Assembly: GCA_947259105.1 (NCBI GenBank)
Contig: CAMYKU010000022.1
Span: forward strand, 1 to 64,000
DNA from: an uncultured Alphaproteobacteria bacterium
GTDB taxonomy: Bacteria > Pseudomonadota > Alphaproteobacteria > UBA8366 > JADFVY01
Direction: 5' to 3'
DNA: 64,000 nucleotides
Shown here: positions 1 through 64,000 of the stretch, piece by piece
How the letters are laid out: the number at the start of each line of letters is the position of its first letter
How positions within the stretch are numbered: position 1 is the stretch's first letter
Notes under the pieces: generated by a model
The model's database searches: none
What the model was told of the DNA's origin: nothing
The model's input: the letters and a program-made list of their open reading frames with translations, nothing else
Program-made: the position numbers and the translations under genes

Positions 1-2
1 GG

Positions 3-869
3 AAGGTGCCGGCGACCGGCGGGCGTCCCATGGAGATCGCCGCCCGGCTGCCGGAAAATTGCGAGCCGCGGACGCCCGTACAGCCGATCTGGGACGGCGG
101 CGCATACGTCGCGCGCTGGACCGCGACCTGCCCGGGCGGCCTTGTCGGAGGCACCATCGTAATCGAGGGTCTGTCCGCGACAGTCACCGACGTCCTGGTG
201 CGGATCCAGCGACTTGACGGCACGGAACAGACCGCGCGGCTGACACCTTCGGCGGCCGCCTTCACCGTCGAGGCGGTCCCTGGCACGTTCGACGTTGCCG
301 GCACCTACCTCGCGCTCGGCGTCGAGCACATTCTGCTCGGCATCGATCATCTGCTGTTCGTCCTCGCATTGCTCATCCTGGTGCGCGGCTGGCGGCGCCT
401 GCTGTGGACGATTACCGCGTTTACGGCGGCGCACAGCATCACGCTGGCGGCGGCGACCCTGGGCTTCGTGCGCGTCGCGCAGGGGCCGGTCGAGGCCGTC
501 ATCGCGCTCAGTATCGTTTTCGTCGCCATGGAAATCGTGCACATCCGCCAGGGCCGGCCCGGCATCACCGAACGCCGGCCCTGGATCGTCGCCTTCGCCT
601 TCGGACTGCTGCACGGCTTCGGTTTCGCCGGCGCGCTCGCCCAGATCGGCCTGCCCGACCACGCCATCCCGGTTGCGCTGCTGTTCTTCAACGTCGGGGT
701 GGAGTTGGGCCAGCTCATGTTCGTTGCCGCTGTCATGGCAGTCATCGCCGGCTGGCGCCGGCTGGACGCGCCATGGCCGCACTGGGCGTGGCGGGTTCCG
801 GTCTATGCGATCGGCTCGCTGGCCGCCTACTGGACGATCGAGCGGATTGCGAACCTTATTCCGGCGTGA
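3..869 (+). CDS. HupE/UreJ family membrane protein (5' truncated)
   Basis: The reading frame is open to the left edge, so the true start lies outside the window; a GTG at 6 is only the first in-window candidate. The N-terminal ~95 residues look like an extracytoplasmic beta-rich domain. From about residue 100 there are six or so hydrophobic segments carrying the His-rich motifs of HupE/UreJ-type proteins: GVEHILLGIDHLLF, AAHSITLA, EIVHIRQG and LLHGFGFAGAL. The family is linked to nickel or other metal transport near hydrogenases and ureases, but no such enzyme lies in the window. The substrate is therefore unknown. Stop codon is TGA. Confidence 0.8.
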   Translation, partial: KVPATGGRPMEIAARLPENCEPRTPVQPIWDGGAYVARWTATCPGGLVGGTIVIEGLSATVTDVLVRIQRLDGTEQTARLTPSAAAFTVEAVPGTFDVAGTYLALGVEHILLGIDHLLFVLALLILVRGWRRLLWTITAFTAAHSITLAAATLGFVRVAQGPVEAVIALSIVFVAMEIVHIRQGRPGITERRPWIVAFAFGLLHGFGFAGALAQIGLPDHAIPVALLFFNVGVELGQLMFVAAVMAVIAGWRRLDAPWPHWAWRVPVYAIGSLAAYWTIERIANLIPA

Positions 870-889
870 AGGCGAGCCCGTCGGACGGG

Positions 890-1291
890 GTGCTCCACCA
901 TTCCCTCGGCAACGTCCTGATGATGGCCGGGAAGCACGGCGACGCCGTTTTTCCCTTCTTGGAAGATGCCACGCGACTTTTGCCGGGCGATGCCACGGTA
1001 GCGGCGGATCTCGGCGTCGTCTTGTCGAATCTCGGTGAACATGACCGCGCCGTCGATGCCCTCCGGGAGGTCGTCGGGACCGGGGCCGAATCCCCGGAGG
1101 CCCTTCATGCCCTGGTCGCCAGCCTCGCCGCCCTCGGCGATTTGAAGGCAGCCGAGCCCGTCGTCCGCAAGCTTGAAACGAAGTATCCCGAAAGCCCCCC
1201 TGGGACGCCAGGCAAGACAGCTCATCGGCGGGGAATGACGTTGCCGATTACAGTGCAGGACCGGGCCAACTATACGCGGACGGACTGCTGA
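890..1291 (+). pseudogene. TPR-repeat protein remnant
   Basis: Downstream of the HupE-like gene, another frame encodes about three helix-turn-helix repeats of tetratricopeptide type: LHHSLGNVLMMAGKHGDAV, then VAADLGVVLSNLGEHDRAV, then ALHALVASLAALGDLKAA. Starts are poor (GTG 890, ATG 920 or 923) and I see no convincing ribosome binding site. The last ~35 residues lose the repeat pattern. It could be the tail of a larger TPR gene whose front was deleted, or a short real gene. Function is not assignable. Confidence 0.35.
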
Positions 1292-1355
1292 TCTTCACAA
1301 GAGCCTGCCGGGGGTTCGCCCCCGCCCGCTGCCACTTACCTTGCTGCATATACGC

Positions 1356-1400
1356 AAAAACGGTCGGGACCCGCACCACCGATGCGAGTCCCGCCGTTTT
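1356..1400. terminator. Bidirectional hairpin terminator
   Basis: A long stem (about 18 bp with one bulge) pairs AAAACGGTCGGGAC... with ...GTCCCGCCGTTTT. It has an A-run on the left and a T-run on the right, so it can terminate both strands. It lies 36 nt past the stop of the minus-strand carboxypeptidase gene and just after the TPR remnant. Confidence 0.7.
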
Positions 1401-1435
1401 CTGCGGCTTCGTGTTACAAGCCGGTCAGCCGGGGC

Positions 1436-4239
1436 CTACTCACCGCCGGCCGACGCCATCGAAGTACCCAAACCGTCAAGGTATTGCATCACCCGGTCCA
1501 TCACTTCATTGCGGCTCTCCTGCGTGGAAATACCCTCGAACCCGAAGCCGAGATAGACCGATTTCGAGGTGCGGATCGCCGGGCCCTCCGGGAAGCCGGC
1601 GCCCTCGATCCGGTTCCAGTTGTTGAAGGGCACGCTGTCGGGGCCGGGTTGCGGCATCCAGTCGCCGTAGCCCGTCTCGAAACCCTCCGCCGGGTACCCG
1701 GCCAGCTCGATATCGTCCAAGAAGACACCGAGATTCTGGGTGCCCCAGTCGCTCGCATAGCTGATATAGAGCTCGACGGTCATGCCGGCATAGGCGGACA
1801 GGTCGATTTCGGCCTGATGCCAGCCGCCGCTGTTGGCGGTAAACGCGTGCCATTCGCCGGTCGCACCGAACGGATTGCAGTCCGCGTCCATGTAGTTGGC
1901 GAGGAACGGATGGATCTCCTCGACCCAGCCCTCGGCGCAGCTGTCGCCGGTGGTCGTGACGGTGGCCCCGTTGGGCGCTTGTAGGACTGATCGGCCATCT
2001 GGCTGTAGACGTAATAGCTGCCGGCGTGGGGATCGAACGGCCCGCCCGGCCGGTCGTAACGGGCCGCGACCTCGCCTTCCTGGTTGATGAATCCGCTGGT
2101 CGCCAGGAAGGTATCGTTGAACGCCTGGTTGCTGGCGCTGTCGCCCCCGTTGAGGGAGAATTGAAGCCCGTCGAAGACCGGGTCTCCCGCAGCGCCCGTC
2201 ACGGCGAAGGCCGCCCCGGTATCCGGGTCCACGCCGCCTTCCTCGATATGCGAGAAGGCGCCCATATAGTACTGGAAGAAGTCGTCCGAGGAAATTCCGT
2301 AGACCGTCGACACCGCGGACAGATCCTGGCCGGTGGCGAAGATCTTGCCGCCACCGTAATTGATCATGTCGCGGACCTGCAGCGTCTCGTCCTCGTGCGT
2401 CGAAAGGCCGTTTGGAACCGTGGCCGCGTAATCGTCGCCGGTATACCAGATCACGGTGTCGTAGTGGGACAGTACGTCCTGATACGTGGGAACGCCTTGC
2501 GCGTCGACATTCCAAACATCGTAATAGTAGCCGCCGGCATCCAGGGCGTCCTGGTAGTAGCCTAGGTAATTCGGCCCCGTCTGGTCGGCGTAGACGGGAT
2601 AGGCACCGGTATAGTCCTCGGCTGCAATCACCAGGATCGGATTGTTGGTGGCGCTCTCCACTGCATAGCTGTGGCTCTCCACGGCCTCCCCGTCGACGAG
2701 GATGCTGTAGGTCACGCTGTCGCCCGCCTGTTGGCCCGTGACCGTGGCCACGTAACGGCTGTAATAGACGCCGGGCGCATCGTTATACCGCTCGCCGAAC
2801 TGCTCGGCGAAAGGCACCGTGGCGCCGTTATACGCCAGCTGGAGACCCAGGCCCTTGCGCGCGACGACGATGACCTGTTGTTCCGGTCCATGGGATTCGG
2901 CCACCGGCGTGTGGTAGATATCCTGCGCCGGGATGCCGACCGGAGAAACCGGATTGGCCGGGTCGTGGGCGCTTTCGGCCAGCGACAGGGCGAATTCGAG
3001 ATTATCCTCGAAGACCGTCTGCACTTTCGCCTCGTCATCGGGGAATTCGAAGCCGTAGGTGTCGGTCAACTCGACGGTGTAACTGGGCACGCCGGCCCCG
3101 TCATAGGCCCAGTCCGTGAAGTCGCCGTTGACGATGTACAGATCGGCGCCAACACCGGGATCGTAGCCGATAGCGACATCCGGCACGCTGTCGTAGATCG
3201 CCGGGTTATCGTCGGTGCCGGCCTGGGCAACGAAGATCGCATCGTCGAAGCTCGGCGTCTTCACCTGCCAGCCCCAGGGGTAGAGAATGAGGTTGCCGTA
3301 GGTGTGATAGGAGATCAGGAACTTGAAGTCGTGGGACCGCACGAAGTCGGCCAGGGCCCTGGTTTCCGGCTCCGATTCCGGCGCCGTGCCGCGGAAGGTC
3401 GCGTCCGGCAGCGCCGGGCTCGAACCCTCGTCGTCGTAACCCCAGTTGCTGCTGAAATTGCGGTTTATGTCGATGCCGTCGGATGTCGTGATCACGCCGT
3501 CGCCGTCATTGTCCCGCAAATTCTTGCGCCACAGGCGCTCGTTGGTGAAGGTGTACTGGTAGCCGTCCGGATTGACGACCGGGATGATCCAGATTTCGGT
3601 CGTGTCCAGCAGCTCCGTGACGCGCGCATCGCTGCCGTGGTTGGCGAGCAGATAGCGGGTCAGGCGCATCGCTACCTCGGTCGACACCCATTCCCGCGCA
3701 TGCGTGGTGGCGACGAACAGGACCTCGGGTTTGGCGCCCTCGACCGCCTCATTGGTCAGGCGCATCGCCAGGATCGGCCGTCCCTGCAGACTCTTGCCGA
3801 TCTTGATCACCTGAACCAGATCGGGATAATCCGCATGGATCTTCCGGACCTGCGCGCGGATGCCGGCGACCGGCTCATCGAAGCTCTTGTAGACTTCGTA
3901 GGGCGTGCCGATCTTGTGGACCGGGCCCTTGCCCGGAATGTCGGTCAGGCGGAAACCGTCGGCCTTGAGCTTCGCCCTGTCGGCGGACGAGACCACCGCC
4001 TCGACGTCGTAGGATTGAAACGGCACCCCGCGCGGGCCCGTGACGACCGCGCCCTTGCGGACGGCGCCGATATCCAGGCCCTGGCCAGCCAGTTTCTGGA
4101 CCTGACCCCGCGACAGGCCGTCCACGGTCACCATTTTCAGGTCTCCGGCCGCCCATGCGGGCGACTGGGTGAAGAAACCGGCCACCAGGACAGTGGCCAA
4201 AATCGTTGCGACAACCCTTGCAATACGTCCTGCCGTCAT
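1436..4239 (-). pseudogene. Secreted M14 zinc carboxypeptidase with C-terminal MAM-like domain (one frameshift)
   Basis: Start ATG at 4239 is chosen because AGGGAGG precedes it and the next residues form a Sec signal peptide (about residues 1-31, ending SPAWAAG). The M14 metallopeptidase signature is complete: zinc ligands H180 and E183 in THAREWVSTE, a third His in SYHTYGN, and the catalytic Glu in YTVELTD. After about residue 430 come linker and beta-rich regions, then a MAM or immune-inhibitor-A-like adhesive domain near the C-terminus. At about 1980 the frame breaks: one base (most simply a G after the Lys codon in SYK) appears missing, and the sequence resumes in another frame at APNGATV and runs to 1436. 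Restored length is about 934 residues. The whole C-terminal frame is well conserved in character, so a recent mutation or sequencing error is likelier than old decay. Expected role: extracellular protein or peptide degradation. Confidence 0.8.
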
Positions 4240-4602
4240 TGGTAATGCGCCTCCCTGCGCGTCGTGTTGGCGTTGGGCCCGTGATGGCGAATCGATACCG
4301 CTCAATCACGTACTCGTATGAAAAGATGCTACGCCATCAATGATCGTCCTGCAACTTCCGGATGCGGCTCTCAAAAACAACGGCGCCGGTCATGATAGGC
4401 CGGCTATCGGCACTCGCCGGACGCGGGCCGAACGAACTGAACGCCCCCGATGCAGCACAGCACGAGATGCTCCCCGATCGTTACACAGAGCGCGGCGTTG
4501 CCGTCTCGCGCCCATGGCCTTGACGGCGGCATGGCGAAGCGTCTAACGCTCACGGGGCAGATCATCCATACGAACCGCGGCTTCACGCAAGGAAGGACGT
4601 CC
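4240..4602. other. Divergent intergenic region
   Basis: This 363-nt gap separates the divergent carboxypeptidase and carboxyltransferase genes and must hold both promoters. I see ribosome binding sites at each end but no clear -35/-10 pair, operator or RNA structure. A longer in-frame extension of the carboxyltransferase upstream of 4603 has no family-like sequence. Confidence 0.5.
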
Positions 4603-6138
4603 ATGGCGCATGAGGAACTCCTGGCCGAACTGGACCGTCGCCGCGCCGAGGCAAGGCGCATGGGCGGCAGGGAAAAGCTCGAAAAGCGCAGGAACAGCGG
4701 CGACCTGAACGCCGAGGAACGGCTGGCCGCGCTGGTCGATGCCGGCAGTTTCGTCGAGCTGGGCCTGCTGGGCGCCTCCGGCGTCTTCGACGAGGACGCA
4801 CCGAAAACGCCGCGGGACGGCAAGATCGCAGGGTTCGGGCAGATCGACGGCCGCGATGTCGGCGTGGTGATCAACGATTTCACGACCAAGGGCGCGTCGA
4901 CCAGCGCCACCAATTCGAAGAAGATGGGCTATGTCCGCAAGGCCTGCACCGAGAAGGGCATGCCCTGGGTCCATGTCGGCGAATCGACCGGCGCGCGGCT
5001 GCCCGATGCGATGGGCTCCAGGGGCATGGGCGCGCTGCTCGGCAACGACGTCTCCCAGTTCCGGCGGATGCGCGACACGCCGTGGGCCGCGGCGGCGCTC
5101 AACACCTCCTTCGGCTCGTCCGCGTGGCTGTGCTGCTGCGCCGATTTCGCGGTGATGAAGAAGGGCTCGATCATGTCGGTCTCCAGCCCGCGGCTGGTCT
5201 CCATGGCGATCGGCGAAAAGGTCGACCTCGAGGAACTGGGCGGCTGGCGCCTGCACGCCGAGAGCACCGGACTGATCGACCAGTTCGTCGATACCGACGA
5301 GGAGGCGATGCAGGCGATCCGCCGGTTCCTCTCTTACATGCCGGGCCACAACGGGGAGTTGCCGCCGGAGGCGCCCGTCCCCGAGGGCTCGGGCGACGAT
5401 CAGGAACGGATCCTGGAGATCCTGCCGGAGGCGCGCACGCAGGTCTACAACATGAAGAAGATCGTCGAGATCATCGTCGACCGCGACAGCTTCTTCGAGT
5501 TCAAGCCGCGCTTCGGCAAGCCGCTCATCGCCGGGCTGGCGCGGCTCGGCGGCCGGACCGCCGGCATCATCGCCAACAACCCCTTCGTCGGCGGCGGCGC
5601 GCTGTCGGCCGAGGCGTGCCGCAAGGCGATCGATTTCACCGTGCTGTGCGACAGCTTCAACGTGCCGATCGTGCGGCTGATGGACACGCCCGGATTCGTC
5701 GTCGGCACCGATGCCGAGCGGCGCGGCGCGCCGGGCCACATCATGAACTTCATGAACGCGACGTGCCTGACCACGGTGCCGCAGGTCACGGTGATCTGCC
5801 GCAAGGCCTATGGCCGCGCGTATGTGGCGATGGGCGGCGGCGCGCATAACGACACCATGGTCGCGTGGCCGACCGCCGAGGTCAGCTTCATGGACCCGGT
5901 CTTCGCAACCAACATCGTGCACAACAAGAGCCCGGGCGACGAGGGCTTCGAGGAGGCGCTCGGTATCATCCAGAAGGACCTCGAAATCTGGGACATGGCG
6001 CGGATCTTCTCGGCGCACGACGTCATCAAGCCGCAGGAGACCAGGGATCATGTCATCCGGATGCTGGACGTCCACCGGCGGCGGCGCTCCGGCGGCATCG
6101 GCGAGCATCTGATGCGCAGCTGGCCGACCAGTTTCTAG
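4603..6138 (+). CDS. Acyl-CoA carboxyltransferase (beta) subunit
   Basis: A 511-residue protein with the two crotonase-fold halves of biotin-dependent carboxyltransferases (PCC beta / MCC beta / GCD alpha type). The N-terminal half has GESTGARLPDAMGSRGMG and the C-terminal half has MDTPGFVVGTDAERRGAPGH, the two oxyanion-hole regions. Enzymes of this family move carboxybiotin CO2 to an acyl-CoA, or the reverse. ATG 4603 follows AAGGAAGGA at good spacing and is preferred to upstream starts. It is 10 nt from the acyl-CoA synthetase gene, so they are probably co-transcribed, and a mini biotin carrier gene lies just beyond. No biotin carboxylase gene is present in the window. Exact acyl-CoA substrate is not deducible. 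Confidence 0.9.
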   Translation: MAHEELLAELDRRRAEARRMGGREKLEKRRNSGDLNAEERLAALVDAGSFVELGLLGASGVFDEDAPKTPRDGKIAGFGQIDGRDVGVVINDFTTKGASTSATNSKKMGYVRKACTEKGMPWVHVGESTGARLPDAMGSRGMGALLGNDVSQFRRMRDTPWAAAALNTSFGSSAWLCCCADFAVMKKGSIMSVSSPRLVSMAIGEKVDLEELGGWRLHAESTGLIDQFVDTDEEAMQAIRRFLSYMPGHNGELPPEAPVPEGSGDDQERILEILPEARTQVYNMKKIVEIIVDRDSFFEFKPRFGKPLIAGLARLGGRTAGIIANNPFVGGGALSAEACRKAIDFTVLCDSFNVPIVRLMDTPGFVVGTDAERRGAPGHIMNFMNATCLTTVPQVTVICRKAYGRAYVAMGGGAHNDTMVAWPTAEVSFMDPVFATNIVHNKSPGDEGFEEALGIIQKDLEIWDMARIFSAHDVIKPQETRDHVIRMLDVHRRRRSGGIGEHLMRSWPTSF

Positions 6139-6148
6139 GACGGACCGG

Positions 6149-8329
6149 ATGAACGTCGGGAAGATCATCGACAGCGCGCGGACGGACGGACGGGCGGCGT
6201 TGACCGAGGCGGACGGCAAGGCGCTGCTGGCCGCGTTCGGCATCGCCGTCCCGCGGCACGCCGTCGCGTCGAACGGCCCGGACGCAGCAGCAAAGGCCGC
6301 CGCGCTCGCGCCGCCCTTCGCGGTCAAGGTTGTCTCGCCCGACATCCTGCACAAATCGGATGCCGGCGGCGTCATGCTCGGGCTGGACGACGCCGCCGCG
6401 GTCGGCGCCGCGGTCGCGGCGATGGCCGGGAGGCCCGCAATCGCGGCGGCGTCCGTCGAGGGCTGGCTGGTCGAGGAGATGGCCCCACCGGGCCGAGAGG
6501 TGGTCGTCGGCGGCGTGAACGACCCGCAGTTCGGCCCGATGCTGATGGTCGGTCTGGGCGGTGTTCTGGTCGAATTGCTCGGCGACGTCGCCTTTCGACT
6601 TTGCCCGATCACCGAAGACGATGCGCGGCGCATGCTGCGGGGCCTGAAGGGGGCCGCGCTGCTCGACGGCGTACGCGGCGCGGACCCGGTGGACAGGGAC
6701 ACGCTCGTCGACGTGATGCTGAAAGTCGGCGGCGCGGACGGGCTCCTGATGGCACATGGCGCGGATCTCGCCGAGGTCGACCTGAACCCGGTCATCGTCT
6801 CTGCAAACGGCGCCGTCGCAGCGGATGCGCGGTTCATTCTGCGCGACCGGACGCGGCCGGCACAGGAAAGGCCCGCCCCGCCCGGCGACGATCTGACACC
6901 GGCCGAGCGGTTCCGGCCGCTGTTCGCGCCGCGCACCGTCGCAGTGCTGGGCGCCTCGGCGAAAGACGTCACGATCGCCAACACCTTCATACGCAGGATG
7001 GTGGATTTCGGGTTCGCCGGCACGATCTATCCGATTCACCCCAAGGCAGAGGAAATCGAGGGGTTCACGGCGTATCCGAGCCTCGCCGGGACACCGGAGC
7101 CGGTCGATTACGCCTATGTCGGGATCGCCGCCGAGCGCATTCCCGATGCGCTGGCGGCGGCCGACGGCCGCTGCAGCATTGCGCAGGTGATCTCGTCGGG
7201 ATTCGGCGAGGTCGAGGGCGGCGCCGCGCTCGAGGCGACCCTGGTGGCGAAAGCCCACGGGGCCGGCGTGCGGGTGCTCGGCCCCAACTGCCTTGGCACC
7301 TATTCGCCGCGCGGCGGTCTGACCTTCCCGGCAAACGCACCGAATGAGGCCGGCAATATCGGCGTGGTCTCGCAGTCCGGCGGCCTATCCACCGACATCG
7401 TCAAGCGCGGGCAGTGGCGCGGGCTGCGGTTCAGCGGGCTGGTGACCATGGGCAACAGCGCCGACCTTACGCCAACCGAACTGCTGGAATTCTATTTCGA
7501 GGACCCGCAGACCAGGGCGGTCGGGCTCTATCTGGAGGACATCAAGGACGGCCGCGCCTTCTTCGACCTGCTGCGCTCCGGGAAGGCCACGAAACCGGTG
7601 GTCATCCTGCGCGGCGGCGCATCGCGGCAGGGCCGGATCGCCGCGGCTTCGCACACCGGCGCGCTGGCGGGCGACGGCCGGGCCTGGGACGCGCTCTACG
7701 CCCAGACGCCCGCGGCGCCGGTGGCAACGCTCGACGCCTTCCTCGACGCCCTCATGGCGCTGCAGCATTTCGACCTGCGGCCAGACCGCCCGACATCTTC
7801 GGTCACGCTGTTCGGCAATGGCGGCGGGTCGAGCGTGCTGGGCGCCGATGCCTTTGCACACGTCGGCCTCGACGTCTCGCCGTTCGGGCCGGAGGCGCGT
7901 GGGCCGCTTGAGGCGATGGGGCTGCCGCCGGGGACGAGCGTCGCCAACCCGATCGACACGCCGGTCCGCACCCTGCAGGAGAAGAACGGCTGGGTCGCCG
8001 GCGAAATACTCGACATCGTCTATCGGCACGCCCATCCGGACGCCGTGGCAATGCATCTGAACCTCGCCGCCTTCGTCGGCCGCGGCACGGTGGACCCTGT
8101 GGACAACCTGTTCACCGTGGTCGAAGAAACGCAAAAGAAATGGCCCGGCCGTGCCCACTTCGCCCTGGCGCTGCGCAGCGACGGCTCGCCCGAGCTGGAC
8201 GAGAAGAAACGGTTCTATCGCGAACGCGCGCGTGCCGTTGATGTGCCGGTATTCGACGAGATTCCCGACATGGCCGCCGCCCTCGCCGTCGTCGCGCACC
8301 TCGAACGGCGGCTCGGCGAGCGGGGCTGA
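6149..8329 (+). CDS. ADP-forming acyl-CoA synthetase (acetate-CoA ligase family)
   Basis: A 726-residue fused NDP-forming acyl-CoA synthetase. The order is permuted: the ATP-grasp beta half is N-terminal (about 1-230, with VVSPDILHKSDAGGV and VEEMAPPGREVVVGG). It is followed by the CoA-binding Rossmann domain (about 265-400) and the succinyl-CoA-ligase-like domains. The phospho-histidine region is AASHTGALAGDGRAW. Such enzymes interconvert an organic acid plus CoA and ATP with acyl-CoA, ADP and Pi. Ten nucleotides after the carboxyltransferase, it probably supplies or drains the same acyl-CoA. Specificity is unknown. Confidence 0.88.
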   Translation: MNVGKIIDSARTDGRAALTEADGKALLAAFGIAVPRHAVASNGPDAAAKAAALAPPFAVKVVSPDILHKSDAGGVMLGLDDAAAVGAAVAAMAGRPAIAAASVEGWLVEEMAPPGREVVVGGVNDPQFGPMLMVGLGGVLVELLGDVAFRLCPITEDDARRMLRGLKGAALLDGVRGADPVDRDTLVDVMLKVGGADGLLMAHGADLAEVDLNPVIVSANGAVAADARFILRDRTRPAQERPAPPGDDLTPAERFRPLFAPRTVAVLGASAKDVTIANTFIRRMVDFGFAGTIYPIHPKAEEIEGFTAYPSLAGTPEPVDYAYVGIAAERIPDALAAADGRCSIAQVISSGFGEVEGGAALEATLVAKAHGAGVRVLGPNCLGTYSPRGGLTFPANAPNEAGNIGVVSQSGGLSTDIVKRGQWRGLRFSGLVTMGNSADLTPTELLEFYFEDPQTRAVGLYLEDIKDGRAFFDLLRSGKATKPVVILRGGASRQGRIAAASHTGALAGDGRAWDALYAQTPAAPVATLDAFLDALMALQHFDLRPDRPTSSVTLFGNGGGSSVLGADAFAHVGLDVSPFGPEARGPLEAMGLPPGTSVANPIDTPVRTLQEKNGWVAGEILDIVYRHAHPDAVAMHLNLAAFVGRGTVDPVDNLFTVVEETQKKWPGRAHFALALRSDGSPELDEKKRFYRERARAVDVPVFDEIPDMAAALAVVAHLERRLGERG

Positions 8330-8350
8330 CCGCCTGGAATTCCTGCGCGG

Positions 8351-8572
8351 TCAGGCCTCGATCCGGGCGACCACCGATCCCTCGGTGACCGTGTCGCCCT
8401 GTTCGACCAGGATCTCGGCCACCTTCCCGCTTTCCGGCGCGGCGATCGGAATCTGCATCTTCATCGATTCCAGCATGATGACGGGCTCGTCTTCTGCCAC
8501 GCTGTCGCCGACACTGCGGATGATCGTCTGGATGATCCCGGTAATTTCGGTCTTCACGTCGACAAGCGCCAT
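8351..8572 (-). CDS. Mini biotin carboxyl carrier protein
   Basis: A 73-residue stand-alone biotinyl domain with the attachment motif ESMKM (the Lys is biotinylated by BirA) and the paired hammerhead halves typical of biotinyl/lipoyl domains. ATG at 8572 follows GGAGGGCGAA. It converges on the acyl-CoA synthetase gene with a 21-nt gap and is the obvious carrier for the carboxyltransferase at 4603-6138. It is much shorter than AccB (about 150 residues) and lacks the Pro/Ala-rich linker. Confidence 0.9.
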   Translation of the reverse strand: MALVDVKTEITGIIQTIIRSVGDSVAEDEPVIMLESMKMQIPIAAPESGKVAEILVEQGDTVTEGSVVARIEA

Positions 8573-8629
8573 TTCGCCCTCCGGCCCGGTTGCTGTCCCG
8601 CCCCGCTTGATAGACGACTGCCCCCTGTC

Positions 8630-8639
8630 CTGTCGACAA
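8630..8639. promoter_or_regulatory. Palindrome CTGTCGACAA upstream of the GntR gene
   Basis: CTGTCGACAA differs by one base from the perfect palindrome TTGTCGACAA found at 21243-21252. TTGT/ACAA half-sites are common for GntR regulators of the FCD class. The site lies between the biotin carrier gene and gntR. Assignment as an operator is inference. Confidence 0.3.
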
Positions 8640-8660
8640 TTGCGTCGGCGCCATGTGAGG

Positions 8661-8689
8661 CTTTTACCCGAAAATCGTTGCTATATAAT
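8661..8689 (+). promoter_or_regulatory. Candidate promoter for the GntR gene
   Basis: A perfect TATAAT lies at 8684-8689 in an otherwise GC-rich stretch. A weak -35 (CTTTTA at 8661-8666) sits 17 nt upstream. The start codon at 8800 would give a leader of about 100 nt. Confidence 0.35.
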
Positions 8690-8799
8690 CGGTATGGAAA
8701 TCGCGTCGTGTCGTCGCAGCGGACGGCGCGGCCCAATCGTCAACAATCGCGCGATCGGTTCCGCCATGCATACATGCCCTATCCGCACCGGCGGCAGTC

Positions 8800-9534
8800 A
8801 TGCCTGAGAACACTGGCGGCACTCCGGACGCGCCCCGGTCCCTGACCGCCCGGGCGCAGGCCGGTATCGAGAACCTGATCATGAACGGCGAGTTGCGCGG
8901 CGGCGACCGGGTCAACGAGATCGCCCTGTCGGAACGGTTCGGTACCAGCCGCGGCCCGATCCGCGAGGCCTGCCGCGCCCTGGCCCAGGAAGGCCTGCTG
9001 GTCGCGGTGCCCAATCGGGGCGTCTTCGTGCGCCAGCTGGACCTCCGTGAGGCGCTGGAGGTGTATGACATCCGCTCCGCGCTCGACGAGCTGATGGGCC
9101 GCTCGATCGCCGAGCGCATTTCCGACGCGCAGATCGCAGAGCTCTGGACGCTGATCGACGGGATGGACGATGCCGCCGCCACCCGCGACATGGAGCGCTA
9201 CTATCCAGTTAATCTCGCCTTCCATAACCGGCTGCTGGCGTTGGCCAACAACCGGCGGCTCGAGCGGCTCTACCGCAGCCTGATCAAGGAACTCCACCTG
9301 TTCCGCCGGAAGGGACTGCTGCAGCAGGGCTCGATGGCGATCTCCAATGCGGAGCACCGGCAGATCGTCAACGCCATCGCCGAACGCGACCCGATCGCCG
9401 CGGGTGTGAGCATGAAGAGCCACGTGCTGGCGGCCAAGCAGCGGCTGCTGGCCGCGGTCGAGGCGGAACGGTCGGAACAGTTGAGCCGCGGCGTTGCGGA
9501 CCAGAACAACGGCGGAAAACGCCGGCGCGCCTAA
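8800..9534 (+). CDS. GntR family transcriptional regulator, FCD domain
   Basis: A 244-residue regulator. The N-terminal winged helix is about residues 12-80, with LSERFGTSRGPIREACRALAQEGLL as the recognition region (split here across the classic GntR motif). The C-terminal all-helical FCD ligand domain spans about 95-225, with the metal-site pattern D..H..LL and a late AEHRQIV. FCD regulators usually sense a carboxylate and repress neighbouring catabolic genes. The stop overlaps the stop of the convergent enoyl-CoA hydratase gene (shared CTAA at 9531-9534). It is a good candidate regulator for the adjacent tct operon and possibly the lyase and hydro-lyase genes. Confidence 0.9.
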   Translation: MPENTGGTPDAPRSLTARAQAGIENLIMNGELRGGDRVNEIALSERFGTSRGPIREACRALAQEGLLVAVPNRGVFVRQLDLREALEVYDIRSALDELMGRSIAERISDAQIAELWTLIDGMDDAAATRDMERYYPVNLAFHNRLLALANNRRLERLYRSLIKELHLFRRKGLLQQGSMAISNAEHRQIVNAIAERDPIAAGVSMKSHVLAAKQRLLAAVEAERSEQLSRGVADQNNGGKRRRA

Positions 9535-10319
9535 CCGCCCTTGAATTGCGGATCGCGCTTTTCCATGAAGGCCCGGGCGCCCTCCTTGAAGTCATCGCTG
9601 GCGAAACATTCGTCGACGCGTTGATCGCACTGGTCGAGGTCACGGCCTTCCGGATCCTTGAAAACCTCGCCGGCGATGAACTTCATGGTGCGCACCGTCA
9701 ACGGCGCGTTCGCGGCGATACGGCCCGCATATTCGTCGACGAACCCCTCCAGTTCGGCTTCCTTCAGGACCTGCTGCACGAGCCCGACGCGGGACGCCTC
9801 CGCCGCATCGATCCGCCGGGCGCTGTACATCAGGTCCTTCGCGGCCCCCTGGCCGACGACGTCGATCAGGCGCTTGATGGCGGGGTACGGATAGCCGAGC
9901 GCCAGCCGCGCCGCCGGCATGGCGAATCTGGATTTCTCGGAACAGAACCGCAGATCGCAGGTCACCGCAAGGTTCAGCCCGCCACCGATGCAGTAACCGT
10001 CGATCATCGCGATCGTCGGTTTCGGGTAGGCATGGATGCGATCGTATACCGCCCTTGTGCGGCTGTTGTAGTGGCGCACCGCGTCCTCCGATCCGCGTTC
10101 CTCCTCGAACTTCGAGATATCGGCGCCGGAGACGAACGATTTGCCGCCCGCCCCCGACAGCACCACCACCCGCACCGAATCGTCGGATTCGAAATCGGCG
10201 AGAATGGCATTGGCGGCGTCCCACATCTCCAGCGAGACGGCGTTATGCTTCTCGGGATTGTTGAAGATCACATGGCCGATGGCACCGGCCCTGCGCGCAA
10301 TCATCTTGTCGGTCGCCAT
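9531..10319 (-). CDS. Enoyl-CoA hydratase/isomerase family protein
   Basis: A 262-residue crotonase-fold enzyme with the two oxyanion-hole segments: SGADISKFEE near residue 65 and MIDGYCIGGGLNLAVTCDLR near residue 105. It probably hydrates or isomerises an enoyl-CoA. It is the last gene of the minus-strand operon that begins with tctC at 16766 and lies 34 nt after the CoA-transferase gene. This suggests that the imported acid is activated to a CoA ester and then hydrated. Specific substrate unknown. Confidence 0.88.
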   Translation of the reverse strand: MATDKMIARRAGAIGHVIFNNPEKHNAVSLEMWDAANAILADFESDDSVRVVVLSGAGGKSFVSGADISKFEEERGSEDAVRHYNSRTRAVYDRIHAYPKPTIAMIDGYCIGGGLNLAVTCDLRFCSEKSRFAMPAARLALGYPYPAIKRLIDVVGQGAAKDLMYSARRIDAAEASRVGLVQQVLKEAELEGFVDEYAGRIAANAPLTVRTMKFIAGEVFKDPEGRDLDQCDQRVDECFASDDFKEGARAFMEKRDPQFKGG

Positions 10320-10353
10320 GCTGGTCCTCTCGTCAAGTTGTGGCGCGGATCGG

Positions 10354-11547
10354 TCAGACGATCTGACGGTCCCGCAATTCCTTCAAATCCTTGTCCCCGA
10401 CACCGAGTTCACGGAGGATCTCGTCGGTATGCTGGCCGCGCTCCGGCGGCGGCTGTTCCATCCGGCTCGGCGTCCGCGTCAGATTGACGGGCTGGCCGAC
10501 CAGACGGGTGCGGCCGAACGGCAACGTATCGGCCTCCTGGGCGATGCCGGTCGCTTCGACCTGCGGGTCGGCGAAGACCTCGTCGATCGCGTAGATCTCG
10601 CCGCAGGGCACGCCCTTCTCGGCCAGCATCGTGACCCATTCGCGGCTGGTTCTGGTCCTGGTGATCGCCTCGATCTCGGCGTTCAGCTGGTCGCGCCGCT
10701 CGAGGCGGCTGGGATTGTCCTTGTAGTCCGGCGATCCGACCCAGTCCTCCCGGCCGACCGCCTCGGCGAAACGCCCCCAGATCGTCTCGCCGGCGACGGC
10801 GAGATTGATCGCGCCGTCGGAGGTCTTGAAGACGCCGGTCGGCACGCTCGTCGGATGGTTGTTGCCGGCCTGGCCGGCGACCTCGCCCTTGGTCAGCCAG
10901 CGGGCGGCCTGAAAGTCGAGCATGAAGATCTGGGACTGCAGCAGCGAGGTGTGCAGCCACTGCCCCTCGCCCGACTTGTCGCGTTCGATCAGCGCGGTCA
11001 GGATGCCCATGGCGCAGAACAGCCCCGCGGTCAGATCGGCGATCGGGATGCCGACCCGCATCGGCCCGCGGCCCGGCTCGCCGGTGATCGACATCAGCCC
11101 GCCCAACCCCTGCGCGATCTGGTCGAACCCGGGCCGCTTCGAATAGGGTCCCGTCTGGCCGAAGCCGGATATGCTGGCCAGGATGACCCGGGGGTTTACC
11201 GCCTTGAGGCGCTCGTAGTCGATGCCCAGGCGCTCCTTGACGTCGGGACGGAAGTTTTCGACCACGACGTCGGCCGTCTCGACGAGCTTCAGGAAGATCC
11301 TGAGCCCCTCGGGCTCCTTCAGGTTCACGGTCAGGCTGCGCTTGTTGCGCTGCAGATTCTGGAAGTCCGGCGTATGCCGCGGGGCGCCGAGCGCACCGTC
11401 CGCCTCTACGCTCGCGGGCGGCTCCACCTTGATGACGTCCGCGCCCCAGTCGGCAAGCTGGCGCACCGCCGTCGGGCCGGACCGCACCCGCGTGACGTCC
11501 AGGACCCGGACATGCGAGAGAGCCTCAGAAGCCGGAATGTGGGGCAT
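10354..11547 (-). CDS. CaiB/BaiF family III CoA-transferase
   Basis: A 397-residue family III CoA-transferase. Typical features are the N-terminal VRVLDVTRVRSGPTAVRQLADWGADVIKVE, the catalytic Asp region (normally around residue 170, here AVGRED/ADLTAG context), and SISGFGQTGPYSKRPGFDQIAQGLGG-like sequence in the middle. These enzymes transfer CoA between carboxylic acids. The gene lies 27 nt after MmgE/PrpD in the tct operon and probably activates the transported acid. Confidence 0.9.
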   Translation of the reverse strand: MPHIPASEALSHVRVLDVTRVRSGPTAVRQLADWGADVIKVEPPASVEADGALGAPRHTPDFQNLQRNKRSLTVNLKEPEGLRIFLKLVETADVVVENFRPDVKERLGIDYERLKAVNPRVILASISGFGQTGPYSKRPGFDQIAQGLGGLMSITGEPGRGPMRVGIPIADLTAGLFCAMGILTALIERDKSGEGQWLHTSLLQSQIFMLDFQAARWLTKGEVAGQAGNNHPTSVPTGVFKTSDGAINLAVAGETIWGRFAEAVGREDWVGSPDYKDNPSRLERRDQLNAEIEAITRTRTSREWVTMLAEKGVPCGEIYAIDEVFADPQVEATGIAQEADTLPFGRTRLVGQPVNLTRTPSRMEQPPPERGQHTDEILRELGVGDKDLKELRDRQIV

Positions 11548-11574
11548 GATCCTTTCCCTTCGTCTCGTCTTGAT

Positions 11575-12951
11575 TCAGCCGGCAAACGCGCGCAGCCCGG
11601 ACAAATCCGGGCACGCGAACAGTCCCTTGCAGTAGCCCGCCAGTTCTCCGGCCCGCGCCTCGCTCCAGCCGCCGAACGCGACATTCGCGGCAAACTTGCG
11701 CGCGATCTCCCCGTCGTCCAGCGGGTCCCGGCGGCCGCCGCGCAGGCAGGGCTGACCGGCGGCAATCCGGCTGCCGTCATCGAGCGTCGCCGTCAGATGC
11801 CCGGTGTAGTTCGCGGGATACTCGTCGTCGGGGTCAATCTCGTATTGGATTTTCTTCGCCAGGCCGGTCACCTGCGAGTCGGCAATGCGCGCTTCGGTGA
11901 ACTGGGAGAGCCCGGCCTCGCCGTCGATCAGCGAAACGGCGACGCAGAACGGCACCGAGAACTTGGCGGAATAGGGGCTGGACGGCCGGGCCTTTTCGGC
12001 CTTCGGTTCCCACAGCCGGTGGACCGTGCCCTCCCCGACCCTGGCGTCGATCCGCTCGATCGCCGCGATATCGGGGATCCGGCCGCGCAACTGCAATGCG
12101 CAGTCGATGAAGGGCTGGGCCATGGTGCCGCAGGCATAGGGCTTGAAGGCAAGGTTGGCGAGTTCCCAGCACGCGCCCCACCCCTCCCGCAGATGCGAGA
12201 AGTCGGGCGCGATTTCGGGCACCGCGAAGGCCTTGAAGGCCCCGTGGGTTCCCTCGAAAACGCTGCGCGGCCCAACGAAGCCGCATTCCGCCAGACGCGC
12301 CGCCCGCCAGCCCGCCTGCGCGGCCCAGCCCGGATGCATGCGCTTGGTCCACGTGCCTTCCGCAAGGTACTCGATGATGCCCGAGGCCATGCTGCCGGCG
12401 ATGCCGAGCGCGGAGGCGATCTGCGCCGGCGGCAGGCCGAGCGCCACAGAGATGCCCGCGGCGGCGCCGAAGGCCCCGCAGACCGCCGTCGGATGGAAGC
12501 CCTGCCGGTGCATCGCGGTCGGCGCGACAAGCGCCATGCGGCAGATCAACTCCGAGCCCGCGGCCAGACCGGCCAGCGCAGATGCGCCGGAAAGCTTGCG
12601 CTGCTCGGCGGCGGCCAGCAGGGCCGGCACCATGACCGCGCCGGTATGGACGGGCGTGCCCTCGAAGGTGTCGTCGAAATCCTCGCCATGCACGGCGGTG
12701 CCGTTGATCAGCGCGGCGGCGGCGGCGTCGAATCCGCCCTCATGCCCGATCGCCGTGCATCGGCCGGTCCCGTCGGCCGCCGCCACGGTCGCCCGCACAT
12801 AGTCCTCGTTTCGCGCCGCCACCATCAGTCCGGCCGAGTCCAGCAATCCGCGCTGCAACGCACGGCGTACAGGGTCCGGCACATTGTCGGGCCGCAAGTC
12901 CGCGGCCCAGCCGGCGAAGACCTCCGCCGCGGTCGGCTGCGGCACGCTCAC
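11575..12951 (-). CDS. MmgE/PrpD family protein (2-methylcitrate dehydratase-like)
   Basis: A 458-residue MmgE/PrpD protein. The all-helical N-terminal domain carries GTAVHGEDFDDTFEGTPVHTGAV, and the smaller C-terminal domain follows after about residue 270. Members include 2-methylcitrate dehydratase, cis-aconitate decarboxylase and iminodisuccinate epimerase, so a hydro-lyase or decarboxylase acting on a tri- or dicarboxylate is expected. The start is a GTG at 12951 that overlaps the TGA of the upstream SDR gene (GTGA), which indicates translational coupling. A longer open frame upstream has no family similarity. Confidence 0.88.
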   Translation of the reverse strand: MSVPQPTAAEVFAGWAADLRPDNVPDPVRRALQRGLLDSAGLMVAARNEDYVRATVAAADGTGRCTAIGHEGGFDAAAAALINGTAVHGEDFDDTFEGTPVHTGAVMVPALLAAAEQRKLSGASALAGLAAGSELICRMALVAPTAMHRQGFHPTAVCGAFGAAAGISVALGLPPAQIASALGIAGSMASGIIEYLAEGTWTKRMHPGWAAQAGWRAARLAECGFVGPRSVFEGTHGAFKAFAVPEIAPDFSHLREGWGACWELANLAFKPYACGTMAQPFIDCALQLRGRIPDIAAIERIDARVGEGTVHRLWEPKAEKARPSSPYSAKFSVPFCVAVSLIDGEAGLSQFTEARIADSQVTGLAKKIQYEIDPDDEYPANYTGHLTATLDDGSRIAAGQPCLRGGRRDPLDDGEIARKFAANVAFGGWSEARAGELAGYCKGLFACPDLSGLRAFAG

Positions 12952-13697
12952 GGCAGGTAGGCCCCGCCGCTGACGTGGATCGCCTGGCCCGTGATGTAAC
13001 CGGAATCGGGACCGCACAGCATGGCGATCACCGCCGCCACCTCCGCCGGGGTCCCGCGCCGGCCGACCATGGGTCCCGTCTTGCCCGCATGATGCCCGCG
13101 CGCGCCGGCCGCCCCGCCGCGCTCGGTCTCGATCTCGCCGGGGACGACGCAGTTCGCGGTGATGCCTGACCCGGCGTATTCCGCCGCCAGCGCCTTGGTC
13201 AGCCCGACGATCGCCGCCTTGGAGGTGACCACGTGGGCGCGGCCGCTGGCCCCGGTATGGCCGGTCAGCCCGCCGATATTGACGATACGCCCCCAGCCCT
13301 CTGCCACCATATCGCCGATGCAGGCCTTCGCACAGAGGAACGCGGCGTCGAGATTGACCGACAGGATCGCGCGCCATTCCTCCAGCGTCATCTCGCCGAA
13401 CGGCACGCCCCGGCGCACCGCGGCATTGTTCACCAGGACGCCGATCGGCCCCAGTTCCCGCGCCGCCTCGGCCAGCCGCGTTGCGGTCTGCGGATCGGAC
13501 AGATCGCCCAGTACCGTGCCGGCCCGCGCGCCTTCGGCTTCGACCAGCCGGGCGGTCTCCGCGGCGCCTTCGCGGTTGCCCTGGGCGTGGACCACGACAT
13601 CGAAGCCCTGCCCGGCCAGCATTACGGCGGTGGCGCGGCCGATATTCCGCGCCGCGCCGGTTATGATGGCGACCCGTGCACCGGCTCCGTTGCTCAT
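12948..13697 (-). CDS. SDR family protein with altered catalytic residues
   Basis: A 249-residue Rossmann-fold short-chain dehydrogenase. The cofactor motif is TGAARNIGRA and the structural NNAA motif is present. The usual catalytic Ser (ISS) reads IGG here, and the YxxxK motif reads VVTSK, so Tyr is Val while Lys is kept. The N terminus starts at ATG 13697, overlapping the tctA TGA (ATGA). It may be a non-classical oxidoreductase, a binding protein, or use another residue. It sits between tctA and MmgE/PrpD in one operon. Confidence 0.85.
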   Translation of the reverse strand: MSNGAGARVAIITGAARNIGRATAVMLAGQGFDVVVHAQGNREGAAETARLVEAEGARAGTVLGDLSDPQTATRLAEAARELGPIGVLVNNAAVRRGVPFGEMTLEEWRAILSVNLDAAFLCAKACIGDMVAEGWGRIVNIGGLTGHTGASGRAHVVTSKAAIVGLTKALAAEYAGSGITANCVVPGEIETERGGAAGARGHHAGKTGPMVGRRGTPAEVAAVIAMLCGPDSGYITGQAIHVSGGAYLP

Positions 13698-15202
13698 GAA
13701 TCTTCCGCGCCCGCACCCCTGCGCCGAACCACCCGCTTCACGATCGGTCCCGCGAACGGCCAGAACAGGCTGATAAACGTGAGTACGAAGAAGCCCACCA
13801 CGATCGGGCTTTCGAACAGGTCGAGGAACCTGTTGTCGTACATGATCATGGATTGCGAGAAGGCTTCCTCGACGAGGCTGCCGAGGATCAGGCCCATGAC
13901 CAGCGGCGCCAGGCCGAAACCGTGCCGCCGCATGATGAAGCCGGCGATGCCCGCGATCAGCATGATCCAGACATCCAGGAGATCGGAGGCGCTGGCATAG
14001 GCGCCGATCATCGAGAAGACTACGACCGCCGGCCACAGGATGGTGCGCGGAATCAGCGTGACCTGCGAGAACACTTTCGCACCCACCAGGCCGATGCCGA
14101 GGAACATGAAATTGGCGATCAGCATGGCACCGAAGATCGCGTAGATGAACTCCGGCGTCTGCTGGACCAGATACGGCCCCGGCCGGAATCCGTGCATGAT
14201 CAGCGCGACCAGGATCAGCGCCGTGGAGCCGCTGCCCGGAATGCCGAGCGCCAGCGTCGGCACCATCGCACCGCCGGTCGCCGCGTTGTTGGCCGCTTCC
14301 GGCCCGGCGATCCCCTCGGGGCAGCCGGTGCCGAACTGCGCCTTGTTCTTCGACCAGCGCTTCGCCTCGTTGTAGCCCATGATCGCGGCGACCGTCGAAC
14401 CTTCGGCCGGCAGGATGCCGATGAAGGTGCCAAGCCCGCTGGAGCGCAGAACGGTCTTCCAGATCAGGCGAAGGTCGTTGCGGTCCGGCAGTTTCGTAAC
14501 ATGCGCCCTGATCCGCTCGTAATGCGCGGTCAGGGCCTGCGACTGGTTCAACAACTCGCCGATCGCGAACAGGCCGATGAGCACGGGAACGAACGCGATT
14601 CCCTCGGTCAGTTCCGGATATCCGAAGGTGAAGCGCTCGACGCCGGTCGTCAGGTGGATGCCGACGGTGCCGAGCAAGACTCCGAAGGCGCCCGATATCA
14701 GGTTGCGCAGCGACGACTTGCCGCTGATCGACGCCAGCATGGACAGCGCGAAGACCGCGAGCGCGAAATATTCCGGCGGCCGGAACTTGAGCGCGACCGC
14801 GGCCAGGGCCGGCGCCGCGACGATGAACACGATCAGGCTCAGAACGCCGCCGGTCACGCTGCTGAATGTGGCGATGCCTAGCGCCCGTCCCGCCTCCCCG
14901 CGCTTGGCCATGGGGTAACCGTCAAGCGCCGTGGCCACCGCCGGCGGCGCGCCGGGCGCATTGATCAGGATCGCGGTGATCGACCCGCCGAAGGTTCCCG
15001 CGCAGTAGAGCGCCGCCATCATGGCGATCGCCGGGACCGGTTCCAGCGTTATCGTAAAGGGCAGCAGGAGCGCGATCGCCATGGGCGAACTCAGCCCCGG
15101 CAGCGCGCCGACCATCACGCCGATCAACACGCTGCCGAAGATCAGCATGATGTTGAACGGGTCGAGGAGGATAAGGCTCAGGCCTTCGATCACCGGTTCC
15201 AT
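13694..15202 (-). CDS. tctA: Tripartite tricarboxylate transporter, large membrane subunit TctA
   Basis: A 502-residue protein with about 11-12 membrane segments. TctA signatures are present: ALPGLSSPMAIALLLPFT near residue 35, YCAGTFGGSITAILINAPG near 68, and a second GIPGSGSTALILVALI near 330. It forms the channel part of a TctABC secondary carrier driven by ion gradients. It lies 6 nt from tctB and overlaps the next SDR gene by 4 nt. Confidence 0.93.
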   Translation of the reverse strand: MEPVIEGLSLILLDPFNIMLIFGSVLIGVMVGALPGLSSPMAIALLLPFTITLEPVPAIAMMAALYCAGTFGGSITAILINAPGAPPAVATALDGYPMAKRGEAGRALGIATFSSVTGGVLSLIVFIVAAPALAAVALKFRPPEYFALAVFALSMLASISGKSSLRNLISGAFGVLLGTVGIHLTTGVERFTFGYPELTEGIAFVPVLIGLFAIGELLNQSQALTAHYERIRAHVTKLPDRNDLRLIWKTVLRSSGLGTFIGILPAEGSTVAAIMGYNEAKRWSKNKAQFGTGCPEGIAGPEAANNAATGGAMVPTLALGIPGSGSTALILVALIMHGFRPGPYLVQQTPEFIYAIFGAMLIANFMFLGIGLVGAKVFSQVTLIPRTILWPAVVVFSMIGAYASASDLLDVWIMLIAGIAGFIMRRHGFGLAPLVMGLILGSLVEEAFSQSMIMYDNRFLDLFESPIVVGFFVLTFISLFWPFAGPIVKRVVRRRGAGAEDS

Positions 15203-15208
15203 GTCAAC

Positions 15209-15715
15209 TCACAGGGCGATGCCGAGAATGCCGGGCTCGAAGAAGACCAGCAGAACCTTGTTGAACAGGTAGGCGACCGCCAGCGGAAACAGCAGCGCAA
15301 ACGGGACGATCAGCTTGAGGCGGCGCTCACCCCACAGCAGAGGGAGAACAGCGCAAACGCCGATCATGGACAACAGCATTCCCAGATACGGAATGCCGAG
15401 AACCAACGCGATCAGCAGCGCCGCCGTGACATAAGGCATCCGCTTGATACGGTCGCTACGCTCGGAATCGATATTGTCGCCGCGGCGCTTGTGCAGAAGA
15501 TGCTCGAACGGCACGCCCAGCGTCAGGATCGCGATGATGATGAGAACGAGCTGCGGAAAGAATTCCGGCGGTATGTTTTGCGCCAGCAGGTTCGAGACTT
15601 CCTCGAACGTCGTGGTGACGTAGTAGAGGACAACGCAGATCGCCAATATGATCAGGGCCACGACCAGATCGGTCGTATGCAGCAGCGGCCCGCGCTCTTG
15701 GGGTGTCAGTGGCAT
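15209..15715 (-). CDS. tctB: Tripartite tricarboxylate transporter, small membrane subunit TctB
   Basis: A 168-residue protein with four predicted membrane helices (about 17-35, 50-67, 92-112 and 135-160). Size, topology and its place between tctC and tctA identify it as the poorly conserved TctB subunit. A strong hairpin precedes it (15738-15761). Confidence 0.88.
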   Translation of the reverse strand: MPLTPQERGPLLHTTDLVVALIILAICVVLYYVTTTFEEVSNLLAQNIPPEFFPQLVLIIIAILTLGVPFEHLLHKRRGDNIDSERSDRIKRMPYVTAALLIALVLGIPYLGMLLSMIGVCAVLPLLWGERRLKLIVPFALLFPLAVAYLFNKVLLVFFEPGILGIAL

Positions 15716-15737
15716 TCAGCCTCGTCTCCGGCCGGCA

Positions 15738-15761
15738 GAGGGAACGCCGGGGCGTTCCCTC
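15738..15761 (-). terminator. Hairpin between tctC and tctB
   Basis: GAGGGAACGCC and GGCGTTCCCTC form an 11-bp perfect inverted repeat in the 67-nt gap between tctC and tctB. It has no T-run. It could stabilise the tctC mRNA 3' end or cause partial termination, giving more binding protein than permease. Confidence 0.6.
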
Positions 15762-15782
15762 CGACGAATCGTACTGTCCGGA

Positions 15783-16766
15783 TCACTTGTCCAGCAGGTC
15801 GAGATCCTTAAGCGCCTGGTACGCCTTCGCATATTCTTCCTTGATATGCTTGTCCCAGACTTCTTGCCCGGCGATGCTGTCTTCCGGTGTCAGGCCCGAG
15901 CTCTTCAGATAGTTCACGAAGACCTCGTGATTCATGGCCTTGACCATCGCTTGCGAGAGCTTCTCGATACGATCCGGCGGCGTGCCCTTCAGCACCCAGT
16001 AGCCGCGCGTCGTCGAGGTCTTGACCTCGTAGCCGCTCTCAAAGGTGGACGGTACGTCCGGATAGTCGTTCAACCGTTTTTCCGCCATCACCGCCAGGGC
16101 GCGGAAGGTGCCGTCCCTGACCTGGGATCCGGCTTCGCTGACATTGGGCAGGGTGGCGTCAATGGCGCCGGACATCAGCGCCTGCACCATCTGCGCGCCG
16201 CTGCCGAACGGCACCACCTTGAACTGCATGCCGGACGCCTTGGCCAGCTGCGCCAGCCCGATATGTTCGGTGCCGCCGATCTGCGCGACCCCCCAGTTCA
16301 GGGGTTTTTCCTTCGATGCCGCGACGAGGTCGCCCAGCGTCTTGTACGGGCTCTTCGTCGCCACGGTGACGAATGTCGGGTCGTCCATCGCACGGGCGAC
16401 GCCAACGATATCGTCGATCGTCAGCGGCGACTTGCCGCGGGCGATCGTATACAGATGGCTTTGCGTCAGGGCCAGCACCGTATAGCCGTCGCGCGGCTTG
16501 CTCATCGCGTATTGATGCGCCTTGGCGCCGGAGCCGCCGCGCTTGGAAACGACGGACATGTCGACGTCGAGATTTCGGCGGGTGCGGATCATCATCATCC
16601 GCGCGGTCACATCGGTGCCACCACCGTATTTCGAGTGGATCACGACTTCGATGGGCTTGCTCGGAAACTCTTCACTCAGTGCGCCGGTCAGCACGGTCAG
16701 CGACGCGATCGTACCCGCCGCCATGACCATGAGGCCGCGGCGTCCAATCTTCTGGCCTGTTTTCAT
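15783..16766 (-). CDS. tctC: Tct substrate-binding protein TctC (Bug family)
   Basis: A 327-residue periplasmic solute receptor. ATG at 16766 is preferred because GGGAGGA precedes it and a signal peptide follows at once (KIGRRGLMVMAAG..., with a twin Arg, so Tat export is possible). The mature start FPSKPIEVVIHSKYGGGTD and the later LNWGVAQIGGTEH loop are typical of Bug/TctC receptors that bind carboxylates. It is the first gene of the tctCBA operon. A palindrome at 16899-16912 sits upstream. Confidence 0.9.
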   Translation of the reverse strand: MKTGQKIGRRGLMVMAAGTIASLTVLTGALSEEFPSKPIEVVIHSKYGGGTDVTARMMMIRTRRNLDVDMSVVSKRGGSGAKAHQYAMSKPRDGYTVLALTQSHLYTIARGKSPLTIDDIVGVARAMDDPTFVTVATKSPYKTLGDLVAASKEKPLNWGVAQIGGTEHIGLAQLAKASGMQFKVVPFGSGAQMVQALMSGAIDATLPNVSEAGSQVRDGTFRALAVMAEKRLNDYPDVPSTFESGYEVKTSTTRGYWVLKGTPPDRIEKLSQAMVKAMNHEVFVNYLKSSGLTPEDSIAGQEVWDKHIKEEYAKAYQALKDLDLLDK

Positions 16767-17077
16767 CCTGTCCTCCCTGGACATCATTGTAGCGCCAGCC
16801 CCGCCGCCGAACTTCCGCGGGAGTTGGCATTGCACCGCTGCGCGGGCCTTAACGACCCCGTCAGCGGCTTGCGTACAAGTTGATCGACATTGCTTCGAAT
16901 TGTCAACACAATGCCGCCGCAAGCTGGCTCCTGCCGACGGGACTCACAGTCATTTCGATGTTGAAAACCGTTGGTTCTCCAAGACGGGCAGCCGGTTCCG
17001 CTATGCCGGGTCCACGGGCCGCATTGTAAACAGATTGGCCCGTTCGGCCCGCAGATCCACGGAAGGAGATTGCAGCG
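16767..17077. other. Divergent control region between tctC and the lyase gene
   Basis: This 311-nt gap holds the promoters of the tct operon and of the lyase gene. The one feature seen is the imperfect palindrome ATTGTCAACACAAT at 16899-16912. AGGAGAT-like sequence before 17078 is the lyase ribosome binding site. No other structure was recognised. Confidence 0.5.
16899..16912. promoter_or_regulatory. Palindrome ATTGTCAACACAAT
   Basis: Five-base arms ATTGT/ACAAT flank a 4-base spacer. It lies 133 nt before tctC and 166 nt before the divergent lyase gene, a good position for a shared operator. TTGT/ACAA arms resemble those of FCD-class GntR sites, and gntR is the regulator nearest this operon. 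Assignment is inference. Confidence 0.4.
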
Positions 17078-17941
17078 ATGGACAGTGCCGGCGCCCTGTT
17101 GCGCGCAGCTCTGGAGAACCAGCCGCCCGTCGTTGCACCGGGGGTATTCGACGGACTCTCGGCCCATCTTGCCCGCCGGGCGGGCTTCGCCGCCGTCTAT
17201 GCCAGCGGCGGCGCGATCGCGCGCAGCATGGGGCTGCCCGATCTCGGCCTTGCCGGGATGGCGGAGGTCGCCGGCCGCCTGCGCGAGATCGTCGAAGCCG
17301 CGGGCTGCCCGGTTCTCGCCGACGGGGATACCGGCCACGGCACGGCGCTGCATGTCCGCCGCACTGTGCAGACCTTCGAGCGGCTGGGCCTGGCCGGCCT
17401 GCACATCGAGGATCAGGGATTTCCGAAGCGCTGCGGCCATATCGGGGGCAAGAGCCTGATTCCAGCGGCGGAGATGGCGGGCAAGATCGCGGCCGCGGTC
17501 GCCGCCCGCCGGGACCCGGACTTCGTGATCGCCGCGCGCACCGACGCCATCGCCGTCGAAGGATTCGATGCCGCGATGGCGCGCGCCGCCGCCTACAGGG
17601 AGGCCGGGGCCGACCTGCTGTTCGTCGAGGCGCCGGAGACCGAGGAGCAGGTCGCCGCGATTCCCGGGCGTCTGCCGGGGCCGCTGATGATCAACATGTT
17701 CCGTGGCGGGCGCACGCCGTTTACGCCGCCGGCGCGGCTGGGGGCGCTTGGATACCAGCTGGTGATCGTCGCCTCCGACCTCCAGCGGGCGGTGATCCGG
17801 GCCATGACCGACGTCCTCGCCGCCATTCGCAACGACGGCGACAGCGGGGCGGTGGCCGATCTGCTGGGCCCGCTGCAGCAACGCGACGAGGCGGTCGGGC
17901 ACGACGACTGGCTGGCCTGGGCGGAGAAGTTCGGCGGCTGA
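17078..17941 (+). CDS. Isocitrate lyase/PEP mutase family lyase
   Basis: A 287-residue (beta/alpha)8 enzyme of the PEP mutase/isocitrate lyase superfamily. It has the lyase signature KRCGH near residue 121, the Mg-binding DGDTGHG near 83, and the ARTDA strand near 150. KRCGH marks C-C lyases (2-methylisocitrate, 2,3-dimethylmalate or oxaloacetate-type) rather than phosphonomutases. ATG 17078 follows GGAAGGAGATT. It is divergent from the tct operon and next to a LeuCD-type hydro-lyase, so it probably cleaves a hydroxylated (alkyl)malate or citrate. Confidence 0.88.
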   Translation: MDSAGALLRAALENQPPVVAPGVFDGLSAHLARRAGFAAVYASGGAIARSMGLPDLGLAGMAEVAGRLREIVEAAGCPVLADGDTGHGTALHVRRTVQTFERLGLAGLHIEDQGFPKRCGHIGGKSLIPAAEMAGKIAAAVAARRDPDFVIAARTDAIAVEGFDAAMARAAAYREAGADLLFVEAPETEEQVAAIPGRLPGPLMINMFRGGRTPFTPPARLGALGYQLVIVASDLQRAVIRAMTDVLAAIRNDGDSGAVADLLGPLQQRDEAVGHDDWLAWAEKFGG

Positions 17942-17946
17942 GTCCG

Positions 17947-19062
17947 TCAAGCGGTCGTCGGCGCGAACCGCTCTTTCGCGATCGTTCGTTCCGCCAGCCG
18001 CGCCCGATCCATCTTCGGCCACCAGTTCGCGGGGATGACGATTTCGCCGGCCGCGAACGGCAGCGGGTCGGCCAGCAACCGCGCCTCCGGCCGGATCTTG
18101 ACGAAGCCGTTGAACTCGCCGGCATTGTCGAGCAGACCGTCGGCGACGCGGGCTTCCATCCAGCAATTGACCTCTGCGCCCAGCCCGTCGCCCAGCACCG
18201 CCCGGAGCCCGCATGCCTGCACCCGCTCGATCGCCGCCGTAAGGTGCGCAACGGACCCGAAGCGCTTCAGCTTCACCTTGCACAGCCCGACGCCGGGGAT
18301 CGCGGCCGCCCTGTCGATGTCGGGCAGGTCGCAGATCGGTTCGTCGAGCATCAGGGGTACGCGCGAAACCGCGGCCACGGCGGCATTCGCATCCCATTCC
18401 TCGGCCGCGCAGGGCTGTTCGAACAGTTCGATCCCCTCCGGATCGAGCGCCGCCGCGAAGCGGCAGCCGTCCTCCCGGCTGTACGCGCGGTTGGCATCGA
18501 TGCGCAGGGTCGCGCGCCCGGCCGTCGCCCGCTGGATCCAGCCGAGGCGTTCGATATCCGCTTCCACGTCCTGGCCGACCTTGATCTTGAAGGTGCGGTA
18601 GCCCTGCGCCAGGCGCTCTTCGACTTCCTGCTCGACCGCCGTGCGCGCCGTTGCGTTGAAGGCGGTCAGGAGCCGCTGCCGCGTTTCCACACCGGTATGC
18701 AGGGGCGGCGCCCCTTCCAGCATCTCGATGGCCGTGGTCAGTGCGGTCGCCGCGACCTTGCTCTCGGCCGCGCGCTCGGCGATCAGCCGCCGCGCCGCGC
18801 CGGTCGCCAGGCCCGGCAGCCGCGATGCGAGTTCCCGCGCGAAGGCCCAGCCGCCATCGCGGGTCTCGGCGCTCGATCCGGGCGAGATGTGCTGTTCACC
18901 CCAGCCCTCGCGCCCGTCCTCGTCGCGGATCTCGACAATCAGCGGCTCGAAGCTCTCGAAGGTCCGGTATGACAGCCTGTACGGCGTGACCAGCGGCAGG
19001 TCGGCCCGATAGAGCGCCACCTCGCGAATGCGCAACAGCCTATCCCCGCGTCCGTTGCGCAT
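17947..19062 (-). CDS. Mandelate racemase/muconate lactonizing enzyme family protein
   Basis: A 371-residue enolase-superfamily enzyme. Catalytic features are the KxK pair in FKIKVG, the metal ligands in LRIDANRAYS, ELFEQP and MLDEPICD, and KVKLKRFG on a later strand. Such enzymes abstract the alpha proton of a carboxylate (racemisation, dehydration or cycloisomerisation). The ATG at 19062 overlaps the end of leuD by 23 nt, so it is the third gene of the leuC-leuD operon. The exact reaction is not deducible. Confidence 0.85.
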   Translation of the reverse strand: MRNGRGDRLLRIREVALYRADLPLVTPYRLSYRTFESFEPLIVEIRDEDGREGWGEQHISPGSSAETRDGGWAFARELASRLPGLATGAARRLIAERAAESKVAATALTTAIEMLEGAPPLHTGVETRQRLLTAFNATARTAVEQEVEERLAQGYRTFKIKVGQDVEADIERLGWIQRATAGRATLRIDANRAYSREDGCRFAAALDPEGIELFEQPCAAEEWDANAAVAAVSRVPLMLDEPICDLPDIDRAAAIPGVGLCKVKLKRFGSVAHLTAAIERVQACGLRAVLGDGLGAEVNCWMEARVADGLLDNAGEFNGFVKIRPEARLLADPLPFAAGEIVIPANWWPKMDRARLAERTIAKERFAPTTA

Positions 19063-19672
19063 CGGGCGCCAGCCAGGGGAACCGCTCCCGGTACGACGCC
19101 TCGAACGCGGCCATCTCGGCCGCGAACTCCAGCGACAGGTCGATCTCGTTCAAGCCGTTCAGCAGGCAGTGCTTCTGAAACGGGTCGGGCGAGAAATCGA
19201 GCGTCGTTCCGTCGGGCATCACGATCGCCTGCGCCTCTAGGTCGACCGCCAGAACCGGCCGATCCGCGCCCCGCAGCTGTTCGCGCAGCCCGGCCACGAT
19301 ATCGTCCGGAAGCGTCACGGTCAGCACCCCGTTCTTGAGGCAGTTGGCGGCGAAGATATCTCCGAAGCTCGGCGCGATGAGGGCCCGGACGCCGCTGTCG
19401 ATCAGCGTATAGACCGCGCCCTCGCGGGACGATCCGCAGCCGAAATTGGCCCCGCCGACGATGATTCGCGCGTCGCGGTAACGATCCTCGTTGAGCGGAA
19501 ATTCCGGCCGCAGGGAGCCGTCTTCGCGTCGCCGCACGTCATGGAAGGTGAACTGCGCATAGCCCACCGCCCGCGGCTTGCGAATGAACCGCGCCGGAAA
19601 GATCTGGTCGGTGTTGACGTTCGCCATGTCCAGCGGCACGGCCGTCGCGGTGATCGTCTTGAACGGTTCCAT
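19040..19672 (-). CDS. leuD: 3-isopropylmalate dehydratase-type small subunit
   Basis: A 210-residue LeuD/aconitase swivel-domain protein. Features are NTDQIFPARF near the start and FGCGSSREGA near residue 75. It pairs with the LeuC-type subunit 7 nt upstream. Length and motifs match bacterial LeuD, but the surrounding genes are catabolic rather than leucine-biosynthetic. It may belong to a related hydro-lyase for a maleate- or citraconate-type acid. Confidence 0.85.
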   Translation of the reverse strand: MEPFKTITATAVPLDMANVNTDQIFPARFIRKPRAVGYAQFTFHDVRRREDGSLRPEFPLNEDRYRDARIIVGGANFGCGSSREGAVYTLIDSGVRALIAPSFGDIFAANCLKNGVLTVTLPDDIVAGLREQLRGADRPVLAVDLEAQAIVMPDGTTLDFSPDPFQKHCLLNGLNEIDLSLEFAAEMAAFEASYRERFPWLAPDAQRTRG

Positions 19673-19679
19673 GCGCCCC

Positions 19680-21095
19680 CTACCCTTCGCCCGTCAGCTC
19701 GCGCACGTCGGTGATGCGCCCCGTTACCGCCGCCGCGGCGGCCATCGCCGGGCTCATCAGATGGGTGCGCCCTCCCGGCCCCTGCCGGCCCTCGAAATTC
19801 CGGTTGGAGGTGGAGGCGCAGCGCTCGCCCGGGTTCAGCATATCGCCATTGATCCCGACGCACATCGAGCAGCCCGGCGACCGCCATTCGAATCCCGCCG
19901 CCAGGAAAGTCTCGTGCAGCCCCTCTTCCTCGGCCTGCTGCCGGATCAGGCCGGACCCCGGCACGACCATGGTCGGCACCTGCGCGGTGCGGCCCTTCGC
20001 CACGGCGGCCGCGATGCGCAGATCCTCGATGCGGCTGTTGGTGCAGGAGCCGATGAACACGCGGTCCAGGCGAATGCTTCGCAACTCGGTCCCGGGCTCG
20101 AGCGCCATATACGCCAGCGCCCGCTCCATCCTGGTGCGGCGGCCGGGGTCGCTTTCGGCGGCCGGGTCGGGAACTGTGCCGGTCACCGCCGCCACCTGCT
20201 CGGGATTGGTTCCCCAGGTCACCATCGGCGGGATTTCGGATGCCGCGATCCGCACCTCGCGGTCGTAGCTCGCATCCGCATCGCTCGCCAGCGTGCGCCA
20301 GTACGCCAGCGCCTTGTCCCACAATTCGCCGCTCGGCGCGTAAGGCCGGCCCTTGACGTATTCACAGACCTTGTCGTCGGGGGAGATCAGCCCGGCCCGG
20401 GCGCCCGCCTCGATCGACATGTTGCACACGGTCATGCGCTGCTCGACCGACAGCGCCGCGATGCCGGGGCCGGCGTACTCGATGACATGGCCGACGGCCC
20501 CGCCGGCGCCGATCCTGCCGATGATCGCCAGGATCAGGTCCTTCGAAGAGATACCGTCCGACAGTGGCGTTTCCACCAGGACACGCATGGTCTTCGGCCG
20601 CGCCCGCCACAGCCCCTGGACGGCCAGCACATGGGCCACTTCCGACGAGCCCACGCCGAACGCATAGGTGCCCAGCGCGCCATGGGTGGAGGTGTGCGAG
20701 TCGGCGCCGGCGATGACGAGCCCGGGTTGGGTGATGCCCTGCTCCGGCCCGACCACATGCAGAATGCCCTGCCGGATGTCGCCGAGCCCGAACAGCGTGA
20801 TGTCGTTGTCCCGGGAATCCGATTCGATCAGCTCCACCATGTTGCGGATTTCCGGGTCGGCGATGCCGTCGAGGCCTTGTTCGCGCCCGACCGTGGGGAC
20901 GTAGTGGTCGGAAAACGCGAAGGCCTGGCCGGGATTGCGGATCGTGCGGTCCTCCCGCCGGATCTTGTCGAAGCCGTGGAACGAATTTTCCTGCAGCAGC
21001 AGCCGGTCGATGTAGAGCAGGCATTCGCCGTCGTCGCGCCGGGCGACGACGTGACTGTCCCAGATCTTGTCGATGATCGTCCTGGCGCGCGGCAT
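19680..21095 (-). CDS. leuC: 3-isopropylmalate dehydratase-type large subunit
   Basis: A 471-residue 4Fe-4S hydro-lyase of the aconitase superfamily. Cluster cysteines are seen in FIGSCTNSR (about 350) and GCSMCVG (about 410). The early GADSHTSTHGALG motif is intact. The N-terminal region reads LLLQENSFHGFDKIRR instead of the usual LVHEVTSPQAFEGL of biosynthetic LeuC, which hints at another substrate. ATG 21095 follows GGAGGGTG. It leads the leuC-leuD-enolase-family operon and is divergent from tauE. Confidence 0.85.
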   Translation of the reverse strand: MPRARTIIDKIWDSHVVARRDDGECLLYIDRLLLQENSFHGFDKIRREDRTIRNPGQAFAFSDHYVPTVGREQGLDGIADPEIRNMVELIESDSRDNDITLFGLGDIRQGILHVVGPEQGITQPGLVIAGADSHTSTHGALGTYAFGVGSSEVAHVLAVQGLWRARPKTMRVLVETPLSDGISSKDLILAIIGRIGAGGAVGHVIEYAGPGIAALSVEQRMTVCNMSIEAGARAGLISPDDKVCEYVKGRPYAPSGELWDKALAYWRTLASDADASYDREVRIAASEIPPMVTWGTNPEQVAAVTGTVPDPAAESDPGRRTRMERALAYMALEPGTELRSIRLDRVFIGSCTNSRIEDLRIAAAVAKGRTAQVPTMVVPGSGLIRQQAEEEGLHETFLAAGFEWRSPGCSMCVGINGDMLNPGERCASTSNRNFEGRQGPGGRTHLMSPAMAAAAAVTGRITDVRELTGEG

Positions 21096-21242
21096 TGCGG
21101 TCACCCTCCCGTCCCCGGCGACTGTAGACAATCGGGCGCGCGGCTTGCAACGCCGATAAGGCGAACCGGTTGGGTCGGACCGGCAATTTCCCCAATTGGC
21201 AAGACATTGCTTGGCATCGGGACGGCCGCACCATAAAACCGA

Positions 21243-21252
21243 TTGTCGACAA
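21243..21252. promoter_or_regulatory. Perfect palindrome TTGTCGACAA
   Basis: A 10-bp perfect palindrome in the leuC-tauE divergent region, only 19 nt before the tauE start. It matches 9/10 positions of the site before gntR (8630-8639) and shares TTGT/ACAA arms with 16899-16912. It is a candidate GntR/FCD operator. Confidence 0.4.
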
Positions 21253-21271
21253 AACCGCCGTGGGGAAATGC

Positions 21272-22024
21272 GTGGAACTGGACCTGCTCTCGATCGCGTT
21301 GATCGTTCTGGCCGCCTTCGGCACCGCCGTGTTTCACGCCGTCGGCGGGTTCGCCGGCGGGCTGCTGCTGGCGATCTGCCTTGCCCCGATCCTGGGGGTG
21401 AAGGAAACCGTCCCGGTCACCGCAATGGCGATGATCATTTCCAACATGAACCGCGTGTGGGCGTTTCGCGCCGCCGTCGACTGGCGCACATTCGCGATCG
21501 TGTTCGGCGTGTCCCTGCCCTGTATCGTGCTCAGCGCGATCGTCTACATCAGGCTGCCGGTGGCGGCGGTCGCGCTGCTGCTGGGGAGTTTCCTCGCCCT
21601 CAGCCTGCCGGTGCGGCGTTACATGTCGGCGCACGAATTCGCGGTCGGGCCGCGCGGTCTTGCGGCGGCGGCGGTGCCCTACGGGCTGATCTCGGGCTCG
21701 ACCTTCGGGGCCGGCATGATGCTGGCGCCGTTCCTGCTGGGCGCGGGCCTTGCCGGCGAGCCGCTGCTCGGCACCGTCGCCGCGATCGGGTTCGGGCTCA
21801 ACCTGACGAAATCGACGGTGTTCGGTTTCTCGCCGCTGCTCGGCCCCGTGCTGATGGCCAAGGGGGTCCTGATCGGCCTGTGCACGATCCCGGGAACCTA
21901 TCTCGGGCGCTGGATCGTGCGCCGGACCTCGATCCGGGTGCACACGCGGTACATGGAGGGCCTGATCCTCTGCGGCGCGGTCTACTTCCTGTGGATCGCC
22001 GCGTCGGGGTTCGGCTGGCCGTGA
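21272..22024 (+). CDS. TauE/SafE family anion exporter
   Basis: A 250-residue membrane protein with about eight hydrophobic helices and the two-fold TauE/SafE repeat (GGFAGGLLLAICLAPILGVKE first, GSTFGAGMMLAPFLLGAG second). Family members move sulfite, sulfonates or organic anions. The GTG at 21272 follows GGGGAA; another GTG at 21260 is possible. Its stop overlaps the start of the next gene (GTGA). Confidence 0.83.
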   Translation: MELDLLSIALIVLAAFGTAVFHAVGGFAGGLLLAICLAPILGVKETVPVTAMAMIISNMNRVWAFRAAVDWRTFAIVFGVSLPCIVLSAIVYIRLPVAAVALLLGSFLALSLPVRRYMSAHEFAVGPRGLAAAAVPYGLISGSTFGAGMMLAPFLLGAGLAGEPLLGTVAAIGFGLNLTKSTVFGFSPLLGPVLMAKGVLIGLCTIPGTYLGRWIVRRTSIRVHTRYMEGLILCGAVYFLWIAASGFGWP

Positions 22025-22893
22025 CGGGGACGGCTGTCGATCTCGACGCATACCCGCCGGCCGAGGCGCTGGCCCGGCTGTGCGCCCTGGGCAGCGAGAC
22101 GCGCACCGGCTTTGCCGGCGGGCGGATCGTCTGGCGCATCTGGGGCGAGGGTCCGCCGCTGATCCTGCTGCATGGCGGGTACGGAACCTGGATGCACTGG
22201 GTGCGCGCGATCCAGCCGCTGGCCGGAGGGTTCCGGCTGCTGGTCCCGGACATGCCGGGCTTCGGCGAGTCCGACGCGCCGCCGCGGCCGCACAGCGCGG
22301 AAGGCATCGCCGCCGCACTGGCCGAGGGTGTTACGCAAGTTCTGGGGACCGATGCGCACCTGGCGATCGCCGGTTTCTCCTTCGGCGGTGTGATTTCCGG
22401 CCATCTTGCGCAGGCGCTGGCCGGCCGGGTCGACGGGCTTGTTCTGGCCGGCGCCGGGGGACTCGGGGCGAAGCGCGGCGACATGCCCGATCTGATCCCG
22501 CGCCATCCCGGCATGACCGCCGCCGAGATCGCTGCGGCGCATCGCCGGAACCTGGAAATCCTGATGCTCTCGGACCCGTCGCTGGTCGACGAGCTGGCGC
22601 TTCACATCCAGCACCGCAACACCGAGCAGCACCGGGTCAAGAGCCGGCCCTTCTCGATGACCGACACGCTGGCCCGGGCGCTGCGCAAGGTCGGTGCGCC
22701 GCTGAAGGCGATCTGGGGTGAGCGGGACGCCACGGCCGGCCCCTATCTGCGCCAGCGCGAGGAAATCCTGCGCGGCATCGACCCCGATGTCGATTTCAGG
22801 GTGATGCCCGGCGTCGGCCACTGGGCCATGTACGAAGCGCCCGATGAGTTCGCCGCGCTGGTCAAGACGCTGCTGAAGTCCCCGCGCTATTAA
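22021..22893 (+). CDS. Alpha/beta hydrolase
   Basis: A 290-residue alpha/beta hydrolase. It has the oxyanion region LLHGGYGTWMHW (about 48), nucleophile elbow GFSFGG (about 121), acid region GERDATAG (about 240) and catalytic His in PGVGHWAMYE (about 265). The GTG start at 22021 overlaps the tauE stop, so translation is coupled. Expected to cleave an ester, lactone or C-C bond of a substrate related to the neighbouring acids. Confidence 0.87.
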   Translation: MTGTAVDLDAYPPAEALARLCALGSETRTGFAGGRIVWRIWGEGPPLILLHGGYGTWMHWVRAIQPLAGGFRLLVPDMPGFGESDAPPRPHSAEGIAAALAEGVTQVLGTDAHLAIAGFSFGGVISGHLAQALAGRVDGLVLAGAGGLGAKRGDMPDLIPRHPGMTAAEIAAAHRRNLEILMLSDPSLVDELALHIQHRNTEQHRVKSRPFSMTDTLARALRKVGAPLKAIWGERDATAGPYLRQREEILRGIDPDVDFRVMPGVGHWAMYEAPDEFAALVKTLLKSPRY

Positions 22894-23001
22894 CCTCTTC
22901 CGGACATGTTCTTGTAATTTGCAATTGATGACTCCTCGGGCGTGTCAGGATACTTTTATGGCGCTGTTCAGGCGCACCGTATTTGTGACGGGAGGTTCAA
23001 C

Positions 23002-23586
23002 ATGTTCAAGAACATACGTAATACGATCATTTTCGGCGGGATCGCGCTGATACCGTTTGCGCTAATCGCCTATATCTTGTTCAAACTGGTCGAGTTGATG
23101 CAAACACTGGCCAAGATATTGGCTCCAGATCTTAGCGTTTCTCCCTATCTTGATGTTGTTATTATTATCGCGATCGGTACGGTTATTCTGTTGGCGATAT
23201 GCTTTGTTTTTGGATTGCTTGTCCGTACACAACTGGGGTCTGGGTCCTATACGGCCATCGACAAGAGGTTGCGGGAAAGTGTGCCGGGCTATGAGATCGT
23301 CGTGAATCTGCTTCACGGTTTGACGAGCAACAGCCTTTCCTACCCGCCGGCGCTCATCACGCTTACCGATCCCGGCACAGCGGAACTCGGCTTTGTCATG
23401 GAGGACAGCGGCGGTGAACGGGTGACTGTCTTCATACCGGCTGCGCCGGTTGTAACGGCAGGCCGAATCTATGTCGTGGAAAGAAGCCGCGTTCAATTGC
23501 TTGATGCGAAGAGCGTCGAAGCGGCCAATTGCATCACCAAATGGGGAATAGGGATAAGCGAGCTTGAAGCCAAACCCGCACAGTGA
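23002..23586 (+). CDS. DUF502 family membrane protein
   Basis: A 194-residue protein with two N-terminal transmembrane helices (about residues 10-32 and 50-74), then a soluble domain with YPPALITLTDPGTAELGFVMED and FIPAAPVVTAGRIYVV, typical of DUF502. ATG 23002 follows GGGAGG. Function of the family is not established. The gene is visibly less GC-rich than its neighbours (frequent ATA, TTG, TAT codons) and stands alone, which could indicate transfer. Confidence 0.8.
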   Translation: MFKNIRNTIIFGGIALIPFALIAYILFKLVELMQTLAKILAPDLSVSPYLDVVIIIAIGTVILLAICFVFGLLVRTQLGSGSYTAIDKRLRESVPGYEIVVNLLHGLTSNSLSYPPALITLTDPGTAELGFVMEDSGGERVTVFIPAAPVVTAGRIYVVERSRVQLLDAKSVEAANCITKWGIGISELEAKPAQ

Positions 23587-24057
23587 AGTAGCCAATCGGC
23601 TGTTCAAAGAGCCCTCCGGTTCAATTCCTGTCGGACCGTATCGGCCAGATCAGTGCTTTTCCCCGATCGTCCTGGATCATCGGGCCATTCTCGTCCTTGC
23701 GGTATGTTTTGCGTCTTCCAGGCTTGGGATGAATTTCATCTCAAGGTCCATGATCGGTTGCCCGCAGGCCATACGGTTGGCGCCGATGGGTTCGATCCTG
23801 GTGGTCTGGCCGGACCGTTCATAACTGCCGAAAACGCGGTTGCGGCTGCCATGGCCCGCCAGATCAAGCGAATCCACTCAGGTCAACAGTGAAGTATGCC
23901 AAGCAGACCGGAGTTTATTTGGTTTGCGGCTCCGAGGAGAGTCCGCTGCTGGCCGAGACCGCGGCGCAGGAGTGGGCCTGTCGGAGCGTCCGATCTTGCG
24001 CGGAAACCGAACGTTCGCGCGCCTTCCCGTCTCGTCGCGTGTTTATGGGTTTCCGGC
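23587..24057. other. Region without a recognised gene
   Basis: This 471-nt stretch has only short open frames. One on the plus strand (23653-23892, 79 codons) ends in a plausible helical stretch (ITAENAVAAAMARQIKRIHS) but has no ribosome binding site and no family I recognise. It may be a decayed gene tail. No RNA gene or repeat was seen. Confidence 0.4.
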
Positions 24058-24894
24058 CTAATCGAGATTCAGATCCTGACGGCGCAGCCAGTCCCGGAAT
24101 TCGGCGCGCTCGGGAAGCGACAGCTGGCGCGCCACGTTCTCGGACCAGACGCCGCGCGCGGCGACGCCGTAGCGGTCGACATGGCGCTGCCGTTCCGGCG
24201 GGATCGGCTTGCCGGCGAACACCCGGCCGTCATAGGCGTCGATTGCGGCCTCGAGCCCCGCATCGTCGTAGCGGTCTTGATGGACGACGATTTCCGGCGG
24301 CAGCCGCATCGAGATATCCGGTTCCCCGTCCGGCCAGCCGGCGGCGAGCCCGGCGATCGGAAACACGCCGGGCGGCAGTTCGAGCAGATCCTTGAGATCA
24401 TCCAGCCGGTTCCGGACGACGCTGAGCGGGCAACAGCCGAGCCCGGACGCCTCGGCGGCGCCGATGAAGCACTGCATGGCAAGCGCCGCATCGACCGCCG
24501 CGTTCATGAAGGTATCGACATTGTCGTTGCGGTGCTCATAACCGCGCTGCGCCGCGATCCTGCGGCCGCGGCGCACATCGCCCAGGAACACGAGAAGCAG
24601 AGGCGCCGTCGCCGCCCATGCGGCCTGTGGAATGATCTCCAGGAATCGGGCGCGACGGTCGGGATCCTTCAGCACGGCAATCGAATACTGCTGCAGGTTC
24701 GACTTCGTCGGCGCCGATTGCGCGCAGGCCAGCAGGGCCGCAAGCAGTCCGTCGCCCACCGGCCGGGACCGGAAGCGCCGCACGCTGCGCCGGGACAGAA
24801 TGGGCTCGATGGCCGACACGTCCGCCGGTGTTTCGTCTGGATCGGGTGCATCGAGTCCGAACCGCATGCGATACAGCGTTGCGAAATCTGTCAT
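24058..24894 (-). CDS. Nitroreductase family protein
   Basis: A 278-residue FMN-dependent nitroreductase-fold protein. It has ILSRRSVRRFRSRPV near residue 33 (the FMN-phosphate binding arginines), SAPTKSNLQQY near 60, and GLGCCPLSVVRN near 150. It probably performs NAD(P)H-linked two-electron reductions. It is the third gene of a minus-strand operon after the Ldh-family gene, with a 67-nt gap. Confidence 0.87.
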   Translation of the reverse strand: MTDFATLYRMRFGLDAPDPDETPADVSAIEPILSRRSVRRFRSRPVGDGLLAALLACAQSAPTKSNLQQYSIAVLKDPDRRARFLEIIPQAAWAATAPLLLVFLGDVRRGRRIAAQRGYEHRNDNVDTFMNAAVDAALAMQCFIGAAEASGLGCCPLSVVRNRLDDLKDLLELPPGVFPIAGLAAGWPDGEPDISMRLPPEIVVHQDRYDDAGLEAAIDAYDGRVFAGKPIPPERQRHVDRYGVAARGVWSENVARQLSLPERAEFRDWLRRQDLNLD

Positions 24895-24961
24895 GGACTT
24901 GCCCTATCTTCCGAATCGCGGATTCACTGCAGGCGCGGATCGGCACCCACGTCCGTTTTCG

Positions 24962-25990
24962 TCATTGCGACAGCGCCCTGATTTCCGCAAGCAATGCGGC
25001 GGGCAACGATACGCCGTCCCGGAGAGCCGCGGCCAGAAGCTGTTGCTCCCGCTGGCCGGGATAGAGGACCGGATGGGCGGGGTCCGCCGGCGGCGTCGAG
25101 GTGATCGTCGTCAAAAACTCCCGCACCGCCCGGTCGTAGCCGGGGCCGTGCAGCCGCGCCGCATCGATGGCGATGAAGAAATGGCCGATGCGCTGGGGCG
25201 CGCCCGGATTGTCGATCCATGATGAAATCCCGGTCAGGAAAGCGCCGCCGGGCAGCAGGCCGGCGAGCAGATCGACCGCCTGCGACAGGCCCGAGCCCTT
25301 GTGCCCGCCCATCGGCAGCAGATAGCCCTCGATCGCCTCTTCCGGGTCGGTCGTGGGCCTGCCGTCACGCGTCACCGCCCAGCCCTCCGGGATCGCCGCG
25401 CCTTCCCTGAGCGCGCGGCGGATCTTGCCGCGCGCCGCCACCGACATCGCCATGTCGAGGATGAAATGCGCGCTGTCCGGGTTGGGCATCGCGATGCACA
25501 GCGGATTGTTGCCGATGCGCGCCTCCGCGCCGCCCCAGGGCGGCATCGTGGTGGTGGCGTTGGAGCCGATGACGATCGCCATACCGCGGGCGCAGGCCTG
25601 CAGCGCATAGGGGGCCAGCGGGCCGAAATGATTGCTCTGGGCGATTCCGGCATAGGCGATTCCCGCCTCCTGCGCCATCTCCAGTGCCGCCGCCAGCCCG
25701 CGCGCGCCGGCGACGGGGCCGAGCGCGTTATCGGCGTCGACCACCGCCAGCGCCGGGGCGCGGCGGTCGATGCGGATGTGAGGCGCGACGTTGATCCCGC
25801 CCAGACCGATCCGGCGGATATATTCGGGCACCCGTATCATGCCATGCGTCGGGATTCCCAGCATTTCGCCGGTGACGAGTACATCAACGGTTTCGCGTGC
25901 ATCGACCTCGCCCACGCCGGCGCGGGTGAAGGCGCGGACAGCCAGTTCACCGAGTTCGTCCGCCGCCAGACATACGGTATCGGTATTCAT
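24962..25990 (-). CDS. Ldh family (malate/L-lactate/sulfolactate-type) dehydrogenase
   Basis: A 342-residue member of the type-2 malate/L-lactate dehydrogenase family. Motifs are PTHGMIRVPEYIRR near 50, AQSNHFGPLAPYAL near 120 and LLPMGGHKGSGLSQAVDLL near 225. Members use NAD(P)H to reduce 2-oxoacids or oxidise 2-hydroxyacids such as malate, ureidoglycolate or sulfolactate. It lies 12 nt after the isopropylmalate-dehydrogenase-like gene, suggesting two linked steps on hydroxy-dicarboxylates. Confidence 0.9.
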   Translation of the reverse strand: MNTDTVCLAADELGELAVRAFTRAGVGEVDARETVDVLVTGEMLGIPTHGMIRVPEYIRRIGLGGINVAPHIRIDRRAPALAVVDADNALGPVAGARGLAAALEMAQEAGIAYAGIAQSNHFGPLAPYALQACARGMAIVIGSNATTTMPPWGGAEARIGNNPLCIAMPNPDSAHFILDMAMSVAARGKIRRALREGAAIPEGWAVTRDGRPTTDPEEAIEGYLLPMGGHKGSGLSQAVDLLAGLLPGGAFLTGISSWIDNPGAPQRIGHFFIAIDAARLHGPGYDRAVREFLTTITSTPPADPAHPVLYPGQREQQLLAAALRDGVSLPAALLAEIRALSQ

Positions 25991-26002
25991 CGGTCGGGCT
26001 CC

Positions 26003-27073
26003 CTAACCTGAGATCGCGGCCACGACCGCGTCGGCCATGGCCTCGGTTCCGGCGCTGCCGCCAAGATCCGCGGTGCGTGTTGCCGGCTGGGTCAGCACCT
26101 GGTCGACGGCATCGCCGATCGCTTCTGCGGCCTTCGCCAGTTCGTCGCGGGCGTGGCGGCGGGCCAGCCAGTCCAGCAGCATGGCGGCCGACAGGATCAG
26201 CGATGCCGGGTTGGCGATGCCCTTGCCCGCGATGTCGGGGGCGGAGCCGTGCTGCGCCTGCGCCATGGCGTGGTCGTCGCCCGCATTCAGCGACGCGCCG
26301 AGGCCGAGGCCGCCGGCCAGCTCCGCCGCCTCGTCCGACAGAATGTCTCCGAACATGTTGGTGGTGACGATGACGTCGAACCGGGCCGGCGTGCGGATCA
26401 GATGGGCCGCGGCGGCGTCCACCAGCATTTCCGAGTACTCGATATCCGGATGCGCCTCGGCGACGCGCCGCGTCTCGCCGAGGAAAATGCCGTCGGTGAG
26501 GCGCATCACGTTGGCCTTGTGGACGGCGACCACTTGCCGGCGGCGGCCGGCGGCGAGCCCGAACGCGACCCGCGCGACACGCGCCGACGCCGTTGCCGTG
26601 ACCTTGCGCATGGCGATGCCGACGCCCGGCACCGCCATGAACTCCGCCGGGCCGGACGGCATGTTCCGGTCGGCATAGAACCCTTCGGTATTCTCCCGCA
26701 CGATGACCAGATTCATCGCCGCCGCGACGGAAGGGACCGCCGGGTGGGTGCGCGCCGGGCGGATATTGGCATAGAGATCCAGCGCCGTGCGCAGGAGTCC
26801 CGACGGGTTGAACCCGCCTTCGGCACGCGGCGGATATTCGTTGTGGCTTACCGGGCCGAGGATCACGGCCCCGGACTCGCGCGCCATGTCGACAACGGCA
26901 TCGGGGCAGGTGGTGCCGGATTTCCCGAGCGCGGCAAAGCCGACCTCCGCCTCGCGCAGATCGAGGGCGAACCCGAACACGTCGGCGGCGCGGCGCAGCA
27001 CCCGCACGGCAGCGGCGGTGATTTCGGGGCCGATGCCGTCGCCCGGCAGGACAGCGAGTGAGACAGGACGCAT
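26003..27073 (-). CDS. Isocitrate/isopropylmalate dehydrogenase family protein
   Basis: A 356-residue beta-decarboxylating dehydrogenase. It has the N-terminal LAVLPGDGIGPEI, substrate loop VIVRENTEGFYAD near 110, HKANVMRLTDGIF near 185, and VTTNMFGDILSDEAAELAGG near 235 (Mg-binding Asp residues). The subgroup includes tartrate/D-malate dehydrogenases as well as LeuB. ATG 27073 gives the conserved N-terminus, although another ATG lies at 27118. First gene of the operon with the Ldh-type and nitroreductase genes. It may be LeuB-like for the LeuCD enzyme or a D-malate/tartrate dehydrogenase. Confidence 0.87.
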   Translation of the reverse strand: MRPVSLAVLPGDGIGPEITAAAVRVLRRAADVFGFALDLREAEVGFAALGKSGTTCPDAVVDMARESGAVILGPVSHNEYPPRAEGGFNPSGLLRTALDLYANIRPARTHPAVPSVAAAMNLVIVRENTEGFYADRNMPSGPAEFMAVPGVGIAMRKVTATASARVARVAFGLAAGRRRQVVAVHKANVMRLTDGIFLGETRRVAEAHPDIEYSEMLVDAAAAHLIRTPARFDVIVTTNMFGDILSDEAAELAGGLGLGASLNAGDDHAMAQAQHGSAPDIAGKGIANPASLILSAAMLLDWLARRHARDELAKAAEAIGDAVDQVLTQPATRTADLGGSAGTEAMADAVVAAISG

Positions 27074-27347
27074 GATTACACAGGCAGATAATTGGGAATC
27101 GGGCTCGTTGACATTCATGCTATCGCCCGTTCGGCCAAAGTGGAAAGCGGTTTCTCGGGGCATGCGGGGCGCATTTCGCGGCGGCCGGGGTGTGGTGCAT
27201 CCGGGGCGCCGATGACGGCGATGACGGCAAGGCCGGCGCTGTGATACCATCGCGGCGCCTGATGGAGGCCAATGCTGCGCGTGTCGTCCCGGCGGCGGCG
27301 CGCCGCAGCGGCAGGACAGTGCGACCGAAAACACGGAGGCTGTGACC

Positions 27348-27620
27348 ATGACACGGAAAATCGCCGTGCTCGTCCGGGACCGGGAAAGCGAGGCCCTGCG
27401 AATGGCGCTTGGCCTGATCCTCATGGATGACGCCGTCAATGTCTTCCTGCTCGGCAAAAAATTCGAATTGTCCGAGGCGGATTCGGCGAACAAGGAATTG
27501 ATGGAGGAAATGGATATCGCGTTCTTCTCGGACAACGAGGGCAACGCGGACACGCAATATATCCCGACGGACGAGTTGGCGCGCCGGTTGACCGAGTACG
27601 ACCACGTTATCCCGTATTGA
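27348..27620 (+). CDS. Small DsrE-superfamily-like protein without cysteine
   Basis: A 90-residue protein with the beta-alpha-beta start of DsrE/TusC-like proteins (RKIAVLVRDRESEALRMALGLILMDDAVNVFLLGKKF) and a C-terminal strand EYDHVIPY. The sulfur-carrying Cys of DsrE proteins is absent, as in some partner subunits. ATG 27348 follows GGAGG at 8 nt. It is the first of three tiny genes that resemble a DsrE-DsrF-DsrH trio before a GT39 gene. Assignment rests on fold-like pattern and context. Confidence 0.65.
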   Translation: MTRKIAVLVRDRESEALRMALGLILMDDAVNVFLLGKKFELSEADSANKELMEEMDIAFFSDNEGNADTQYIPTDELARRLTEYDHVIPY

Positions 27621-27662
27621 AAATCGTGCGCCGGTTCACGGCCATCTGAAGGGAAGCAAACC

Positions 27663-27965
27663 ATGAAACTGGGAATACTGGTGAACACGGACAGGCACCT
27701 TGGGCACATTCTGGGACTCGCGAAGGCGGCCAGCAAGAAAAACCATGAAGTTGTTATTTTCGCCATGGACCAAGGGGTCCGGCTTCTCGACGACGGCGCC
27801 TTTACCGAACTCGGCGGGCTGGACGGCGTTTCGCTCAGCTTCTGCAGCCACAGCGCCCGGGAACACGGGATCGAAACCGAGGGTAAGCCGGAAGGGGTTA
27901 CCGTCGGCAGCCAGCTCAACAATGCCATGATGGCCCAGGCGGTCGACAGGGTGATCGTTCTCTGA
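27663..27965 (+). CDS. Small DsrE/DsrF-like sulfur relay protein
   Basis: A 100-residue protein with a Rossmann-like DsrE fold pattern: MKLGILVNTDRHLGHILGLAKAASKKNHEVVIFAMDQGV. It has one Cys in LSFCSHSARE at the position where DsrE-type proteins often carry the active Cys. The C-terminal strand AVDRVIVL closes the domain. Ribosome binding site GAAGGGAAG. It lies 42 nt after the previous gene. Likely part of a persulfide relay; partners are unknown. Confidence 0.7.
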   Translation: MKLGILVNTDRHLGHILGLAKAASKKNHEVVIFAMDQGVRLLDDGAFTELGGLDGVSLSFCSHSAREHGIETEGKPEGVTVGSQLNNAMMAQAVDRVIVL

Positions 27966-28023
27966 GCACGACCCCGGCGGCTGTTTCGGGAGCCGCCGGA
28001 ACGAACAAGGAAGGCGCAGAATT

Positions 28024-28194
28024 ATGAAGTTGCTCCACATTATGACCAATGGCCCCGCAGAACTGCCGGAACGGATCATCGAGGCGCAATCGGCCGACAA
28101 TGAGATCGAGATCGTCGACCTGTCGCGAGACGACGTCTCGTACGATGCGGTCATCGATGCCATCTTCTCCTGCGACAAGGTTATCTCGTGGTAG
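28024..28194 (+). CDS. 56-residue DsrH/TusB-like protein
   Basis: A short gene with AAGGAAGG ahead of ATG 28024. The product starts MKLLHIMTNGP, has a middle strand NEIEIVDLSRDDV, and ends FSCDKVISW. The short length, first beta-strand and terminal Trp recall DsrH/TusB, which end in an aromatic residue, though it is about 40 residues shorter. The only Cys is seven residues from the C-terminus. It completes a three-gene set with the two upstream DsrE-like genes. Confidence 0.6.
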   Translation: MKLLHIMTNGPAELPERIIEAQSADNEIEIVDLSRDDVSYDAVIDAIFSCDKVISW

Positions 28195-28313
28195 CGATGG
28201 GATAGGGAATTCCCGGCACTGTTCGGGCGGGTGGCCCGGTGCCGGTCCGGATCCGCGCGACGATCCGGCATCGCGGAGCCAGGCCGCTGATCCGGCCGAG
28301 GGAGAGCGAGGCG

Positions 28314-30017
28314 ATGGCGGCGGTCGGTAAATTGCGTTCGGGATATGCCAATCAGGGACTCCTGGCGCTGCTCGTTGCCCTGATCACGCTGACCATTTTC
28401 ACGGCCCTTTTTCTCCTCCGTTTCCTCGACGACAACCGGCTGACCAACTGGCAGTGGGCCTTCGACCAATCCGATATCCGCCTGCTCGTCCTGGCCCTGG
28501 CGGCCGGGCTGGTCCTTGCCTACGCGGCCTCCGGCGTTTCCGTTCCCGCACGCGCGCAGGGGGCGTTGCTGTTCGCGGCGGCGTTCGCGGCCGCCGTGCT
28601 GTTCTGGGGAATCCCGGAGGTCATCGTCGATGCCGCCAGATATTTCATGCAGGCCAAATATCTCGAGCTTTACGGCGCCGGATTTTTCCTTCGGGAGTGG
28701 GGCCGGGAAATCGCGGTCTGGACCGATCTTCCCCTCATGCCGTTCCTGCACGGGCTGGTTTTCGGGGTGTTCGGCGAATCGCGGGTGGCGGTGCAGGCGT
28801 TCACCAGCCTGCTTTTTGCCGGGACCGTCGTCCTGACCTGGCTGATCGGCAGGACCCTGTGGGACGGCATCGTTGGCGGCTGCGCGGCGGCGCTTCTCCT
28901 CGCCATGCCGTATCTTCTCACGCAACCGGCGCTGATGCTGGTCGACGTCCCGACGATGTTCTTCATGACCCTTGCCGTGTTCACGACTCTCAAGGCTGTC
29001 CGGGAGGGCGGCGCCGGATTCCTGTCGGCGGCGGCGGTGGCGATAACGCTTGCGTTGCTGTCGAAATACTCGACCTGGCTGATGCTCACCGTCGTTCCCG
29101 TCATCGTCCTCACCCACCTCGATCGCGGTTGGCGGACCGCCCTCCGGCGCGCCGCGATTATTGCGCTGGCCACGTTCCTGCTGGCCGGAACGTTCGTGCT
29201 GATGAAGTTCGACGTCGTCGCAGCGCAACTGCAACTGTTGCGGACGTACCAGCTGCCCGGGCTGGCGCGCTGGGAAGAGAGCCACGTATCGACGTTCCTG
29301 TTTCAGATCCATCCGTTCGTCACGGCCGCCGCGTTGTGCGCCCTTGCCGTCGCTTTCGTCAGGCGGGACCGAAAGTTCGCGATTGTCGCCTGGATGCTGT
29401 TGCTGCTTGTGGTGCTCGGTGTAAAGCGGGCGCGGTATATCCTTATCGCCCTCCCGATGCTCGCACTGATGGCCGGTTACGCGATGCGGGAGGTGGCGGA
29501 TCGACGGATCCGGCGGTTCATCGTTTCCTGCGCCGTCGTCTCGACCCTGGTCACCTCCGTCTTCGGCTACCTGCCGCTGCTCAAGAGGATGAGCGCGGTG
29601 AACTTGCTTGCCGCGGGCGAACATCTCAACGGCATGGATGTGGAAGCGGTGGAAGTCTACACGCTGCCGCAGCCACGGTCGGTGATCAATCCGGCCATAG
29701 CGGTTCCGATCCTCGACCTGTTCACCGACAAACGAATCATCTACCGGGGCAACATGGTGGCGCCCCCGGCCCCGGAGTCGATCGCGACCTCGCCGCTGCG
29801 ATTTACCTGGGAGTACGACACGCCCGGCTATTTCAGGCCCCGCACCGATCGTCCGCGGGCCACCGCGGTGGCGGTGATCACAGCTTACGGAAATCAGTCC
29901 CTCCCGGATCTCATAGGCGCAAAAAAAGCATCGGATCTCCGCCTGTCCCGGGAGTTCGTCTTATCGGACGAATTCTTCAGGTTCAAGACCCTCGTTAGGG
30001 TCTATCACACACCATAA
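28314..30017 (+). CDS. GT39-like membrane glycosyltransferase
   Basis: A 567-residue GT-C-fold protein with about 12 hydrophobic segments up to residue ~440 and a soluble C-terminal domain. The first periplasmic loop has EVIVDAARYFMQAKYLELYG and then WTDLPLMPFLHGLVFGVFGES, the acidic catalytic region of the ArnT/PMT type. These enzymes transfer a sugar from a polyprenyl-phosphate donor to a lipid or protein outside the cytoplasmic membrane. ATG 28314 follows GAGGGAGAGCGAGG. It is fourth in the operon with the DsrE/F/H-like genes, an unusual pairing. Confidence 0.8.
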   Translation: MAAVGKLRSGYANQGLLALLVALITLTIFTALFLLRFLDDNRLTNWQWAFDQSDIRLLVLALAAGLVLAYAASGVSVPARAQGALLFAAAFAAAVLFWGIPEVIVDAARYFMQAKYLELYGAGFFLREWGREIAVWTDLPLMPFLHGLVFGVFGESRVAVQAFTSLLFAGTVVLTWLIGRTLWDGIVGGCAAALLLAMPYLLTQPALMLVDVPTMFFMTLAVFTTLKAVREGGAGFLSAAAVAITLALLSKYSTWLMLTVVPVIVLTHLDRGWRTALRRAAIIALATFLLAGTFVLMKFDVVAAQLQLLRTYQLPGLARWEESHVSTFLFQIHPFVTAAALCALAVAFVRRDRKFAIVAWMLLLLVVLGVKRARYILIALPMLALMAGYAMREVADRRIRRFIVSCAVVSTLVTSVFGYLPLLKRMSAVNLLAAGEHLNGMDVEAVEVYTLPQPRSVINPAIAVPILDLFTDKRIIYRGNMVAPPAPESIATSPLRFTWEYDTPGYFRPRTDRPRATAVAVITAYGNQSLPDLIGAKKASDLRLSREFVLSDEFFRFKTLVRVYHTP

Positions 30018-30127
30018 CGAGTGTGTTTTCCTGCATCATTTAACCATTGTTGAATATTTACTATCGACAAATTATTCGCCGATCATTAGCCTTACGTTTG
30101 GCGGGTTAAAAAAAAAGGTGCAGCGAT
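30018..30127 (+). promoter_or_regulatory. AT-rich leader of the YeeE operon
   Basis: A short AT-rich gap between the GT39 gene and yeeE. It contains TTGAAT at about 30049 and a TATT-rich element 17 nt later, a weak sigma70-like promoter. An A-run and AGGTGCAG precede the ATG at 30128. A small CACAC/GTGTG hairpin with T's (30006-30029) overlaps the GT39 stop and may be a weak terminator. Confidence 0.3.
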
Positions 30128-31609
30128 ATGGTCGGGACGGATGCCGTCTTGGTCGGTGGCGCGCACAGCGACACGCAGACCGCCAACGATGTGATCAAGA
30201 AACGCCGGTGGGCGTATGGGGTGATGGCGTTCTTTGCCCTGGTCAGCATCGGTACGTATGCCTACAACGAGTATTACATCTACCTTTCCGTGTATCTCTG
30301 GTTCGGGCTCATCTACGGGATGTGCCTGCAGTATGGGCGATTCTGTTTTTCATCGGCGTTCCGGGACCTGTTTGCCGTCGGCGTACCGCGGATGGTCGTC
30401 GGCATCATGATCGCAACGGTGCTGTTCGCCTTCGTCGGCGCCATCGTGACGGCAACCGGCCTGAGCACCTTCCATTCCGCCCCGGTCAGTTTCCATGCGG
30501 TGGTCGCCGGGTTCATCTTCGGCATCGGCATGGTGTTCGCCGGCGGCTGCGCCTCGGGCTCGCTCTACAAGACGGGCGAAGGCAACGGCAATGCGCTGCT
30601 CGTGGTGCTGTCGATCAGCGTTACCCAGGCACTGTTCGTCGACGTCGGCGGCTGGACCAACAAGCTGGTGCCGGCGTCGTGGCGCGAGTCCGCCCTCGCG
30701 AAGGGCCTCCCGGAATCGATCAATGTCGGCGATGGCTGGGTCGACCAGTATCTTGCCGGCTATGTCTGGGACCAGCCTGTTACGACCTTCGCCCAGATGT
30801 CAGGGTCGTCGAACGAAACCTTCGCCGGGGCATTCCTGGGCAATCTGTTGCTGGGCGTCGTGCTGCCGGCGGCCGTTCTCCTGATCGTCGTGTACATCTT
30901 CTGGGCGCGCAGGAGTCATATGCGCAGGCGGGAGAAAGAGGGACTCCCGGCTCCCACATTCCTGGACGAGCTGGGCGGATACTGGGCCATGATCACCGCC
31001 AACAAGCGGACCGCCATCGCCGGCCTCGTTCTCGGCATTGCGTGCGGACTGCACATGTTCGTCATCCAGGGCCTGCGCGTGAAATTCGGCGTCAGGAACG
31101 CCGGCACGCTGCTGGAGCGGATGGGGTTCGACTTCGGCATTTCCGTGAACGGCACCGTCTTCGACCCGGGCTACTGGTACGTGACGACCCAGGAGGCGCA
31201 GTGGGTCGGCTGGACATTCCAGAAACTCGGCACCGAAAATATGGACAATATCTTCTTCGGTTTCGTCAACGGCATTCCCAATCCGGCGATCAACCCGGCG
31301 GACTGGATGTCGCTCGCCCTGATCGGCGGCGCGGCGGTCATGGCGCTGCTGAACAACGAGTTCCGCTTCAAGAAACCGACGCTGGAACTCGCGACCTGGG
31401 CCCTCATCGGCGGTGCGCTGATGGGCATCGGCTCGCGGCTCGGCCTTGGATGCAATGTCGGCGCTTTCTTCGTCCGGGTCTCGCAAGGCGACCCGTCGGG
31501 ATGGCTGTTCGGACTGGGCATGATCGGCGGCGCATATATCGGGGTTAGATTCTTCAACTGGTGGACGGAGCGAAAGATGGCGAAGCAGTTCGCCGCCAGC
31601 GATTTCTAA
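30128..31609 (+). CDS. YeeE/YedE family sulfur-compound transporter
   Basis: A 493-residue membrane protein with about 10-12 helices and the duplicated YeeE/YedE repeat. Conserved cysteines occur in YGMCLQYGRFCFSSAFRDL (first half), FAGGCASGSLY, and IGSRLGLGCNVGAFF (second half). In characterised thiosulfate-uptake YeeE these cysteines guide the substrate through the membrane. tusA follows 36 nt downstream, as in classical yeeE-yeeD pairs. Predicted role: import of thiosulfate or a similar sulfur species that feeds the local sulfur carriers. Confidence 0.9.
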   Translation: MVGTDAVLVGGAHSDTQTANDVIKKRRWAYGVMAFFALVSIGTYAYNEYYIYLSVYLWFGLIYGMCLQYGRFCFSSAFRDLFAVGVPRMVVGIMIATVLFAFVGAIVTATGLSTFHSAPVSFHAVVAGFIFGIGMVFAGGCASGSLYKTGEGNGNALLVVLSISVTQALFVDVGGWTNKLVPASWRESALAKGLPESINVGDGWVDQYLAGYVWDQPVTTFAQMSGSSNETFAGAFLGNLLLGVVLPAAVLLIVVYIFWARRSHMRRREKEGLPAPTFLDELGGYWAMITANKRTAIAGLVLGIACGLHMFVIQGLRVKFGVRNAGTLLERMGFDFGISVNGTVFDPGYWYVTTQEAQWVGWTFQKLGTENMDNIFFGFVNGIPNPAINPADWMSLALIGGAAVMALLNNEFRFKKPTLELATWALIGGALMGIGSRLGLGCNVGAFFVRVSQGDPSGWLFGLGMIGGAYIGVRFFNWWTERKMAKQFAASDF

Positions 31610-31645
31610 ATTTCGCCGGTCGCATCCAAGGAGGAAAAACGCGCG

Positions 31646-31891
31646 ATGAAATTCGAAAAGAAATCCGACGGCCTGTTCGTCCTGAACGTGGAGGGCTATG
31701 TCTGCCCGCATCCACAGATTTACACGAAGAAGGCGCTGGAGAAGGTGAATGTCGGCGACATCGTCGAGGTCATGTTCGACAATCCGTCGTCGGGCGAATC
31801 GATCGCCGTCATGTGCGAGAATACCGGCGACGAGATCGTCGCCAGGAATGACGAGGCCGGCAAGTTCAGATGGGATATCCGCAAGGTCTGA
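31646..31891 (+). CDS. TusA family sulfur carrier protein
   Basis: An 81-residue TusA/YeeD-type protein with the CPxP active motif as GYVCPHPQIYTKKALEK near residue 20; the Cys carries persulfide sulfur. The family fold follows: VGDIVEVMFDNPSSGESIAV, then EIVARNDEAG. Ribosome binding site AAGGAGG. It probably receives sulfur from the YeeE substrate and passes it to DsrE-like or radical SAM partners. Confidence 0.9.
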   Translation: MKFEKKSDGLFVLNVEGYVCPHPQIYTKKALEKVNVGDIVEVMFDNPSSGESIAVMCENTGDEIVARNDEAGKFRWDIRKV

Positions 31892-31988
31892 ACCGGATGT
31901 CCCGGCGGGGTGGTTGCCGACGCCCCGGGTCTGCCTGTTCGTCCGGGCAGGTGGCGCGGCGGCCGAGAATCGAAGGGATGAAGACGCG

Positions 31989-32189
31989 ATGAACAACAGT
32001 CACTGGGCCGTTATTCTCATTGCGGGACTCTTCACCGGGTTCATGATGGGCTACAGCGTGCCGCCCATGGTCGAGGTCGGTATGATCGGCGGCGGGGCCG
32101 ATGCCGAAATCGGGCTGAAAGGCGGAGTGGACGACGAGCTGGAAGAGTATTACCGGAGCCTCTCGCTCGAAGCCGACGAGAGCCAGTAG
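31989..32189 (+). CDS. Small single-pass membrane protein with C-terminal EYY motif (1)
   Basis: A 66-residue protein: one N-terminal transmembrane helix (residues 6-22, WAVILIAGLFTGFMMGY), a Gly-rich segment, and an acidic tail with GGVDDELEEYYRSLSLE. ATG 31989 follows AAGGGATG. No known family is recognised. It resembles the next gene product in layout and tail motif, so the two are probably paralogues that anchor or scaffold partners at the membrane. Confidence 0.65.
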   Translation: MNNSHWAVILIAGLFTGFMMGYSVPPMVEVGMIGGGADAEIGLKGGVDDELEEYYRSLSLEADESQ

Positions 32190-32251
32190 CACACAGCGGA
32201 AACCGGCAAAGACAGCGGCATGACTGCCGAACGTAGTTGAGGAGCAAAACC

Positions 32252-32464
32252 TTGCGAACCGCAATCTGGGTGTTGACCGTCGTTGTGGGAAGCGTGCTTG
32301 CGGGACTGCTTGGCTATGCGACGTCCTCGCGGACCGGTGTGGAACCCGGCTATTTCGAGGCCGCCGAGGCCGGTAGTTACGGGGTGTCCGCGGGCGGCGA
32401 GGGCGGCGTTGAGGAACTGGACCCCGCACTGCAGGAATACTACGAAAACCTGAAGGTGGAATGA
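32252..32464 (+). CDS. Small single-pass membrane protein with C-terminal EYY motif (2)
   Basis: A 70-residue protein started by TTG at 32252, chosen because GAGGAG lies 7 nt upstream (another TTG at 32237 is possible). Transmembrane helix at residues 4-22 (AIWVLTVVVGSVLAGLLGY), Gly-rich middle, then GGVEELDPALQEYYENLKVE. The stop overlaps the ATG of the FAD oxidoreductase (ATGA), so production of the two is coupled. Paralogue of the upstream small protein by shared pattern. Confidence 0.65.
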   Translation: MRTAIWVLTVVVGSVLAGLLGYATSSRTGVEPGYFEAAEAGSYGVSAGGEGGVEELDPALQEYYENLKVE

Positions 32465-33918
32465 TCGTCCCGCCGCTGCAAACGGTGGCGGGACGGCGGC
32501 CTGTCCGCGGCGCGCGGGACGTCGTGATTCTGGGCGCGGGGCTTGCCGGCCTCACGGCGGGCAGCCTGCTCACGCGATCGGGCGCCGACGTAACGATCGT
32601 CGAACGGGATACAGCGGTCGGCGGACTGGCCCGGACCATCGAGCACAACGGCTTCCGGTTCGACCTCGGCGGACACCGCTTCCATACCGAAAACAGGGGC
32701 GTGGAGAAACTCGTCAGGTCGGTCCTCGGCGAGGATGTGCTTGAGGTCGACCGTTCAAGCAAAATCCTCATGGACGGCCGGTATTTCGACTATCCCTGGA
32801 GACCCGTAAATGCCCTGAGCGGCCTCGGCGTCGGCACGGCGGCGGCGGTCCTTTTCAGCTTCGCCGCCGAACGGCTTCGCCAGCGATTCCGTAAACCGGA
32901 AACCATATCCTTCGAAGACGAGATCGTCCGCCGCTTCGGCCGCGCCATGTTCGACATATTCGTCAGGGAATACAGCGAAAAGGTCTGGGGCGTGGCGTGC
33001 GGCCGCATGGCACGAGAGCTGGCGGAGTGGCGGATCCAGGGCCTGTCCGTCCGGGCCGCCCTTCGCGATGCGTTGTTTGCCCGCCACCGCGGAACCGTGC
33101 GCACGCTGGCCCGCAAGTTCGTTTATCCGGCCCAGGGTATCGGCCAGCTTGCCGAGGGGCTGCGGCGGCAGATCGAGGAATACGGACGGGTTCTGACGGG
33201 CACCACGGTCACGGGCATCAATCATTCAGGCGGCAGGATCGACGGCCTGACGCTGCGAAACGGCGCCCGAACGGATCGCAGACAGGCCGGCGAACTCGCC
33301 TCCAGCATCCCGCTTTCCGTACTGGTCCGCCTGCTCGATCCGAAGCCACCGGAGGAGATCCTCAAGGCGGCCGCCGGGCTTCGGTTCCGTGATCTGATTG
33401 TTGTTGCGGTCATGATCGATCGCGCGCGGGTCACCGACCAGACGTGGATTTACGTGCCCGAACGGAAGATACCGTTTGGGCGAATTCATGAGCCGACCAA
33501 CTGGAGCCGGCACATGGCGCCGGACGGGAAGACCCTTCTGGTTACGGAACATTTCTGTTTCCGCGGCGATGACCGCTGGTGTGCCGGTGACGATGCGCTC
33601 GTCGAGGATACGGTCGCCAGCCTGGATGGCCTTGGATTGATTCGCAGGCACGAGGTGATCGACAGCCTGGTGCTGCGAGTCCCCGACGCTTACCCGTTGT
33701 TCGAGATCGGCCATGACGAGAGCCGGCGGAAGATCTGCGAGTACCTGGCGCGGTTCGAGAACCTGCAGGTGATCGGACGGGGCGGCATGTTCCGGTACTT
33801 CAACATGGACCACGCCATGGAATCCGGCATCGCCGCAGCCGAAGCGATCATCGCGAGAACCACACGGTCGCGCCCGCACGAGCGCGACGCCAGGGCCGTG
33901 GCGGAGGCTTACCCATGA
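32461..33918 (+). CDS. FAD-dependent oxidoreductase (amine oxidase/phytoene desaturase/UGM-like)
   Basis: A 485-residue flavoprotein. The dinucleotide motif ILGAGLAGLTAGSLL is at about residues 23-37, and VERDTAVGGLARTIEHNGFRF follows as in phytoene-desaturase-like and UDP-galactopyranose-mutase-like enzymes. Near the C-terminus, GRGGMFRYFNMDHAMESG closes the FAD site. Such proteins often occur with glycosyltransferases and act on lipid or sugar substrates. It sits between the small membrane proteins and a radical SAM gene with stop-start overlaps on both sides. Confidence 0.83.
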   Translation: MIVPPLQTVAGRRPVRGARDVVILGAGLAGLTAGSLLTRSGADVTIVERDTAVGGLARTIEHNGFRFDLGGHRFHTENRGVEKLVRSVLGEDVLEVDRSSKILMDGRYFDYPWRPVNALSGLGVGTAAAVLFSFAAERLRQRFRKPETISFEDEIVRRFGRAMFDIFVREYSEKVWGVACGRMARELAEWRIQGLSVRAALRDALFARHRGTVRTLARKFVYPAQGIGQLAEGLRRQIEEYGRVLTGTTVTGINHSGGRIDGLTLRNGARTDRRQAGELASSIPLSVLVRLLDPKPPEEILKAAAGLRFRDLIVVAVMIDRARVTDQTWIYVPERKIPFGRIHEPTNWSRHMAPDGKTLLVTEHFCFRGDDRWCAGDDALVEDTVASLDGLGLIRRHEVIDSLVLRVPDAYPLFEIGHDESRRKICEYLARFENLQVIGRGGMFRYFNMDHAMESGIAAAEAIIARTTRSRPHERDARAVAEAYP

Positions 33919-35411
33919 GATGCGCGCTGATCATACCCGCGTGGACGCCCGAGGAGATCTTCTCGACCAGAACGGCCGGCTCGCAGATCAACTACTGGCA
34001 GCCGCTCGGAACCCTTTACGTGGGGGCCTGCCTTCAAAAAGCCGGGCACGAGGTGGCGTTTCTCGACGGCTCGTTCCTGACCCACGCGGCCATATTGCAG
34101 CAGGTCCGCGATCTGAAGCCCGATTTCGCGGGCATTTATTCGACGACGTTCGGCTGGCCGGCGGCGGTGCGTACGGCGGACGACATCAAGGCGCTGGACC
34201 CCGGAATATGGACCTGCGTCGGCGGGCCCTATCCAACGGCGGCGCCGGATGCGTGTCTGGCTGACGGCGGCGTAGCAATCGACGCGGTCGTGGTGGGCGA
34301 GGGCGAGGAAACCGTCGTGGAAATTCTCGACCGCCTCGGATCGGGACGGGACCTGGCCGGCGTCGCCGGCGTGATCGCCCGGCAGGACGGGCGGATCGTC
34401 CGCAACCCGCCGCGGCCTCTGATCGCAGAGCTGGACGCCCTGCCCTTCCCTTCCCGCGAACTGCTGGGCGACCGAAGCCGCTACATCCCGGCGCCGGCGA
34501 CCTACAGAAGAAAGCCCGTCGCCATCGTTACGACGTCGCGGGGGTGCGACCGCCGGTGCCTGTTCTGTTTTCAGATGGACAGGGAGCGGAAGAGCGGAAT
34601 TCGCGGCGTCCGCTACCGCAGCATCGGCAATGTGCTGGAAGAGATCGAGCTGTGTTTGCGCGAGGGCTACCGCGAAATCAAATTCATCGACGATTCCCTC
34701 GCCGCCGACCGCGACCGCGCCATGCGCCTCACCACGGAAATCCAGCGCCGCGGGCTCGATTTCACCTGGTTCGCGTCGGTCTGCGCCAACCAGGCGGACG
34801 CGGCGCTGTTCCGGGCGATGAAGGACGCGGGCTGCTGGGCGGTCCTGATCGGCGGCGAAAGCGGCGTCCAGAAGAACCTCAACACCCTCCGCAAGGGCGC
34901 CACCCTCGATCAGATCCGCGGGGCCGTGGACGCGGCCAAGGCGGCCGGGCTGCGCGTGACCGTCCCCTTCATCTTCGGGATTCCGGGGGAGACATTTGGC
35001 GACGCCCTTCGCACCATCGATTTCGCCGTTTCGTTGAATCCCGACCTGGCGAATTTCCACGCCATCACGGCCTTTCCCGGCACCCCCCTGCACGACCGCG
35101 CGGCCGAATACGGCACTGTTTCGCAAGACCTGCGGGACTTCACCTTCCAGCGTGCCGCGTTCGTGCCGCACAGCATGACGCGGGACGAAATCCTGAAGGC
35201 CCGCCAGCTGGCGTTCCGGAAATTCTATTCCCGGCCTTCGTTCCTGTTGCGCAGGCTTGCCGCGATCCGAAGCCTGGAGGATTGCCGAACGGCGATCACC
35301 GGCCTGCGGAGTCTGTTTTGGCTGTGGATGGACAGGATGCTGTTCCGGCGGAAGCAGCCGGCGCAGCCGCAGCGTCCGGCCGAACGCGGCCCAAACCGAG
35401 GTACTCCTTGA
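33915..35411 (+). CDS. B12-binding-domain radical SAM protein
   Basis: A 498-residue protein with an N-terminal cobalamin-binding-like Rossmann domain (about 1-150; no DxHxxG, as in many B12 methylases), then a radical SAM domain with TTSRGCDRRCLFCF (CxxxCxxC for the 4Fe-4S cluster) near residue 205. The later FIFGIPGETFGDALRTI and the helical tail resemble BchE/HpnJ-like lipid- or ring-modifying enzymes. The ATG overlaps the FAD gene stop. The last 116 nt overlap the 3' end of the opposing radical SAM gene. Likely substrate: a membrane-associated isoprenoid, lipid or sugar. Confidence 0.85.
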   Translation: MRCALIIPAWTPEEIFSTRTAGSQINYWQPLGTLYVGACLQKAGHEVAFLDGSFLTHAAILQQVRDLKPDFAGIYSTTFGWPAAVRTADDIKALDPGIWTCVGGPYPTAAPDACLADGGVAIDAVVVGEGEETVVEILDRLGSGRDLAGVAGVIARQDGRIVRNPPRPLIAELDALPFPSRELLGDRSRYIPAPATYRRKPVAIVTTSRGCDRRCLFCFQMDRERKSGIRGVRYRSIGNVLEEIELCLREGYREIKFIDDSLAADRDRAMRLTTEIQRRGLDFTWFASVCANQADAALFRAMKDAGCWAVLIGGESGVQKNLNTLRKGATLDQIRGAVDAAKAAGLRVTVPFIFGIPGETFGDALRTIDFAVSLNPDLANFHAITAFPGTPLHDRAAEYGTVSQDLRDFTFQRAAFVPHSMTRDEILKARQLAFRKFYSRPSFLLRRLAAIRSLEDCRTAITGLRSLFWLWMDRMLFRRKQPAQPQRPAERGPNRGTP

Positions 35412-36471
35412 AAAGCGCCGGGTAGAGCCCCGGATTGAACAGGATGTTCATGATGAAGTTGCATTCGTGGGTGCAATGGCAGGCGCCGTCCGCGATCGGC
35501 CCGAGTATGTCCCGCGCCCGGTCCGACTTCAGGAGCCGGCCGACGTCGTAACCATGCGCCCGCACGTTGCCGAGGCTGCTGCCCAGGACTTCGCACGGAT
35601 GGATCTCGCCGGTTTCGGTGAGCACGAGATTCAGATTGCCGGCGTAACAGGGAACCAGCCGGCGGTCGGCCAGCAGGGTCTGGTGGATCAGCTGGCGCTG
35701 CAGGATATCCTGCGCCGCCTTGAGGCGGGACCCGGCGAAGCTGTGGATGCTGGCCACCCCGTCCTTCAGGTTTCGCTCGAGACGGTCCGTGGCGCGGCGG
35801 TATTTTCCCACATCGACCGACTTGTATCGCTCCTCCGCAAGGTTGCCGCGGATCATCGAGATGGTATGGGTTCCCCTGATGTCGAGGCCGGCGACGAAAT
35901 CGATGATTTCATCCATCCGGTCCTGGTTTTCGGACAGGAAGACGGTGTTGATCCCGAGTTCGAGATTCGTATAGCGGCTGCGGAGCCTGCCCAGCGACCG
36001 GTAGGTCTCCAGAGCCTTTTCGAACGCGCCGGGCGAGCGCCGCAATTCGTCATGGTCGCCGTTGAGCCCGTCGAGAGAGACCTTGACGACGATGACGCTT
36101 CCCGGGCAGCGCCGGAGAATGCGTTCGGTCTGCTCAACCGTCGCCTCGGGAAGCAGCCCGTTGGTTGGAAACAGCATGATCCGCGGCCGGTTCCGGTCGT
36201 GGAAGATCGCGCCGATTTCCGCGAGATCGCCGCGCAGAAACACCTCGCCGCCCGAAAAGGCAACCCACAGCAGCCGCCCCAGAGATCCGGAAATTTCACG
36301 AATCTCGGGCAGCGACAGCAACTCGCCGTCGGCCGAGGGGTCGCGGCTATTCAGATAGAAACACCATGGACACCGCGCGTTGCACTTCCGGGTTACGAAA
36401 AACGTCAACTGGATCGGCCGGCGTTTCCGCAAGATCGACGGCATGTGGCGCAGGGCGGAGTGCACTTTCAT
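35296..36471 (-). CDS. Radical SAM protein with SPASM-like C-terminus
   Basis: A 391-residue protein. The cluster motif is TRKCNARCPWCF near residue 28, followed by VAFSGGEVFLRGDLAEI (SAM binding) near 70. C-terminal cysteines in VPCYAGNL, IHPCEVLG and CHCTHECNF suggest one or two auxiliary clusters of SPASM type. ATG 36471 overlaps the stop of the GT2 gene (ATGA), so both are one operon. The 3' end runs 116 nt into the opposing B12-radical SAM gene, and its last ~30 residues are low-complexity Ala/Pro/Thr. Confidence 0.82.
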   Translation of the reverse strand: MKVHSALRHMPSILRKRRPIQLTFFVTRKCNARCPWCFYLNSRDPSADGELLSLPEIREISGSLGRLLWVAFSGGEVFLRGDLAEIGAIFHDRNRPRIMLFPTNGLLPEATVEQTERILRRCPGSVIVVKVSLDGLNGDHDELRRSPGAFEKALETYRSLGRLRSRYTNLELGINTVFLSENQDRMDEIIDFVAGLDIRGTHTISMIRGNLAEERYKSVDVGKYRRATDRLERNLKDGVASIHSFAGSRLKAAQDILQRQLIHQTLLADRRLVPCYAGNLNLVLTETGEIHPCEVLGSSLGNVRAHGYDVGRLLKSDRARDILGPIADGACHCTHECNFIMNILFNPGLYPALFKEYLGLGRVRPDAAAAPAASAGTASCPSTAKTDSAGR

Positions 36472-37472
36472 CCACCCTTTCGCAGGTAACGCGGAGGCGT
36501 GAAATGGCGCGCGACGCCGGCAAGAACACCGGCACCGACGGCAACGGGAAACACGAACAGGTAGTATGCCGTGGCCGCGACGCCGAAGATGGCCCCACCC
36601 CCCTTGAAGAACGCCATGATCATGCCCCGGCCAACCATCAGATTGGCGATGATCGGCAACGCCGTCAGATACACGAACAGGACGTTCCCGCTCGTCACGG
36701 ACACCAGGAGCAGGGTCAGCGCGGCAAGACCGAACGCCAGATTCGCTTTCAGTTCCGTCGATGCGGTTCCTGAATCGGCGAATACGTCCTTGTTCCGGAT
36801 CGAATAGACGGTCCAGTACATCGACTTGAATACGGCATTGCGGAGCGAGCGATAGAGCGAAAAACCGAAGATGTGCCGAACCCGCAAACGGGGTTCGATG
36901 ACGATGCGGTGTCCCGCACGCCGCAGCCTGTGGCTGAACTCCACATCCTCGGCCACCGGCAGGAACCCCTCCGAAAAACCGCCGCTCCGCCGGAACGCCG
37001 CGGCGGCGATAACCATCGCGTGTCCGGCCGCGTAGTCGGCGGTGTCCGTGTGCTTGGTCTCCGAATAGTTGACGAACAGGGACTGGAATCGGCTGAAGAA
37101 ATCCGCGTCGTATGGATCGGGCGTGTAGGTTCCGCCGACGATCGCGTCCGGGCCTTGCAGCGAGAAGGCGTCCGCCGCGATGGCGAGCGTGTCGGCCTCC
37201 AGCAGACAATCGGCATCGGTAAAGAACAGGATCTCGCCGCGGCTCTCTGCCGCACCGGCGTTCCGGGCGGCCGAAGCGCCGCTGTGCCGGTCAAGCCGCA
37301 CCAGCCGGCACGGGAACCGCTCTATCACGGCGACCGACCGGTCCTCGGAATGGTCGTCGACGACGATCACCTCGAACGGCTTGTAACTTGACCGGTACGC
37401 CGCCTCGAGGCACAGCCCGATCGTCGCCTCGCCGTTCCGGTTGGGGATGATGATCGAGATCAAATCTGCCAT
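36468..37472 (-). CDS. GT2 family glycosyltransferase with C-terminal membrane segments
   Basis: A 334-residue GT-A enzyme. It has SIIIPNRNGEATIGLCLEA at the start, VVDDHSEDRS near 37, the DxD motif in FFTDADC near 85, and FLPVAEDVEFSHRLRRAG near 170. Two to three hydrophobic helices occupy about residues 245-320. It probably builds a lipid-linked or cell-surface glycan using a nucleotide-sugar. First gene of the minus-strand pair with the SPASM-like radical SAM gene. Confidence 0.87.
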   Translation of the reverse strand: MADLISIIIPNRNGEATIGLCLEAAYRSSYKPFEVIVVDDHSEDRSVAVIERFPCRLVRLDRHSGASAARNAGAAESRGEILFFTDADCLLEADTLAIAADAFSLQGPDAIVGGTYTPDPYDADFFSRFQSLFVNYSETKHTDTADYAAGHAMVIAAAAFRRSGGFSEGFLPVAEDVEFSHRLRRAGHRIVIEPRLRVRHIFGFSLYRSLRNAVFKSMYWTVYSIRNKDVFADSGTASTELKANLAFGLAALTLLLVSVTSGNVLFVYLTALPIIANLMVGRGMIMAFFKGGGAIFGVAATAYYLFVFPVAVGAGVLAGVARHFTPPRYLRKGG

Positions 37473-37822
37473 CGGCCGGTCTCGGAAATCCGTTCGCTGC
37501 GGTTTCGATGTTGCAGGAACCTCAGCGTATCCTCTATTTCCAATTGATCATATCGAATTACCCTATAATATATTCCCATAATTATATGTGTGAGTGCACG
37601 CGGGCGTAAACAGGCTTTCCCATGGCGGGAGGGGGTTCGTGTGCAAAGGTTGACTTTGCCATCGCTCGTTGAGCTAAGGACGGGAACGTCTGTTTCGCCC
37701 AGTTTGACCGTCGGACCCCGCAAAGAAGGGCCGGCGGAAGTGGCGCTGTCATCAAGGCTCGTGCCCCGTGTCGGAGGCAGGGCGGAAGAGTCCGCGTCTA
37801 CGTGAAACAGAGGAGGTAAAAC
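37473..37822. promoter_or_regulatory. AT-rich divergent region
   Basis: This 350-nt gap separates the divergent GT2 and rhodanese genes. The part at about 37530-37590 is strikingly AT-rich and includes TATAAT at 37564-37569, likely serving promoters on one or both strands. The best TTG-type -35 is only 14 nt away, so the exact promoter is uncertain. AGAGGAGG precedes the rhodanese ATG. No gene seen. Confidence 0.4.
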
Positions 37823-38845
37823 ATGATCAGGTTACTGACACGGCGTGTCACGGGAGCGGCTGTCGTCGCTCTATCGGTGGCTATGTGGGCCGACGTGGCG
37901 CCGGCGGCCGAATGGGCCAATCCGGAACTGCTGGCAACGCCCGAAATCGTCAAACAGAATATCGACAAACCCGACTGGGTGGTCGTCGACTGCCGCGGAT
38001 TGGGCGACTACGCGAAAGGCCACATCCCCGGCGCCATCAGTCTTGGAAATTCCTGCAGCAAGGCGCTCCGCGATTCCACGTCGAGGATCTTCCGGGACAT
38101 CTCGAAATACGAGAATCTCCTTGGCAAGGTGGGCATCGGCAACGATACCCATGTCGTCTTCTATTACGGAGATATGGGCACGATAACCAGCGCCACGGTT
38201 GCGTTCTGGGTTCTCGAGTATCTCGGCCATGACAAGGTTCATGTCCTCAATGGCGGTCTCGATGCCTGGCGCAAGGCAGGCAACCGGCTTGACGCCAAGC
38301 CCGCGATGCGGGAACCGAAGACCTTCAAGGCCAACGTGGTGGCCAGCCGGTATGGTTCGACGGACGAGGTCCTGCAGATCGCCAACGGAGATTTGTCCGG
38401 TGTGCAGCTTCTCGATTCGAGGACGACGAAGGAGCACGCGGGAGTCGACATACGGGCGATCAGGGGCGGCCACGTCCCCAACACGACACTCAATGTTTCG
38501 CACAAGGACACCCTGGCGCAGGAAAAGGATCCGAAGAGCGGAAAAATGGTCCCTGTCGCCTATTTCGATCCGGATATTGTGAGCGCCAAGTTCGCGTCCC
38601 TGGAAAGGAACAAACGCACCCTCGGATACTGCCAGACCGGGACCCGGTCGACCATGACCTATCTTCAGCTTCGGCTCCTCGGATTCGAGGACCCGGCAAA
38701 CTGGGATGAGTCCTGGCGTGTCTATGGCTCCCAGCTGAGCTACCCCGTCGACGGCGAGCAGTGGTATAACTTCGCGAGCGTCAACAACAAGATCAAGGCG
38801 CTCGAGGCAAAGGTCAAAACCCTCGAGGCCGGCGCCAAGAAGTAG
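37823..38845 (+). CDS. Exported tandem-rhodanese sulfurtransferase
   Basis: A 340-residue protein with a Sec signal peptide (1-29, cleavage near APAAEWA) and two rhodanese domains. The first domain (about 35-155) has YYGDMGTIT where the Cys loop should be and is probably inactive. The second (about 170-315) has the active loop GYCQTGTRST. Residues 318-340 form a short coiled coil (NNKIKALEAKVKTLEAGAKK). Predicted to move sulfane sulfur in the periplasm. Position beside the YeeE/TusA and cytochrome c genes suits oxidation or import of reduced sulfur. Confidence 0.87.
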   Translation: MIRLLTRRVTGAAVVALSVAMWADVAPAAEWANPELLATPEIVKQNIDKPDWVVVDCRGLGDYAKGHIPGAISLGNSCSKALRDSTSRIFRDISKYENLLGKVGIGNDTHVVFYYGDMGTITSATVAFWVLEYLGHDKVHVLNGGLDAWRKAGNRLDAKPAMREPKTFKANVVASRYGSTDEVLQIANGDLSGVQLLDSRTTKEHAGVDIRAIRGGHVPNTTLNVSHKDTLAQEKDPKSGKMVPVAYFDPDIVSAKFASLERNKRTLGYCQTGTRSTMTYLQLRLLGFEDPANWDESWRVYGSQLSYPVDGEQWYNFASVNNKIKALEAKVKTLEAGAKK

Positions 38846-38881
38846 TCCTCGAGAATCGCCAACACGCGACTATCGTAAATG

Positions 38882-38909
38882 CCGGGCGGGATCGACTGGT
38901 CCCGTCCGG
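38882..38909 (+). terminator. Hairpin terminator after the rhodanese gene
   Basis: CCGGGCGGGA and TCCCGTCCGG form a 10-bp stem (one G-U pair) with an 8-nt loop, followed by GTTCTT. It lies 37 nt after the rhodanese stop. Confidence 0.6.
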
Positions 38910-38979
38910 GTTCTTACGCACGCGGACGTCGTGCGCCACATGGACGTCGGCGGCGCAGCGCCCGCCGGATTTCCTATCT

Positions 38980-39429
38980 CTAATCGTAATTAAGCAATAC
39001 GTCGACCATATGGACGCCGTCCGCTGCGCCCCGGTCCGCCAGACTGTCAGGCGTATGCGGCGAGATCGAAACGGACCCGTCATCGAGAGTTACGGTGACG
39101 GTGCTGCCATTCGAGTCGCGATATTGGACCACCAGCTGTGCTGCTGTCTGTCCCTCGACCCCTATGCAGCGGGTATCGATGGGACGACGATCACGGGATT
39201 CGACGGAACCCCTGATATAATAGCTCGACCTCGTACGCAGACGCAGTTCGTCGCAACTCTGCGTCTCGGGATTGATTATAGTTGCGGATGCGCCGGCGCC
39301 GGCACCGGCCAATGCGGCGCCGGTCGGCACTCGCAGCAATATATTGTGATCGGCGCCCGACGCCGCCCCTGAAGGAAGGACACTTATCAAGATATAAAGA
39401 ACAACTAAGTTCAAACCCCGATTTTTCAC
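38980..39429 (-). CDS. Small exported hypothetical protein
   Basis: A 149-residue protein started by GTG at 39429 with GGAAGGG 8 nt upstream. Residues about 5-24 form a signal peptide (LNLVVLYILISVLPSGAASGAD). The mature part has two Cys (SCDEL and TRCIG), many Thr/Ser and short beta-like strands, ending VHMVDVLLNYD. No family is recognised. It converges on the rhodanese terminator. Likely periplasmic. Confidence 0.55.
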   Translation of the reverse strand: MKNRGLNLVVLYILISVLPSGAASGADHNILLRVPTGAALAGAGAGASATIINPETQSCDELRLRTRSSYYIRGSVESRDRRPIDTRCIGVEGQTAAQLVVQYRDSNGSTVTVTLDDGSVSISPHTPDSLADRGAADGVHMVDVLLNYD

Positions 39430-39617
39430 GGTTTTTTGCCCTTCCGAACAACGTGCACGAGCAATACGACCGGTGCACATCATAAGTATGGGATCAAACC
39501 TTTAACAGTCAATTACCAGAAAATACCTCGGGTTTGCATGAAAATAGCCCCCTGCAATTGAACTCTTCGGCAACCAAAAAAGAGAAGAAAGTGATAGACT
39601 TAAAGGTTTACAAGGTT

Positions 39618-39633
39618 ATTATCGATCGATAAT
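39618..39633. repeat. 16-bp perfect palindrome ATTATCGATCGATAAT
   Basis: A full dyad with no spacer in the AT-rich gap before the small exported protein gene (189 nt from its start). It could be an operator or a chance AT-rich dyad. Confidence 0.4.
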
Positions 39634-39782
39634 TTGCTATCTTCGGTGGTGGTCGGCACCACAGTCGGACAGGCACATAAAAATCGTGATCGAGTCTTCT
39701 TGCATACCATCCGCGCTGCTGCCCCGTGCCTCAAATCGTTACCAGGAGGCTGGCCGCATTCTTATTTCAGGGGAATAGTGAC

Positions 39783-39814
39783 GGCGGGACGCCCGATAGC
39801 GAGGGCGTCCCGCC
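39783..39814 (-). terminator. Hairpin after the cytochrome c gene
   Basis: GGCGGGACGCCC and GGGCGTCCCGCC form a 12-bp perfect stem with an 8-nt loop, 7 nt past the cytochrome c stop. The T-run is weak on the minus strand, so termination may be partial. Confidence 0.65.
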
Positions 39815-39820
39815 CGGCAC

Positions 39821-40129
39821 TCATTTCATTGCCGCATAATAGGCGGCGATATCCGCCATGTCCTGGTCGCTCAGCTTCGCAACGGACCTCATCATGGCCT
39901 TATGGTCGCGTGCGCCGCTCTTGTAGTCCTGCAGCGCCTTGACGTGGGCTGCCGCGTCCATGCCGGCCACCGGCGGATTCTTCCCCTTGCCCTCGCCGGC
40001 CTTGCCATGGCAGCCGCTGCATTTCGCCGCCAGTTTCTCTCCCGCAGCCACATCGCCGGCGGCGCCCGCCGGCACGGCCAGACCGAGCGCCAAACCGGCC
40101 GCGAGAACCGTAATCAAGTACTTGAGCAT
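39821..40129 (-). CDS. Small class I c-type cytochrome
   Basis: A 102-residue protein with a signal peptide (1-23, cleavage near GAAGD), haem motif AKCSGCHGK at about residue 36-40 (CxxCH), and a Met ligand candidate in HKAMMRSVAKLSDQDM. The C-terminal DMADIAAYYAAMK is typical of cytochrome c4/c5-like monohaem proteins. ATG at 40129 follows GAGGAGA. It is a periplasmic electron carrier, possibly accepting electrons from sulfur oxidation nearby. Confidence 0.9.
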   Translation of the reverse strand: MLKYLITVLAAGLALGLAVPAGAAGDVAAGEKLAAKCSGCHGKAGEGKGKNPPVAGMDAAAHVKALQDYKSGARDHKAMMRSVAKLSDQDMADIAAYYAAMK

Positions 40130-40637
40130 TAATCTGTCTCCTCGTGATGTTGCAGTGCTTCAGGAATGTCTTGCAGTTCGAAGGTTGGTCCCTCTCCGCG
40201 CGACGCAAGTACCATAAGAGGCCGCACACTTCCCGATCGCTCCGGGTCGCCGGGCAACTTTGACTTGGCATGCAACCCTATGGCGGGTCTGCGGCGGGCG
40301 AAATGACCTGTATCAAACAATAACATGCGACAGAATGTATTTTTGATGGTGGGACCGTTAATCTCGTGCGGCGTTCAGGCTTGCACCCGACCGTCGGCGC
40401 CAACCGCCCTGGAATCGGCGTATCGGCGGCGCCACCCGTTCGAGGGTCGGTTGAGGGCAAAGATGGCGTCTGCCGGCCGCGGGAGAGTCACATCCCCGTG
40501 ACAACCGGAACAACACGATTGACAATGAGGGGCACGATCCGTTCTTCATTGTGCCCGGCATAAGGCCATAATCGGGTGCGCCAGGGGGAGATCACTGGCC
40601 AGTCCCGGCAATCAAACCATAAAACTTGGAGGTATGA
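40130..40637. other. Intergenic region before the redox cluster
   Basis: A 508-nt gap between divergent cytochrome c and peroxiredoxin-like genes. A TTGACA at 40519-40524 may be a -35 element, but no matching -10 follows. Overlapping dyads ACAATGA/TCATTGT and GGGCAC/GTGCCC span about 40522-40557 and might be an operator. No gene seen; TTGGAGG precedes the ATG at 40638. Confidence 0.4.
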
Positions 40638-41168
40638 ATGACCAGGCTCGTCCCCCGCAAACCTGTCCCTTCGCTGGAAGTCCCGACACTGGACGGCGAA
40701 GTCTGGCGGCTCTCGGAACAAAGCCCCGCGAAATTCACCATGATCGTGTTCTACCGGGGGCGGCACTGCCCGGTCTGCAAACTGTACCTTGAAGACGTCA
40801 CGAAGAAGCTGGGCGATCTGGCCGCGCGCGGCGTTGAAACCATAGCGATGAGCACGGATGACGAGGACAGGGCCCGCGAGACGGCCGCCGATTGGGCGTT
40901 GGACGGGCTGAAGATCGGCTACGGCCTGTCGGTCGACAAGGCCCGCGAGTGGGGTCTCTACGTATCGTCCAGCCGGGGCAAGACCTCGCTCGGCATCGAG
41001 GAGCCGGCGCTGTTCAACGAGCCGGGTTTCTTCCTGGTGCGTCCGGACGGCACGCTGTACTGGTCGATCGTCCAGACCATGCCGTTCCTGCGCCCGCATT
41101 TCGCCGAGTTGGTGGCCGTGCTCGACAAGATCGAACAAATGGATTACCCGGCGCGCGGCGAGGCCTGA
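40638..41168 (+). CDS. Peroxiredoxin-like (AhpC/TSA-type) protein
   Basis: A 176-residue thioredoxin-fold protein. The active region is VFYRGRHCPVCKLYLEDV near residue 40, a CxxC in the peroxiredoxin position, which is a common variant of AhpC/TSA-like proteins. Later PGFFLVRPDGTLYWSIVQ matches the family. Predicted cytosolic thiol redox enzyme. It starts a plus-strand run of redox genes (AhpD-like, deiodinase-like, acyl-CoA dehydrogenase). Confidence 0.85.
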   Translation: MTRLVPRKPVPSLEVPTLDGEVWRLSEQSPAKFTMIVFYRGRHCPVCKLYLEDVTKKLGDLAARGVETIAMSTDDEDRARETAADWALDGLKIGYGLSVDKAREWGLYVSSSRGKTSLGIEEPALFNEPGFFLVRPDGTLYWSIVQTMPFLRPHFAELVAVLDKIEQMDYPARGEA

Positions 41169-41236
41169 CACGCGGGCGCCTTCGCGCTATTCTGCGGCTT
41201 GCCCGAAACAACAACGGATAAGGTCAGGAGGAGAGA

Positions 41237-41824
41237 ATGCCGAGGCTTCGTTATATCGAGGAAGACGAAAAAACCGACGTCGCCAGGGAACTCATCGCGT
41301 CGGCCGAGCGGACCGGTGCGCCCGACCCCCGTGTCGTCAGCATCATGGTGCGCAGCCCGAAGGCGGGCGTCGCCTGGGTGCGCTACTGGAACTCGCTGCT
41401 CTATGACGGCGTCCTGCCGCACCCGCTGAAAGAGATGTGCCGGATCCTGATTTCGATGTCGCACCGCTGCGGCTATTGCTCGACGGTGCGCTCGAAGGTG
41501 GCGCAGGAGCAGGGACTGACGGAGGACAAGGTCGGCGCGCTGTTCGACTTCGAGACCAGCGACCTGTTCACCGATCGCGAGCGCGCCGCGCTGCGCTATG
41601 CGATGCGATTCAAGTCCGGCGACAGCGGCGTCGATTCCGACGAGGCCTACGACGATCTGCGCAAGCATTTCAGCGATGAGGAGATCATCGAGCTGGGCCT
41701 GTTCTGCGGCGAAACCGACGGCGCCGGCAAGCTGGTCCGCTCCTGGCAGGTGCTGAGCTGGGACGAGGCCTGCACCCTGAACCCCGACCTGCAGTCGCTC
41801 GACAAGCCGGTGGCCGCGGAATAA
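41237..41824 (+). CDS. Carboxymuconolactone decarboxylase/AhpD-like protein
   Basis: A 195-residue all-helical CMD-family protein with the AhpD-type redox motif SHRCGYCSTVRSKVA near residue 80 (CxxC). AhpD-like proteins reduce AhpC partners, which fits the upstream peroxiredoxin-like gene. Ribosome binding site AGGAGGAGA before ATG 41237. A peroxidase-reductase pair with the neighbour is likely but not proven. Confidence 0.85.
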   Translation: MPRLRYIEEDEKTDVARELIASAERTGAPDPRVVSIMVRSPKAGVAWVRYWNSLLYDGVLPHPLKEMCRILISMSHRCGYCSTVRSKVAQEQGLTEDKVGALFDFETSDLFTDRERAALRYAMRFKSGDSGVDSDEAYDDLRKHFSDEEIIELGLFCGETDGAGKLVRSWQVLSWDEACTLNPDLQSLDKPVAAE

Positions 41825-41854
41825 GCGGAAGGCGGCGGCGCGGCGGAGGGGGGA

Positions 41855-42547
41855 ATGCCGACCAGATACAATTACGACCGCTACCGGATGTCGGAATACG
41901 ACCTGGGCAGCTTCCCGGGCCCCAAAGCAGGCGAAGAGGCTGCGGATTTTGCGCTCACTACGCTGGGTGGCGCGGAGGTAAGCCTGTCCGACTACCGGGG
42001 CAAATGGGTGGTCATCGAAACCGGCAGCATCACCTGCTCCATGTACGTCAAGAATGTCGGCGGCATCCGCAGGCTGAAGGACAACTATCCCGACGTCGCA
42101 TTCCTGCTCGTCTACGTGCGTGAAGCGCATCCCGGCTCGCGCCTCAAGCCGCCGCGGGACCAGTCGGAAAAACTCGCGCTGGGCCAGCGTTTGAAGGAAA
42201 TCTACAGCGACCCGCGCGACGTGCTGGTCGACACGCTGGACGGCGACATGCACCGTCGTTACGGCGCTTTGCCCAACATGGTCTATGTCGTCGATCCCGA
42301 AGGCCGCGTGGTCTACCGCTGCGACTGGGCGTTTCCGAAGAATATCGAACGGGTCTTGGACAACCGGCCGAACATCGATACACATGAACATGTGCAGATC
42401 GTCACGGCGGCGCCGTGGATCATGGTGCCGGTGGTGTTGCGCGGCGGATGGGACGCGCTCTGGGACCTCCTTGTCGCCTTGCCGACGCTTGCGTGGGCGC
42501 ATCTCGTCGCCGACTGGCGGAACCTGAAGAAGAAATTCGCCGGCTGA
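41855..42547 (+). CDS. Deiodinase-like redoxin
   Basis: A 230-residue thioredoxin-fold protein. The active region reads VVIETGSITCSMYVKNVGG near residue 55, and LVYVREAHPGSR near 88 matches the YIxEAHP signature of the iodothyronine-deiodinase family. The residue that is selenocysteine in vertebrate enzymes is Cys here (codon TGC). The C-terminal ~60 residues are hydrophobic and amphipathic. Bacterial relatives are of unknown substrate. Ribosome binding site GGAGGGGGG. Operon with the AhpD-like gene (30-nt gap). Confidence 0.8.
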   Translation: MPTRYNYDRYRMSEYDLGSFPGPKAGEEAADFALTTLGGAEVSLSDYRGKWVVIETGSITCSMYVKNVGGIRRLKDNYPDVAFLLVYVREAHPGSRLKPPRDQSEKLALGQRLKEIYSDPRDVLVDTLDGDMHRRYGALPNMVYVVDPEGRVVYRCDWAFPKNIERVLDNRPNIDTHEHVQIVTAAPWIMVPVVLRGGWDALWDLLVALPTLAWAHLVADWRNLKKKFAG

Positions 42548-42579
42548 TCTGGCCTGCCGGCGCAGACCGGGAGGGCCGC

Positions 42580-43767
42580 ATGACAAGCCTGTTCGTACTG
42601 GATGAGGACCAGCGCGCGATCCTTGAGACCGTGCGCCGGTTCGTGGACGAGGTGGTGTCGCCGGTTGCGGCCGAGCTCGACCGCCGGGACAGGCCGGAGG
42701 ACTGTTTTTCCTGGGACATCGTCGAGAAGTCCGATGCCGCCGGCATCCGGACGATGACGCTGGCCGAGGAGCACGGTGGGATCGGCGCCGGGTCGCTGAC
42801 CACGGCGATGGTGATCGAGGAACTGGCCAAGGGCGACATGGGCGTGGCCGTGGTCATGGCCCAGACCCTGAAGCTTGCGCAGATTCTGCAGACCGCGACC
42901 AGCGAGGACCAGCGCCGGCGCTACCTGCCGAAGTTCCGGGACGATCCGCGTGCGGTCCTCGCGATCGGCATCACAGAACCGGAGACCGCCTCCAATTACT
43001 TCGTGCCGCACCGCGTCCCCGACGCGCCGTTCCATACCCGTGCCGAGAAGACCGATGGCGGCTGGTCGATCAACGGCATGAAACATTTCATCTCGAACGG
43101 CAACGTCGCCAGCCTCTATCTGCTGTTCGCGCAGACGGAGCGTGGCAAGGGCCTTGCCGACGGCGCCACCTGCTTCCTGGTCGAACGCGGCACGCCGGGA
43201 TTCACGATCGGCCGGGTCCACGACAAGATGGGCGAGCGCCTGGCCAACAATGCGGAGCTGATCTTCCAGGACTGCTTCGTGCCCGATGAAAACGTGGTCG
43301 GCGAAGCCGGCGACGGCTTCCAGGTGCTGGTCGATTTCTTCCCCGCCAGCAACGCCTACGCCGCGGCGACGGTGCTGGGCGTCGCGGTCGCCGCCTATGA
43401 GCGCGCCGTCGAATGGGCGAAGACGCGAAACCAGGGGGGCAAGCTGCTGATCGAGCACGACGGCATCGCCGCGGACCTCGCCGAGTGCCGCATGCTGCTG
43501 GACGTCGCCCGCACCTATATCCATCGCGCCGCATGGGCGGCCGACAACCGGGAGCTGGACTGGGATCCGACGTTCGGATCGCTGCCCAAGGTGTTCGCCT
43601 CGCAAGCCGCATGGAAGGTCGTCACCCGCTGCTCCGAGATTCACGGTGGCTCAGGCTTCATGCGCGACATCGGCTTCGAGAAACTGATCCGCGATGCCGC
43701 GGCCTTCCTGCATTCCGACGGGGTCAACAGGACGCTGCTGCTGAAAGCGGCCAGGCACATGTTCTGA
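42580..43767 (+). CDS. Acyl-CoA dehydrogenase
   Basis: A 395-residue ACAD-fold flavoenzyme. The FAD/substrate strand is AIGITEPETASNYFV near residue 128, and the C-terminal motif is EIHGGSGFMRDIGFEKLIRD near 350. The alpha,beta-desaturation of an acyl-CoA is the expected reaction. ATG 42580 follows GGGAGGG. It lies 32 nt after the redoxin gene and 22 nt before the alcohol dehydrogenase gene. Confidence 0.9.
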   Translation: MTSLFVLDEDQRAILETVRRFVDEVVSPVAAELDRRDRPEDCFSWDIVEKSDAAGIRTMTLAEEHGGIGAGSLTTAMVIEELAKGDMGVAVVMAQTLKLAQILQTATSEDQRRRYLPKFRDDPRAVLAIGITEPETASNYFVPHRVPDAPFHTRAEKTDGGWSINGMKHFISNGNVASLYLLFAQTERGKGLADGATCFLVERGTPGFTIGRVHDKMGERLANNAELIFQDCFVPDENVVGEAGDGFQVLVDFFPASNAYAAATVLGVAVAAYERAVEWAKTRNQGGKLLIEHDGIAADLAECRMLLDVARTYIHRAAWAADNRELDWDPTFGSLPKVFASQAAWKVVTRCSEIHGGSGFMRDIGFEKLIRDAAAFLHSDGVNRTLLLKAARHMF

Positions 43768-43789
43768 CAGGAGCGAAGGAGCGCAGCAA

Positions 43790-44821
43790 ATGAAAGCGAT
43801 GGTGCTGAAGGCAGCGAACACGCCGTTCGTTCTGGAAGACGTGCCCGATCCCCAACCCGGTCCGGGCGAGGCCGTTGCGCGGGTCTACGCGTGCGGCTCG
43901 GGCCTCACCATACAGCACGTCAAGGCGGGCCGGGTGCCGGCGAAGTTCCCGCTGATCATCGGCCATGAAATCACCGGCGAGATCGTCGAGACCGGGGCCG
44001 GCGTCGGCGGGCTGAAAACCGGCGACCCGGTGACCGCGTACTTTTACCTCAACTGCGGCCATTGCCGCTGGTGCCACTCGCAGTTGGAGCCGTTGTGCGA
44101 GAACCTGGCCGGCAATGTCGGGCGGGACTGCGACGGCGGCTACGCCGAATACATCAAGCTGCCCGCCCATCTCTTCATCAAGCTGCCAGAGGGGCTGGAC
44201 CACAAAAAGCACCCGGCCGAGATCGGCGTGATATCCGATGCCATCGCGACGCCCTACAAGGTACTGGATCGGGCACGCATCAAGCCCGGGGAGACGGTCG
44301 CCGTGTTCGGCGCCGGCGGCGGCGTCGGCATCCATATGGTGATGATGGCGCGCTGGGCCCGGGCGCGGGTCATTGCGGTGGATATCGCGGCGGGGAAATT
44401 CGATGCCTGCCGCGACGCCGGGGCGGAGGAGGTCGTGGATGCCTCCAGGTTCGATGTCGCCGAGGCGTTGATGGAGCTGACCGGCGGCGCCGGCGTGGAC
44501 GTGGCGGTCGATTTCGTTTCGGCGACATCGACGCTGGAAGCCGGCGTGGCGGCCCTGGGCCCGCGCGGCCGGATGGTCACTCTGGGCGGCGCCGGGCAGC
44601 CGTTCCAGGCCTCGTCGAAAGCCATGCTTCAAAAGGAACTGGATTTGCTCGGCAGCCGCTACGTGAGCCGGCGCGAGATCCTGGATTGTCTCGACCTCGC
44701 CGCAAGCGGCGAAATCTGGCCGATCGTCACCGACATCAGGAAGCTCGAGGAGGCGGAAGCCATACATGAGCGGGTCGAGAAGGGCGAGGTGATCGGCCGC
44801 GCCGCGCTGCTCGTCGAATGA
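43790..44821 (+). CDS. Zinc-dependent alcohol dehydrogenase family protein
   Basis: A 343-residue MDR enzyme. IIGHEITGEIVETG holds the catalytic-zinc His-Glu pair, and NCGHCRWCHSQLEPLCEN holds the four structural-zinc cysteines. The NAD(P) motif is VAVFGAGGGVGIHMV near 170. The first zinc ligand is in VYACGSGLTIQH rather than the usual CGTD. Substrate unknown; neighbours suggest oxidation of an alcohol or hydroxyacyl compound. Confidence 0.88.
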   Translation: MKAMVLKAANTPFVLEDVPDPQPGPGEAVARVYACGSGLTIQHVKAGRVPAKFPLIIGHEITGEIVETGAGVGGLKTGDPVTAYFYLNCGHCRWCHSQLEPLCENLAGNVGRDCDGGYAEYIKLPAHLFIKLPEGLDHKKHPAEIGVISDAIATPYKVLDRARIKPGETVAVFGAGGGVGIHMVMMARWARARVIAVDIAAGKFDACRDAGAEEVVDASRFDVAEALMELTGGAGVDVAVDFVSATSTLEAGVAALGPRGRMVTLGGAGQPFQASSKAMLQKELDLLGSRYVSRREILDCLDLAASGEIWPIVTDIRKLEEAEAIHERVEKGEVIGRAALLVE

Positions 44822-44972
44822 GCGACGGATGCCGGCCGGGTTGACGCAGATCAAGTTATCTTCCGGCCCAAGGCGCTAAACTTTCGTGTAATTGGGGCCG
44901 GGTCGCGGAGTTCCGTATCAAGCCGAAACCGCTTCGAGCCGGCCCTGGGCGCGTGACAGATCGGGGGAAGAC

Positions 44973-45533
44973 ATTTTCCAGATTCGCATACATGGCCGCG
45001 GCGGCCAGGGTGTCGTGACGGCGGCCGAGATTCTGTCCGTTGCCGCCTTCCTCGAAGGCGATCATGCACAGGCCTTTCCCAGCTTCGGCTCGGAGCGGAT
45101 GGGGGCGCCGGTGATCGCGTTCTGCCGCGTGGACGACAAGGAGATCCGCCTGCGCGAACCGGTGATGACGCCCGACGCGCTGATCGTCCAGGACCCGACG
45201 CTGCTGCACCAGGTCGATCTGTTCAGCGGACTCGACACGAAGGGCTACCTGCTCATCAACACCACCCGCCGGTACCGGGACCTCGGGCTCGGCGACTTCG
45301 TCACGAAATTCCCGCCGCATCACATCTGTACCGTCGCGGCCAGCGAATGGGCGGTCGAATTCATCGGCAAGCCGCTGCCGAACGCGGCGATGCTGGGCGC
45401 GTTTTCGGCGATTACCCGGCGGGTAAAGCTGGACTCGGTGCAGGCGGCCATCCGGCAGAAGTTCCCGGGCGAACTTGGCGACAAGAACGCCGCGGCGGCC
45501 GGCAAGGCCTACAACACGATCCGCACCAACTAG
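44973..45533 (+). CDS. 2-oxoacid:acceptor oxidoreductase gamma subunit
   Basis: A protein of about 186 residues with the family start FQIRIHGRGGQGVVTAAEIL and AQAFPSFGSERMGAPVIAFCR. No ATG/GTG lies at the natural start; the frame is open upstream to a TTG at 44892 that lacks a ribosome binding site. The family normally begins exactly at (M)FQIRIHG, which here would be an ATT codon at 44973 just after GGGGGAAG. It forms a PorABC-type enzyme with the next two genes: oxidative decarboxylation of a 2-oxoacid to acyl-CoA with ferredoxin reduction. Confidence 0.8.
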   Translation: MFQIRIHGRGGQGVVTAAEILSVAAFLEGDHAQAFPSFGSERMGAPVIAFCRVDDKEIRLREPVMTPDALIVQDPTLLHQVDLFSGLDTKGYLLINTTRRYRDLGLGDFVTKFPPHHICTVAASEWAVEFIGKPLPNAAMLGAFSAITRRVKLDSVQAAIRQKFPGELGDKNAAAAGKAYNTIRTN

Positions 45534-45557
45534 ACGCCGAGAGCCAGGAGACAGGCA

Positions 45558-46811
45558 ATGCTCAGACAAATGGAAGGCTCCCATGCCGTCGCAGAGGCCA
45601 TCGCCCTGTGCCGCCCCGAGGTGATCTGCGCCTATCCGATCACGCCGCAGACCCATATCGTGGAGCGGCTGAGCGAGCTCGTGCAGGAAGGCGAGATCGG
45701 CAACTGCCAGTACATCAACGTCGAATCCGAGTTCGCCGCGCTGAGCGTGGCCATCGGCGCATCGGCGGCCGGCGCCCGCGCCTACACCGCGACCAGCAGC
45801 CAGGGGCTCCTGTTCATGACCGAGGCGGTTTACAATGCCTCGGGTCTGGGCCTGCCGATCGTGATGACCATCGGCAACCGCGCGATCGGCGCCCCGATCA
45901 ACATCTGGAACGACCACTCCGACAGCATGGCGCTGCGTGACGCGGGCTGGATCCAGCTGTACGCGGAGACCAACCAGGACGCCGTCGACCTTCACATACA
46001 GGCCTTCCGCCTGGCCGAGCAGCTGAGCGTGCCGGTCATGGTCTGCGAAGACGGTTTCATCCTCACGCACGCCTATGAGCGGGTGGACATGCCCGACCTG
46101 AACCAGGTCCAGGCCTACCTGCCGCCCTTCGAGCCGGTGCAGATCCTCGATCCGGCGGACCCCGTCACCATCGGCGCGATGGTCGGCCCGGAAGCCTTCG
46201 CCGAAGTCCGCTATCTTGCGCATCACAAGCATCTGCAGGCGGTCGAGGTGATCCCGCAGCTGGCCTCGGAGTTCGCGAAGATATTCGGCCGCGACAGCGG
46301 CGGGCTGATCCAGCAATACCGCAGCGAGGATGCCGAGACGGTCATCGTCGCGCTCGGTTCGGTGGTCGGCACGATCCGCGACGTGGTCGACGAAATGCGC
46401 GATGACGGGGTGTCGATCGGCGCCGTGAAGGTCATCTCGTTCCGGCCGTTTCCGATGCTGGCGCTGCGCGCCGCGCTCGAGAACGCCAAGCGCGTCATCG
46501 TCGTCGAGAAGGCCTTCGCCGACGGGCTCGGCGGGATCGCCGTCAACAGCGTGCGCATGGCGTTGCGCGGCCTGACGACGCCGATCTACACGATCATCGC
46601 CGGCCTCGGCGGGCGGGCGATCACCAAGGCCTCGCTGCTGCGCGCCTTCGGCGAGGCCACCCGGGACGAGCTCGACGACCCGCATTTCCTGGACCTCAAC
46701 TGGACGGTGATCGACCACGAGCTGGCGCGGGCCAAGGAGAAACGCCGCTCCGGCCCGATCGCCGAGAACGTCCTGCGCGATCTGGGCCTCGTTGGCGGCA
46801 AGCCGGTCTAA
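45558..46811 (+). CDS. porA: 2-oxoacid:ferredoxin oxidoreductase alpha subunit
   Basis: A 417-residue PorA-type subunit. It starts with GSHAVAEAIALCRPEVICAYPITPQTHIVERL, has the pyrimidine-binding domain to about residue 230, and a transketolase-C domain with VIVALGSVVGTIRDVV near 265. AGGAGA lies before ATG 45558. It sits between gamma and beta genes with short gaps. Pyruvate is the likeliest substrate by similarity of motifs, but other 2-oxoacids are possible. Confidence 0.87.
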   Translation: MLRQMEGSHAVAEAIALCRPEVICAYPITPQTHIVERLSELVQEGEIGNCQYINVESEFAALSVAIGASAAGARAYTATSSQGLLFMTEAVYNASGLGLPIVMTIGNRAIGAPINIWNDHSDSMALRDAGWIQLYAETNQDAVDLHIQAFRLAEQLSVPVMVCEDGFILTHAYERVDMPDLNQVQAYLPPFEPVQILDPADPVTIGAMVGPEAFAEVRYLAHHKHLQAVEVIPQLASEFAKIFGRDSGGLIQQYRSEDAETVIVALGSVVGTIRDVVDEMRDDGVSIGAVKVISFRPFPMLALRAALENAKRVIVVEKAFADGLGGIAVNSVRMALRGLTTPIYTIIAGLGGRAITKASLLRAFGEATRDELDDPHFLDLNWTVIDHELARAKEKRRSGPIAENVLRDLGLVGGKPV

Positions 46812-46823
46812 GGGAGCGAAACA

Positions 46824-47810
46824 ATGACGCAGCGGATCAAGTTCTACCAGACCGGCACCCTGACCGTCGGCAACCGCCTCCTCGATGCCGAGAACCGGAG
46901 CGTCCAGTCGACGATCGACCGCAGCAACTCCCTGACCTCGGGCCATCGCGCCTGCCAGGGCTGCGGCGAGGCGCTGGGGGCGCGCTACGTGGTCGACACT
47001 GCGATGCGCGAGGCCGACAAGAAGCTGGTCGCGGTCAACGCCACCGGCTGCCTCGAGGTGTTCTCGACACCCTATCCGGAATCGTCCTGGCAGGTCGCCT
47101 GGATGCACTCGCTGTTCGGCAACGCGCCGGCCGTGGCGACCGGCGTCGCGGCGGCCCTGCGCGCCAAGGGCCGCGAGGACATCAAGGTGCTGGCCCAGGG
47201 CGGCGACGGCGGCACGGTGGATATCGGCTTCGGCTGCCTGTCCGGCATGTTCGAGCGCAACGACGACGTGCTCTATGTCTGCTACGACAACGAGGCGTAC
47301 ATGAACACCGGCGTCCAGCGCTCCGGCCAGACCCCGCCGACGGCGCGCACGGCGACCACCCCGACGAGCGGCGGATCGAAAGGCAACGTGTTCGGACAAG
47401 GCAAGAATGCGCCGCAGATCGCCATGGCGCACGACATCCCCTATGTCGCCACCGCCACAGTCGCCGATCTGCACGACCTCGAGAACAAGGTGACGAAGGC
47501 CATGGGTCTCTCGGGCGCGCGGTATATCCACGTGAGCGTGCCCTGCCCGCTGGGCTGGGGCTCGCAGCCTTGCGATACCGTCCGGCTTGCGCGGCTCGCC
47601 ACGGAGACCGGGCTGTTCCCGCTGTTCGAGGCCGAGCACGGGGCGGTCACCAACGCCACGAAGATCCGCCGCAAGGTGCCGATCGAGGAATATCTGCGGC
47701 CGCAGCGGCGGTTCGCCCATCTCTTTAAACCCAAGCCCGACGTCGAGGCGCTCGCCGCGATCCAGGCGATCGCCGACCGCAATATCCTGAAATACGGTTT
47801 GCTTGGCTGA
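46824..47810 (+). CDS. porB: 2-oxoacid:ferredoxin oxidoreductase beta subunit (TPP-binding)
   Basis: A 328-residue PorB-type subunit. CQGCGEALGARYVVD near residue 48 and NATGCLEVF near 77 are cluster/TPP-site segments, and the TPP motif is QGGDGGTVDIGFGCLSGMFERNDDVLYVCYDNEAYMN (GDG...N) around 130-165, split here for reference only. PTARTATTPTSG follows. It lies 12 nt after porA and is followed at once by the NAD(P)H/ferredoxin partner gene. Confidence 0.88.
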   Translation: MTQRIKFYQTGTLTVGNRLLDAENRSVQSTIDRSNSLTSGHRACQGCGEALGARYVVDTAMREADKKLVAVNATGCLEVFSTPYPESSWQVAWMHSLFGNAPAVATGVAAALRAKGREDIKVLAQGGDGGTVDIGFGCLSGMFERNDDVLYVCYDNEAYMNTGVQRSGQTPPTARTATTPTSGGSKGNVFGQGKNAPQIAMAHDIPYVATATVADLHDLENKVTKAMGLSGARYIHVSVPCPLGWGSQPCDTVRLARLATETGLFPLFEAEHGAVTNATKIRRKVPIEEYLRPQRRFAHLFKPKPDVEALAAIQAIADRNILKYGLLG

Positions 47811-47820
47811 GGCGCAATCG

Positions 47821-49390
47821 ATGCAGAAACCCTTCGCGATCACACTCGATATCGGCACCAGCCTTGCCAACCGGACCGGTTCCTGGCGCATCGAACGGCC
47901 GGTCTATGTCGACCTGCTGCCGCCCTGCAACCATACCTGCCCCGCGGGCGAGAACATCCAGGCCTGGCTCTACCGGGCCGAGGAGGGCGATTATGAGGCC
48001 GCCTGGCGCACGCTGACGGAGGACAACCCGTTCCCGGCGGTGGAAGGGCGCGTCTGCTACCATCCCTGCGAAAGCGCCTGCAATCGGGGCGAACTCGACG
48101 AGGCGGTCAACATCCACGCCGTCGAACGGTTTCTCGGCGACCTGGCGATAAAAAAGGGCTGGACCATCGAGGCCGGCAAGCCGACCGGAAAGAAGGTGCT
48201 GGTTATCGGGGCCGGACCCAGCGGCCTGTCCGCGGCCTACCATCTGCGGCGGATGGGGCACGAGGTTACGATCCACGACGCCGGCCCGATGGCGGGCGGC
48301 ATGATGCGCTTCGGCATTCCCAAATACCGTCTGCCCCGCGACATCCTCGACGGCGAGATCGCCCGCATCCTCGACATGGGCGTGACGCTGGAGCTCGACT
48401 CGCCGGTCACCGACATCCCCGGCATGATGAAGGGGGGCGGGTTCGACGCCGCGTTCGTTGCGATCGGCGCGCACCTTGCCAAGCGCACGGATATCCCCGC
48501 GCGCGAGGCCAGCAAGATCTTCGATGCCGTCGCCCTGCTGCGCGGCATGGAGACCGACGAGGAGCCGCCGATGCTGGGGCGCCGCGTGGTGATCTACGGC
48601 GGCGGCGATACCGCGCTCGACGTCGCCCGCACGGCCAAGCGGCTGGGCGCCAGCGAGGCGCTGGTGGTCTACCGCCGGACCCGCGAACAGATGCCGGCGC
48701 ACGATGTGGAACTGGAGGAGGCGCTGGACGAGGGCGTGATCCTGCACTGGCTGCGGACGATCAAGCAGATCGACGGCACCACCTTTACGGTCGAGAAGAT
48801 GGCGCTGGACGAGAACGGCTGGCCGCGCCCGACCGGCGAGTTCGAGACGCTGGAGGCCGACAGCCTGGTGCTGGCGCTGGGCCAGGAGGTGGACACCAGC
48901 TTCCTGAAGACGATCCCGGGCGTGACGATCACCGACGACGGCGTGATCGACGTCGACGCGACCATGATGACCGGCTACGAGGGGCTGTTCGCCGGCGGCG
49001 ACATGGTGCCCGCCGAGCGCACGGTGACGGTGGCCGTCGGTCACGGCAAGAAGGCGGCGCGCCATATCGACAGCTGGCTGCGCGGCGAGCGCTACGAGAA
49101 GCGGACGCGGCCCACCGTGGCCCCTCAACCTGATCCGGCGGCAGACGACCTTCGAGGAAATCCACGGCGGGCTCGACGAGACCAACGCGCTGTTCGAGGC
49201 GCGGCGCTGCCTGTCCTGCGGCAACTGCTTCGAGTGCGACAACTGCTACGGGGTGTGCCCCGACAACGCCGTGATCAAGCTGGGCCCCGGCAAGCGCTTC
49301 GAGTTCAACTACGATTTCTGCAAGGGCTGCGGCCTGTGCGCCACCGAATGCCCGTGCGGCGCCATCGACATGGCGCCCGAGACGTTCTGA
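47821..49390 (+). pseudogene. GltD-like NAD(P)H oxidoreductase fused to a ferredoxin domain (one frameshift)
   Basis: The protein starts at ATG 47821 (GAGGCG upstream; ATG 47803 inside porB is possible). It has an N-terminal Cys region (PPCNHTCPAGENIQAW, VCYHPCESACNRG) and two dinucleotide motifs (LVIGAGPSGLSAAYHL and VVIYGGGDTALDVART), as in glutamate-synthase small-subunit-like enzymes. Near 49120-49130, after RTRPTVA, the frame shifts by +1 at a run of C. The other frame continues with FEEIHGGLDETNALFEARR, RRCLSCGNCFECDNCYGVCP and CKGCGLCATECPCGAID, i.e. two 4Fe-4S sites, to TGA at 49390. Restored length is about 522 residues. It probably links porABC to NAD(P)H. The homopolymer suggests an indel or sequencing error. 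Confidence 0.82.
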
Positions 49391-49405
49391 CGGGCGGGCG
49401 ACGGC

Positions 49406-49516
49406 GCGACCTCATACTTCGAGACGGCTGCTGCGCAGCCTCCTCAGCATGAGGACACAAGCCCGGAGCCTCATGCTGAGGAGGGCCTTCAGGCCCGTCT
49501 CGAAGTATGAGGTCGC
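49406..49516. repeat. Palindromic repeat element, copy 1
   Basis: A 111-bp element with 21-bp perfect outer arms (49406-49426 and 49496-49516, core CTCATACTTCGAGAC) and 16-bp perfect inner arms (49439-49454 and 49469-49484, core CCTCATGCTGAGG). It closely matches the element at 57611-57720. It lies 16 nt after the frameshifted oxidoreductase gene and can fold into a long cruciform or RNA hairpin. Such elements are widespread in alphaproteobacterial intergenic regions. Confidence 0.85.
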
Positions 49517-49732
49517 TCGATACCTGTGCCTGTCGATCCTGTAAGCGCCTTGCCGCAAAATAGCCCCATGCAAGGGGGTGTTCCGCGGGTTTCAGGCGGC
49601 GTGTTATGGAAAACGCAAAAAAAGCAGCCGCCCCGCATCGCCGGCCGGCGGGATGGTCCCGGCCGCAGGCGGCGAAGTCACGGCGAACGACAAGGGGACA
49701 ACATCCGCTGTCAGCCGCAAAGCGTGCATATG

Positions 49733-50479
49733 TCAGGGCAAGGGACGAGTGCCCTTACATTGCGGGTATCGGCTACAACCCAGAAAGCGCTCTCCGGTGC
49801 TTCTGTTCGTTCGCCCGGCCATGACGCTACCGCAAAGGGGGCAGGCGCCGGGATTGAGGCTGCGTTCAGCCATCTGCCTTCTGACATTCCGCACATGCTC
49901 GATGTCTGTCCGGCGCCCCGGCGCTAGGCGCGCGTCCTGGATTTCTTCAATGAGGCGGGGCAACTCATCCTCGTCGAATACGATGGCGCGCCTGGACCTG
50001 ATGAAGTCGACCAGTTCAGAGACCCCCTGCACGACCGCGGGGGGCATCGGGGTCTTGAACTCGCAATCGCCTACGAACGCGACGACATTGAGAACCTGAA
50101 CGCGGCTGAGACAGAGGAGTTCCTGCACGGCCTTGACATGCTTGTAGTTCTGCCGGATCGGATTCTGGAATCTGTACCGGTCGCCGTAGATCACCTGCGT
50201 CCAGCGCGCATTGTCCGGATGGCCGAATATCCAGCCTGTCATGTCCTTGGTTTCAATTACGAAAATCCCATAACGCGATACCACCAGATGGTCGATCTGC
50301 GTCGTTCCATCGCCAACCGGCAACGTCACGTCCTCGATGAGGCGATAAACATTCTTGTCGAGATGGGAAGACAGGCCGGCATTGACCCTGTATTCGCCTC
50401 GATTTCCCCCGGACCGCAGAAAGAACGCGGCAAGTAACAGAATGATCAGGACAAATGACAGAATCGCAACCGGGTCCAT
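49733..50479 (-). CDS. NERD-domain protein with C4 zinc finger
   Basis: A 248-residue protein. ATG 50479 (AGGA 7 nt upstream) is followed by a transmembrane helix (residues 4-21). The NERD nuclease-related domain follows, with TTQIDHLVVSRYGIFVIETK around 60-80, which has the D...E-x-K layout of PD-(D/E)xK nucleases. The C-terminal CPLCGSVMAGR...GCSRYPQCKGT is a topoisomerase-type C4 zinc finger. It may act on DNA at the membrane; a defence or uptake role is only speculation. Monocistronic. Confidence 0.82.
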   Translation of the reverse strand: MDPVAILSFVLIILLLAAFFLRSGGNRGEYRVNAGLSSHLDKNVYRLIEDVTLPVGDGTTQIDHLVVSRYGIFVIETKDMTGWIFGHPDNARWTQVIYGDRYRFQNPIRQNYKHVKAVQELLCLSRVQVLNVVAFVGDCEFKTPMPPAVVQGVSELVDFIRSRRAIVFDEDELPRLIEEIQDARLAPGRRTDIEHVRNVRRQMAERSLNPGACPLCGSVMAGRTNRSTGERFLGCSRYPQCKGTRPLP

Positions 50480-50866
50480 GACGAAATCCTGAATGTCTCT
50501 GATCGTCAAGACCTCGACCTTCGCGTTTGGTCCTAACGTGTGCGTCCATCGTAAGGACAGGTAATCACATCAATTGTACTAATTCAGGTTGAAAAAATCT
50601 TTTTCGAAACAACGAGGGCCTAGAGACAATTAGCTCTCTATGCCAGAAGACTCCGCATGGCAGCCATAAATGTGAACAACCGCAACTTCCGAATCTGGCT
50701 AGAAGCGGCGGTGCCGACGTCGGGCAACAGAATTCCGCTATCGGCCCAGGAACAGACCTGGTATCCGCCTCGCCAGTCCCCCCGCCTCGGCGCGGCATCT
50801 CTCGCGCCGGCCGGTGCAACGGGCGGCGGCCGGGGGGGCCGGATGTAAAGCATCATTCATCGCCCG
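50480..50866. other. Region without a recognised gene
   Basis: A 387-nt gap. The part near 50565-50640 is AT-rich (AATTGTAC, GAAAAAATCTTTTTCG) and probably holds the NERD gene promoter. TTTTTCGAAACAA is a small dyad. A 63-codon plus-strand frame at 50657 has no ribosome binding site and Gly/Arg-rich content, so it is not called. Confidence 0.4.
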
Positions 50867-51529
50867 TCACGGACCGGGACCGCCGCCGGGTCCCGGTTCC
50901 CGTCCTGCGGCCTGTGAAGCGCCCTGTGCGTCCGCGTCCTGCCGCGCCCGCCTGAGTGCGCGGAGGTCGGTGCGGACGGCTTCGACGGCGCGTGCGAGGA
51001 GCTCCTGCCCCTCCGTGTCGTCGGCCGTCGCCGCGCCGCCTGCATCGCCCGCGTGCCCCGCGCCGCCCGCGTCCGTCCCCGCCTGCCCCGCCCGGCCCAT
51101 CCGGCACGCGCGGCGGTCCAGCATCTCGGCCTGGCGCTGGAAGAGGTGCAAGAGGCGCGCCGCCTCGCGCAGGTAGAGGGCCTCGATCTTGGGGTCGGCG
51201 CCGCATTCCGTGGCGCGGATGAGGCAGCGCATGGCGGCGGCGTGGACGGCGGTCATCTGGGCGACCAGCATGCCTTCGAGCGGGTCGCACGGGGCCAGCG
51301 CCATCGCCGCCTCCAGCGCCGCCAGCACCGGCGACCCGCCGTCCGCCGCCGCATCCGTGCCGTCCGCTGCCGCCTCCGCCCCGTCTTCCGGGCCGCCGCC
51401 GGACGCCGCGGCCAGCTCGCACAGCAGCCGCCAGGCATGGTGCGGCGCCGCGCCCCCGGTCGCGGCGCTCAGATTCCCCGCGGCGACCGCGAGATCCGCC
51501 TCGTCAAGCCCGCTTGCCGACAAATCCAT
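50867..51529 (-). CDS. Hypothetical protein, Ala/Gly-rich
   Basis: A 220-residue protein started at ATG 51529, which follows GAGGGTGA. The conserved-looking core is PLEGMLVAQMTAVHAAAMRCLIRA followed by EALYLREAARLLHLFQRQAEMLDRR, two amphipathic helices. I associate this pattern with small proteins found in alphaproteobacterial accessory regions, but I cannot name the family with certainty. The flanks are low-complexity Ala/Gly/Asp repeats (GGAGHAGDAGGAA), and the C-terminal tail is Gly/Pro-rich. Confidence 0.55.
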   Translation of the reverse strand: MDLSASGLDEADLAVAAGNLSAATGGAAPHHAWRLLCELAAASGGGPEDGAEAAADGTDAAADGGSPVLAALEAAMALAPCDPLEGMLVAQMTAVHAAAMRCLIRATECGADPKIEALYLREAARLLHLFQRQAEMLDRRACRMGRAGQAGTDAGGAGHAGDAGGAATADDTEGQELLARAVEAVRTDLRALRRARQDADAQGASQAAGREPGPGGGPGP

Positions 51530-52023
51530 GTTGTGTTCACCCTCTGTTCCAGTCTCGCCACTATACGGATTGCAGGGTCTACCTTCAAACGGAATGGTGC
51601 CCACTCACGCGCCGGCCAGCGGGATGGCAGCGGGATCGAGGCCCCGGATTTCATATCCGGGGCCTTGTGGCGCTGGCCGGCCCCAAAGTGGCGCCTGGCG
51701 TCTGCCGCCGGCGATTCACCGCCGCCCCCTGCCTTCTCCCGAGCTTTTCTTGGCGGCTGCACACGCCGTCGTGCGGACAGCCGCTCGACGCCAGGGGAGG
51801 AAGTAAGACGAGGACGCTCGGTCATCAAAAAACCCTTGATGGTGAAGGCCACGGTGGGTCTGGCCAGGGCCGGCCGGCGCCGGGGCCGCCGGATCGAAGA
51901 TCCGCCGTCCCGCCCCGTTGCCATCCCGCCGGCCGGCGTCGAGTGGGCCGGATGCCCCTGAAACCCGCAGAAAACGCCGGTGCATGGGGTTGTTCCGCGC
52001 GGCCGGGTCGGGCCCGGGTGGTT
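51530..52023. other. Region with nested inverted repeats, no gene
   Basis: A 494-nt gap. It contains a nested inverted repeat (51612-51680) and a further GC-rich stretch with several short dyads (for example CATCAA/TTGATG around 51830). Short frames exist on both strands but none has coding character or a ribosome binding site. Confidence 0.5.
51612..51680. repeat. Nested inverted repeat
   Basis: Outer arms CCGGCCAGCG (51612-51621) and CGCTGGCCGG (51671-51680) are perfect complements. Inside them, AGGCCCCGGAT (51639-51649) and ATCCGGGGCCT (51655-51665) form a perfect 11-bp stem with a 5-nt loop. Terminator-like or a REP-type element; it lies just upstream of the Ala/Gly-rich gene. Confidence 0.6.
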
Positions 52024-53094
52024 TCACACCGTGATCTTCAGCAACCCCGCCGCGTTCAGCCCGCCGACCGCGGCGCGGTCGTCCTCGCTCAGCCCCCCGA
52101 CCCGGGCGATCAGGCCGAGCGGGTCGTCCTCGCCCATATCGTACGGGTAGTCGGTGCCCAGCAGGATGTGGTCGGCGCCGTATTTGCGGATCAGGAATTC
52201 GAGCTGGTCCGGCTCGAACACGACGCTGTCGAAATAGAGCTGCCTGAGGTATTCGCTGGGCGGCCGGGCGATTTGCTGCCGGCAGTCGGGCCGGGCGTGC
52301 CAGCCATGGTCGAAGCGCCCGGCATAGGCCGGCACGTAGCCGCCGCCATGGGCGACGCACACCTTGAGCCCCGGATAGCGGTCGAGCACGCCGTCGAAGA
52401 CGAGATGGCCGATCGCCAGCGTGTTCTCGACCGGGTGGCCGACGAGGTTGAGGAAATAATGCTCCTGGAAGCGCGCGCCGTGGGTGAAGCCGTCGGGGTG
52501 GATGAAGATCAGCGCACCGAGCTCCTCGGCCCTGGCGAAGAACGGGTCGAGTCCGGCCCGCGACAGCTCCGTGCCCTCGACGTGCGTGAGGATCTCGACG
52601 CCGCGCATGCCGAGATCGTTCATGCAGCGCTCCAGCTCCGCAACCGCCATCCCGGGATCCTGCAGCGGGATCGTGCCGAGGGCGACGAAGCGGTCCGGCG
52701 CCCTGGCCACGGTCTCGACCAGGTATTCGTTCAGCTTGCGCGCCGCATCGCGGCCGGTCTCGGGATCGGCCCAGTAATAGAACTGGTAGGGCGGCACGGA
52801 CAGCGCCTGGACGTCGACGCCCATGCGGTCCATATCGGCGAGCCGCTGTTCGACCGAGTTCATCTTCGGCGCGATGGCGGCGAGCTGCTTGCGGTTGACC
52901 TCCTGCGTCAGCGCACTGCCGTAGGCGAGCGCCGCGCGGCCGGTCCGGTCGGCTTCCGCCTGCATCATGTCGGCGACCGGCGCACAGTTGCAGTGGCAGT
53001 GGATGTCGACGGCCAGCGTCTTGCCGCGGCGGGAGACGGCCCTTGCGCCGCCGGCTTCGGCAGACGGCGCATGGGCCGCGCATTTGAAGATCAT
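52024..53094 (-). CDS. ACMSD-like amidohydrolase
   Basis: A 356-residue amidohydrolase_2 TIM-barrel protein. Metal-binding segments are VDIHCHC (about residue 30), ALIFIHPDGF (about 195), CVAHGGGYVPAYAG (about 248) and LLGTDYPYDMGEDDP (about 315). Relatives include aminocarboxymuconate-semialdehyde decarboxylase and other non-oxidative decarboxylases or hydrolases of aromatic-pathway acids. Last gene of the tctCBA operon (27 nt after tctA), so it probably acts on the imported acid. Confidence 0.87.
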   Translation of the reverse strand: MIFKCAAHAPSAEAGGARAVSRRGKTLAVDIHCHCNCAPVADMMQAEADRTGRAALAYGSALTQEVNRKQLAAIAPKMNSVEQRLADMDRMGVDVQALSVPPYQFYYWADPETGRDAARKLNEYLVETVARAPDRFVALGTIPLQDPGMAVAELERCMNDLGMRGVEILTHVEGTELSRAGLDPFFARAEELGALIFIHPDGFTHGARFQEHYFLNLVGHPVENTLAIGHLVFDGVLDRYPGLKVCVAHGGGYVPAYAGRFDHGWHARPDCRQQIARPPSEYLRQLYFDSVVFEPDQLEFLIRKYGADHILLGTDYPYDMGEDDPLGLIARVGGLSEDDRAAVGGLNAAGLLKITV

Positions 53095-53121
53095 CGGTTG
53101 TCGTCCTCTTTGCGGCCCGGG

Positions 53122-54648
53122 TCAGTCGTCGAGACGCGGCGGTTCCTTGACATCCTCGGTTTCCGTTTGCTCCCACGGTTTCGGGCGGAACGAGAAATAC
53201 AGCGCCAGCACGATCAATACGAGGATCGCGATCGAGATCGGCCGGGTCAGGATGAAGCTTACGGGCGAACCGTACGAGACCACGAGCATGTCGCGCAGGC
53301 CGTTTTCCGCGATCGGGCCCAGGATCAGCCCGAGCAGCACGCCGGCCGGCGAGTAGTTGTGCTTGACCATGAAATAGCCCAGCACGCCGAAGGCGATCAT
53401 CATCCAGACGTCGTCCACGTTATTGGTGCCGGCATAGGTCCCGATGATGCTGAAGATGATGATCAGGGGGCCGATGATGCCGCGCGGGAACAGCGTGAGA
53501 TAGGCCATCGCACGGGCCAGGAAGACGGCGACGAAGCCCATCATCACATTGGCGATAATGAACCCCCACATGATCGTATAGACCACCTCGGGATTGTTCT
53601 TGAACAGCTGCGTGCCCGGCTGCAGGCCGTGGATCATCAGGGCGCCCAGAATCACGGCCGCGGAAATGCCGCCCGGAATGCCAAGCACGAACATCGGGAT
53701 CAGCGAAGTTCCCGTGACACCGTTGTTGGAGCCTTCCGTTGCCGCCAGCCCCTTGATCTCGCCCTTGCCGAACCGGTCGCCCGGCTTGGCCCGGCGGATT
53801 TCCCAGGCATAGGCGATCCACTGGGCGATGCTGCCGCCCGCCGCGGGAATGATCCCCATGACCAACCCGGTCGCCCAGCCGCGGATCAGCGACCAGCGCA
53901 CGTAAAAGATTTCCGACGGGCGGGGCCAGATGTTCCAGCTCAGCGACTTCTCGCCGGAGATATTGGTCTTCGCCTCCCCTTCGCTGAGTTCCATGCCCTG
54001 CGCGAAGGCGAACAGGCCGATGATCGCCGGCATGATGCCGATGCCCGACTCCAGGGTGATCATATCGAAGGTATAGCGCGGAAACCCTGAATATGCGTCG
54101 ATTCCGAACGTGCTCAGGAAGAGGCCCAGCAGGCCGGACAGCAGGCCCTTCAGCACCGACCCGAAGGCGACGGACGCGATCGCGGTGAGGCCGAGGATCG
54201 CCACCAGGAAGTATTCCGACGGCCCGAACAACAGCGACACCACCGCCAGCGGCGGCGCCAGCAGCAGCAGCACGAAGCCGCTGATCAGCCCGCCAACGAC
54301 CGAAGCGAAGGTCGAGATCCGGATCGCCTGAATCGCCTTGCCCCGCTTGGTCATCTCGTAGCCCTCGATGGTCGAGGCCGCGGAGGCGGAGGTGCCCGGC
54401 GCGCGGAGAAGAATGGCGGAAAACGAACCGCCATAGATACCTGCGGCGAAGCAGGAGACCAGCAGTATGAGGGCCGTGTCCGGCGCCATGTTAAAGGACA
54501 CCGGGATCAGCAGCGCAATGGCCATCGGCGGCGACAAGCCGGGAATGGCGCCGATGACCAGTCCGATGACCACGCCCAGAAGCATGGCCAGGAAGTTGTC
54601 CGGCGACACCGCATTGAACAGATAACCCAGCACGTCCTCTCCGAACAT
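53122..54648 (-). CDS. tctA: Tripartite tricarboxylate transporter, large membrane subunit TctA (second set)
   Basis: A 508-residue TctA with about 11-12 helices. Motifs: GAIPGLSPPMAIALLIPVS near 33, CFAAGIYGGSFSAILLRAPG near 66, and a second LGIPGGISAAVILGALMIHG near 325. It differs clearly from the TctA at 13694-15202. The tctB gene lies 47 nt upstream. Confidence 0.93.
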   Translation of the reverse strand: MFGEDVLGYLFNAVSPDNFLAMLLGVVIGLVIGAIPGLSPPMAIALLIPVSFNMAPDTALILLVSCFAAGIYGGSFSAILLRAPGTSASAASTIEGYEMTKRGKAIQAIRISTFASVVGGLISGFVLLLLAPPLAVVSLLFGPSEYFLVAILGLTAIASVAFGSVLKGLLSGLLGLFLSTFGIDAYSGFPRYTFDMITLESGIGIMPAIIGLFAFAQGMELSEGEAKTNISGEKSLSWNIWPRPSEIFYVRWSLIRGWATGLVMGIIPAAGGSIAQWIAYAWEIRRAKPGDRFGKGEIKGLAATEGSNNGVTGTSLIPMFVLGIPGGISAAVILGALMIHGLQPGTQLFKNNPEVVYTIMWGFIIANVMMGFVAVFLARAMAYLTLFPRGIIGPLIIIFSIIGTYAGTNNVDDVWMMIAFGVLGYFMVKHNYSPAGVLLGLILGPIAENGLRDMLVVSYGSPVSFILTRPISIAILVLIVLALYFSFRPKPWEQTETEDVKEPPRLDD

Positions 54649-54695
54649 GGCTCAGAGCCTCCCTGTCCGCTGCCCGGGCAACCGTCTTGCCGCAA

Positions 54696-55187
54696 TCAAA
54701 ACAGGATTCCCTTGGGCAGAGGCGCCATCAGGAAGAGTACGAAGAATGCATACATCGCCGGAATCAGAATGACGGCCGCGATTACCACGGTTCGGAGATT
54801 CCGTATGCCGACGAGCCATGTTGCCGAGAACAGGAACAGCACCGTCGTCACGAAATAGCCGATCTCGAAAATGGCCAGCACGTAGACGATGGCCAGCGCG
54901 CAAAGCAGCAATGGCTTGGCCCGGGAATAATCGATCCGGAAGCTGATCCGCTCCGCGCCCTCGCTGGCGCCGGGTATCAGGGTGCCGGCGATCATGATGC
55001 CGGAGATCAGCACGGCGCAGATCTCCGCGAACAGCGGAAACGTCCCGCCGCCCGCGGGAAAGTCGAGGGCCTGAACGCCGACATAGATGCAAAAGGCGAT
55101 ATAGACGGCGGCGGCAATCCTGGTGCCCCATTGTCCCGGCAAGTTTCGCGCTCCCTCTGCGTCCCGCCTGCGCGGGATCGTTCCCAT
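54696..55187 (-). CDS. tctB: Tripartite tricarboxylate transporter, small membrane subunit TctB (second set)
   Basis: A 163-residue protein with four membrane helices (about 24-42, 52-68, 88-118 and 128-155) and a polar N-terminal extension. Identified by size, topology and its place between tctC and tctA. Confidence 0.87.
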   Translation of the reverse strand: MGTIPRRRDAEGARNLPGQWGTRIAAAVYIAFCIYVGVQALDFPAGGGTFPLFAEICAVLISGIMIAGTLIPGASEGAERISFRIDYSRAKPLLLCALAIVYVLAIFEIGYFVTTVLFLFSATWLVGIRNLRTVVIAAVILIPAMYAFFVLFLMAPLPKGILF

Positions 55188-55230
55188 GTAGAACCGTCTG
55201 TCCGGTTACCCGCCGCAGGCCAGGCAAATC

Positions 55231-55268
55231 CCGTCCACGGCCCGGCCGCGGGCCGGGTCCGTGGACGG
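55231..55268 (-). terminator. Hairpin between tctC and tctB (second set)
   Basis: CCGTCCACGGCCCGGCC (55231-55247) pairs with GGCCGGGTCCGTGGACGG (55251-55268), a 17-bp stem with one bulged base and a 3-nt loop. It has no T-run. It is in the same place as the hairpin of the first tct operon and probably has the same role in lowering permease relative to receptor expression. Confidence 0.6.
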
Positions 55269-55279
55269 CAAACAGCCTG

Positions 55280-56311
55280 CTACTGCTCGAGTTCCCAGAA
55301 CTTGACCGCGTTGACAAGTTTCTCGGATTCCCTGAGCGCCTTCCAGAGCTCGTCGCCCTCCCGGAACACCAGCGGGTTCCGGTTCGCCGCTTCCTTCAGG
55401 GCATATTCCGGATTGGCCATCGCCGTCTTGATGGCGTTGAGGTAGACGGCCTGCTTTTCCGCCGCGATGCCGTTGGCAAGCGCAAATGTGCGTCCGGCGA
55501 AGGAGATGTTCTTCTTGCCCGTGACCTCTTCAAATGTCGGAACCGTGGGCAGATTTGGCGACCTGTCCGCGCTCAGCACGCAGATCGCCCTGAGCTTGCG
55601 GTCCAGCATGTAGGGCACGTAATAGCCGACGTTGCCGCCCACCGCATCGGTATGTCCGCCGATCACTTCCTGGATCTTCTTGCCGTCGTTGTTGGCGTAG
55701 ACCTTCTGGACCTTGAACCCGTCGACGAATTTCTCGGCGAATGCGATGCCCATATGGTCGTCCGAGCCGACGGCGGTCGTGCTCATGACGATCCTGTTCG
55801 GGTTCGCCTTCGCATGGTCGATGAAGGCGCGCAGACTCTGGAACCGCTCATCGCCCTCGCGCACCGCCCAGATGCAGGGATCGAGCGAGTGCCAGGCTAT
55901 GAAATTGAACGACTCGAGCGTTTCCGTGCGCTTCATCCGCGGGTCGAGCAGAGACAGCACATGCGGCAGGTTGATCGTACCGATGATGTGATCGTCCTTC
56001 TCCGGGTCCCACTGCGCCATCTGCGACCAGGCCTTCCAGCCGCCGCCGCCGGCTATGTTGATGACGTTGACCGGCTGTCCCAACTCCTTCGCCAGATACG
56101 GGGCGAACAGGCGCATGGCGCGGTCGGAACCCCCACCGGTGCCGAACGGCACCACGAGCTGGACCGGCCCGCTGGGGAATTTCGCGGCCTTCGCGACCCT
56201 GGCCGCGGTCGTGAATGTCGCGGCGCCGGCGACCGCACCCGCGCCGGCGAGGAACTTCCTGCGGCCGAACCCTCCCCGCCCCTTGCCTCCCATCGATTTC
56301 GCTTTGCTCAT
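55280..56311 (-). CDS. tctC: Tct substrate-binding protein TctC (Bug family, Tat signal)
   Basis: A 343-residue periplasmic receptor. ATG 56311 follows GGAGGAAG. The signal region FGRRKFLAGAGAVAGAATF has the RRxFL twin-arginine motif, so Tat export is likely. The mature part begins KFPSGPVQLVVPFGTGGGSDRAM, typical of Bug/TctC proteins. First gene of the minus-strand tctCBA-amidohydrolase operon. Confidence 0.9.
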   Translation of the reverse strand: MSKAKSMGGKGRGGFGRRKFLAGAGAVAGAATFTTAARVAKAAKFPSGPVQLVVPFGTGGGSDRAMRLFAPYLAKELGQPVNVINIAGGGGWKAWSQMAQWDPEKDDHIIGTINLPHVLSLLDPRMKRTETLESFNFIAWHSLDPCIWAVREGDERFQSLRAFIDHAKANPNRIVMSTTAVGSDDHMGIAFAEKFVDGFKVQKVYANNDGKKIQEVIGGHTDAVGGNVGYYVPYMLDRKLRAICVLSADRSPNLPTVPTFEEVTGKKNISFAGRTFALANGIAAEKQAVYLNAIKTAMANPEYALKEAANRNPLVFREGDELWKALRESEKLVNAVKFWELEQ

Positions 56312-56486
56312 CAGACTTCCTCCTAGCTGCTCCAATTGTTTACCGGACCGGCCGGAATGCAGCGAATTTCTGCAAATCCCGAATCATGATGTGTGGATAC
56401 GGACCCGACTGAGGGTGTGTACTGTACCGGCACTGATACCGTTCCGGGCCTCCCGTATGGCTGAGCCATTTATTCCGGGCGGGTCT

Positions 56487-56509
56487 CCGGAACGGCGCTT
56501 CCGTTCCGG
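56487..56509. repeat. 9-bp inverted repeat CCGGAACGG/CCGTTCCGG
   Basis: Perfect arms with the 5-nt loop CGCTT, 176 nt before tctC. GTTCCGGG also occurs nearby at about 56441. Operator or small hairpin; role unknown. Confidence 0.5.
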
Positions 56510-56610
56510 GTCATGAGCAAAGGTCCGCCCGCTGCGCAATCGTCCCCGAAACTGCCGGATTTTTCGACACGTCCGAGCCGTTACCGCATTTTTGATACAG
56601 AATTTTATCT

Positions 56611-56618
56611 GGTGCACC
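56611..56618. promoter_or_regulatory. GGTGCACC palindrome, site 1
   Basis: The same 8-bp palindrome is found at 60112-60119 and 62195-62202, always in a control region of this cluster. Here it is followed by GAT and, 12 nt on, by a TTTAAT -10 candidate on the plus strand. Proposed operator of the IclR regulator at 61339-62106. Confidence 0.5.
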
Positions 56619-56669
56619 GATATGTTTCAATTTAATATTTATGGACTAGCGCGTTATCCGTTGAGTTCG

Positions 56670-56745
56670 CTCCGGCCCGCTCCCCCACCCGGCCACCCAC
56701 AGCGTACGATACCGTTGGGTGGCCGGGTGGGGGAGCGGGCCGGAG
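56670..56745. repeat. Perfect 30-bp inverted repeat
   Basis: Arms 56670-56699 and 56716-56745 are exact reverse complements (CTCCGGCCCGCTCCC... against ...GGGAGCGGGCCGGAG) with a 16-nt loop. It lies 58 nt before the aldolase TTG start, inside the likely mRNA leader. It is too GC-rich and lacks a T-run for a classic terminator. Confidence 0.8.
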
Positions 56746-56803
56746 CCGAGTTCACGTAAGTGGATAATATCCTGGACGTCCGTTCACTGGAGCACCCCCG
56801 AAA

Positions 56804-57577
56804 TTGCATCTTCCGAAGAACACCTTCAAACAGGCGCTGGCCGAGAAGCGCCCGCAGATCGGCCTGTGGAGCACACTGTCCAGCAACATCGGATCCGAGG
56901 TTCTGGCGCACGCCGGTTACGACTGGATCGTGGTCGACATGGAGCACTCGCCCAACGAGGTTCCAACCGTGTACACCCAGCTTCAGTCCTACGATCCGTC
57001 GCCCACCGCGGCGGTCGTGCGGCTGCCCTGGAACGATCCGGTGGTGGTCAAGCGGGTGCTCGATATCGGCGCCTATTCGCTGCTTTTCCCGATGATCCAG
57101 ACGGTCGAGGAGGCGACGGCGGCGGTGGCGTCGACCTGCTATCCGCCGCGCGGCATCCGCGGCGTCTCGCTGAACCAGCGCGGCAACCGCTATGGCCGCA
57201 TCGCCGACTATGTCAGCAAATTCGAGACGGAACTCTGTATCACGGTGCAGATCGAGACGACGGCCGCTCTCGGCCGCGTCGAGGAAATCGCCGCTGTCGA
57301 CGGAGTTGACGGGATCTTCTTCGGCCCGGCGGATCTCTCCGCCGATATGGGCTACCTGGGCCAGCCGGGACACCCCAAGGTAAAGGAAGCGTTGGCCGAG
57401 GGTCTGGCCAGATGCAACAAGGCGGGAAAACCTGCCGGAATCCTGACCGGAGCCGAAGCCGACTCGATTCACTGGCTCAAGGAGGGCTATGTGTTCGTCG
57501 CCGTCGGCACGGATACCGCCATCCTGGCGCGCGGCGCGGACGCGCTGCTCGGCCGCATCAGGGACGGGATCGCGTAG
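56804..57577 (+). CDS. HpcH/HpaI family aldolase
   Basis: A 257-residue class II (metal-dependent) aldolase of the HpaI/GarL type. Motifs: IVVDMEHSPNEV near 43, VRLPWNDP near 70, VQIETTAALGRVEEI near 148 (metal Glu) and GPADLSADMGYLGQPGHP near 172 (metal Asp). It cleaves 4-hydroxy-2-oxoacids to pyruvate plus an aldehyde, or the reverse. The start is TTG at 56804, weakly supported by GGAG 11 nt upstream. Single gene, followed by repeat element copy 2. Confidence 0.88.
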   Translation: MHLPKNTFKQALAEKRPQIGLWSTLSSNIGSEVLAHAGYDWIVVDMEHSPNEVPTVYTQLQSYDPSPTAAVVRLPWNDPVVVKRVLDIGAYSLLFPMIQTVEEATAAVASTCYPPRGIRGVSLNQRGNRYGRIADYVSKFETELCITVQIETTAALGRVEEIAAVDGVDGIFFGPADLSADMGYLGQPGHPKVKEALAEGLARCNKAGKPAGILTGAEADSIHWLKEGYVFVAVGTDTAILARGADALLGRIRDGIA

Positions 57578-57610
57578 ACGGGGAGACCGGCTGAGGCTGA
57601 AGGCAGCGGC

Positions 57611-57720
57611 GCGACCTCATACTTCGAGACGCGGCTCCGCCGCTCCTCAGCATGAGGACACAAGCGTTGAAACCTCATGCTGAGGAGCCCCGAAAGGGGC
57701 GTCTCGAAGTATGAGGTCGC
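57611..57720. repeat. Palindromic repeat element, copy 2
   Basis: A 110-bp element with the same 21-bp outer arms as copy 1 (57611-57631 and 57700-57720) and 15-bp inner arms (57643-57657 and 57673-57687, core CTCCTCAGCATGAGG). It fills the gap between the convergent aldolase and hydroxyacid dehydrogenase genes and could act as a bidirectional terminator. Loop sequences differ from copy 1 while the arms are kept. Confidence 0.85.
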
Positions 57721-57731
57721 TCGGTGCGGGT

Positions 57732-58691
57732 TCAGTCCAGCACCTGCCTGTTGACGACCAGTTCGGGATCGAGGCGCCCGTCGAACGCCGCCAGGACGTT
57801 CTCGGCGCAGGCCAGCGCCATGCGCCGTGCGCATTCCTCGGTAAACGCCGCGCAATGGGGACTGACGATCACGGAGTCGAGTGCGAACAGCGGATTGTCG
57901 GACGCCGGCGGTTCGTCCTCGAACACGTCGAGCGCAGCGCCGCGCAGCCGTCCGGCCAGCAGGGCTTCCCGCAAGGCGCTTTCGTCAATGACGCCGCCAC
58001 GCGACAGGTTGAGCACCGCCGCTTCCGGTTTCAGCGCGGCGATTTCGGGCGCGCCGATCAGGTAATCCGCACCCGGCGGTTTCGGAACGTGGATGGTCAC
58101 GTAGTCGGCCCGGTCCAGCGCGCTGCGGAAGTCGGAAACATGGGTATAACCGGCCGCGTCGACGGTCGACGGTTCGACGAACGGGTCGGCGGCGATCACC
58201 GACATGCCGAAGCAGGCGCAGCGCCTTGCGACCTCCCGGCCGATCCGGCCGAAGCCGATCACCAGAACGGTCTTGCCGGAAAGCTCGCGCGCCGAAAAAC
58301 TGTCGCGGACCGCGAAATCCCCCTGCCGCGTCGCCCTGTCGTACACCGTCAGGCGCTTTGCAAGTCCAAGCATGAGCGCCAGTGTGTGCTCGGCCACGGC
58401 GCCCGAATTCACGTCGCCGACAAGCGCCAGCGGGATGCCGCGGGCGGTCAGCGATTCGACATCGACGGCCTCGTACCCGACGCCGTGCCGCGCGACGACC
58501 TGCAACCCGGGCGCCGCTTCGATCGCCGCCGCATCGATCCGGGTCATGCGTACGATGATGGCGTCGGCGTCTGCGACGCAGCTCAGCAAGTCGGCTGGGT
58601 GGTCGGGCAGTTCACGGACGGCGCAGCCCGCTTCGCCGAGCCGGTTGATCCCCGCCTGGTGGATTTTGCCGAGGACCAGAACGCTCGGCAT
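57732..58691 (-). CDS. D-2-hydroxyacid dehydrogenase
   Basis: A 319-residue D-isomer-specific hydroxyacid dehydrogenase. The NAD motif is VLVIGFGRIGREVARR near 145, the catalytic Arg region is NLSRGGVIDESAL near 232, and the catalytic His is in VSPHCAAFTEE near 285. It interconverts a 2-oxoacid and D-2-hydroxyacid (or phosphoglycerate-like substrate). The ATG directly follows the amidohydrolase stop (TGAATG), so the two are co-translated. Ends beside repeat copy 2. Confidence 0.9.
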   Translation of the reverse strand: MPSVLVLGKIHQAGINRLGEAGCAVRELPDHPADLLSCVADADAIIVRMTRIDAAAIEAAPGLQVVARHGVGYEAVDVESLTARGIPLALVGDVNSGAVAEHTLALMLGLAKRLTVYDRATRQGDFAVRDSFSARELSGKTVLVIGFGRIGREVARRCACFGMSVIAADPFVEPSTVDAAGYTHVSDFRSALDRADYVTIHVPKPPGADYLIGAPEIAALKPEAAVLNLSRGGVIDESALREALLAGRLRGAALDVFEDEPPASDNPLFALDSVIVSPHCAAFTEECARRMALACAENVLAAFDGRLDPELVVNRQVLD

Positions 58692-60017
58692 TCAGGCGTC
58701 GATAATCGACCAGGTGTCGGGTTCGGCCGCGATGATTTCCTTGCTGTGGCCCGGGCGCCGGTCGACGAACATGTGGCCTTCCTTCATCACCATATGGATC
58801 TTCTGGCGCTCCTGCAGGATGCGGATGTCGTCCAGCGGGTTGCCGTCGACCGCCACGATATCCGCGAGTTTGCCGGGCTCGATCGTGCCGAGGTCGTCCG
58901 CGATATGGGCCGCCTCGGCGGCGTTTTTCGTCGTTGTCATGATCGCCTCCATCGGCGTCATACCGAGGTCGACATAGATCTCCAATTCGTAGGCGTTTGA
59001 TCCCATGCCGGGCTCGTAACCCATGTCGGTGCCCATCGCCACCTTGATGCCGGCCTTGTGCATCTTCTGGAAGGTATCGAAACAGTTCGGCTGGATGGTT
59101 TTCATTTTCTCCAGCACGAATTTGGGCGTGCCGATCTCGCGCCGGATTTCGATCGCATGGTCGGTCCGGTGGGCCAGCGTTGGCGTTACCGGGATCTCGG
59201 CCTCGGCGATTTTCGCGATCGAATCTTCGTCATGGAACACCATATGTTCGATCGTGTCGGCGCCCGCCTTGATCGCCATGCGATGGGCCTCGGGCGTGAA
59301 ACAGTGGACCGCCGCCGGTTTGTGCAGCGCATGTGCCTCATCGACGATGGCGTCAAGCTCTTCCTGGGTCATGTTGCGGACGTCGGGCTCTTCCTTGTCG
59401 GTGCCGCCACCGCCGGAGGCGCAGGTCTTGATCACGTCGCAGCCCTCGCGCAGGTTGGTGCGCGCCAGCTTGCGCAACTCCCACGGGCCGTCGGCGCTCT
59501 GGAAGCCGGGGCGCAGCGCGGCGCGCGGCAGAATCAACTCCAGATGCGAGCCCGTCATATAGGTAAAGCCGCCGACCAGCATGCGCGGCCCGGCGAAGAT
59601 GCCGGCGTCGATGGCGTCGCGCACCGCGCAGAGCTGCGAGGTCATCAGGCCGCGGCTGGAAACGAAGCCGAGGTCGCGCAGCGTCGTGAAGCCCATCTCG
59701 AAACACATCTGGCCGTGGAACATCGCATACATCTGCTGCAGTTCGGGGGTGACCTCCCACTGCGCGACGCGATAATTGTTGAAGGTCCGGTTGTTGAACA
59801 TGCAGAGATGGATATGCAGGTCCATCATGCCCGGAATCAGGGTGCAGCCACCGGCGTCGACCTGCTCGGCATCCTGCGGGATTTCGACTTTCCCGGACTC
59901 GCCGACCGCTGTAATCCGCTTGCCCTCGATGATGACGACGGGATTGTCCAGGGCTGGTCCACCGTTTCCATCGATCAGTGTTCCGCCGGTAATGACCTTC
60001 GTGTTCGTTGCTGGCAT
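58692..60017 (-). CDS. Imidazolonepropionase-like amidohydrolase
   Basis: A 441-residue amidohydrolase_1 protein with a composite beta-sandwich (residues 1-60 and about 375-441) and a TIM barrel. Metal sites are MMDLHIHLCMF near 67, KTCASGGGG near 195 (Lys-type position), AAVHCFTPEAHR near 228, TIEHMVFH near 248 and VAMGTDMGYEPG near 320. These are the features of cytosolic binuclear hydrolases acting on amides, lactams or peptides. GGTGCACC lies 95 nt upstream. First gene of a two-gene operon with the hydroxyacid dehydrogenase. Confidence 0.88.
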   Translation of the reverse strand: MPATNTKVITGGTLIDGNGGPALDNPVVIIEGKRITAVGESGKVEIPQDAEQVDAGGCTLIPGMMDLHIHLCMFNNRTFNNYRVAQWEVTPELQQMYAMFHGQMCFEMGFTTLRDLGFVSSRGLMTSQLCAVRDAIDAGIFAGPRMLVGGFTYMTGSHLELILPRAALRPGFQSADGPWELRKLARTNLREGCDVIKTCASGGGGTDKEEPDVRNMTQEELDAIVDEAHALHKPAAVHCFTPEAHRMAIKAGADTIEHMVFHDEDSIAKIAEAEIPVTPTLAHRTDHAIEIRREIGTPKFVLEKMKTIQPNCFDTFQKMHKAGIKVAMGTDMGYEPGMGSNAYELEIYVDLGMTPMEAIMTTTKNAAEAAHIADDLGTIEPGKLADIVAVDGNPLDDIRILQERQKIHMVMKEGHMFVDRRPGHSKEIIAAEPDTWSIIDA

Positions 60018-60111
60018 GTCCTGCTGGTTTGCCTCACTGTTTGCGCCCGCCAGACCGGCCCGTTGCTGGTGCAGCGAAGCTTTCGGGAGCTTGCATAGGA
60101 TCGGAGCACTT

Positions 60112-60119
60112 GGTGCACC
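60112..60119. promoter_or_regulatory. GGTGCACC palindrome, site 2
   Basis: Second exact copy, 95 nt upstream of the amidohydrolase ATG. On the minus strand a TATGCA -10 candidate follows 14 nt later (60092-60097). Next to it, GGGTTTCA (60121-60128) and TGAAACCC (60171-60178) form a spaced dyad. Confidence 0.5.
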
Positions 60120-60191
60120 CGGGTTTCAGAAAAAGCACATTAGTCGGCGTGAGGAAAGCGCGTCAAGGGTTGAAACCCGATTGATGCGCGA

Positions 60192-61292
60192 TCAGGGTGA
60201 CGGCTCTTCGAAGCGTTTCACGAGAGACAGGAAGCGGGCGTAATTCGATGGATCCGGAACTGCCGGGCCCGCAGGCGGCTCCAGCTTGAAGTCGAGCGCG
60301 TCCAGCGTAGCGTCGATGTCCGTACGCCCGATGCCGTGGGTAATGAAGACGATCCGCGAGCGGCGGTCGCCGTCCGGCCACGCGTCCAGCGCAAGCGGCG
60401 GATGAAACAGGTGCTGCACGGCGTGCACAACGACCGGCTTGCCGGCAACGTTGAGAAGCCCCTTGACGCGCAGCAGGTTCGGGCCGCGATACGACGCCAG
60501 CAAGTCCAGCCACAACTCCAGCCCGGCCGGTTCGACGGGCACCTCGCGGGTCACCGTAAAGGTACGAATGCCGTCGTGGCGATGATGCGTATGCCGGCCG
60601 TCGTGAGCATCCGCGTCAAGCCATGCGCTGACGCCGCCCGCGTATCCTTTCACCGACCCGATGCCTGCTCCGAACAGCCTGTCGGGCTCGATCTCGCCCA
60701 TCACCGCCTGAAATATAGCGGCGCCCGGATTGACGCCCCGGAGCCGTGCGGTAAGCCCGGAAACGGCGTCCTTGGTGGCCAGATCCGTCTTGCTGATGAC
60801 GATTCGGTCGCTGACGGCGGCCTGTTTGACCGATTCGAAATGCGTGTCGAACTGGCTGTCCGCGTTCACCGCGTCGACCACGGCGACAACCGAATCCAGC
60901 CGGTAATATGCGGTGACGTCCGGATCGGCGATCAGCGTATGCAGGATCGGCGCCGGATCGGCCAGGCCCGTGGTTTCGATGACCACCCGCTCGAAGGGCG
61001 GAACGGCACCGGTCATACGTTTTGCCAGCAGGGTCTGCAGCGTCTGGACAAGATCGCCGAGAATAGTGCAGCACAGGCAGCCGCTATCCATCAGCACCAT
61101 GCTCTCATCCGGCGTCTCGACGAGAAGATGGTCGAGCCCGATCTCGCCGAACTCGTTCACGATCACGGCGGTATTGGCCATGCCCTCATGGGACAGCAGC
61201 CGGTTCAGCAGCGTCGTCTTTCCGCTGCCGAGAAACCCGGTCAGAATCGTCGCAGGCAGAAGCTCCCCGCTCTCAACGTGCTGCGCCGTCAT
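60192..61292 (-). CDS. CobW/COG0523 family GTP-binding metallochaperone
   Basis: A 366-residue G3E GTPase. Walker A is TGFLGSGKTTLLN near residue 18, the metal motif is SGCLCCTI near 71, and Walker B/ETTGLADP near 105 with the base motif ISKTDL near 165. A His-rich loop (HDGRHTHHRHDG) at about 245 and the CobW C-terminal domain follow. Such proteins deliver zinc or other metals to enzymes. ATG 61292 is used; a longer frame upstream has no family similarity. The neighbouring metal-dependent amidohydrolases are plausible clients. Confidence 0.88.
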   Translation of the reverse strand: MTAQHVESGELLPATILTGFLGSGKTTLLNRLLSHEGMANTAVIVNEFGEIGLDHLLVETPDESMVLMDSGCLCCTILGDLVQTLQTLLAKRMTGAVPPFERVVIETTGLADPAPILHTLIADPDVTAYYRLDSVVAVVDAVNADSQFDTHFESVKQAAVSDRIVISKTDLATKDAVSGLTARLRGVNPGAAIFQAVMGEIEPDRLFGAGIGSVKGYAGGVSAWLDADAHDGRHTHHRHDGIRTFTVTREVPVEPAGLELWLDLLASYRGPNLLRVKGLLNVAGKPVVVHAVQHLFHPPLALDAWPDGDRRSRIVFITHGIGRTDIDATLDALDFKLEPPAGPAVPDPSNYARFLSLVKRFEEPSP

Positions 61293-61338
61293 TGCCCCTC
61301 GGTCCCCATGGCGATACGCCGCCGGTGTCGTGCCCCGG

Positions 61339-62106
61339 TCAACCGCCCACCGCCAGCCTGGCATCCTGATACCCGAGCGCCTCGGAAATCTGTGCGGCGG
61401 TTTTCCTGACTGCGGGTGCAAGCTGGATGAGTTTCTCGCGGGTCAGCCGGACATCGGGGCCCCTCACGACGGCGGCGGCCACGACCTCGCCGTCGCGGTC
61501 GAAAACCGGCGCCGCGATCGCCGAACTGCCCTTGTTCGGATGGCCGATGCTGAAGGCGTAACCCTGTTGCCGCGCCGCCTTCCATTCCTTGTGCAGGCGC
61601 CTGACCTCGGCGTTGTCCGGCGCGGTGGGCAGATCATTCCTGCGCAGGATGTGCTCGACCTCGGCTTTCGCGGCATGAGCCATCAGGACGGCTCCGGCTG
61701 CACCGACCTGGATCGGATAGGCGCGGCCGATCGCCGGCACGTCGGACAGTTCATGCATGGAGGGCAGGATTTCCACGTAAACGCGTTCCAGCCCCCGCGG
61801 GCAGGCCAGACACACGGTTTCATTGGTGTCGCGCCACAGGGTCTTGAGATACGGGCGGCTGATCTGCCGCAGATCGTTGCGCCACGCGCCCGACAGCTGG
61901 TTCACCGCGCCACCCAGCAGGTAGCGGCGGGTCGCGGTGTCCTGCTGGATCAGGTTGGATCCTTCGAGTGTCGTCAGGAGCCGCAATGTGGTCGCCTTGT
62001 CCAGCCCCACGCTGCGGCTGATCTCGGACAGGCCCAGCGGCCGGTCGTTCTGCGCGACGAGAAACAGGATCGAGACTGCCCTTTCGACTGACCGCACGGT
62101 TTTCAT
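61339..62106 (-). CDS. IclR family transcriptional regulator
   Basis: A 255-residue regulator. The N-terminal winged helix (about 1-65) has VERAVSILFLVAQNDRPLGLSEISRSVGLDKATTLRLL, given here as adjoining segments VERAVSILFLV and LSEISRSVGLDKATTLRLL. The C-terminal effector domain (about 80-250) follows with GAAGAVLMAHA and KGSSAIAAPVFDRDGEVVAAAVV. ATG 62106 begins the conserved domain. It precedes the CobW gene (46-nt gap) and is divergent from the SDR gene. Likely regulator of the whole 52-64 kb cluster. Confidence 0.9.
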   Translation of the reverse strand: MKTVRSVERAVSILFLVAQNDRPLGLSEISRSVGLDKATTLRLLTTLEGSNLIQQDTATRRYLLGGAVNQLSGAWRNDLRQISRPYLKTLWRDTNETVCLACPRGLERVYVEILPSMHELSDVPAIGRAYPIQVGAAGAVLMAHAAKAEVEHILRRNDLPTAPDNAEVRRLHKEWKAARQQGYAFSIGHPNKGSSAIAAPVFDRDGEVVAAAVVRGPDVRLTREKLIQLAPAVRKTAAQISEALGYQDARLAVGG

Positions 62107-62194
62107 GAGTACAGAAGGTCCTCCGCAACAATAGCCGATACAAACACGGCGACGACCGCCCTCGTTCGCGGATCGAAACGTGATTGTATCACAG

Positions 62195-62202
62195 GGTGCA
62201 CC
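62195..62202. promoter_or_regulatory. GGTGCACC palindrome, site 3
   Basis: Third exact copy, in the divergent region 89 nt from iclR and 141 nt from the SDR gene. It is followed by GAT as at site 1 and by a CATAAT -10 candidate (62212-62217) 9 nt downstream on the plus strand. Confidence 0.5.
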
Positions 62203-62342
62203 GATTTTCCGCATAATGATCTTTGCCGGGATGATGTCAAGGCGCTATGCATAGGACGGGTCGTGTCCCCGCTGAGGGTCACGGGCGGACACAAGAAGAT
62301 CGTCCTGTAGCAAGTGCCCCGAAACAGGGCTGGAGGTTCACG

Positions 62343-63071
62343 ATGGCGCCTGGCGCTACACTGATCACCGGGGCGAGCCGCGGCATCGGGCGGGCAACGG
62401 CCGAACTCCTGGCACGCACGGGGACCCATGTCATCGGCATCGCACGCACCCCGCCGGCGGACGACTTCCCGGGCACGTTCTTCGCCACCGACCTGGCCGA
62501 CCGCAAGGCCACCGCCGCCGTGCTCGAACAGATCGTCTCTGAGCACACCGTCGACGGGCTCGTCAACAATGTCGGGATCAACCGGGTGGAGATGCTGGGC
62601 GAGGTCGATCTCGAGAACTTCGATCAGGTCATAGACATCAACCTGCGGGTGGCCGTGCAGTGCGCCCAGGCGGTTCTTCCGGGCATGCGGGAGCGGGCAT
62701 ACGGGCGCATCGTCAACATTTCCAGCCGCGGCGCGCTGGGCCGCGAAGGGCGCACGTCCTACGCGGCCGCCAAGGCCGGCATCATCGGCATGACCCGGAC
62801 CTGGGCGCTGGAGCTCGCGCAATACGGAATCACGGTCAATGCGGTGGCGCCGGGGCCGACCGCCACCGAGATGTTCAAACGCAACAATATCGAGGGGGCG
62901 CCGCCCGAGTTCGTCGACGCGTTCCTCAGCGGCAACCCGATGAGGCGATTCGCCGAGCCGGAGGAAATCGCCGCGGCGATCGCGTTTTTCCTGTCGCCCG
63001 GCGCGTCCTACGTCACCGGCCAGGTGCTGCATGTCTGTGGTGGGATGACGGTTGGATTCGCCCCTGTTTGA
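62343..63071 (+). CDS. SDR family oxidoreductase
   Basis: A 242-residue classical short-chain dehydrogenase: cofactor motif TGASRGIGRA near residue 9, NNVG near 78, catalytic Ser in NISSRG near 127, and YAAAKAG (YxxxK) near 142, all intact. Acts as an NAD(P)-linked alcohol/ketone oxidoreductase. ATG 62343 follows GGAGG. It is the first gene of a plus-strand pair with the Old Yellow Enzyme gene, 34 nt apart. Confidence 0.92.
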   Translation: MAPGATLITGASRGIGRATAELLARTGTHVIGIARTPPADDFPGTFFATDLADRKATAAVLEQIVSEHTVDGLVNNVGINRVEMLGEVDLENFDQVIDINLRVAVQCAQAVLPGMRERAYGRIVNISSRGALGREGRTSYAAAKAGIIGMTRTWALELAQYGITVNAVAPGPTATEMFKRNNIEGAPPEFVDAFLSGNPMRRFAEPEEIAAAIAFFLSPGASYVTGQVLHVCGGMTVGFAPV

Positions 63072-63105
63072 GGTTTGCAGAAGTCCTAGGAAGGAAGGGT
63101 CAAGC

Positions 63106-64000
63106 ATGTCCAGCAAGCTGTTTTCGCCGTTCGAATTGCGCGGTTTGACGCTGCCAAACCGCATCGTCGTCTCGCCCATGTGTCAGTACTGCGTCGAGGA
63201 CGGGGTTGTCGGCGACTGGCACCGGGTCCATCTGGGGATGCTGGCGAATTCCGGGGCCGGGCTGTTGATCGTCGAGGCGACAGCGGTGACGCCGCAGGGA
63301 CGGATCTCGCCGGGCTGCGCGGGCCTCTACAATGACGAGACCGAGGCCGGCTTCGCCCGGGTGCTGGAAACGGTGCGGGCGGTGGGCAGCGCCAGACTGG
63401 GCATTCAGCTGGGGCATTCCGGACGCAAGGGCTCGACCGCCGCGCCATGGGTCGGCCGCGGCCCGGTCGCCCGGGAAGACGGCGGCTGGGACGTCGTCGG
63501 GCCCTCTCCCCTGGCCTTTACCGAAGATTGGCTGGTGCCCGAACAGCTCGACCGCGCTGGCATGGACGACATCCGCGATGCATTTGTGTCGGCCACGGGC
63601 CGGGCCGCATCGCTTGGGTTCGAGTTTCTCGAGATGCATTCGGCGCACGGCTATCTGTTGAGCAGTTTCGTCTCACCGTTGTCGAACCGGCGCGAGGACG
63701 GATACGGCGGGACGCGCGAGAACCGCATGCGGTTTCCGCTGGAGGTCGCCGCAGCGATGCGGGCCGCATGGCCGTCCGACCGTCCGATGAGCGCACGCAT
63801 CAACGGAAGCGACTGGGTCGAGGGGGGCTGGACGCCGGACGATGCCGTTGCCTATGCGGCGGCGCTGAAGGATGTCGGCGTCGATATCGTCACCGTCTCC
63901 AGCGGCGGCATTGACCCGCGGCAGCAGGTCCCCGTCAAGCCCGGCTACCAGGTCCCGATTGCGGCCAAGGTTCGCAAAGAGGCCGGCATCCCGACGATTG
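63106..64000 (+). CDS. NADH:flavin oxidoreductase, Old Yellow Enzyme family (3' truncated)
   Basis: The frame opens at ATG 63106 (AAGGAAGGG upstream) and runs off the window with 298 codons visible. FMN-barrel features: LPNRIVVSPMCQYCVEDG near 17 (YqjM-like Cys/Tyr region), LGIQLGHSGRKGST near 97, and LEMHSAHGYLLSSFVSPLSNRREDGYGG near 180, cited here by its parts MHSAHGYLL and SNRREDGYGG. Such enzymes reduce activated alkenes or 2,4-dienoyl-type substrates. It closes the IclR-associated cluster within the window. Confidence 0.9.
   Translation, partial: MSSKLFSPFELRGLTLPNRIVVSPMCQYCVEDGVVGDWHRVHLGMLANSGAGLLIVEATAVTPQGRISPGCAGLYNDETEAGFARVLETVRAVGSARLGIQLGHSGRKGSTAAPWVGRGPVAREDGGWDVVGPSPLAFTEDWLVPEQLDRAGMDDIRDAFVSATGRAASLGFEFLEMHSAHGYLLSSFVSPLSNRREDGYGGTRENRMRFPLEVAAAMRAAWPSDRPMSARINGSDWVEGGWTPDDAVAYAAALKDVGVDIVTVSSGGIDPRQQVPVKPGYQVPIAAKVRKEAGIPTI

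Follow-up and report, generated by a model that had tools for sequence, protein, structure and literature searches.

Thirteen open reading frames, here called A to M, are confirmed at positions 27342–38845 of the window, by which we mean the whole analysed stretch of 64,000 nucleotides from an uncultured alphaproteobacterium. Genes A to J and M lie on the plus strand. K and L are paired on the minus strand and run towards J, and the block is therefore not a single operon. Neighbouring genes overlap stop-to-start by 4 bp at H/I, I/J and L/K, as an earlier note on this DNA had observed, and domain matches agree with the families named there for B, D, E, F, I, J, K, L and M. No Rfam elements were found in the window.

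One half of the block consists of putative sulfur-handling genes. A (27348..27620, plus strand) encodes a DsrF-like subunit of 90 aa with no conserved cysteine, B (27663..27965, plus) a DsrE-like subunit of 100 aa (PF02635), and C (28024..28194, plus) a small protein of 56 aa in the position of DsrH; A and C each have 45 orthologs. Cys61 of B is invariant, being identical in 41 of 41 sequences. Neither A nor C is matched by a Pfam or NCBIfam model. The AlphaFold model of A (pLDDT 90.8) is most similar in the PDB to 2pd2 (TM 0.73, E 8e-3), the structure of the DsrE-like protein ST0148. The fold of C is also confidently predicted (pLDDT 95.7), and Foldseek returned no specific structural match for it. 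Profile searches of the PDB gave nothing for B or D and only chance matches for A. B has one invariant cysteine and the predicted fold of A best matches 2pd2; we class the trio A–C as DsrEFH type II-like. Downstream, E (30128..31609, plus) is a YeeE/YedE-like sulfur transporter (PF04143, Sulf_transp; TsuA structures 6leo/8k1r) and F (31646..31891, plus) is a TusA with a CPHP motif (PF01206).

The other half combines glycosyltransferases with radical SAM and flavin enzymes. D (28308..30017, plus) is a GT39/PMT-like membrane glycosyltransferase (PF13231 and PF02366, PMT_2). I (32461..33918, plus) is an FAD enzyme of the amine-oxidase/UGM type that resembles UDP-galactopyranose mutase; it passes NF005548 of the PRK07208 group (PRK07208.1-4, function unnamed) with 422.9 bits at a cut-off of 389, aligns end to end with the UDP-galactopyranose mutase 4dsg (E 6e-22), and scores 51.3 bits against the UDP-galactopyranose mutase model TIGR00031, below its cut-off of 303.75. 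J (33915..35411, plus) is a B12-binding radical SAM protein with an invariant C211-C215-C218 motif. Its closest PDB profile match is AprD4 (6fd2, E 3e-33), an aminosugar-modifying radical SAM enzyme, while HpnJ is its closest NCBIfam model. It shares the architecture of AprD4 and HpnJ, but its scores fall far under both cut-offs: 187.2 against 577.6 bits for HpnJ (TIGR03471) and 96.4 against 500 bits for the AprD4 diol-dehydratase model (NF033070). On the opposite strand, K (35296..36471, minus) is a SPASM-like radical SAM protein (PF04055) whose closest PDB match is the RiPP maturase SkfB; in 26 sequences, C30/C34/C37 of the radical SAM motif and the C-terminal auxiliary Fe-S cysteines C275/C293/C333/C337 are all invariant. 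L (36468..37472, minus) is a GT2 (PF00535) with C-terminal membrane helices that is MftF/HpnI-like, below the cut-offs of those models. The block ends with M (37823..38845, plus), an exported tandem rhodanese (PF00581) with a CQTGTRST active-site loop and a visible N-terminal signal peptide. Judged from these resemblances, J, I and D appear to tailor or transfer sugars rather than to insert sulfur, and the GT39 enzyme together with I, J, K and L may represent a pathway for making a lipid-carried sugar and moving it to the outside.

Anchored Gly-Tyr-Gly peptides

Between F and I lie two small single-TM proteins with no family match. G (31989..32189, plus) has the pattern GY...PP...E.G and a C-terminal EYY in an alignment of 67 orthologs, and H (32237..32464, plus) has the pattern TG.EPG[YF]F...YG. 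In H, Tyr48-Gly49 is unvarying in 67 of 67 sequences, while Tyr39 is replaced by Phe in 18. In other lineages the slot of H is occupied by a single peptide, anchored by a TM segment or a lipobox and carrying up to 12 GGYG repeats, with repeat tails composed of 37% Gly and 12% Tyr. Where an aromatic or His residue stands at the variable position of [AGSP]G-x-G in these repeats, it is Tyr 178 times and His once, a count that is partly built in by the choice of peptides for GYG; the count for H is free of this effect. Of 100 E loci, 86 have an anchored [G/S/A]YG peptide no more than 3.5 kb from YeeE; on the opposite strand the figure is 2 of 117. We place G and H in a group of anchored peptides that an invariant Tyr-Gly motif holds together. 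A shared role for H/G and the repeat peptides is a lead to follow; the GYG repeats are of low complexity and could have arisen convergently.

Gene order and co-occurrence across phyla

A scan of a genome collection with two YeeE orthologs yielded 80 loci, in which gene order was read with HMMs built from the window orthologs. The order A-B-C-D-E-F-G-H-I-J, followed by opposite-strand K and L and then M, recurs at about 80 loci spread over Alpha-, Beta- and Gammaproteobacteria, Nitrospirota, Desulfobulbia and Rokubacteria, and this shared order far exceeds chance. Counting only loci whose contig extends far enough, D is present in 63 of 67, TusA in 73 of 74, the small proteins in 73 of 73, I in 47 of 62, J in 48 of 57, K in 36 of 43 and A–C in 46 of 60; at nearly every locus, D separates the DsrEFH trio from YeeE. 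Variants include the order A-C-B, M on the 5' side, and tandem duplication of E in two loci (L026, L027). A shorter D-E-F-G-H-M form occurs in Desulfobulbia and others, and in genomes with this short form J sits elsewhere, adjoining a second YeeE copy. No homologs of E or J were found among viral contigs, and a phage origin was rejected.

The loci were found through YeeE, and J was hence tested separately. Among random Pseudomonadota, J and YeeE each occur once (1/349 and 1/398), both times in the window's own genome; because of this rarity, Nitrospirota and Desulfobulbia were chosen for testing the association. Of 198 Nitrospirota genomes, 40 contain J and 31 contain YeeE, and all 31 YeeE genomes carry J (Fisher p about 2e-28, a value that ignores shared ancestry). 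The nine Nitrospirota genomes with J only fall into three kinds: G640 and G698 have the same cluster with a second YeeE type, roughly 50% identical; in G655, G657, G713 and G715, D, I and J adjoin a YeeE of a third type, with no GYG peptide detected; and in G568, G596 and G606 short contigs stop before the expected sulfur genes. In 193 Desulfobulbia genomes, J occurs in 25, YeeE in 19 and both in 18, the remaining YeeE genome (G902) being represented by a 3.3-kb contig. E and J co-occur even when they lie on separate contigs, as at L029, L039 and L077 (genomes G506, G513 and G531). At three further loci (L245, L246 and L248), D and J are accompanied by divergent I and L, and neither YeeE nor a peptide is nearby; the GT/radical SAM module can thus stand alone. 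In Mantel tests, E distances track the distances of J, K, I and D (r 0.47–0.60) and J distances track those of I and K (r 0.73–0.75), correlations for which shared ancestry alone would also be sufficient.

The earlier note had treated the sulfur genes and the GT/radical SAM genes as a single unit, and had named a lack of conserved gene order, or a separate distribution of the two, as evidence against it. The gene neighbourhood upholds this proposal, with the order kept in loci of several phyla, and in the genomes with E the two halves are not distributed separately (31/31 Nitrospirota and 18/19 Desulfobulbia have J). The sulfur half and the glycan/radical SAM half are very probably functionally linked.

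Association with DSR and proposed role

The host genome is a draft assembly in 121 contigs with a completeness of 88.8%, and its nearest named loci are alphaproteobacterial. Its dsr locus is of the oxidative kind: dsrAB, classical dsrEFH, dsrC, dsrM, dsrK, a gene for a DsrL-type NAD(P)-binding protein, dsrO and dsrP. Across the cluster genomes, dsrA is found in 45 of 49 (43 above the curated cut-off); the four negatives are MAGs, among them one single-record chromosome (G492). In Nitrospirota, 37 of the 40 J-bearing genomes have dsrA. By comparison, when the host is counted among its relatives, 8 of these 99 genomes have dsrA; J is confined to the host and G005, and dsrA occurs in 6 of the 97 relatives that lack J. 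The dsr loci of other cluster-bearing Pseudomonadota look like the oxidative locus of the host, while the dsrAB loci examined in Nitrospirota and Desulfobulbia are without DsrE type I and without DsrL; the cluster therefore travels with both kinds of DSR. G001, from the same genus as the host, has dsrA and lacks J, so the cluster is dispensable for DSR. Sulfur from the cluster probably feeds DSR. As the host already has the classical DsrEFH, the second relay is partly redundant there.

Computed gene content, conserved order, dsrA co-occurrence and invariant residues together lead us to a reading to which we give about an even chance, namely that the cluster works as a station for sulfur uptake that supplies the DSR pathway, and that a glycan module tailors its envelope side. 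We infer that sulfur would flow inwards: the exported rhodanese M would handle sulfane sulfur outside the cell, YeeE would bring it in, and TusA and the trio A–C, with Cys61 of B as the active residue, would hand it to DsrC and DsrAB. L, I, J and K may build or tailor a lipid-carried sugar, of whatever identity, which the GT39 enzyme D would move onto an acceptor on the outside of the membrane. As that acceptor, the anchored Gly-Tyr-Gly peptide would be likeliest, either H/G or the repeat peptides, and it might hold sulfur by YeeE in the manner of sulfur globule proteins. We name this acceptor tentatively and with some doubt, because some genomes have D, I and J without a detectable peptide. 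These four genomes with the third YeeE type, together with the three loci that have D and J and no peptide, imply that the peptide is not the sole acceptor. It is also conceivable, if unlikely, that the GYG peptides are a new class of ribosomally made sulfur carriers or docking arms, with tyrosines covalently modified by D, I, J, K and L, through glycosylation or radical SAM tailoring, which feed YeeE, TusA and DsrEFH in both oxidative and reductive DSR.

Other explanations have to be weighed against this one. The earlier note had suggested sulfur insertion into, or sulfur-dependent tailoring of, a membrane glycolipid or isoprenoid; the relay would then give its sulfur to a radical SAM step building a sulfur-containing product of this kind. 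The tight linkage of the two halves is compatible with that idea, as are the auxiliary Fe-S cysteines of K, which are of a general type known from sulfur-inserting enzymes, and the resemblance of J to the hopanoid enzyme HpnJ. However, dsrA, a known destination of such a relay, is nearly always present in cluster genomes (45/49), the type II relay leads to DsrC, J and I resemble sugar-tailoring enzymes and D is likewise of a sugar type, and the D-J-I-L module also occurs without YeeE nearby, so that its product has no obvious need of the relay. We consider this end product very improbable; of the overall reading, the unit and its conservation stand and the sulfur-containing lipid is not supported. 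The ability of D-J-I-L to stand alone (analysed at L246), and the location of J on another contig than one YeeE copy in G506, G513 and G531, would also suit an arrangement in which the sulfur and glycan genes have separate functions and are kept together as useful to sulfur oxidisers and disproportionators, the glycan serving, for example, attachment to sulfur particles. Against this, co-occurrence at the genome level is almost perfect even if the genes are unlinked, and D lies between the trio and YeeE almost everywhere, which makes the arrangement rather unlikely.

A small peptide with a repeated core motif and an invariant tyrosine, adjoining genes for a SPASM-like and a B12 radical SAM protein, also recalls RiPP biosynthesis, all the more as the nearest PDB match of K is a RiPP maturase. 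G/H and the GYG peptides would then be precursors in which K and J modify Tyr-Gly and to which D and L add sugars, and the end product would be a cofactor or redox group made from a peptide. The J profile, however, best matches the sugar enzyme AprD4, J is found without the peptide, and no NCBIfam RiPP model reaches its cut-off for K or the peptides, and we regard such a product as quite improbable. A sulfur-uptake station with a glycan module remains our preferred reading. How poorly soluble sulfur enters the cytoplasm of sulfur oxidisers, disproportionators and other DSR bacteria is an open question, for which the YTD cluster is a leading candidate, with a debated role. If eight further genes belong to it across phyla, among them those for the GYG peptides, two glycosyltransferases and two radical enzymes, current models miss half of the system. 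The cluster also yields concrete targets, among them a peptide with an invariant tyrosine.

Comparison with known systems

The sulfur half corresponds to the known YTD cluster, with its trio being DsrEFH type II-like. The YTD cluster consists of yedE, tusA, dsrE and two to three hypothetical genes and has been tied to sulfur disproportionation (PMC12998232); it is found in sulfur disproportionators and cable bacteria (PMC12998232, PMC9751629, PMC13047784) and is more abundant during thiosulfate disproportionation in Desulfolithobacter (PMC9751629). Published clusters have yedE/yeeE, tusA, a dsrE-like gene and two small hypothetical genes in synteny, mostly with dsrA, and the same genes (E, F, B, A and C) stand in one block in the window and most loci, here with D between C and E. 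Compared with the five to six genes described, the present cluster also has the GT39 enzyme, the GYG/EYY small proteins, the UGM-like FAD enzyme, two radical SAM enzymes, the GT2 and the exported rhodanese. The window and many loci belong to Pseudomonadota with oxidative dsr, whereas the complete YTD cluster has been reported only in Desulfobacterota and Nitrospirota, with single parts in Acidobacteriota (PMC12998232).

The dsrE and two hypothetical genes of YTD have been renamed DsrEFH type II, for which sulfur transfer from TusA through DsrE to DsrC, with one key DsrE cysteine, was demonstrated (PMC13293266). The block agrees with that system in its three small adjacent genes by yeeE and tusA, two of which (A and C) the canonical models miss, in the lone invariant DsrE cysteine (Cys61 here, Cys67 in the published protein) and in the co-occurrence of dsrA. 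It differs in the order A-B-C or A-C-B, in having a Pfam match only for B, and in a host that additionally carries DsrEFH type I. TsuA/TsuB (YeeE/YeeD), which take up thiosulfate, likewise pair a YeeE-fold importer with a TusA-like partner, but scores here are well under both cut-offs and neither identity was accepted (TsuA, 97.4 against 400 bits for NF052577 and 58.3 against 645 for NF041049; TsuB, 27.7 against 147.5 bits).

The non-sulfur half of the cluster appears undescribed: we found no paper on a half made up of GT39, UGM-like flavoenzyme, AprD4/HpnJ-like and SPASM-type radical SAM enzymes and GT2, and the terms "radical SAM" and "glycosyl(transferase)" are absent from the text of PMC12998232, PMC13047784, PMC13293266 and PMC9751629. 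No literature was found that joins TusA/YeeE, or GGYG, with radical SAM, and a search for TusA and DsrE with glycosyltransferase and sulfur oxidation led to PMC6018796, where the mentions are unrelated, and to an archaeal paper (PMC7325606). For the GYG peptides, the nearest parallel may lie in the sulfur globule proteins of Chromatiaceae; such proteins of sulfur oxidisers are small, exported and Gly/Tyr-rich (PMC8877833). The likeness would be one of size, export and composition; unlike the sulfur globule proteins, the GYG peptides are membrane-anchored, are encoded beside YeeE/TusA, and have their GYG units spaced by Ala, Pro or Ser.

Third-type YeeE and its neighbour

At comparison locus L178 (6063-7505), a third type of the YeeE/YedE-like protein matches Sulf_transp with 238 bits. 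The TusA position after it is taken by a 77-aa protein in which CPxP is absent and the C-terminal end is Cys-x-Cys (GGSCGCGG). L179 and L186 resemble L178 in both genes, and L181 has the same weak YeeE match as these three loci.

Stress protein genes and duplications

In second-type YeeE loci L177, L183, L184, L189 and L190, a universal stress protein gene adjoins the small anchored GYG peptide, beside tusA; its identity in L183 is borne out by Pfam. L077 encodes two different GGYG peptides (11760-12029 and 12605-12877), one TM-anchored and the other with a lipobox and GGYGDD repeats. YeeE itself is tandemly duplicated in L026 and L027, with a TusA, a small protein and a rhodanese between both copies.

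A stand-alone glycan cluster

The GT39/PMT-like gene D and the B12-binding radical SAM gene J stand with divergent L (GT2) and I (UGM-like FAD enzyme), in the order D-J-L'-I', at L246 (2344-11945), with no YeeE near the cluster. An LPG_synthase_TM protein and a porin are encoded close by.

Cluster boundary and distribution

Downstream of the cluster, window positions 39821-44821 hold an exported cytochrome c (minus strand), two AhpC/redoxin-type proteins, CMD, an acyl-CoA dehydrogenase and a zinc alcohol dehydrogenase. Two of these, the first peroxiredoxin and the cytochrome c, were part of the locus mapping and do not co-travel with the cluster. The cluster is patchily distributed even inside the genus of the window's genome: congeneric genome G001 has dsrA and lacks J. 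This patchiness suggests gain or loss of the cluster.
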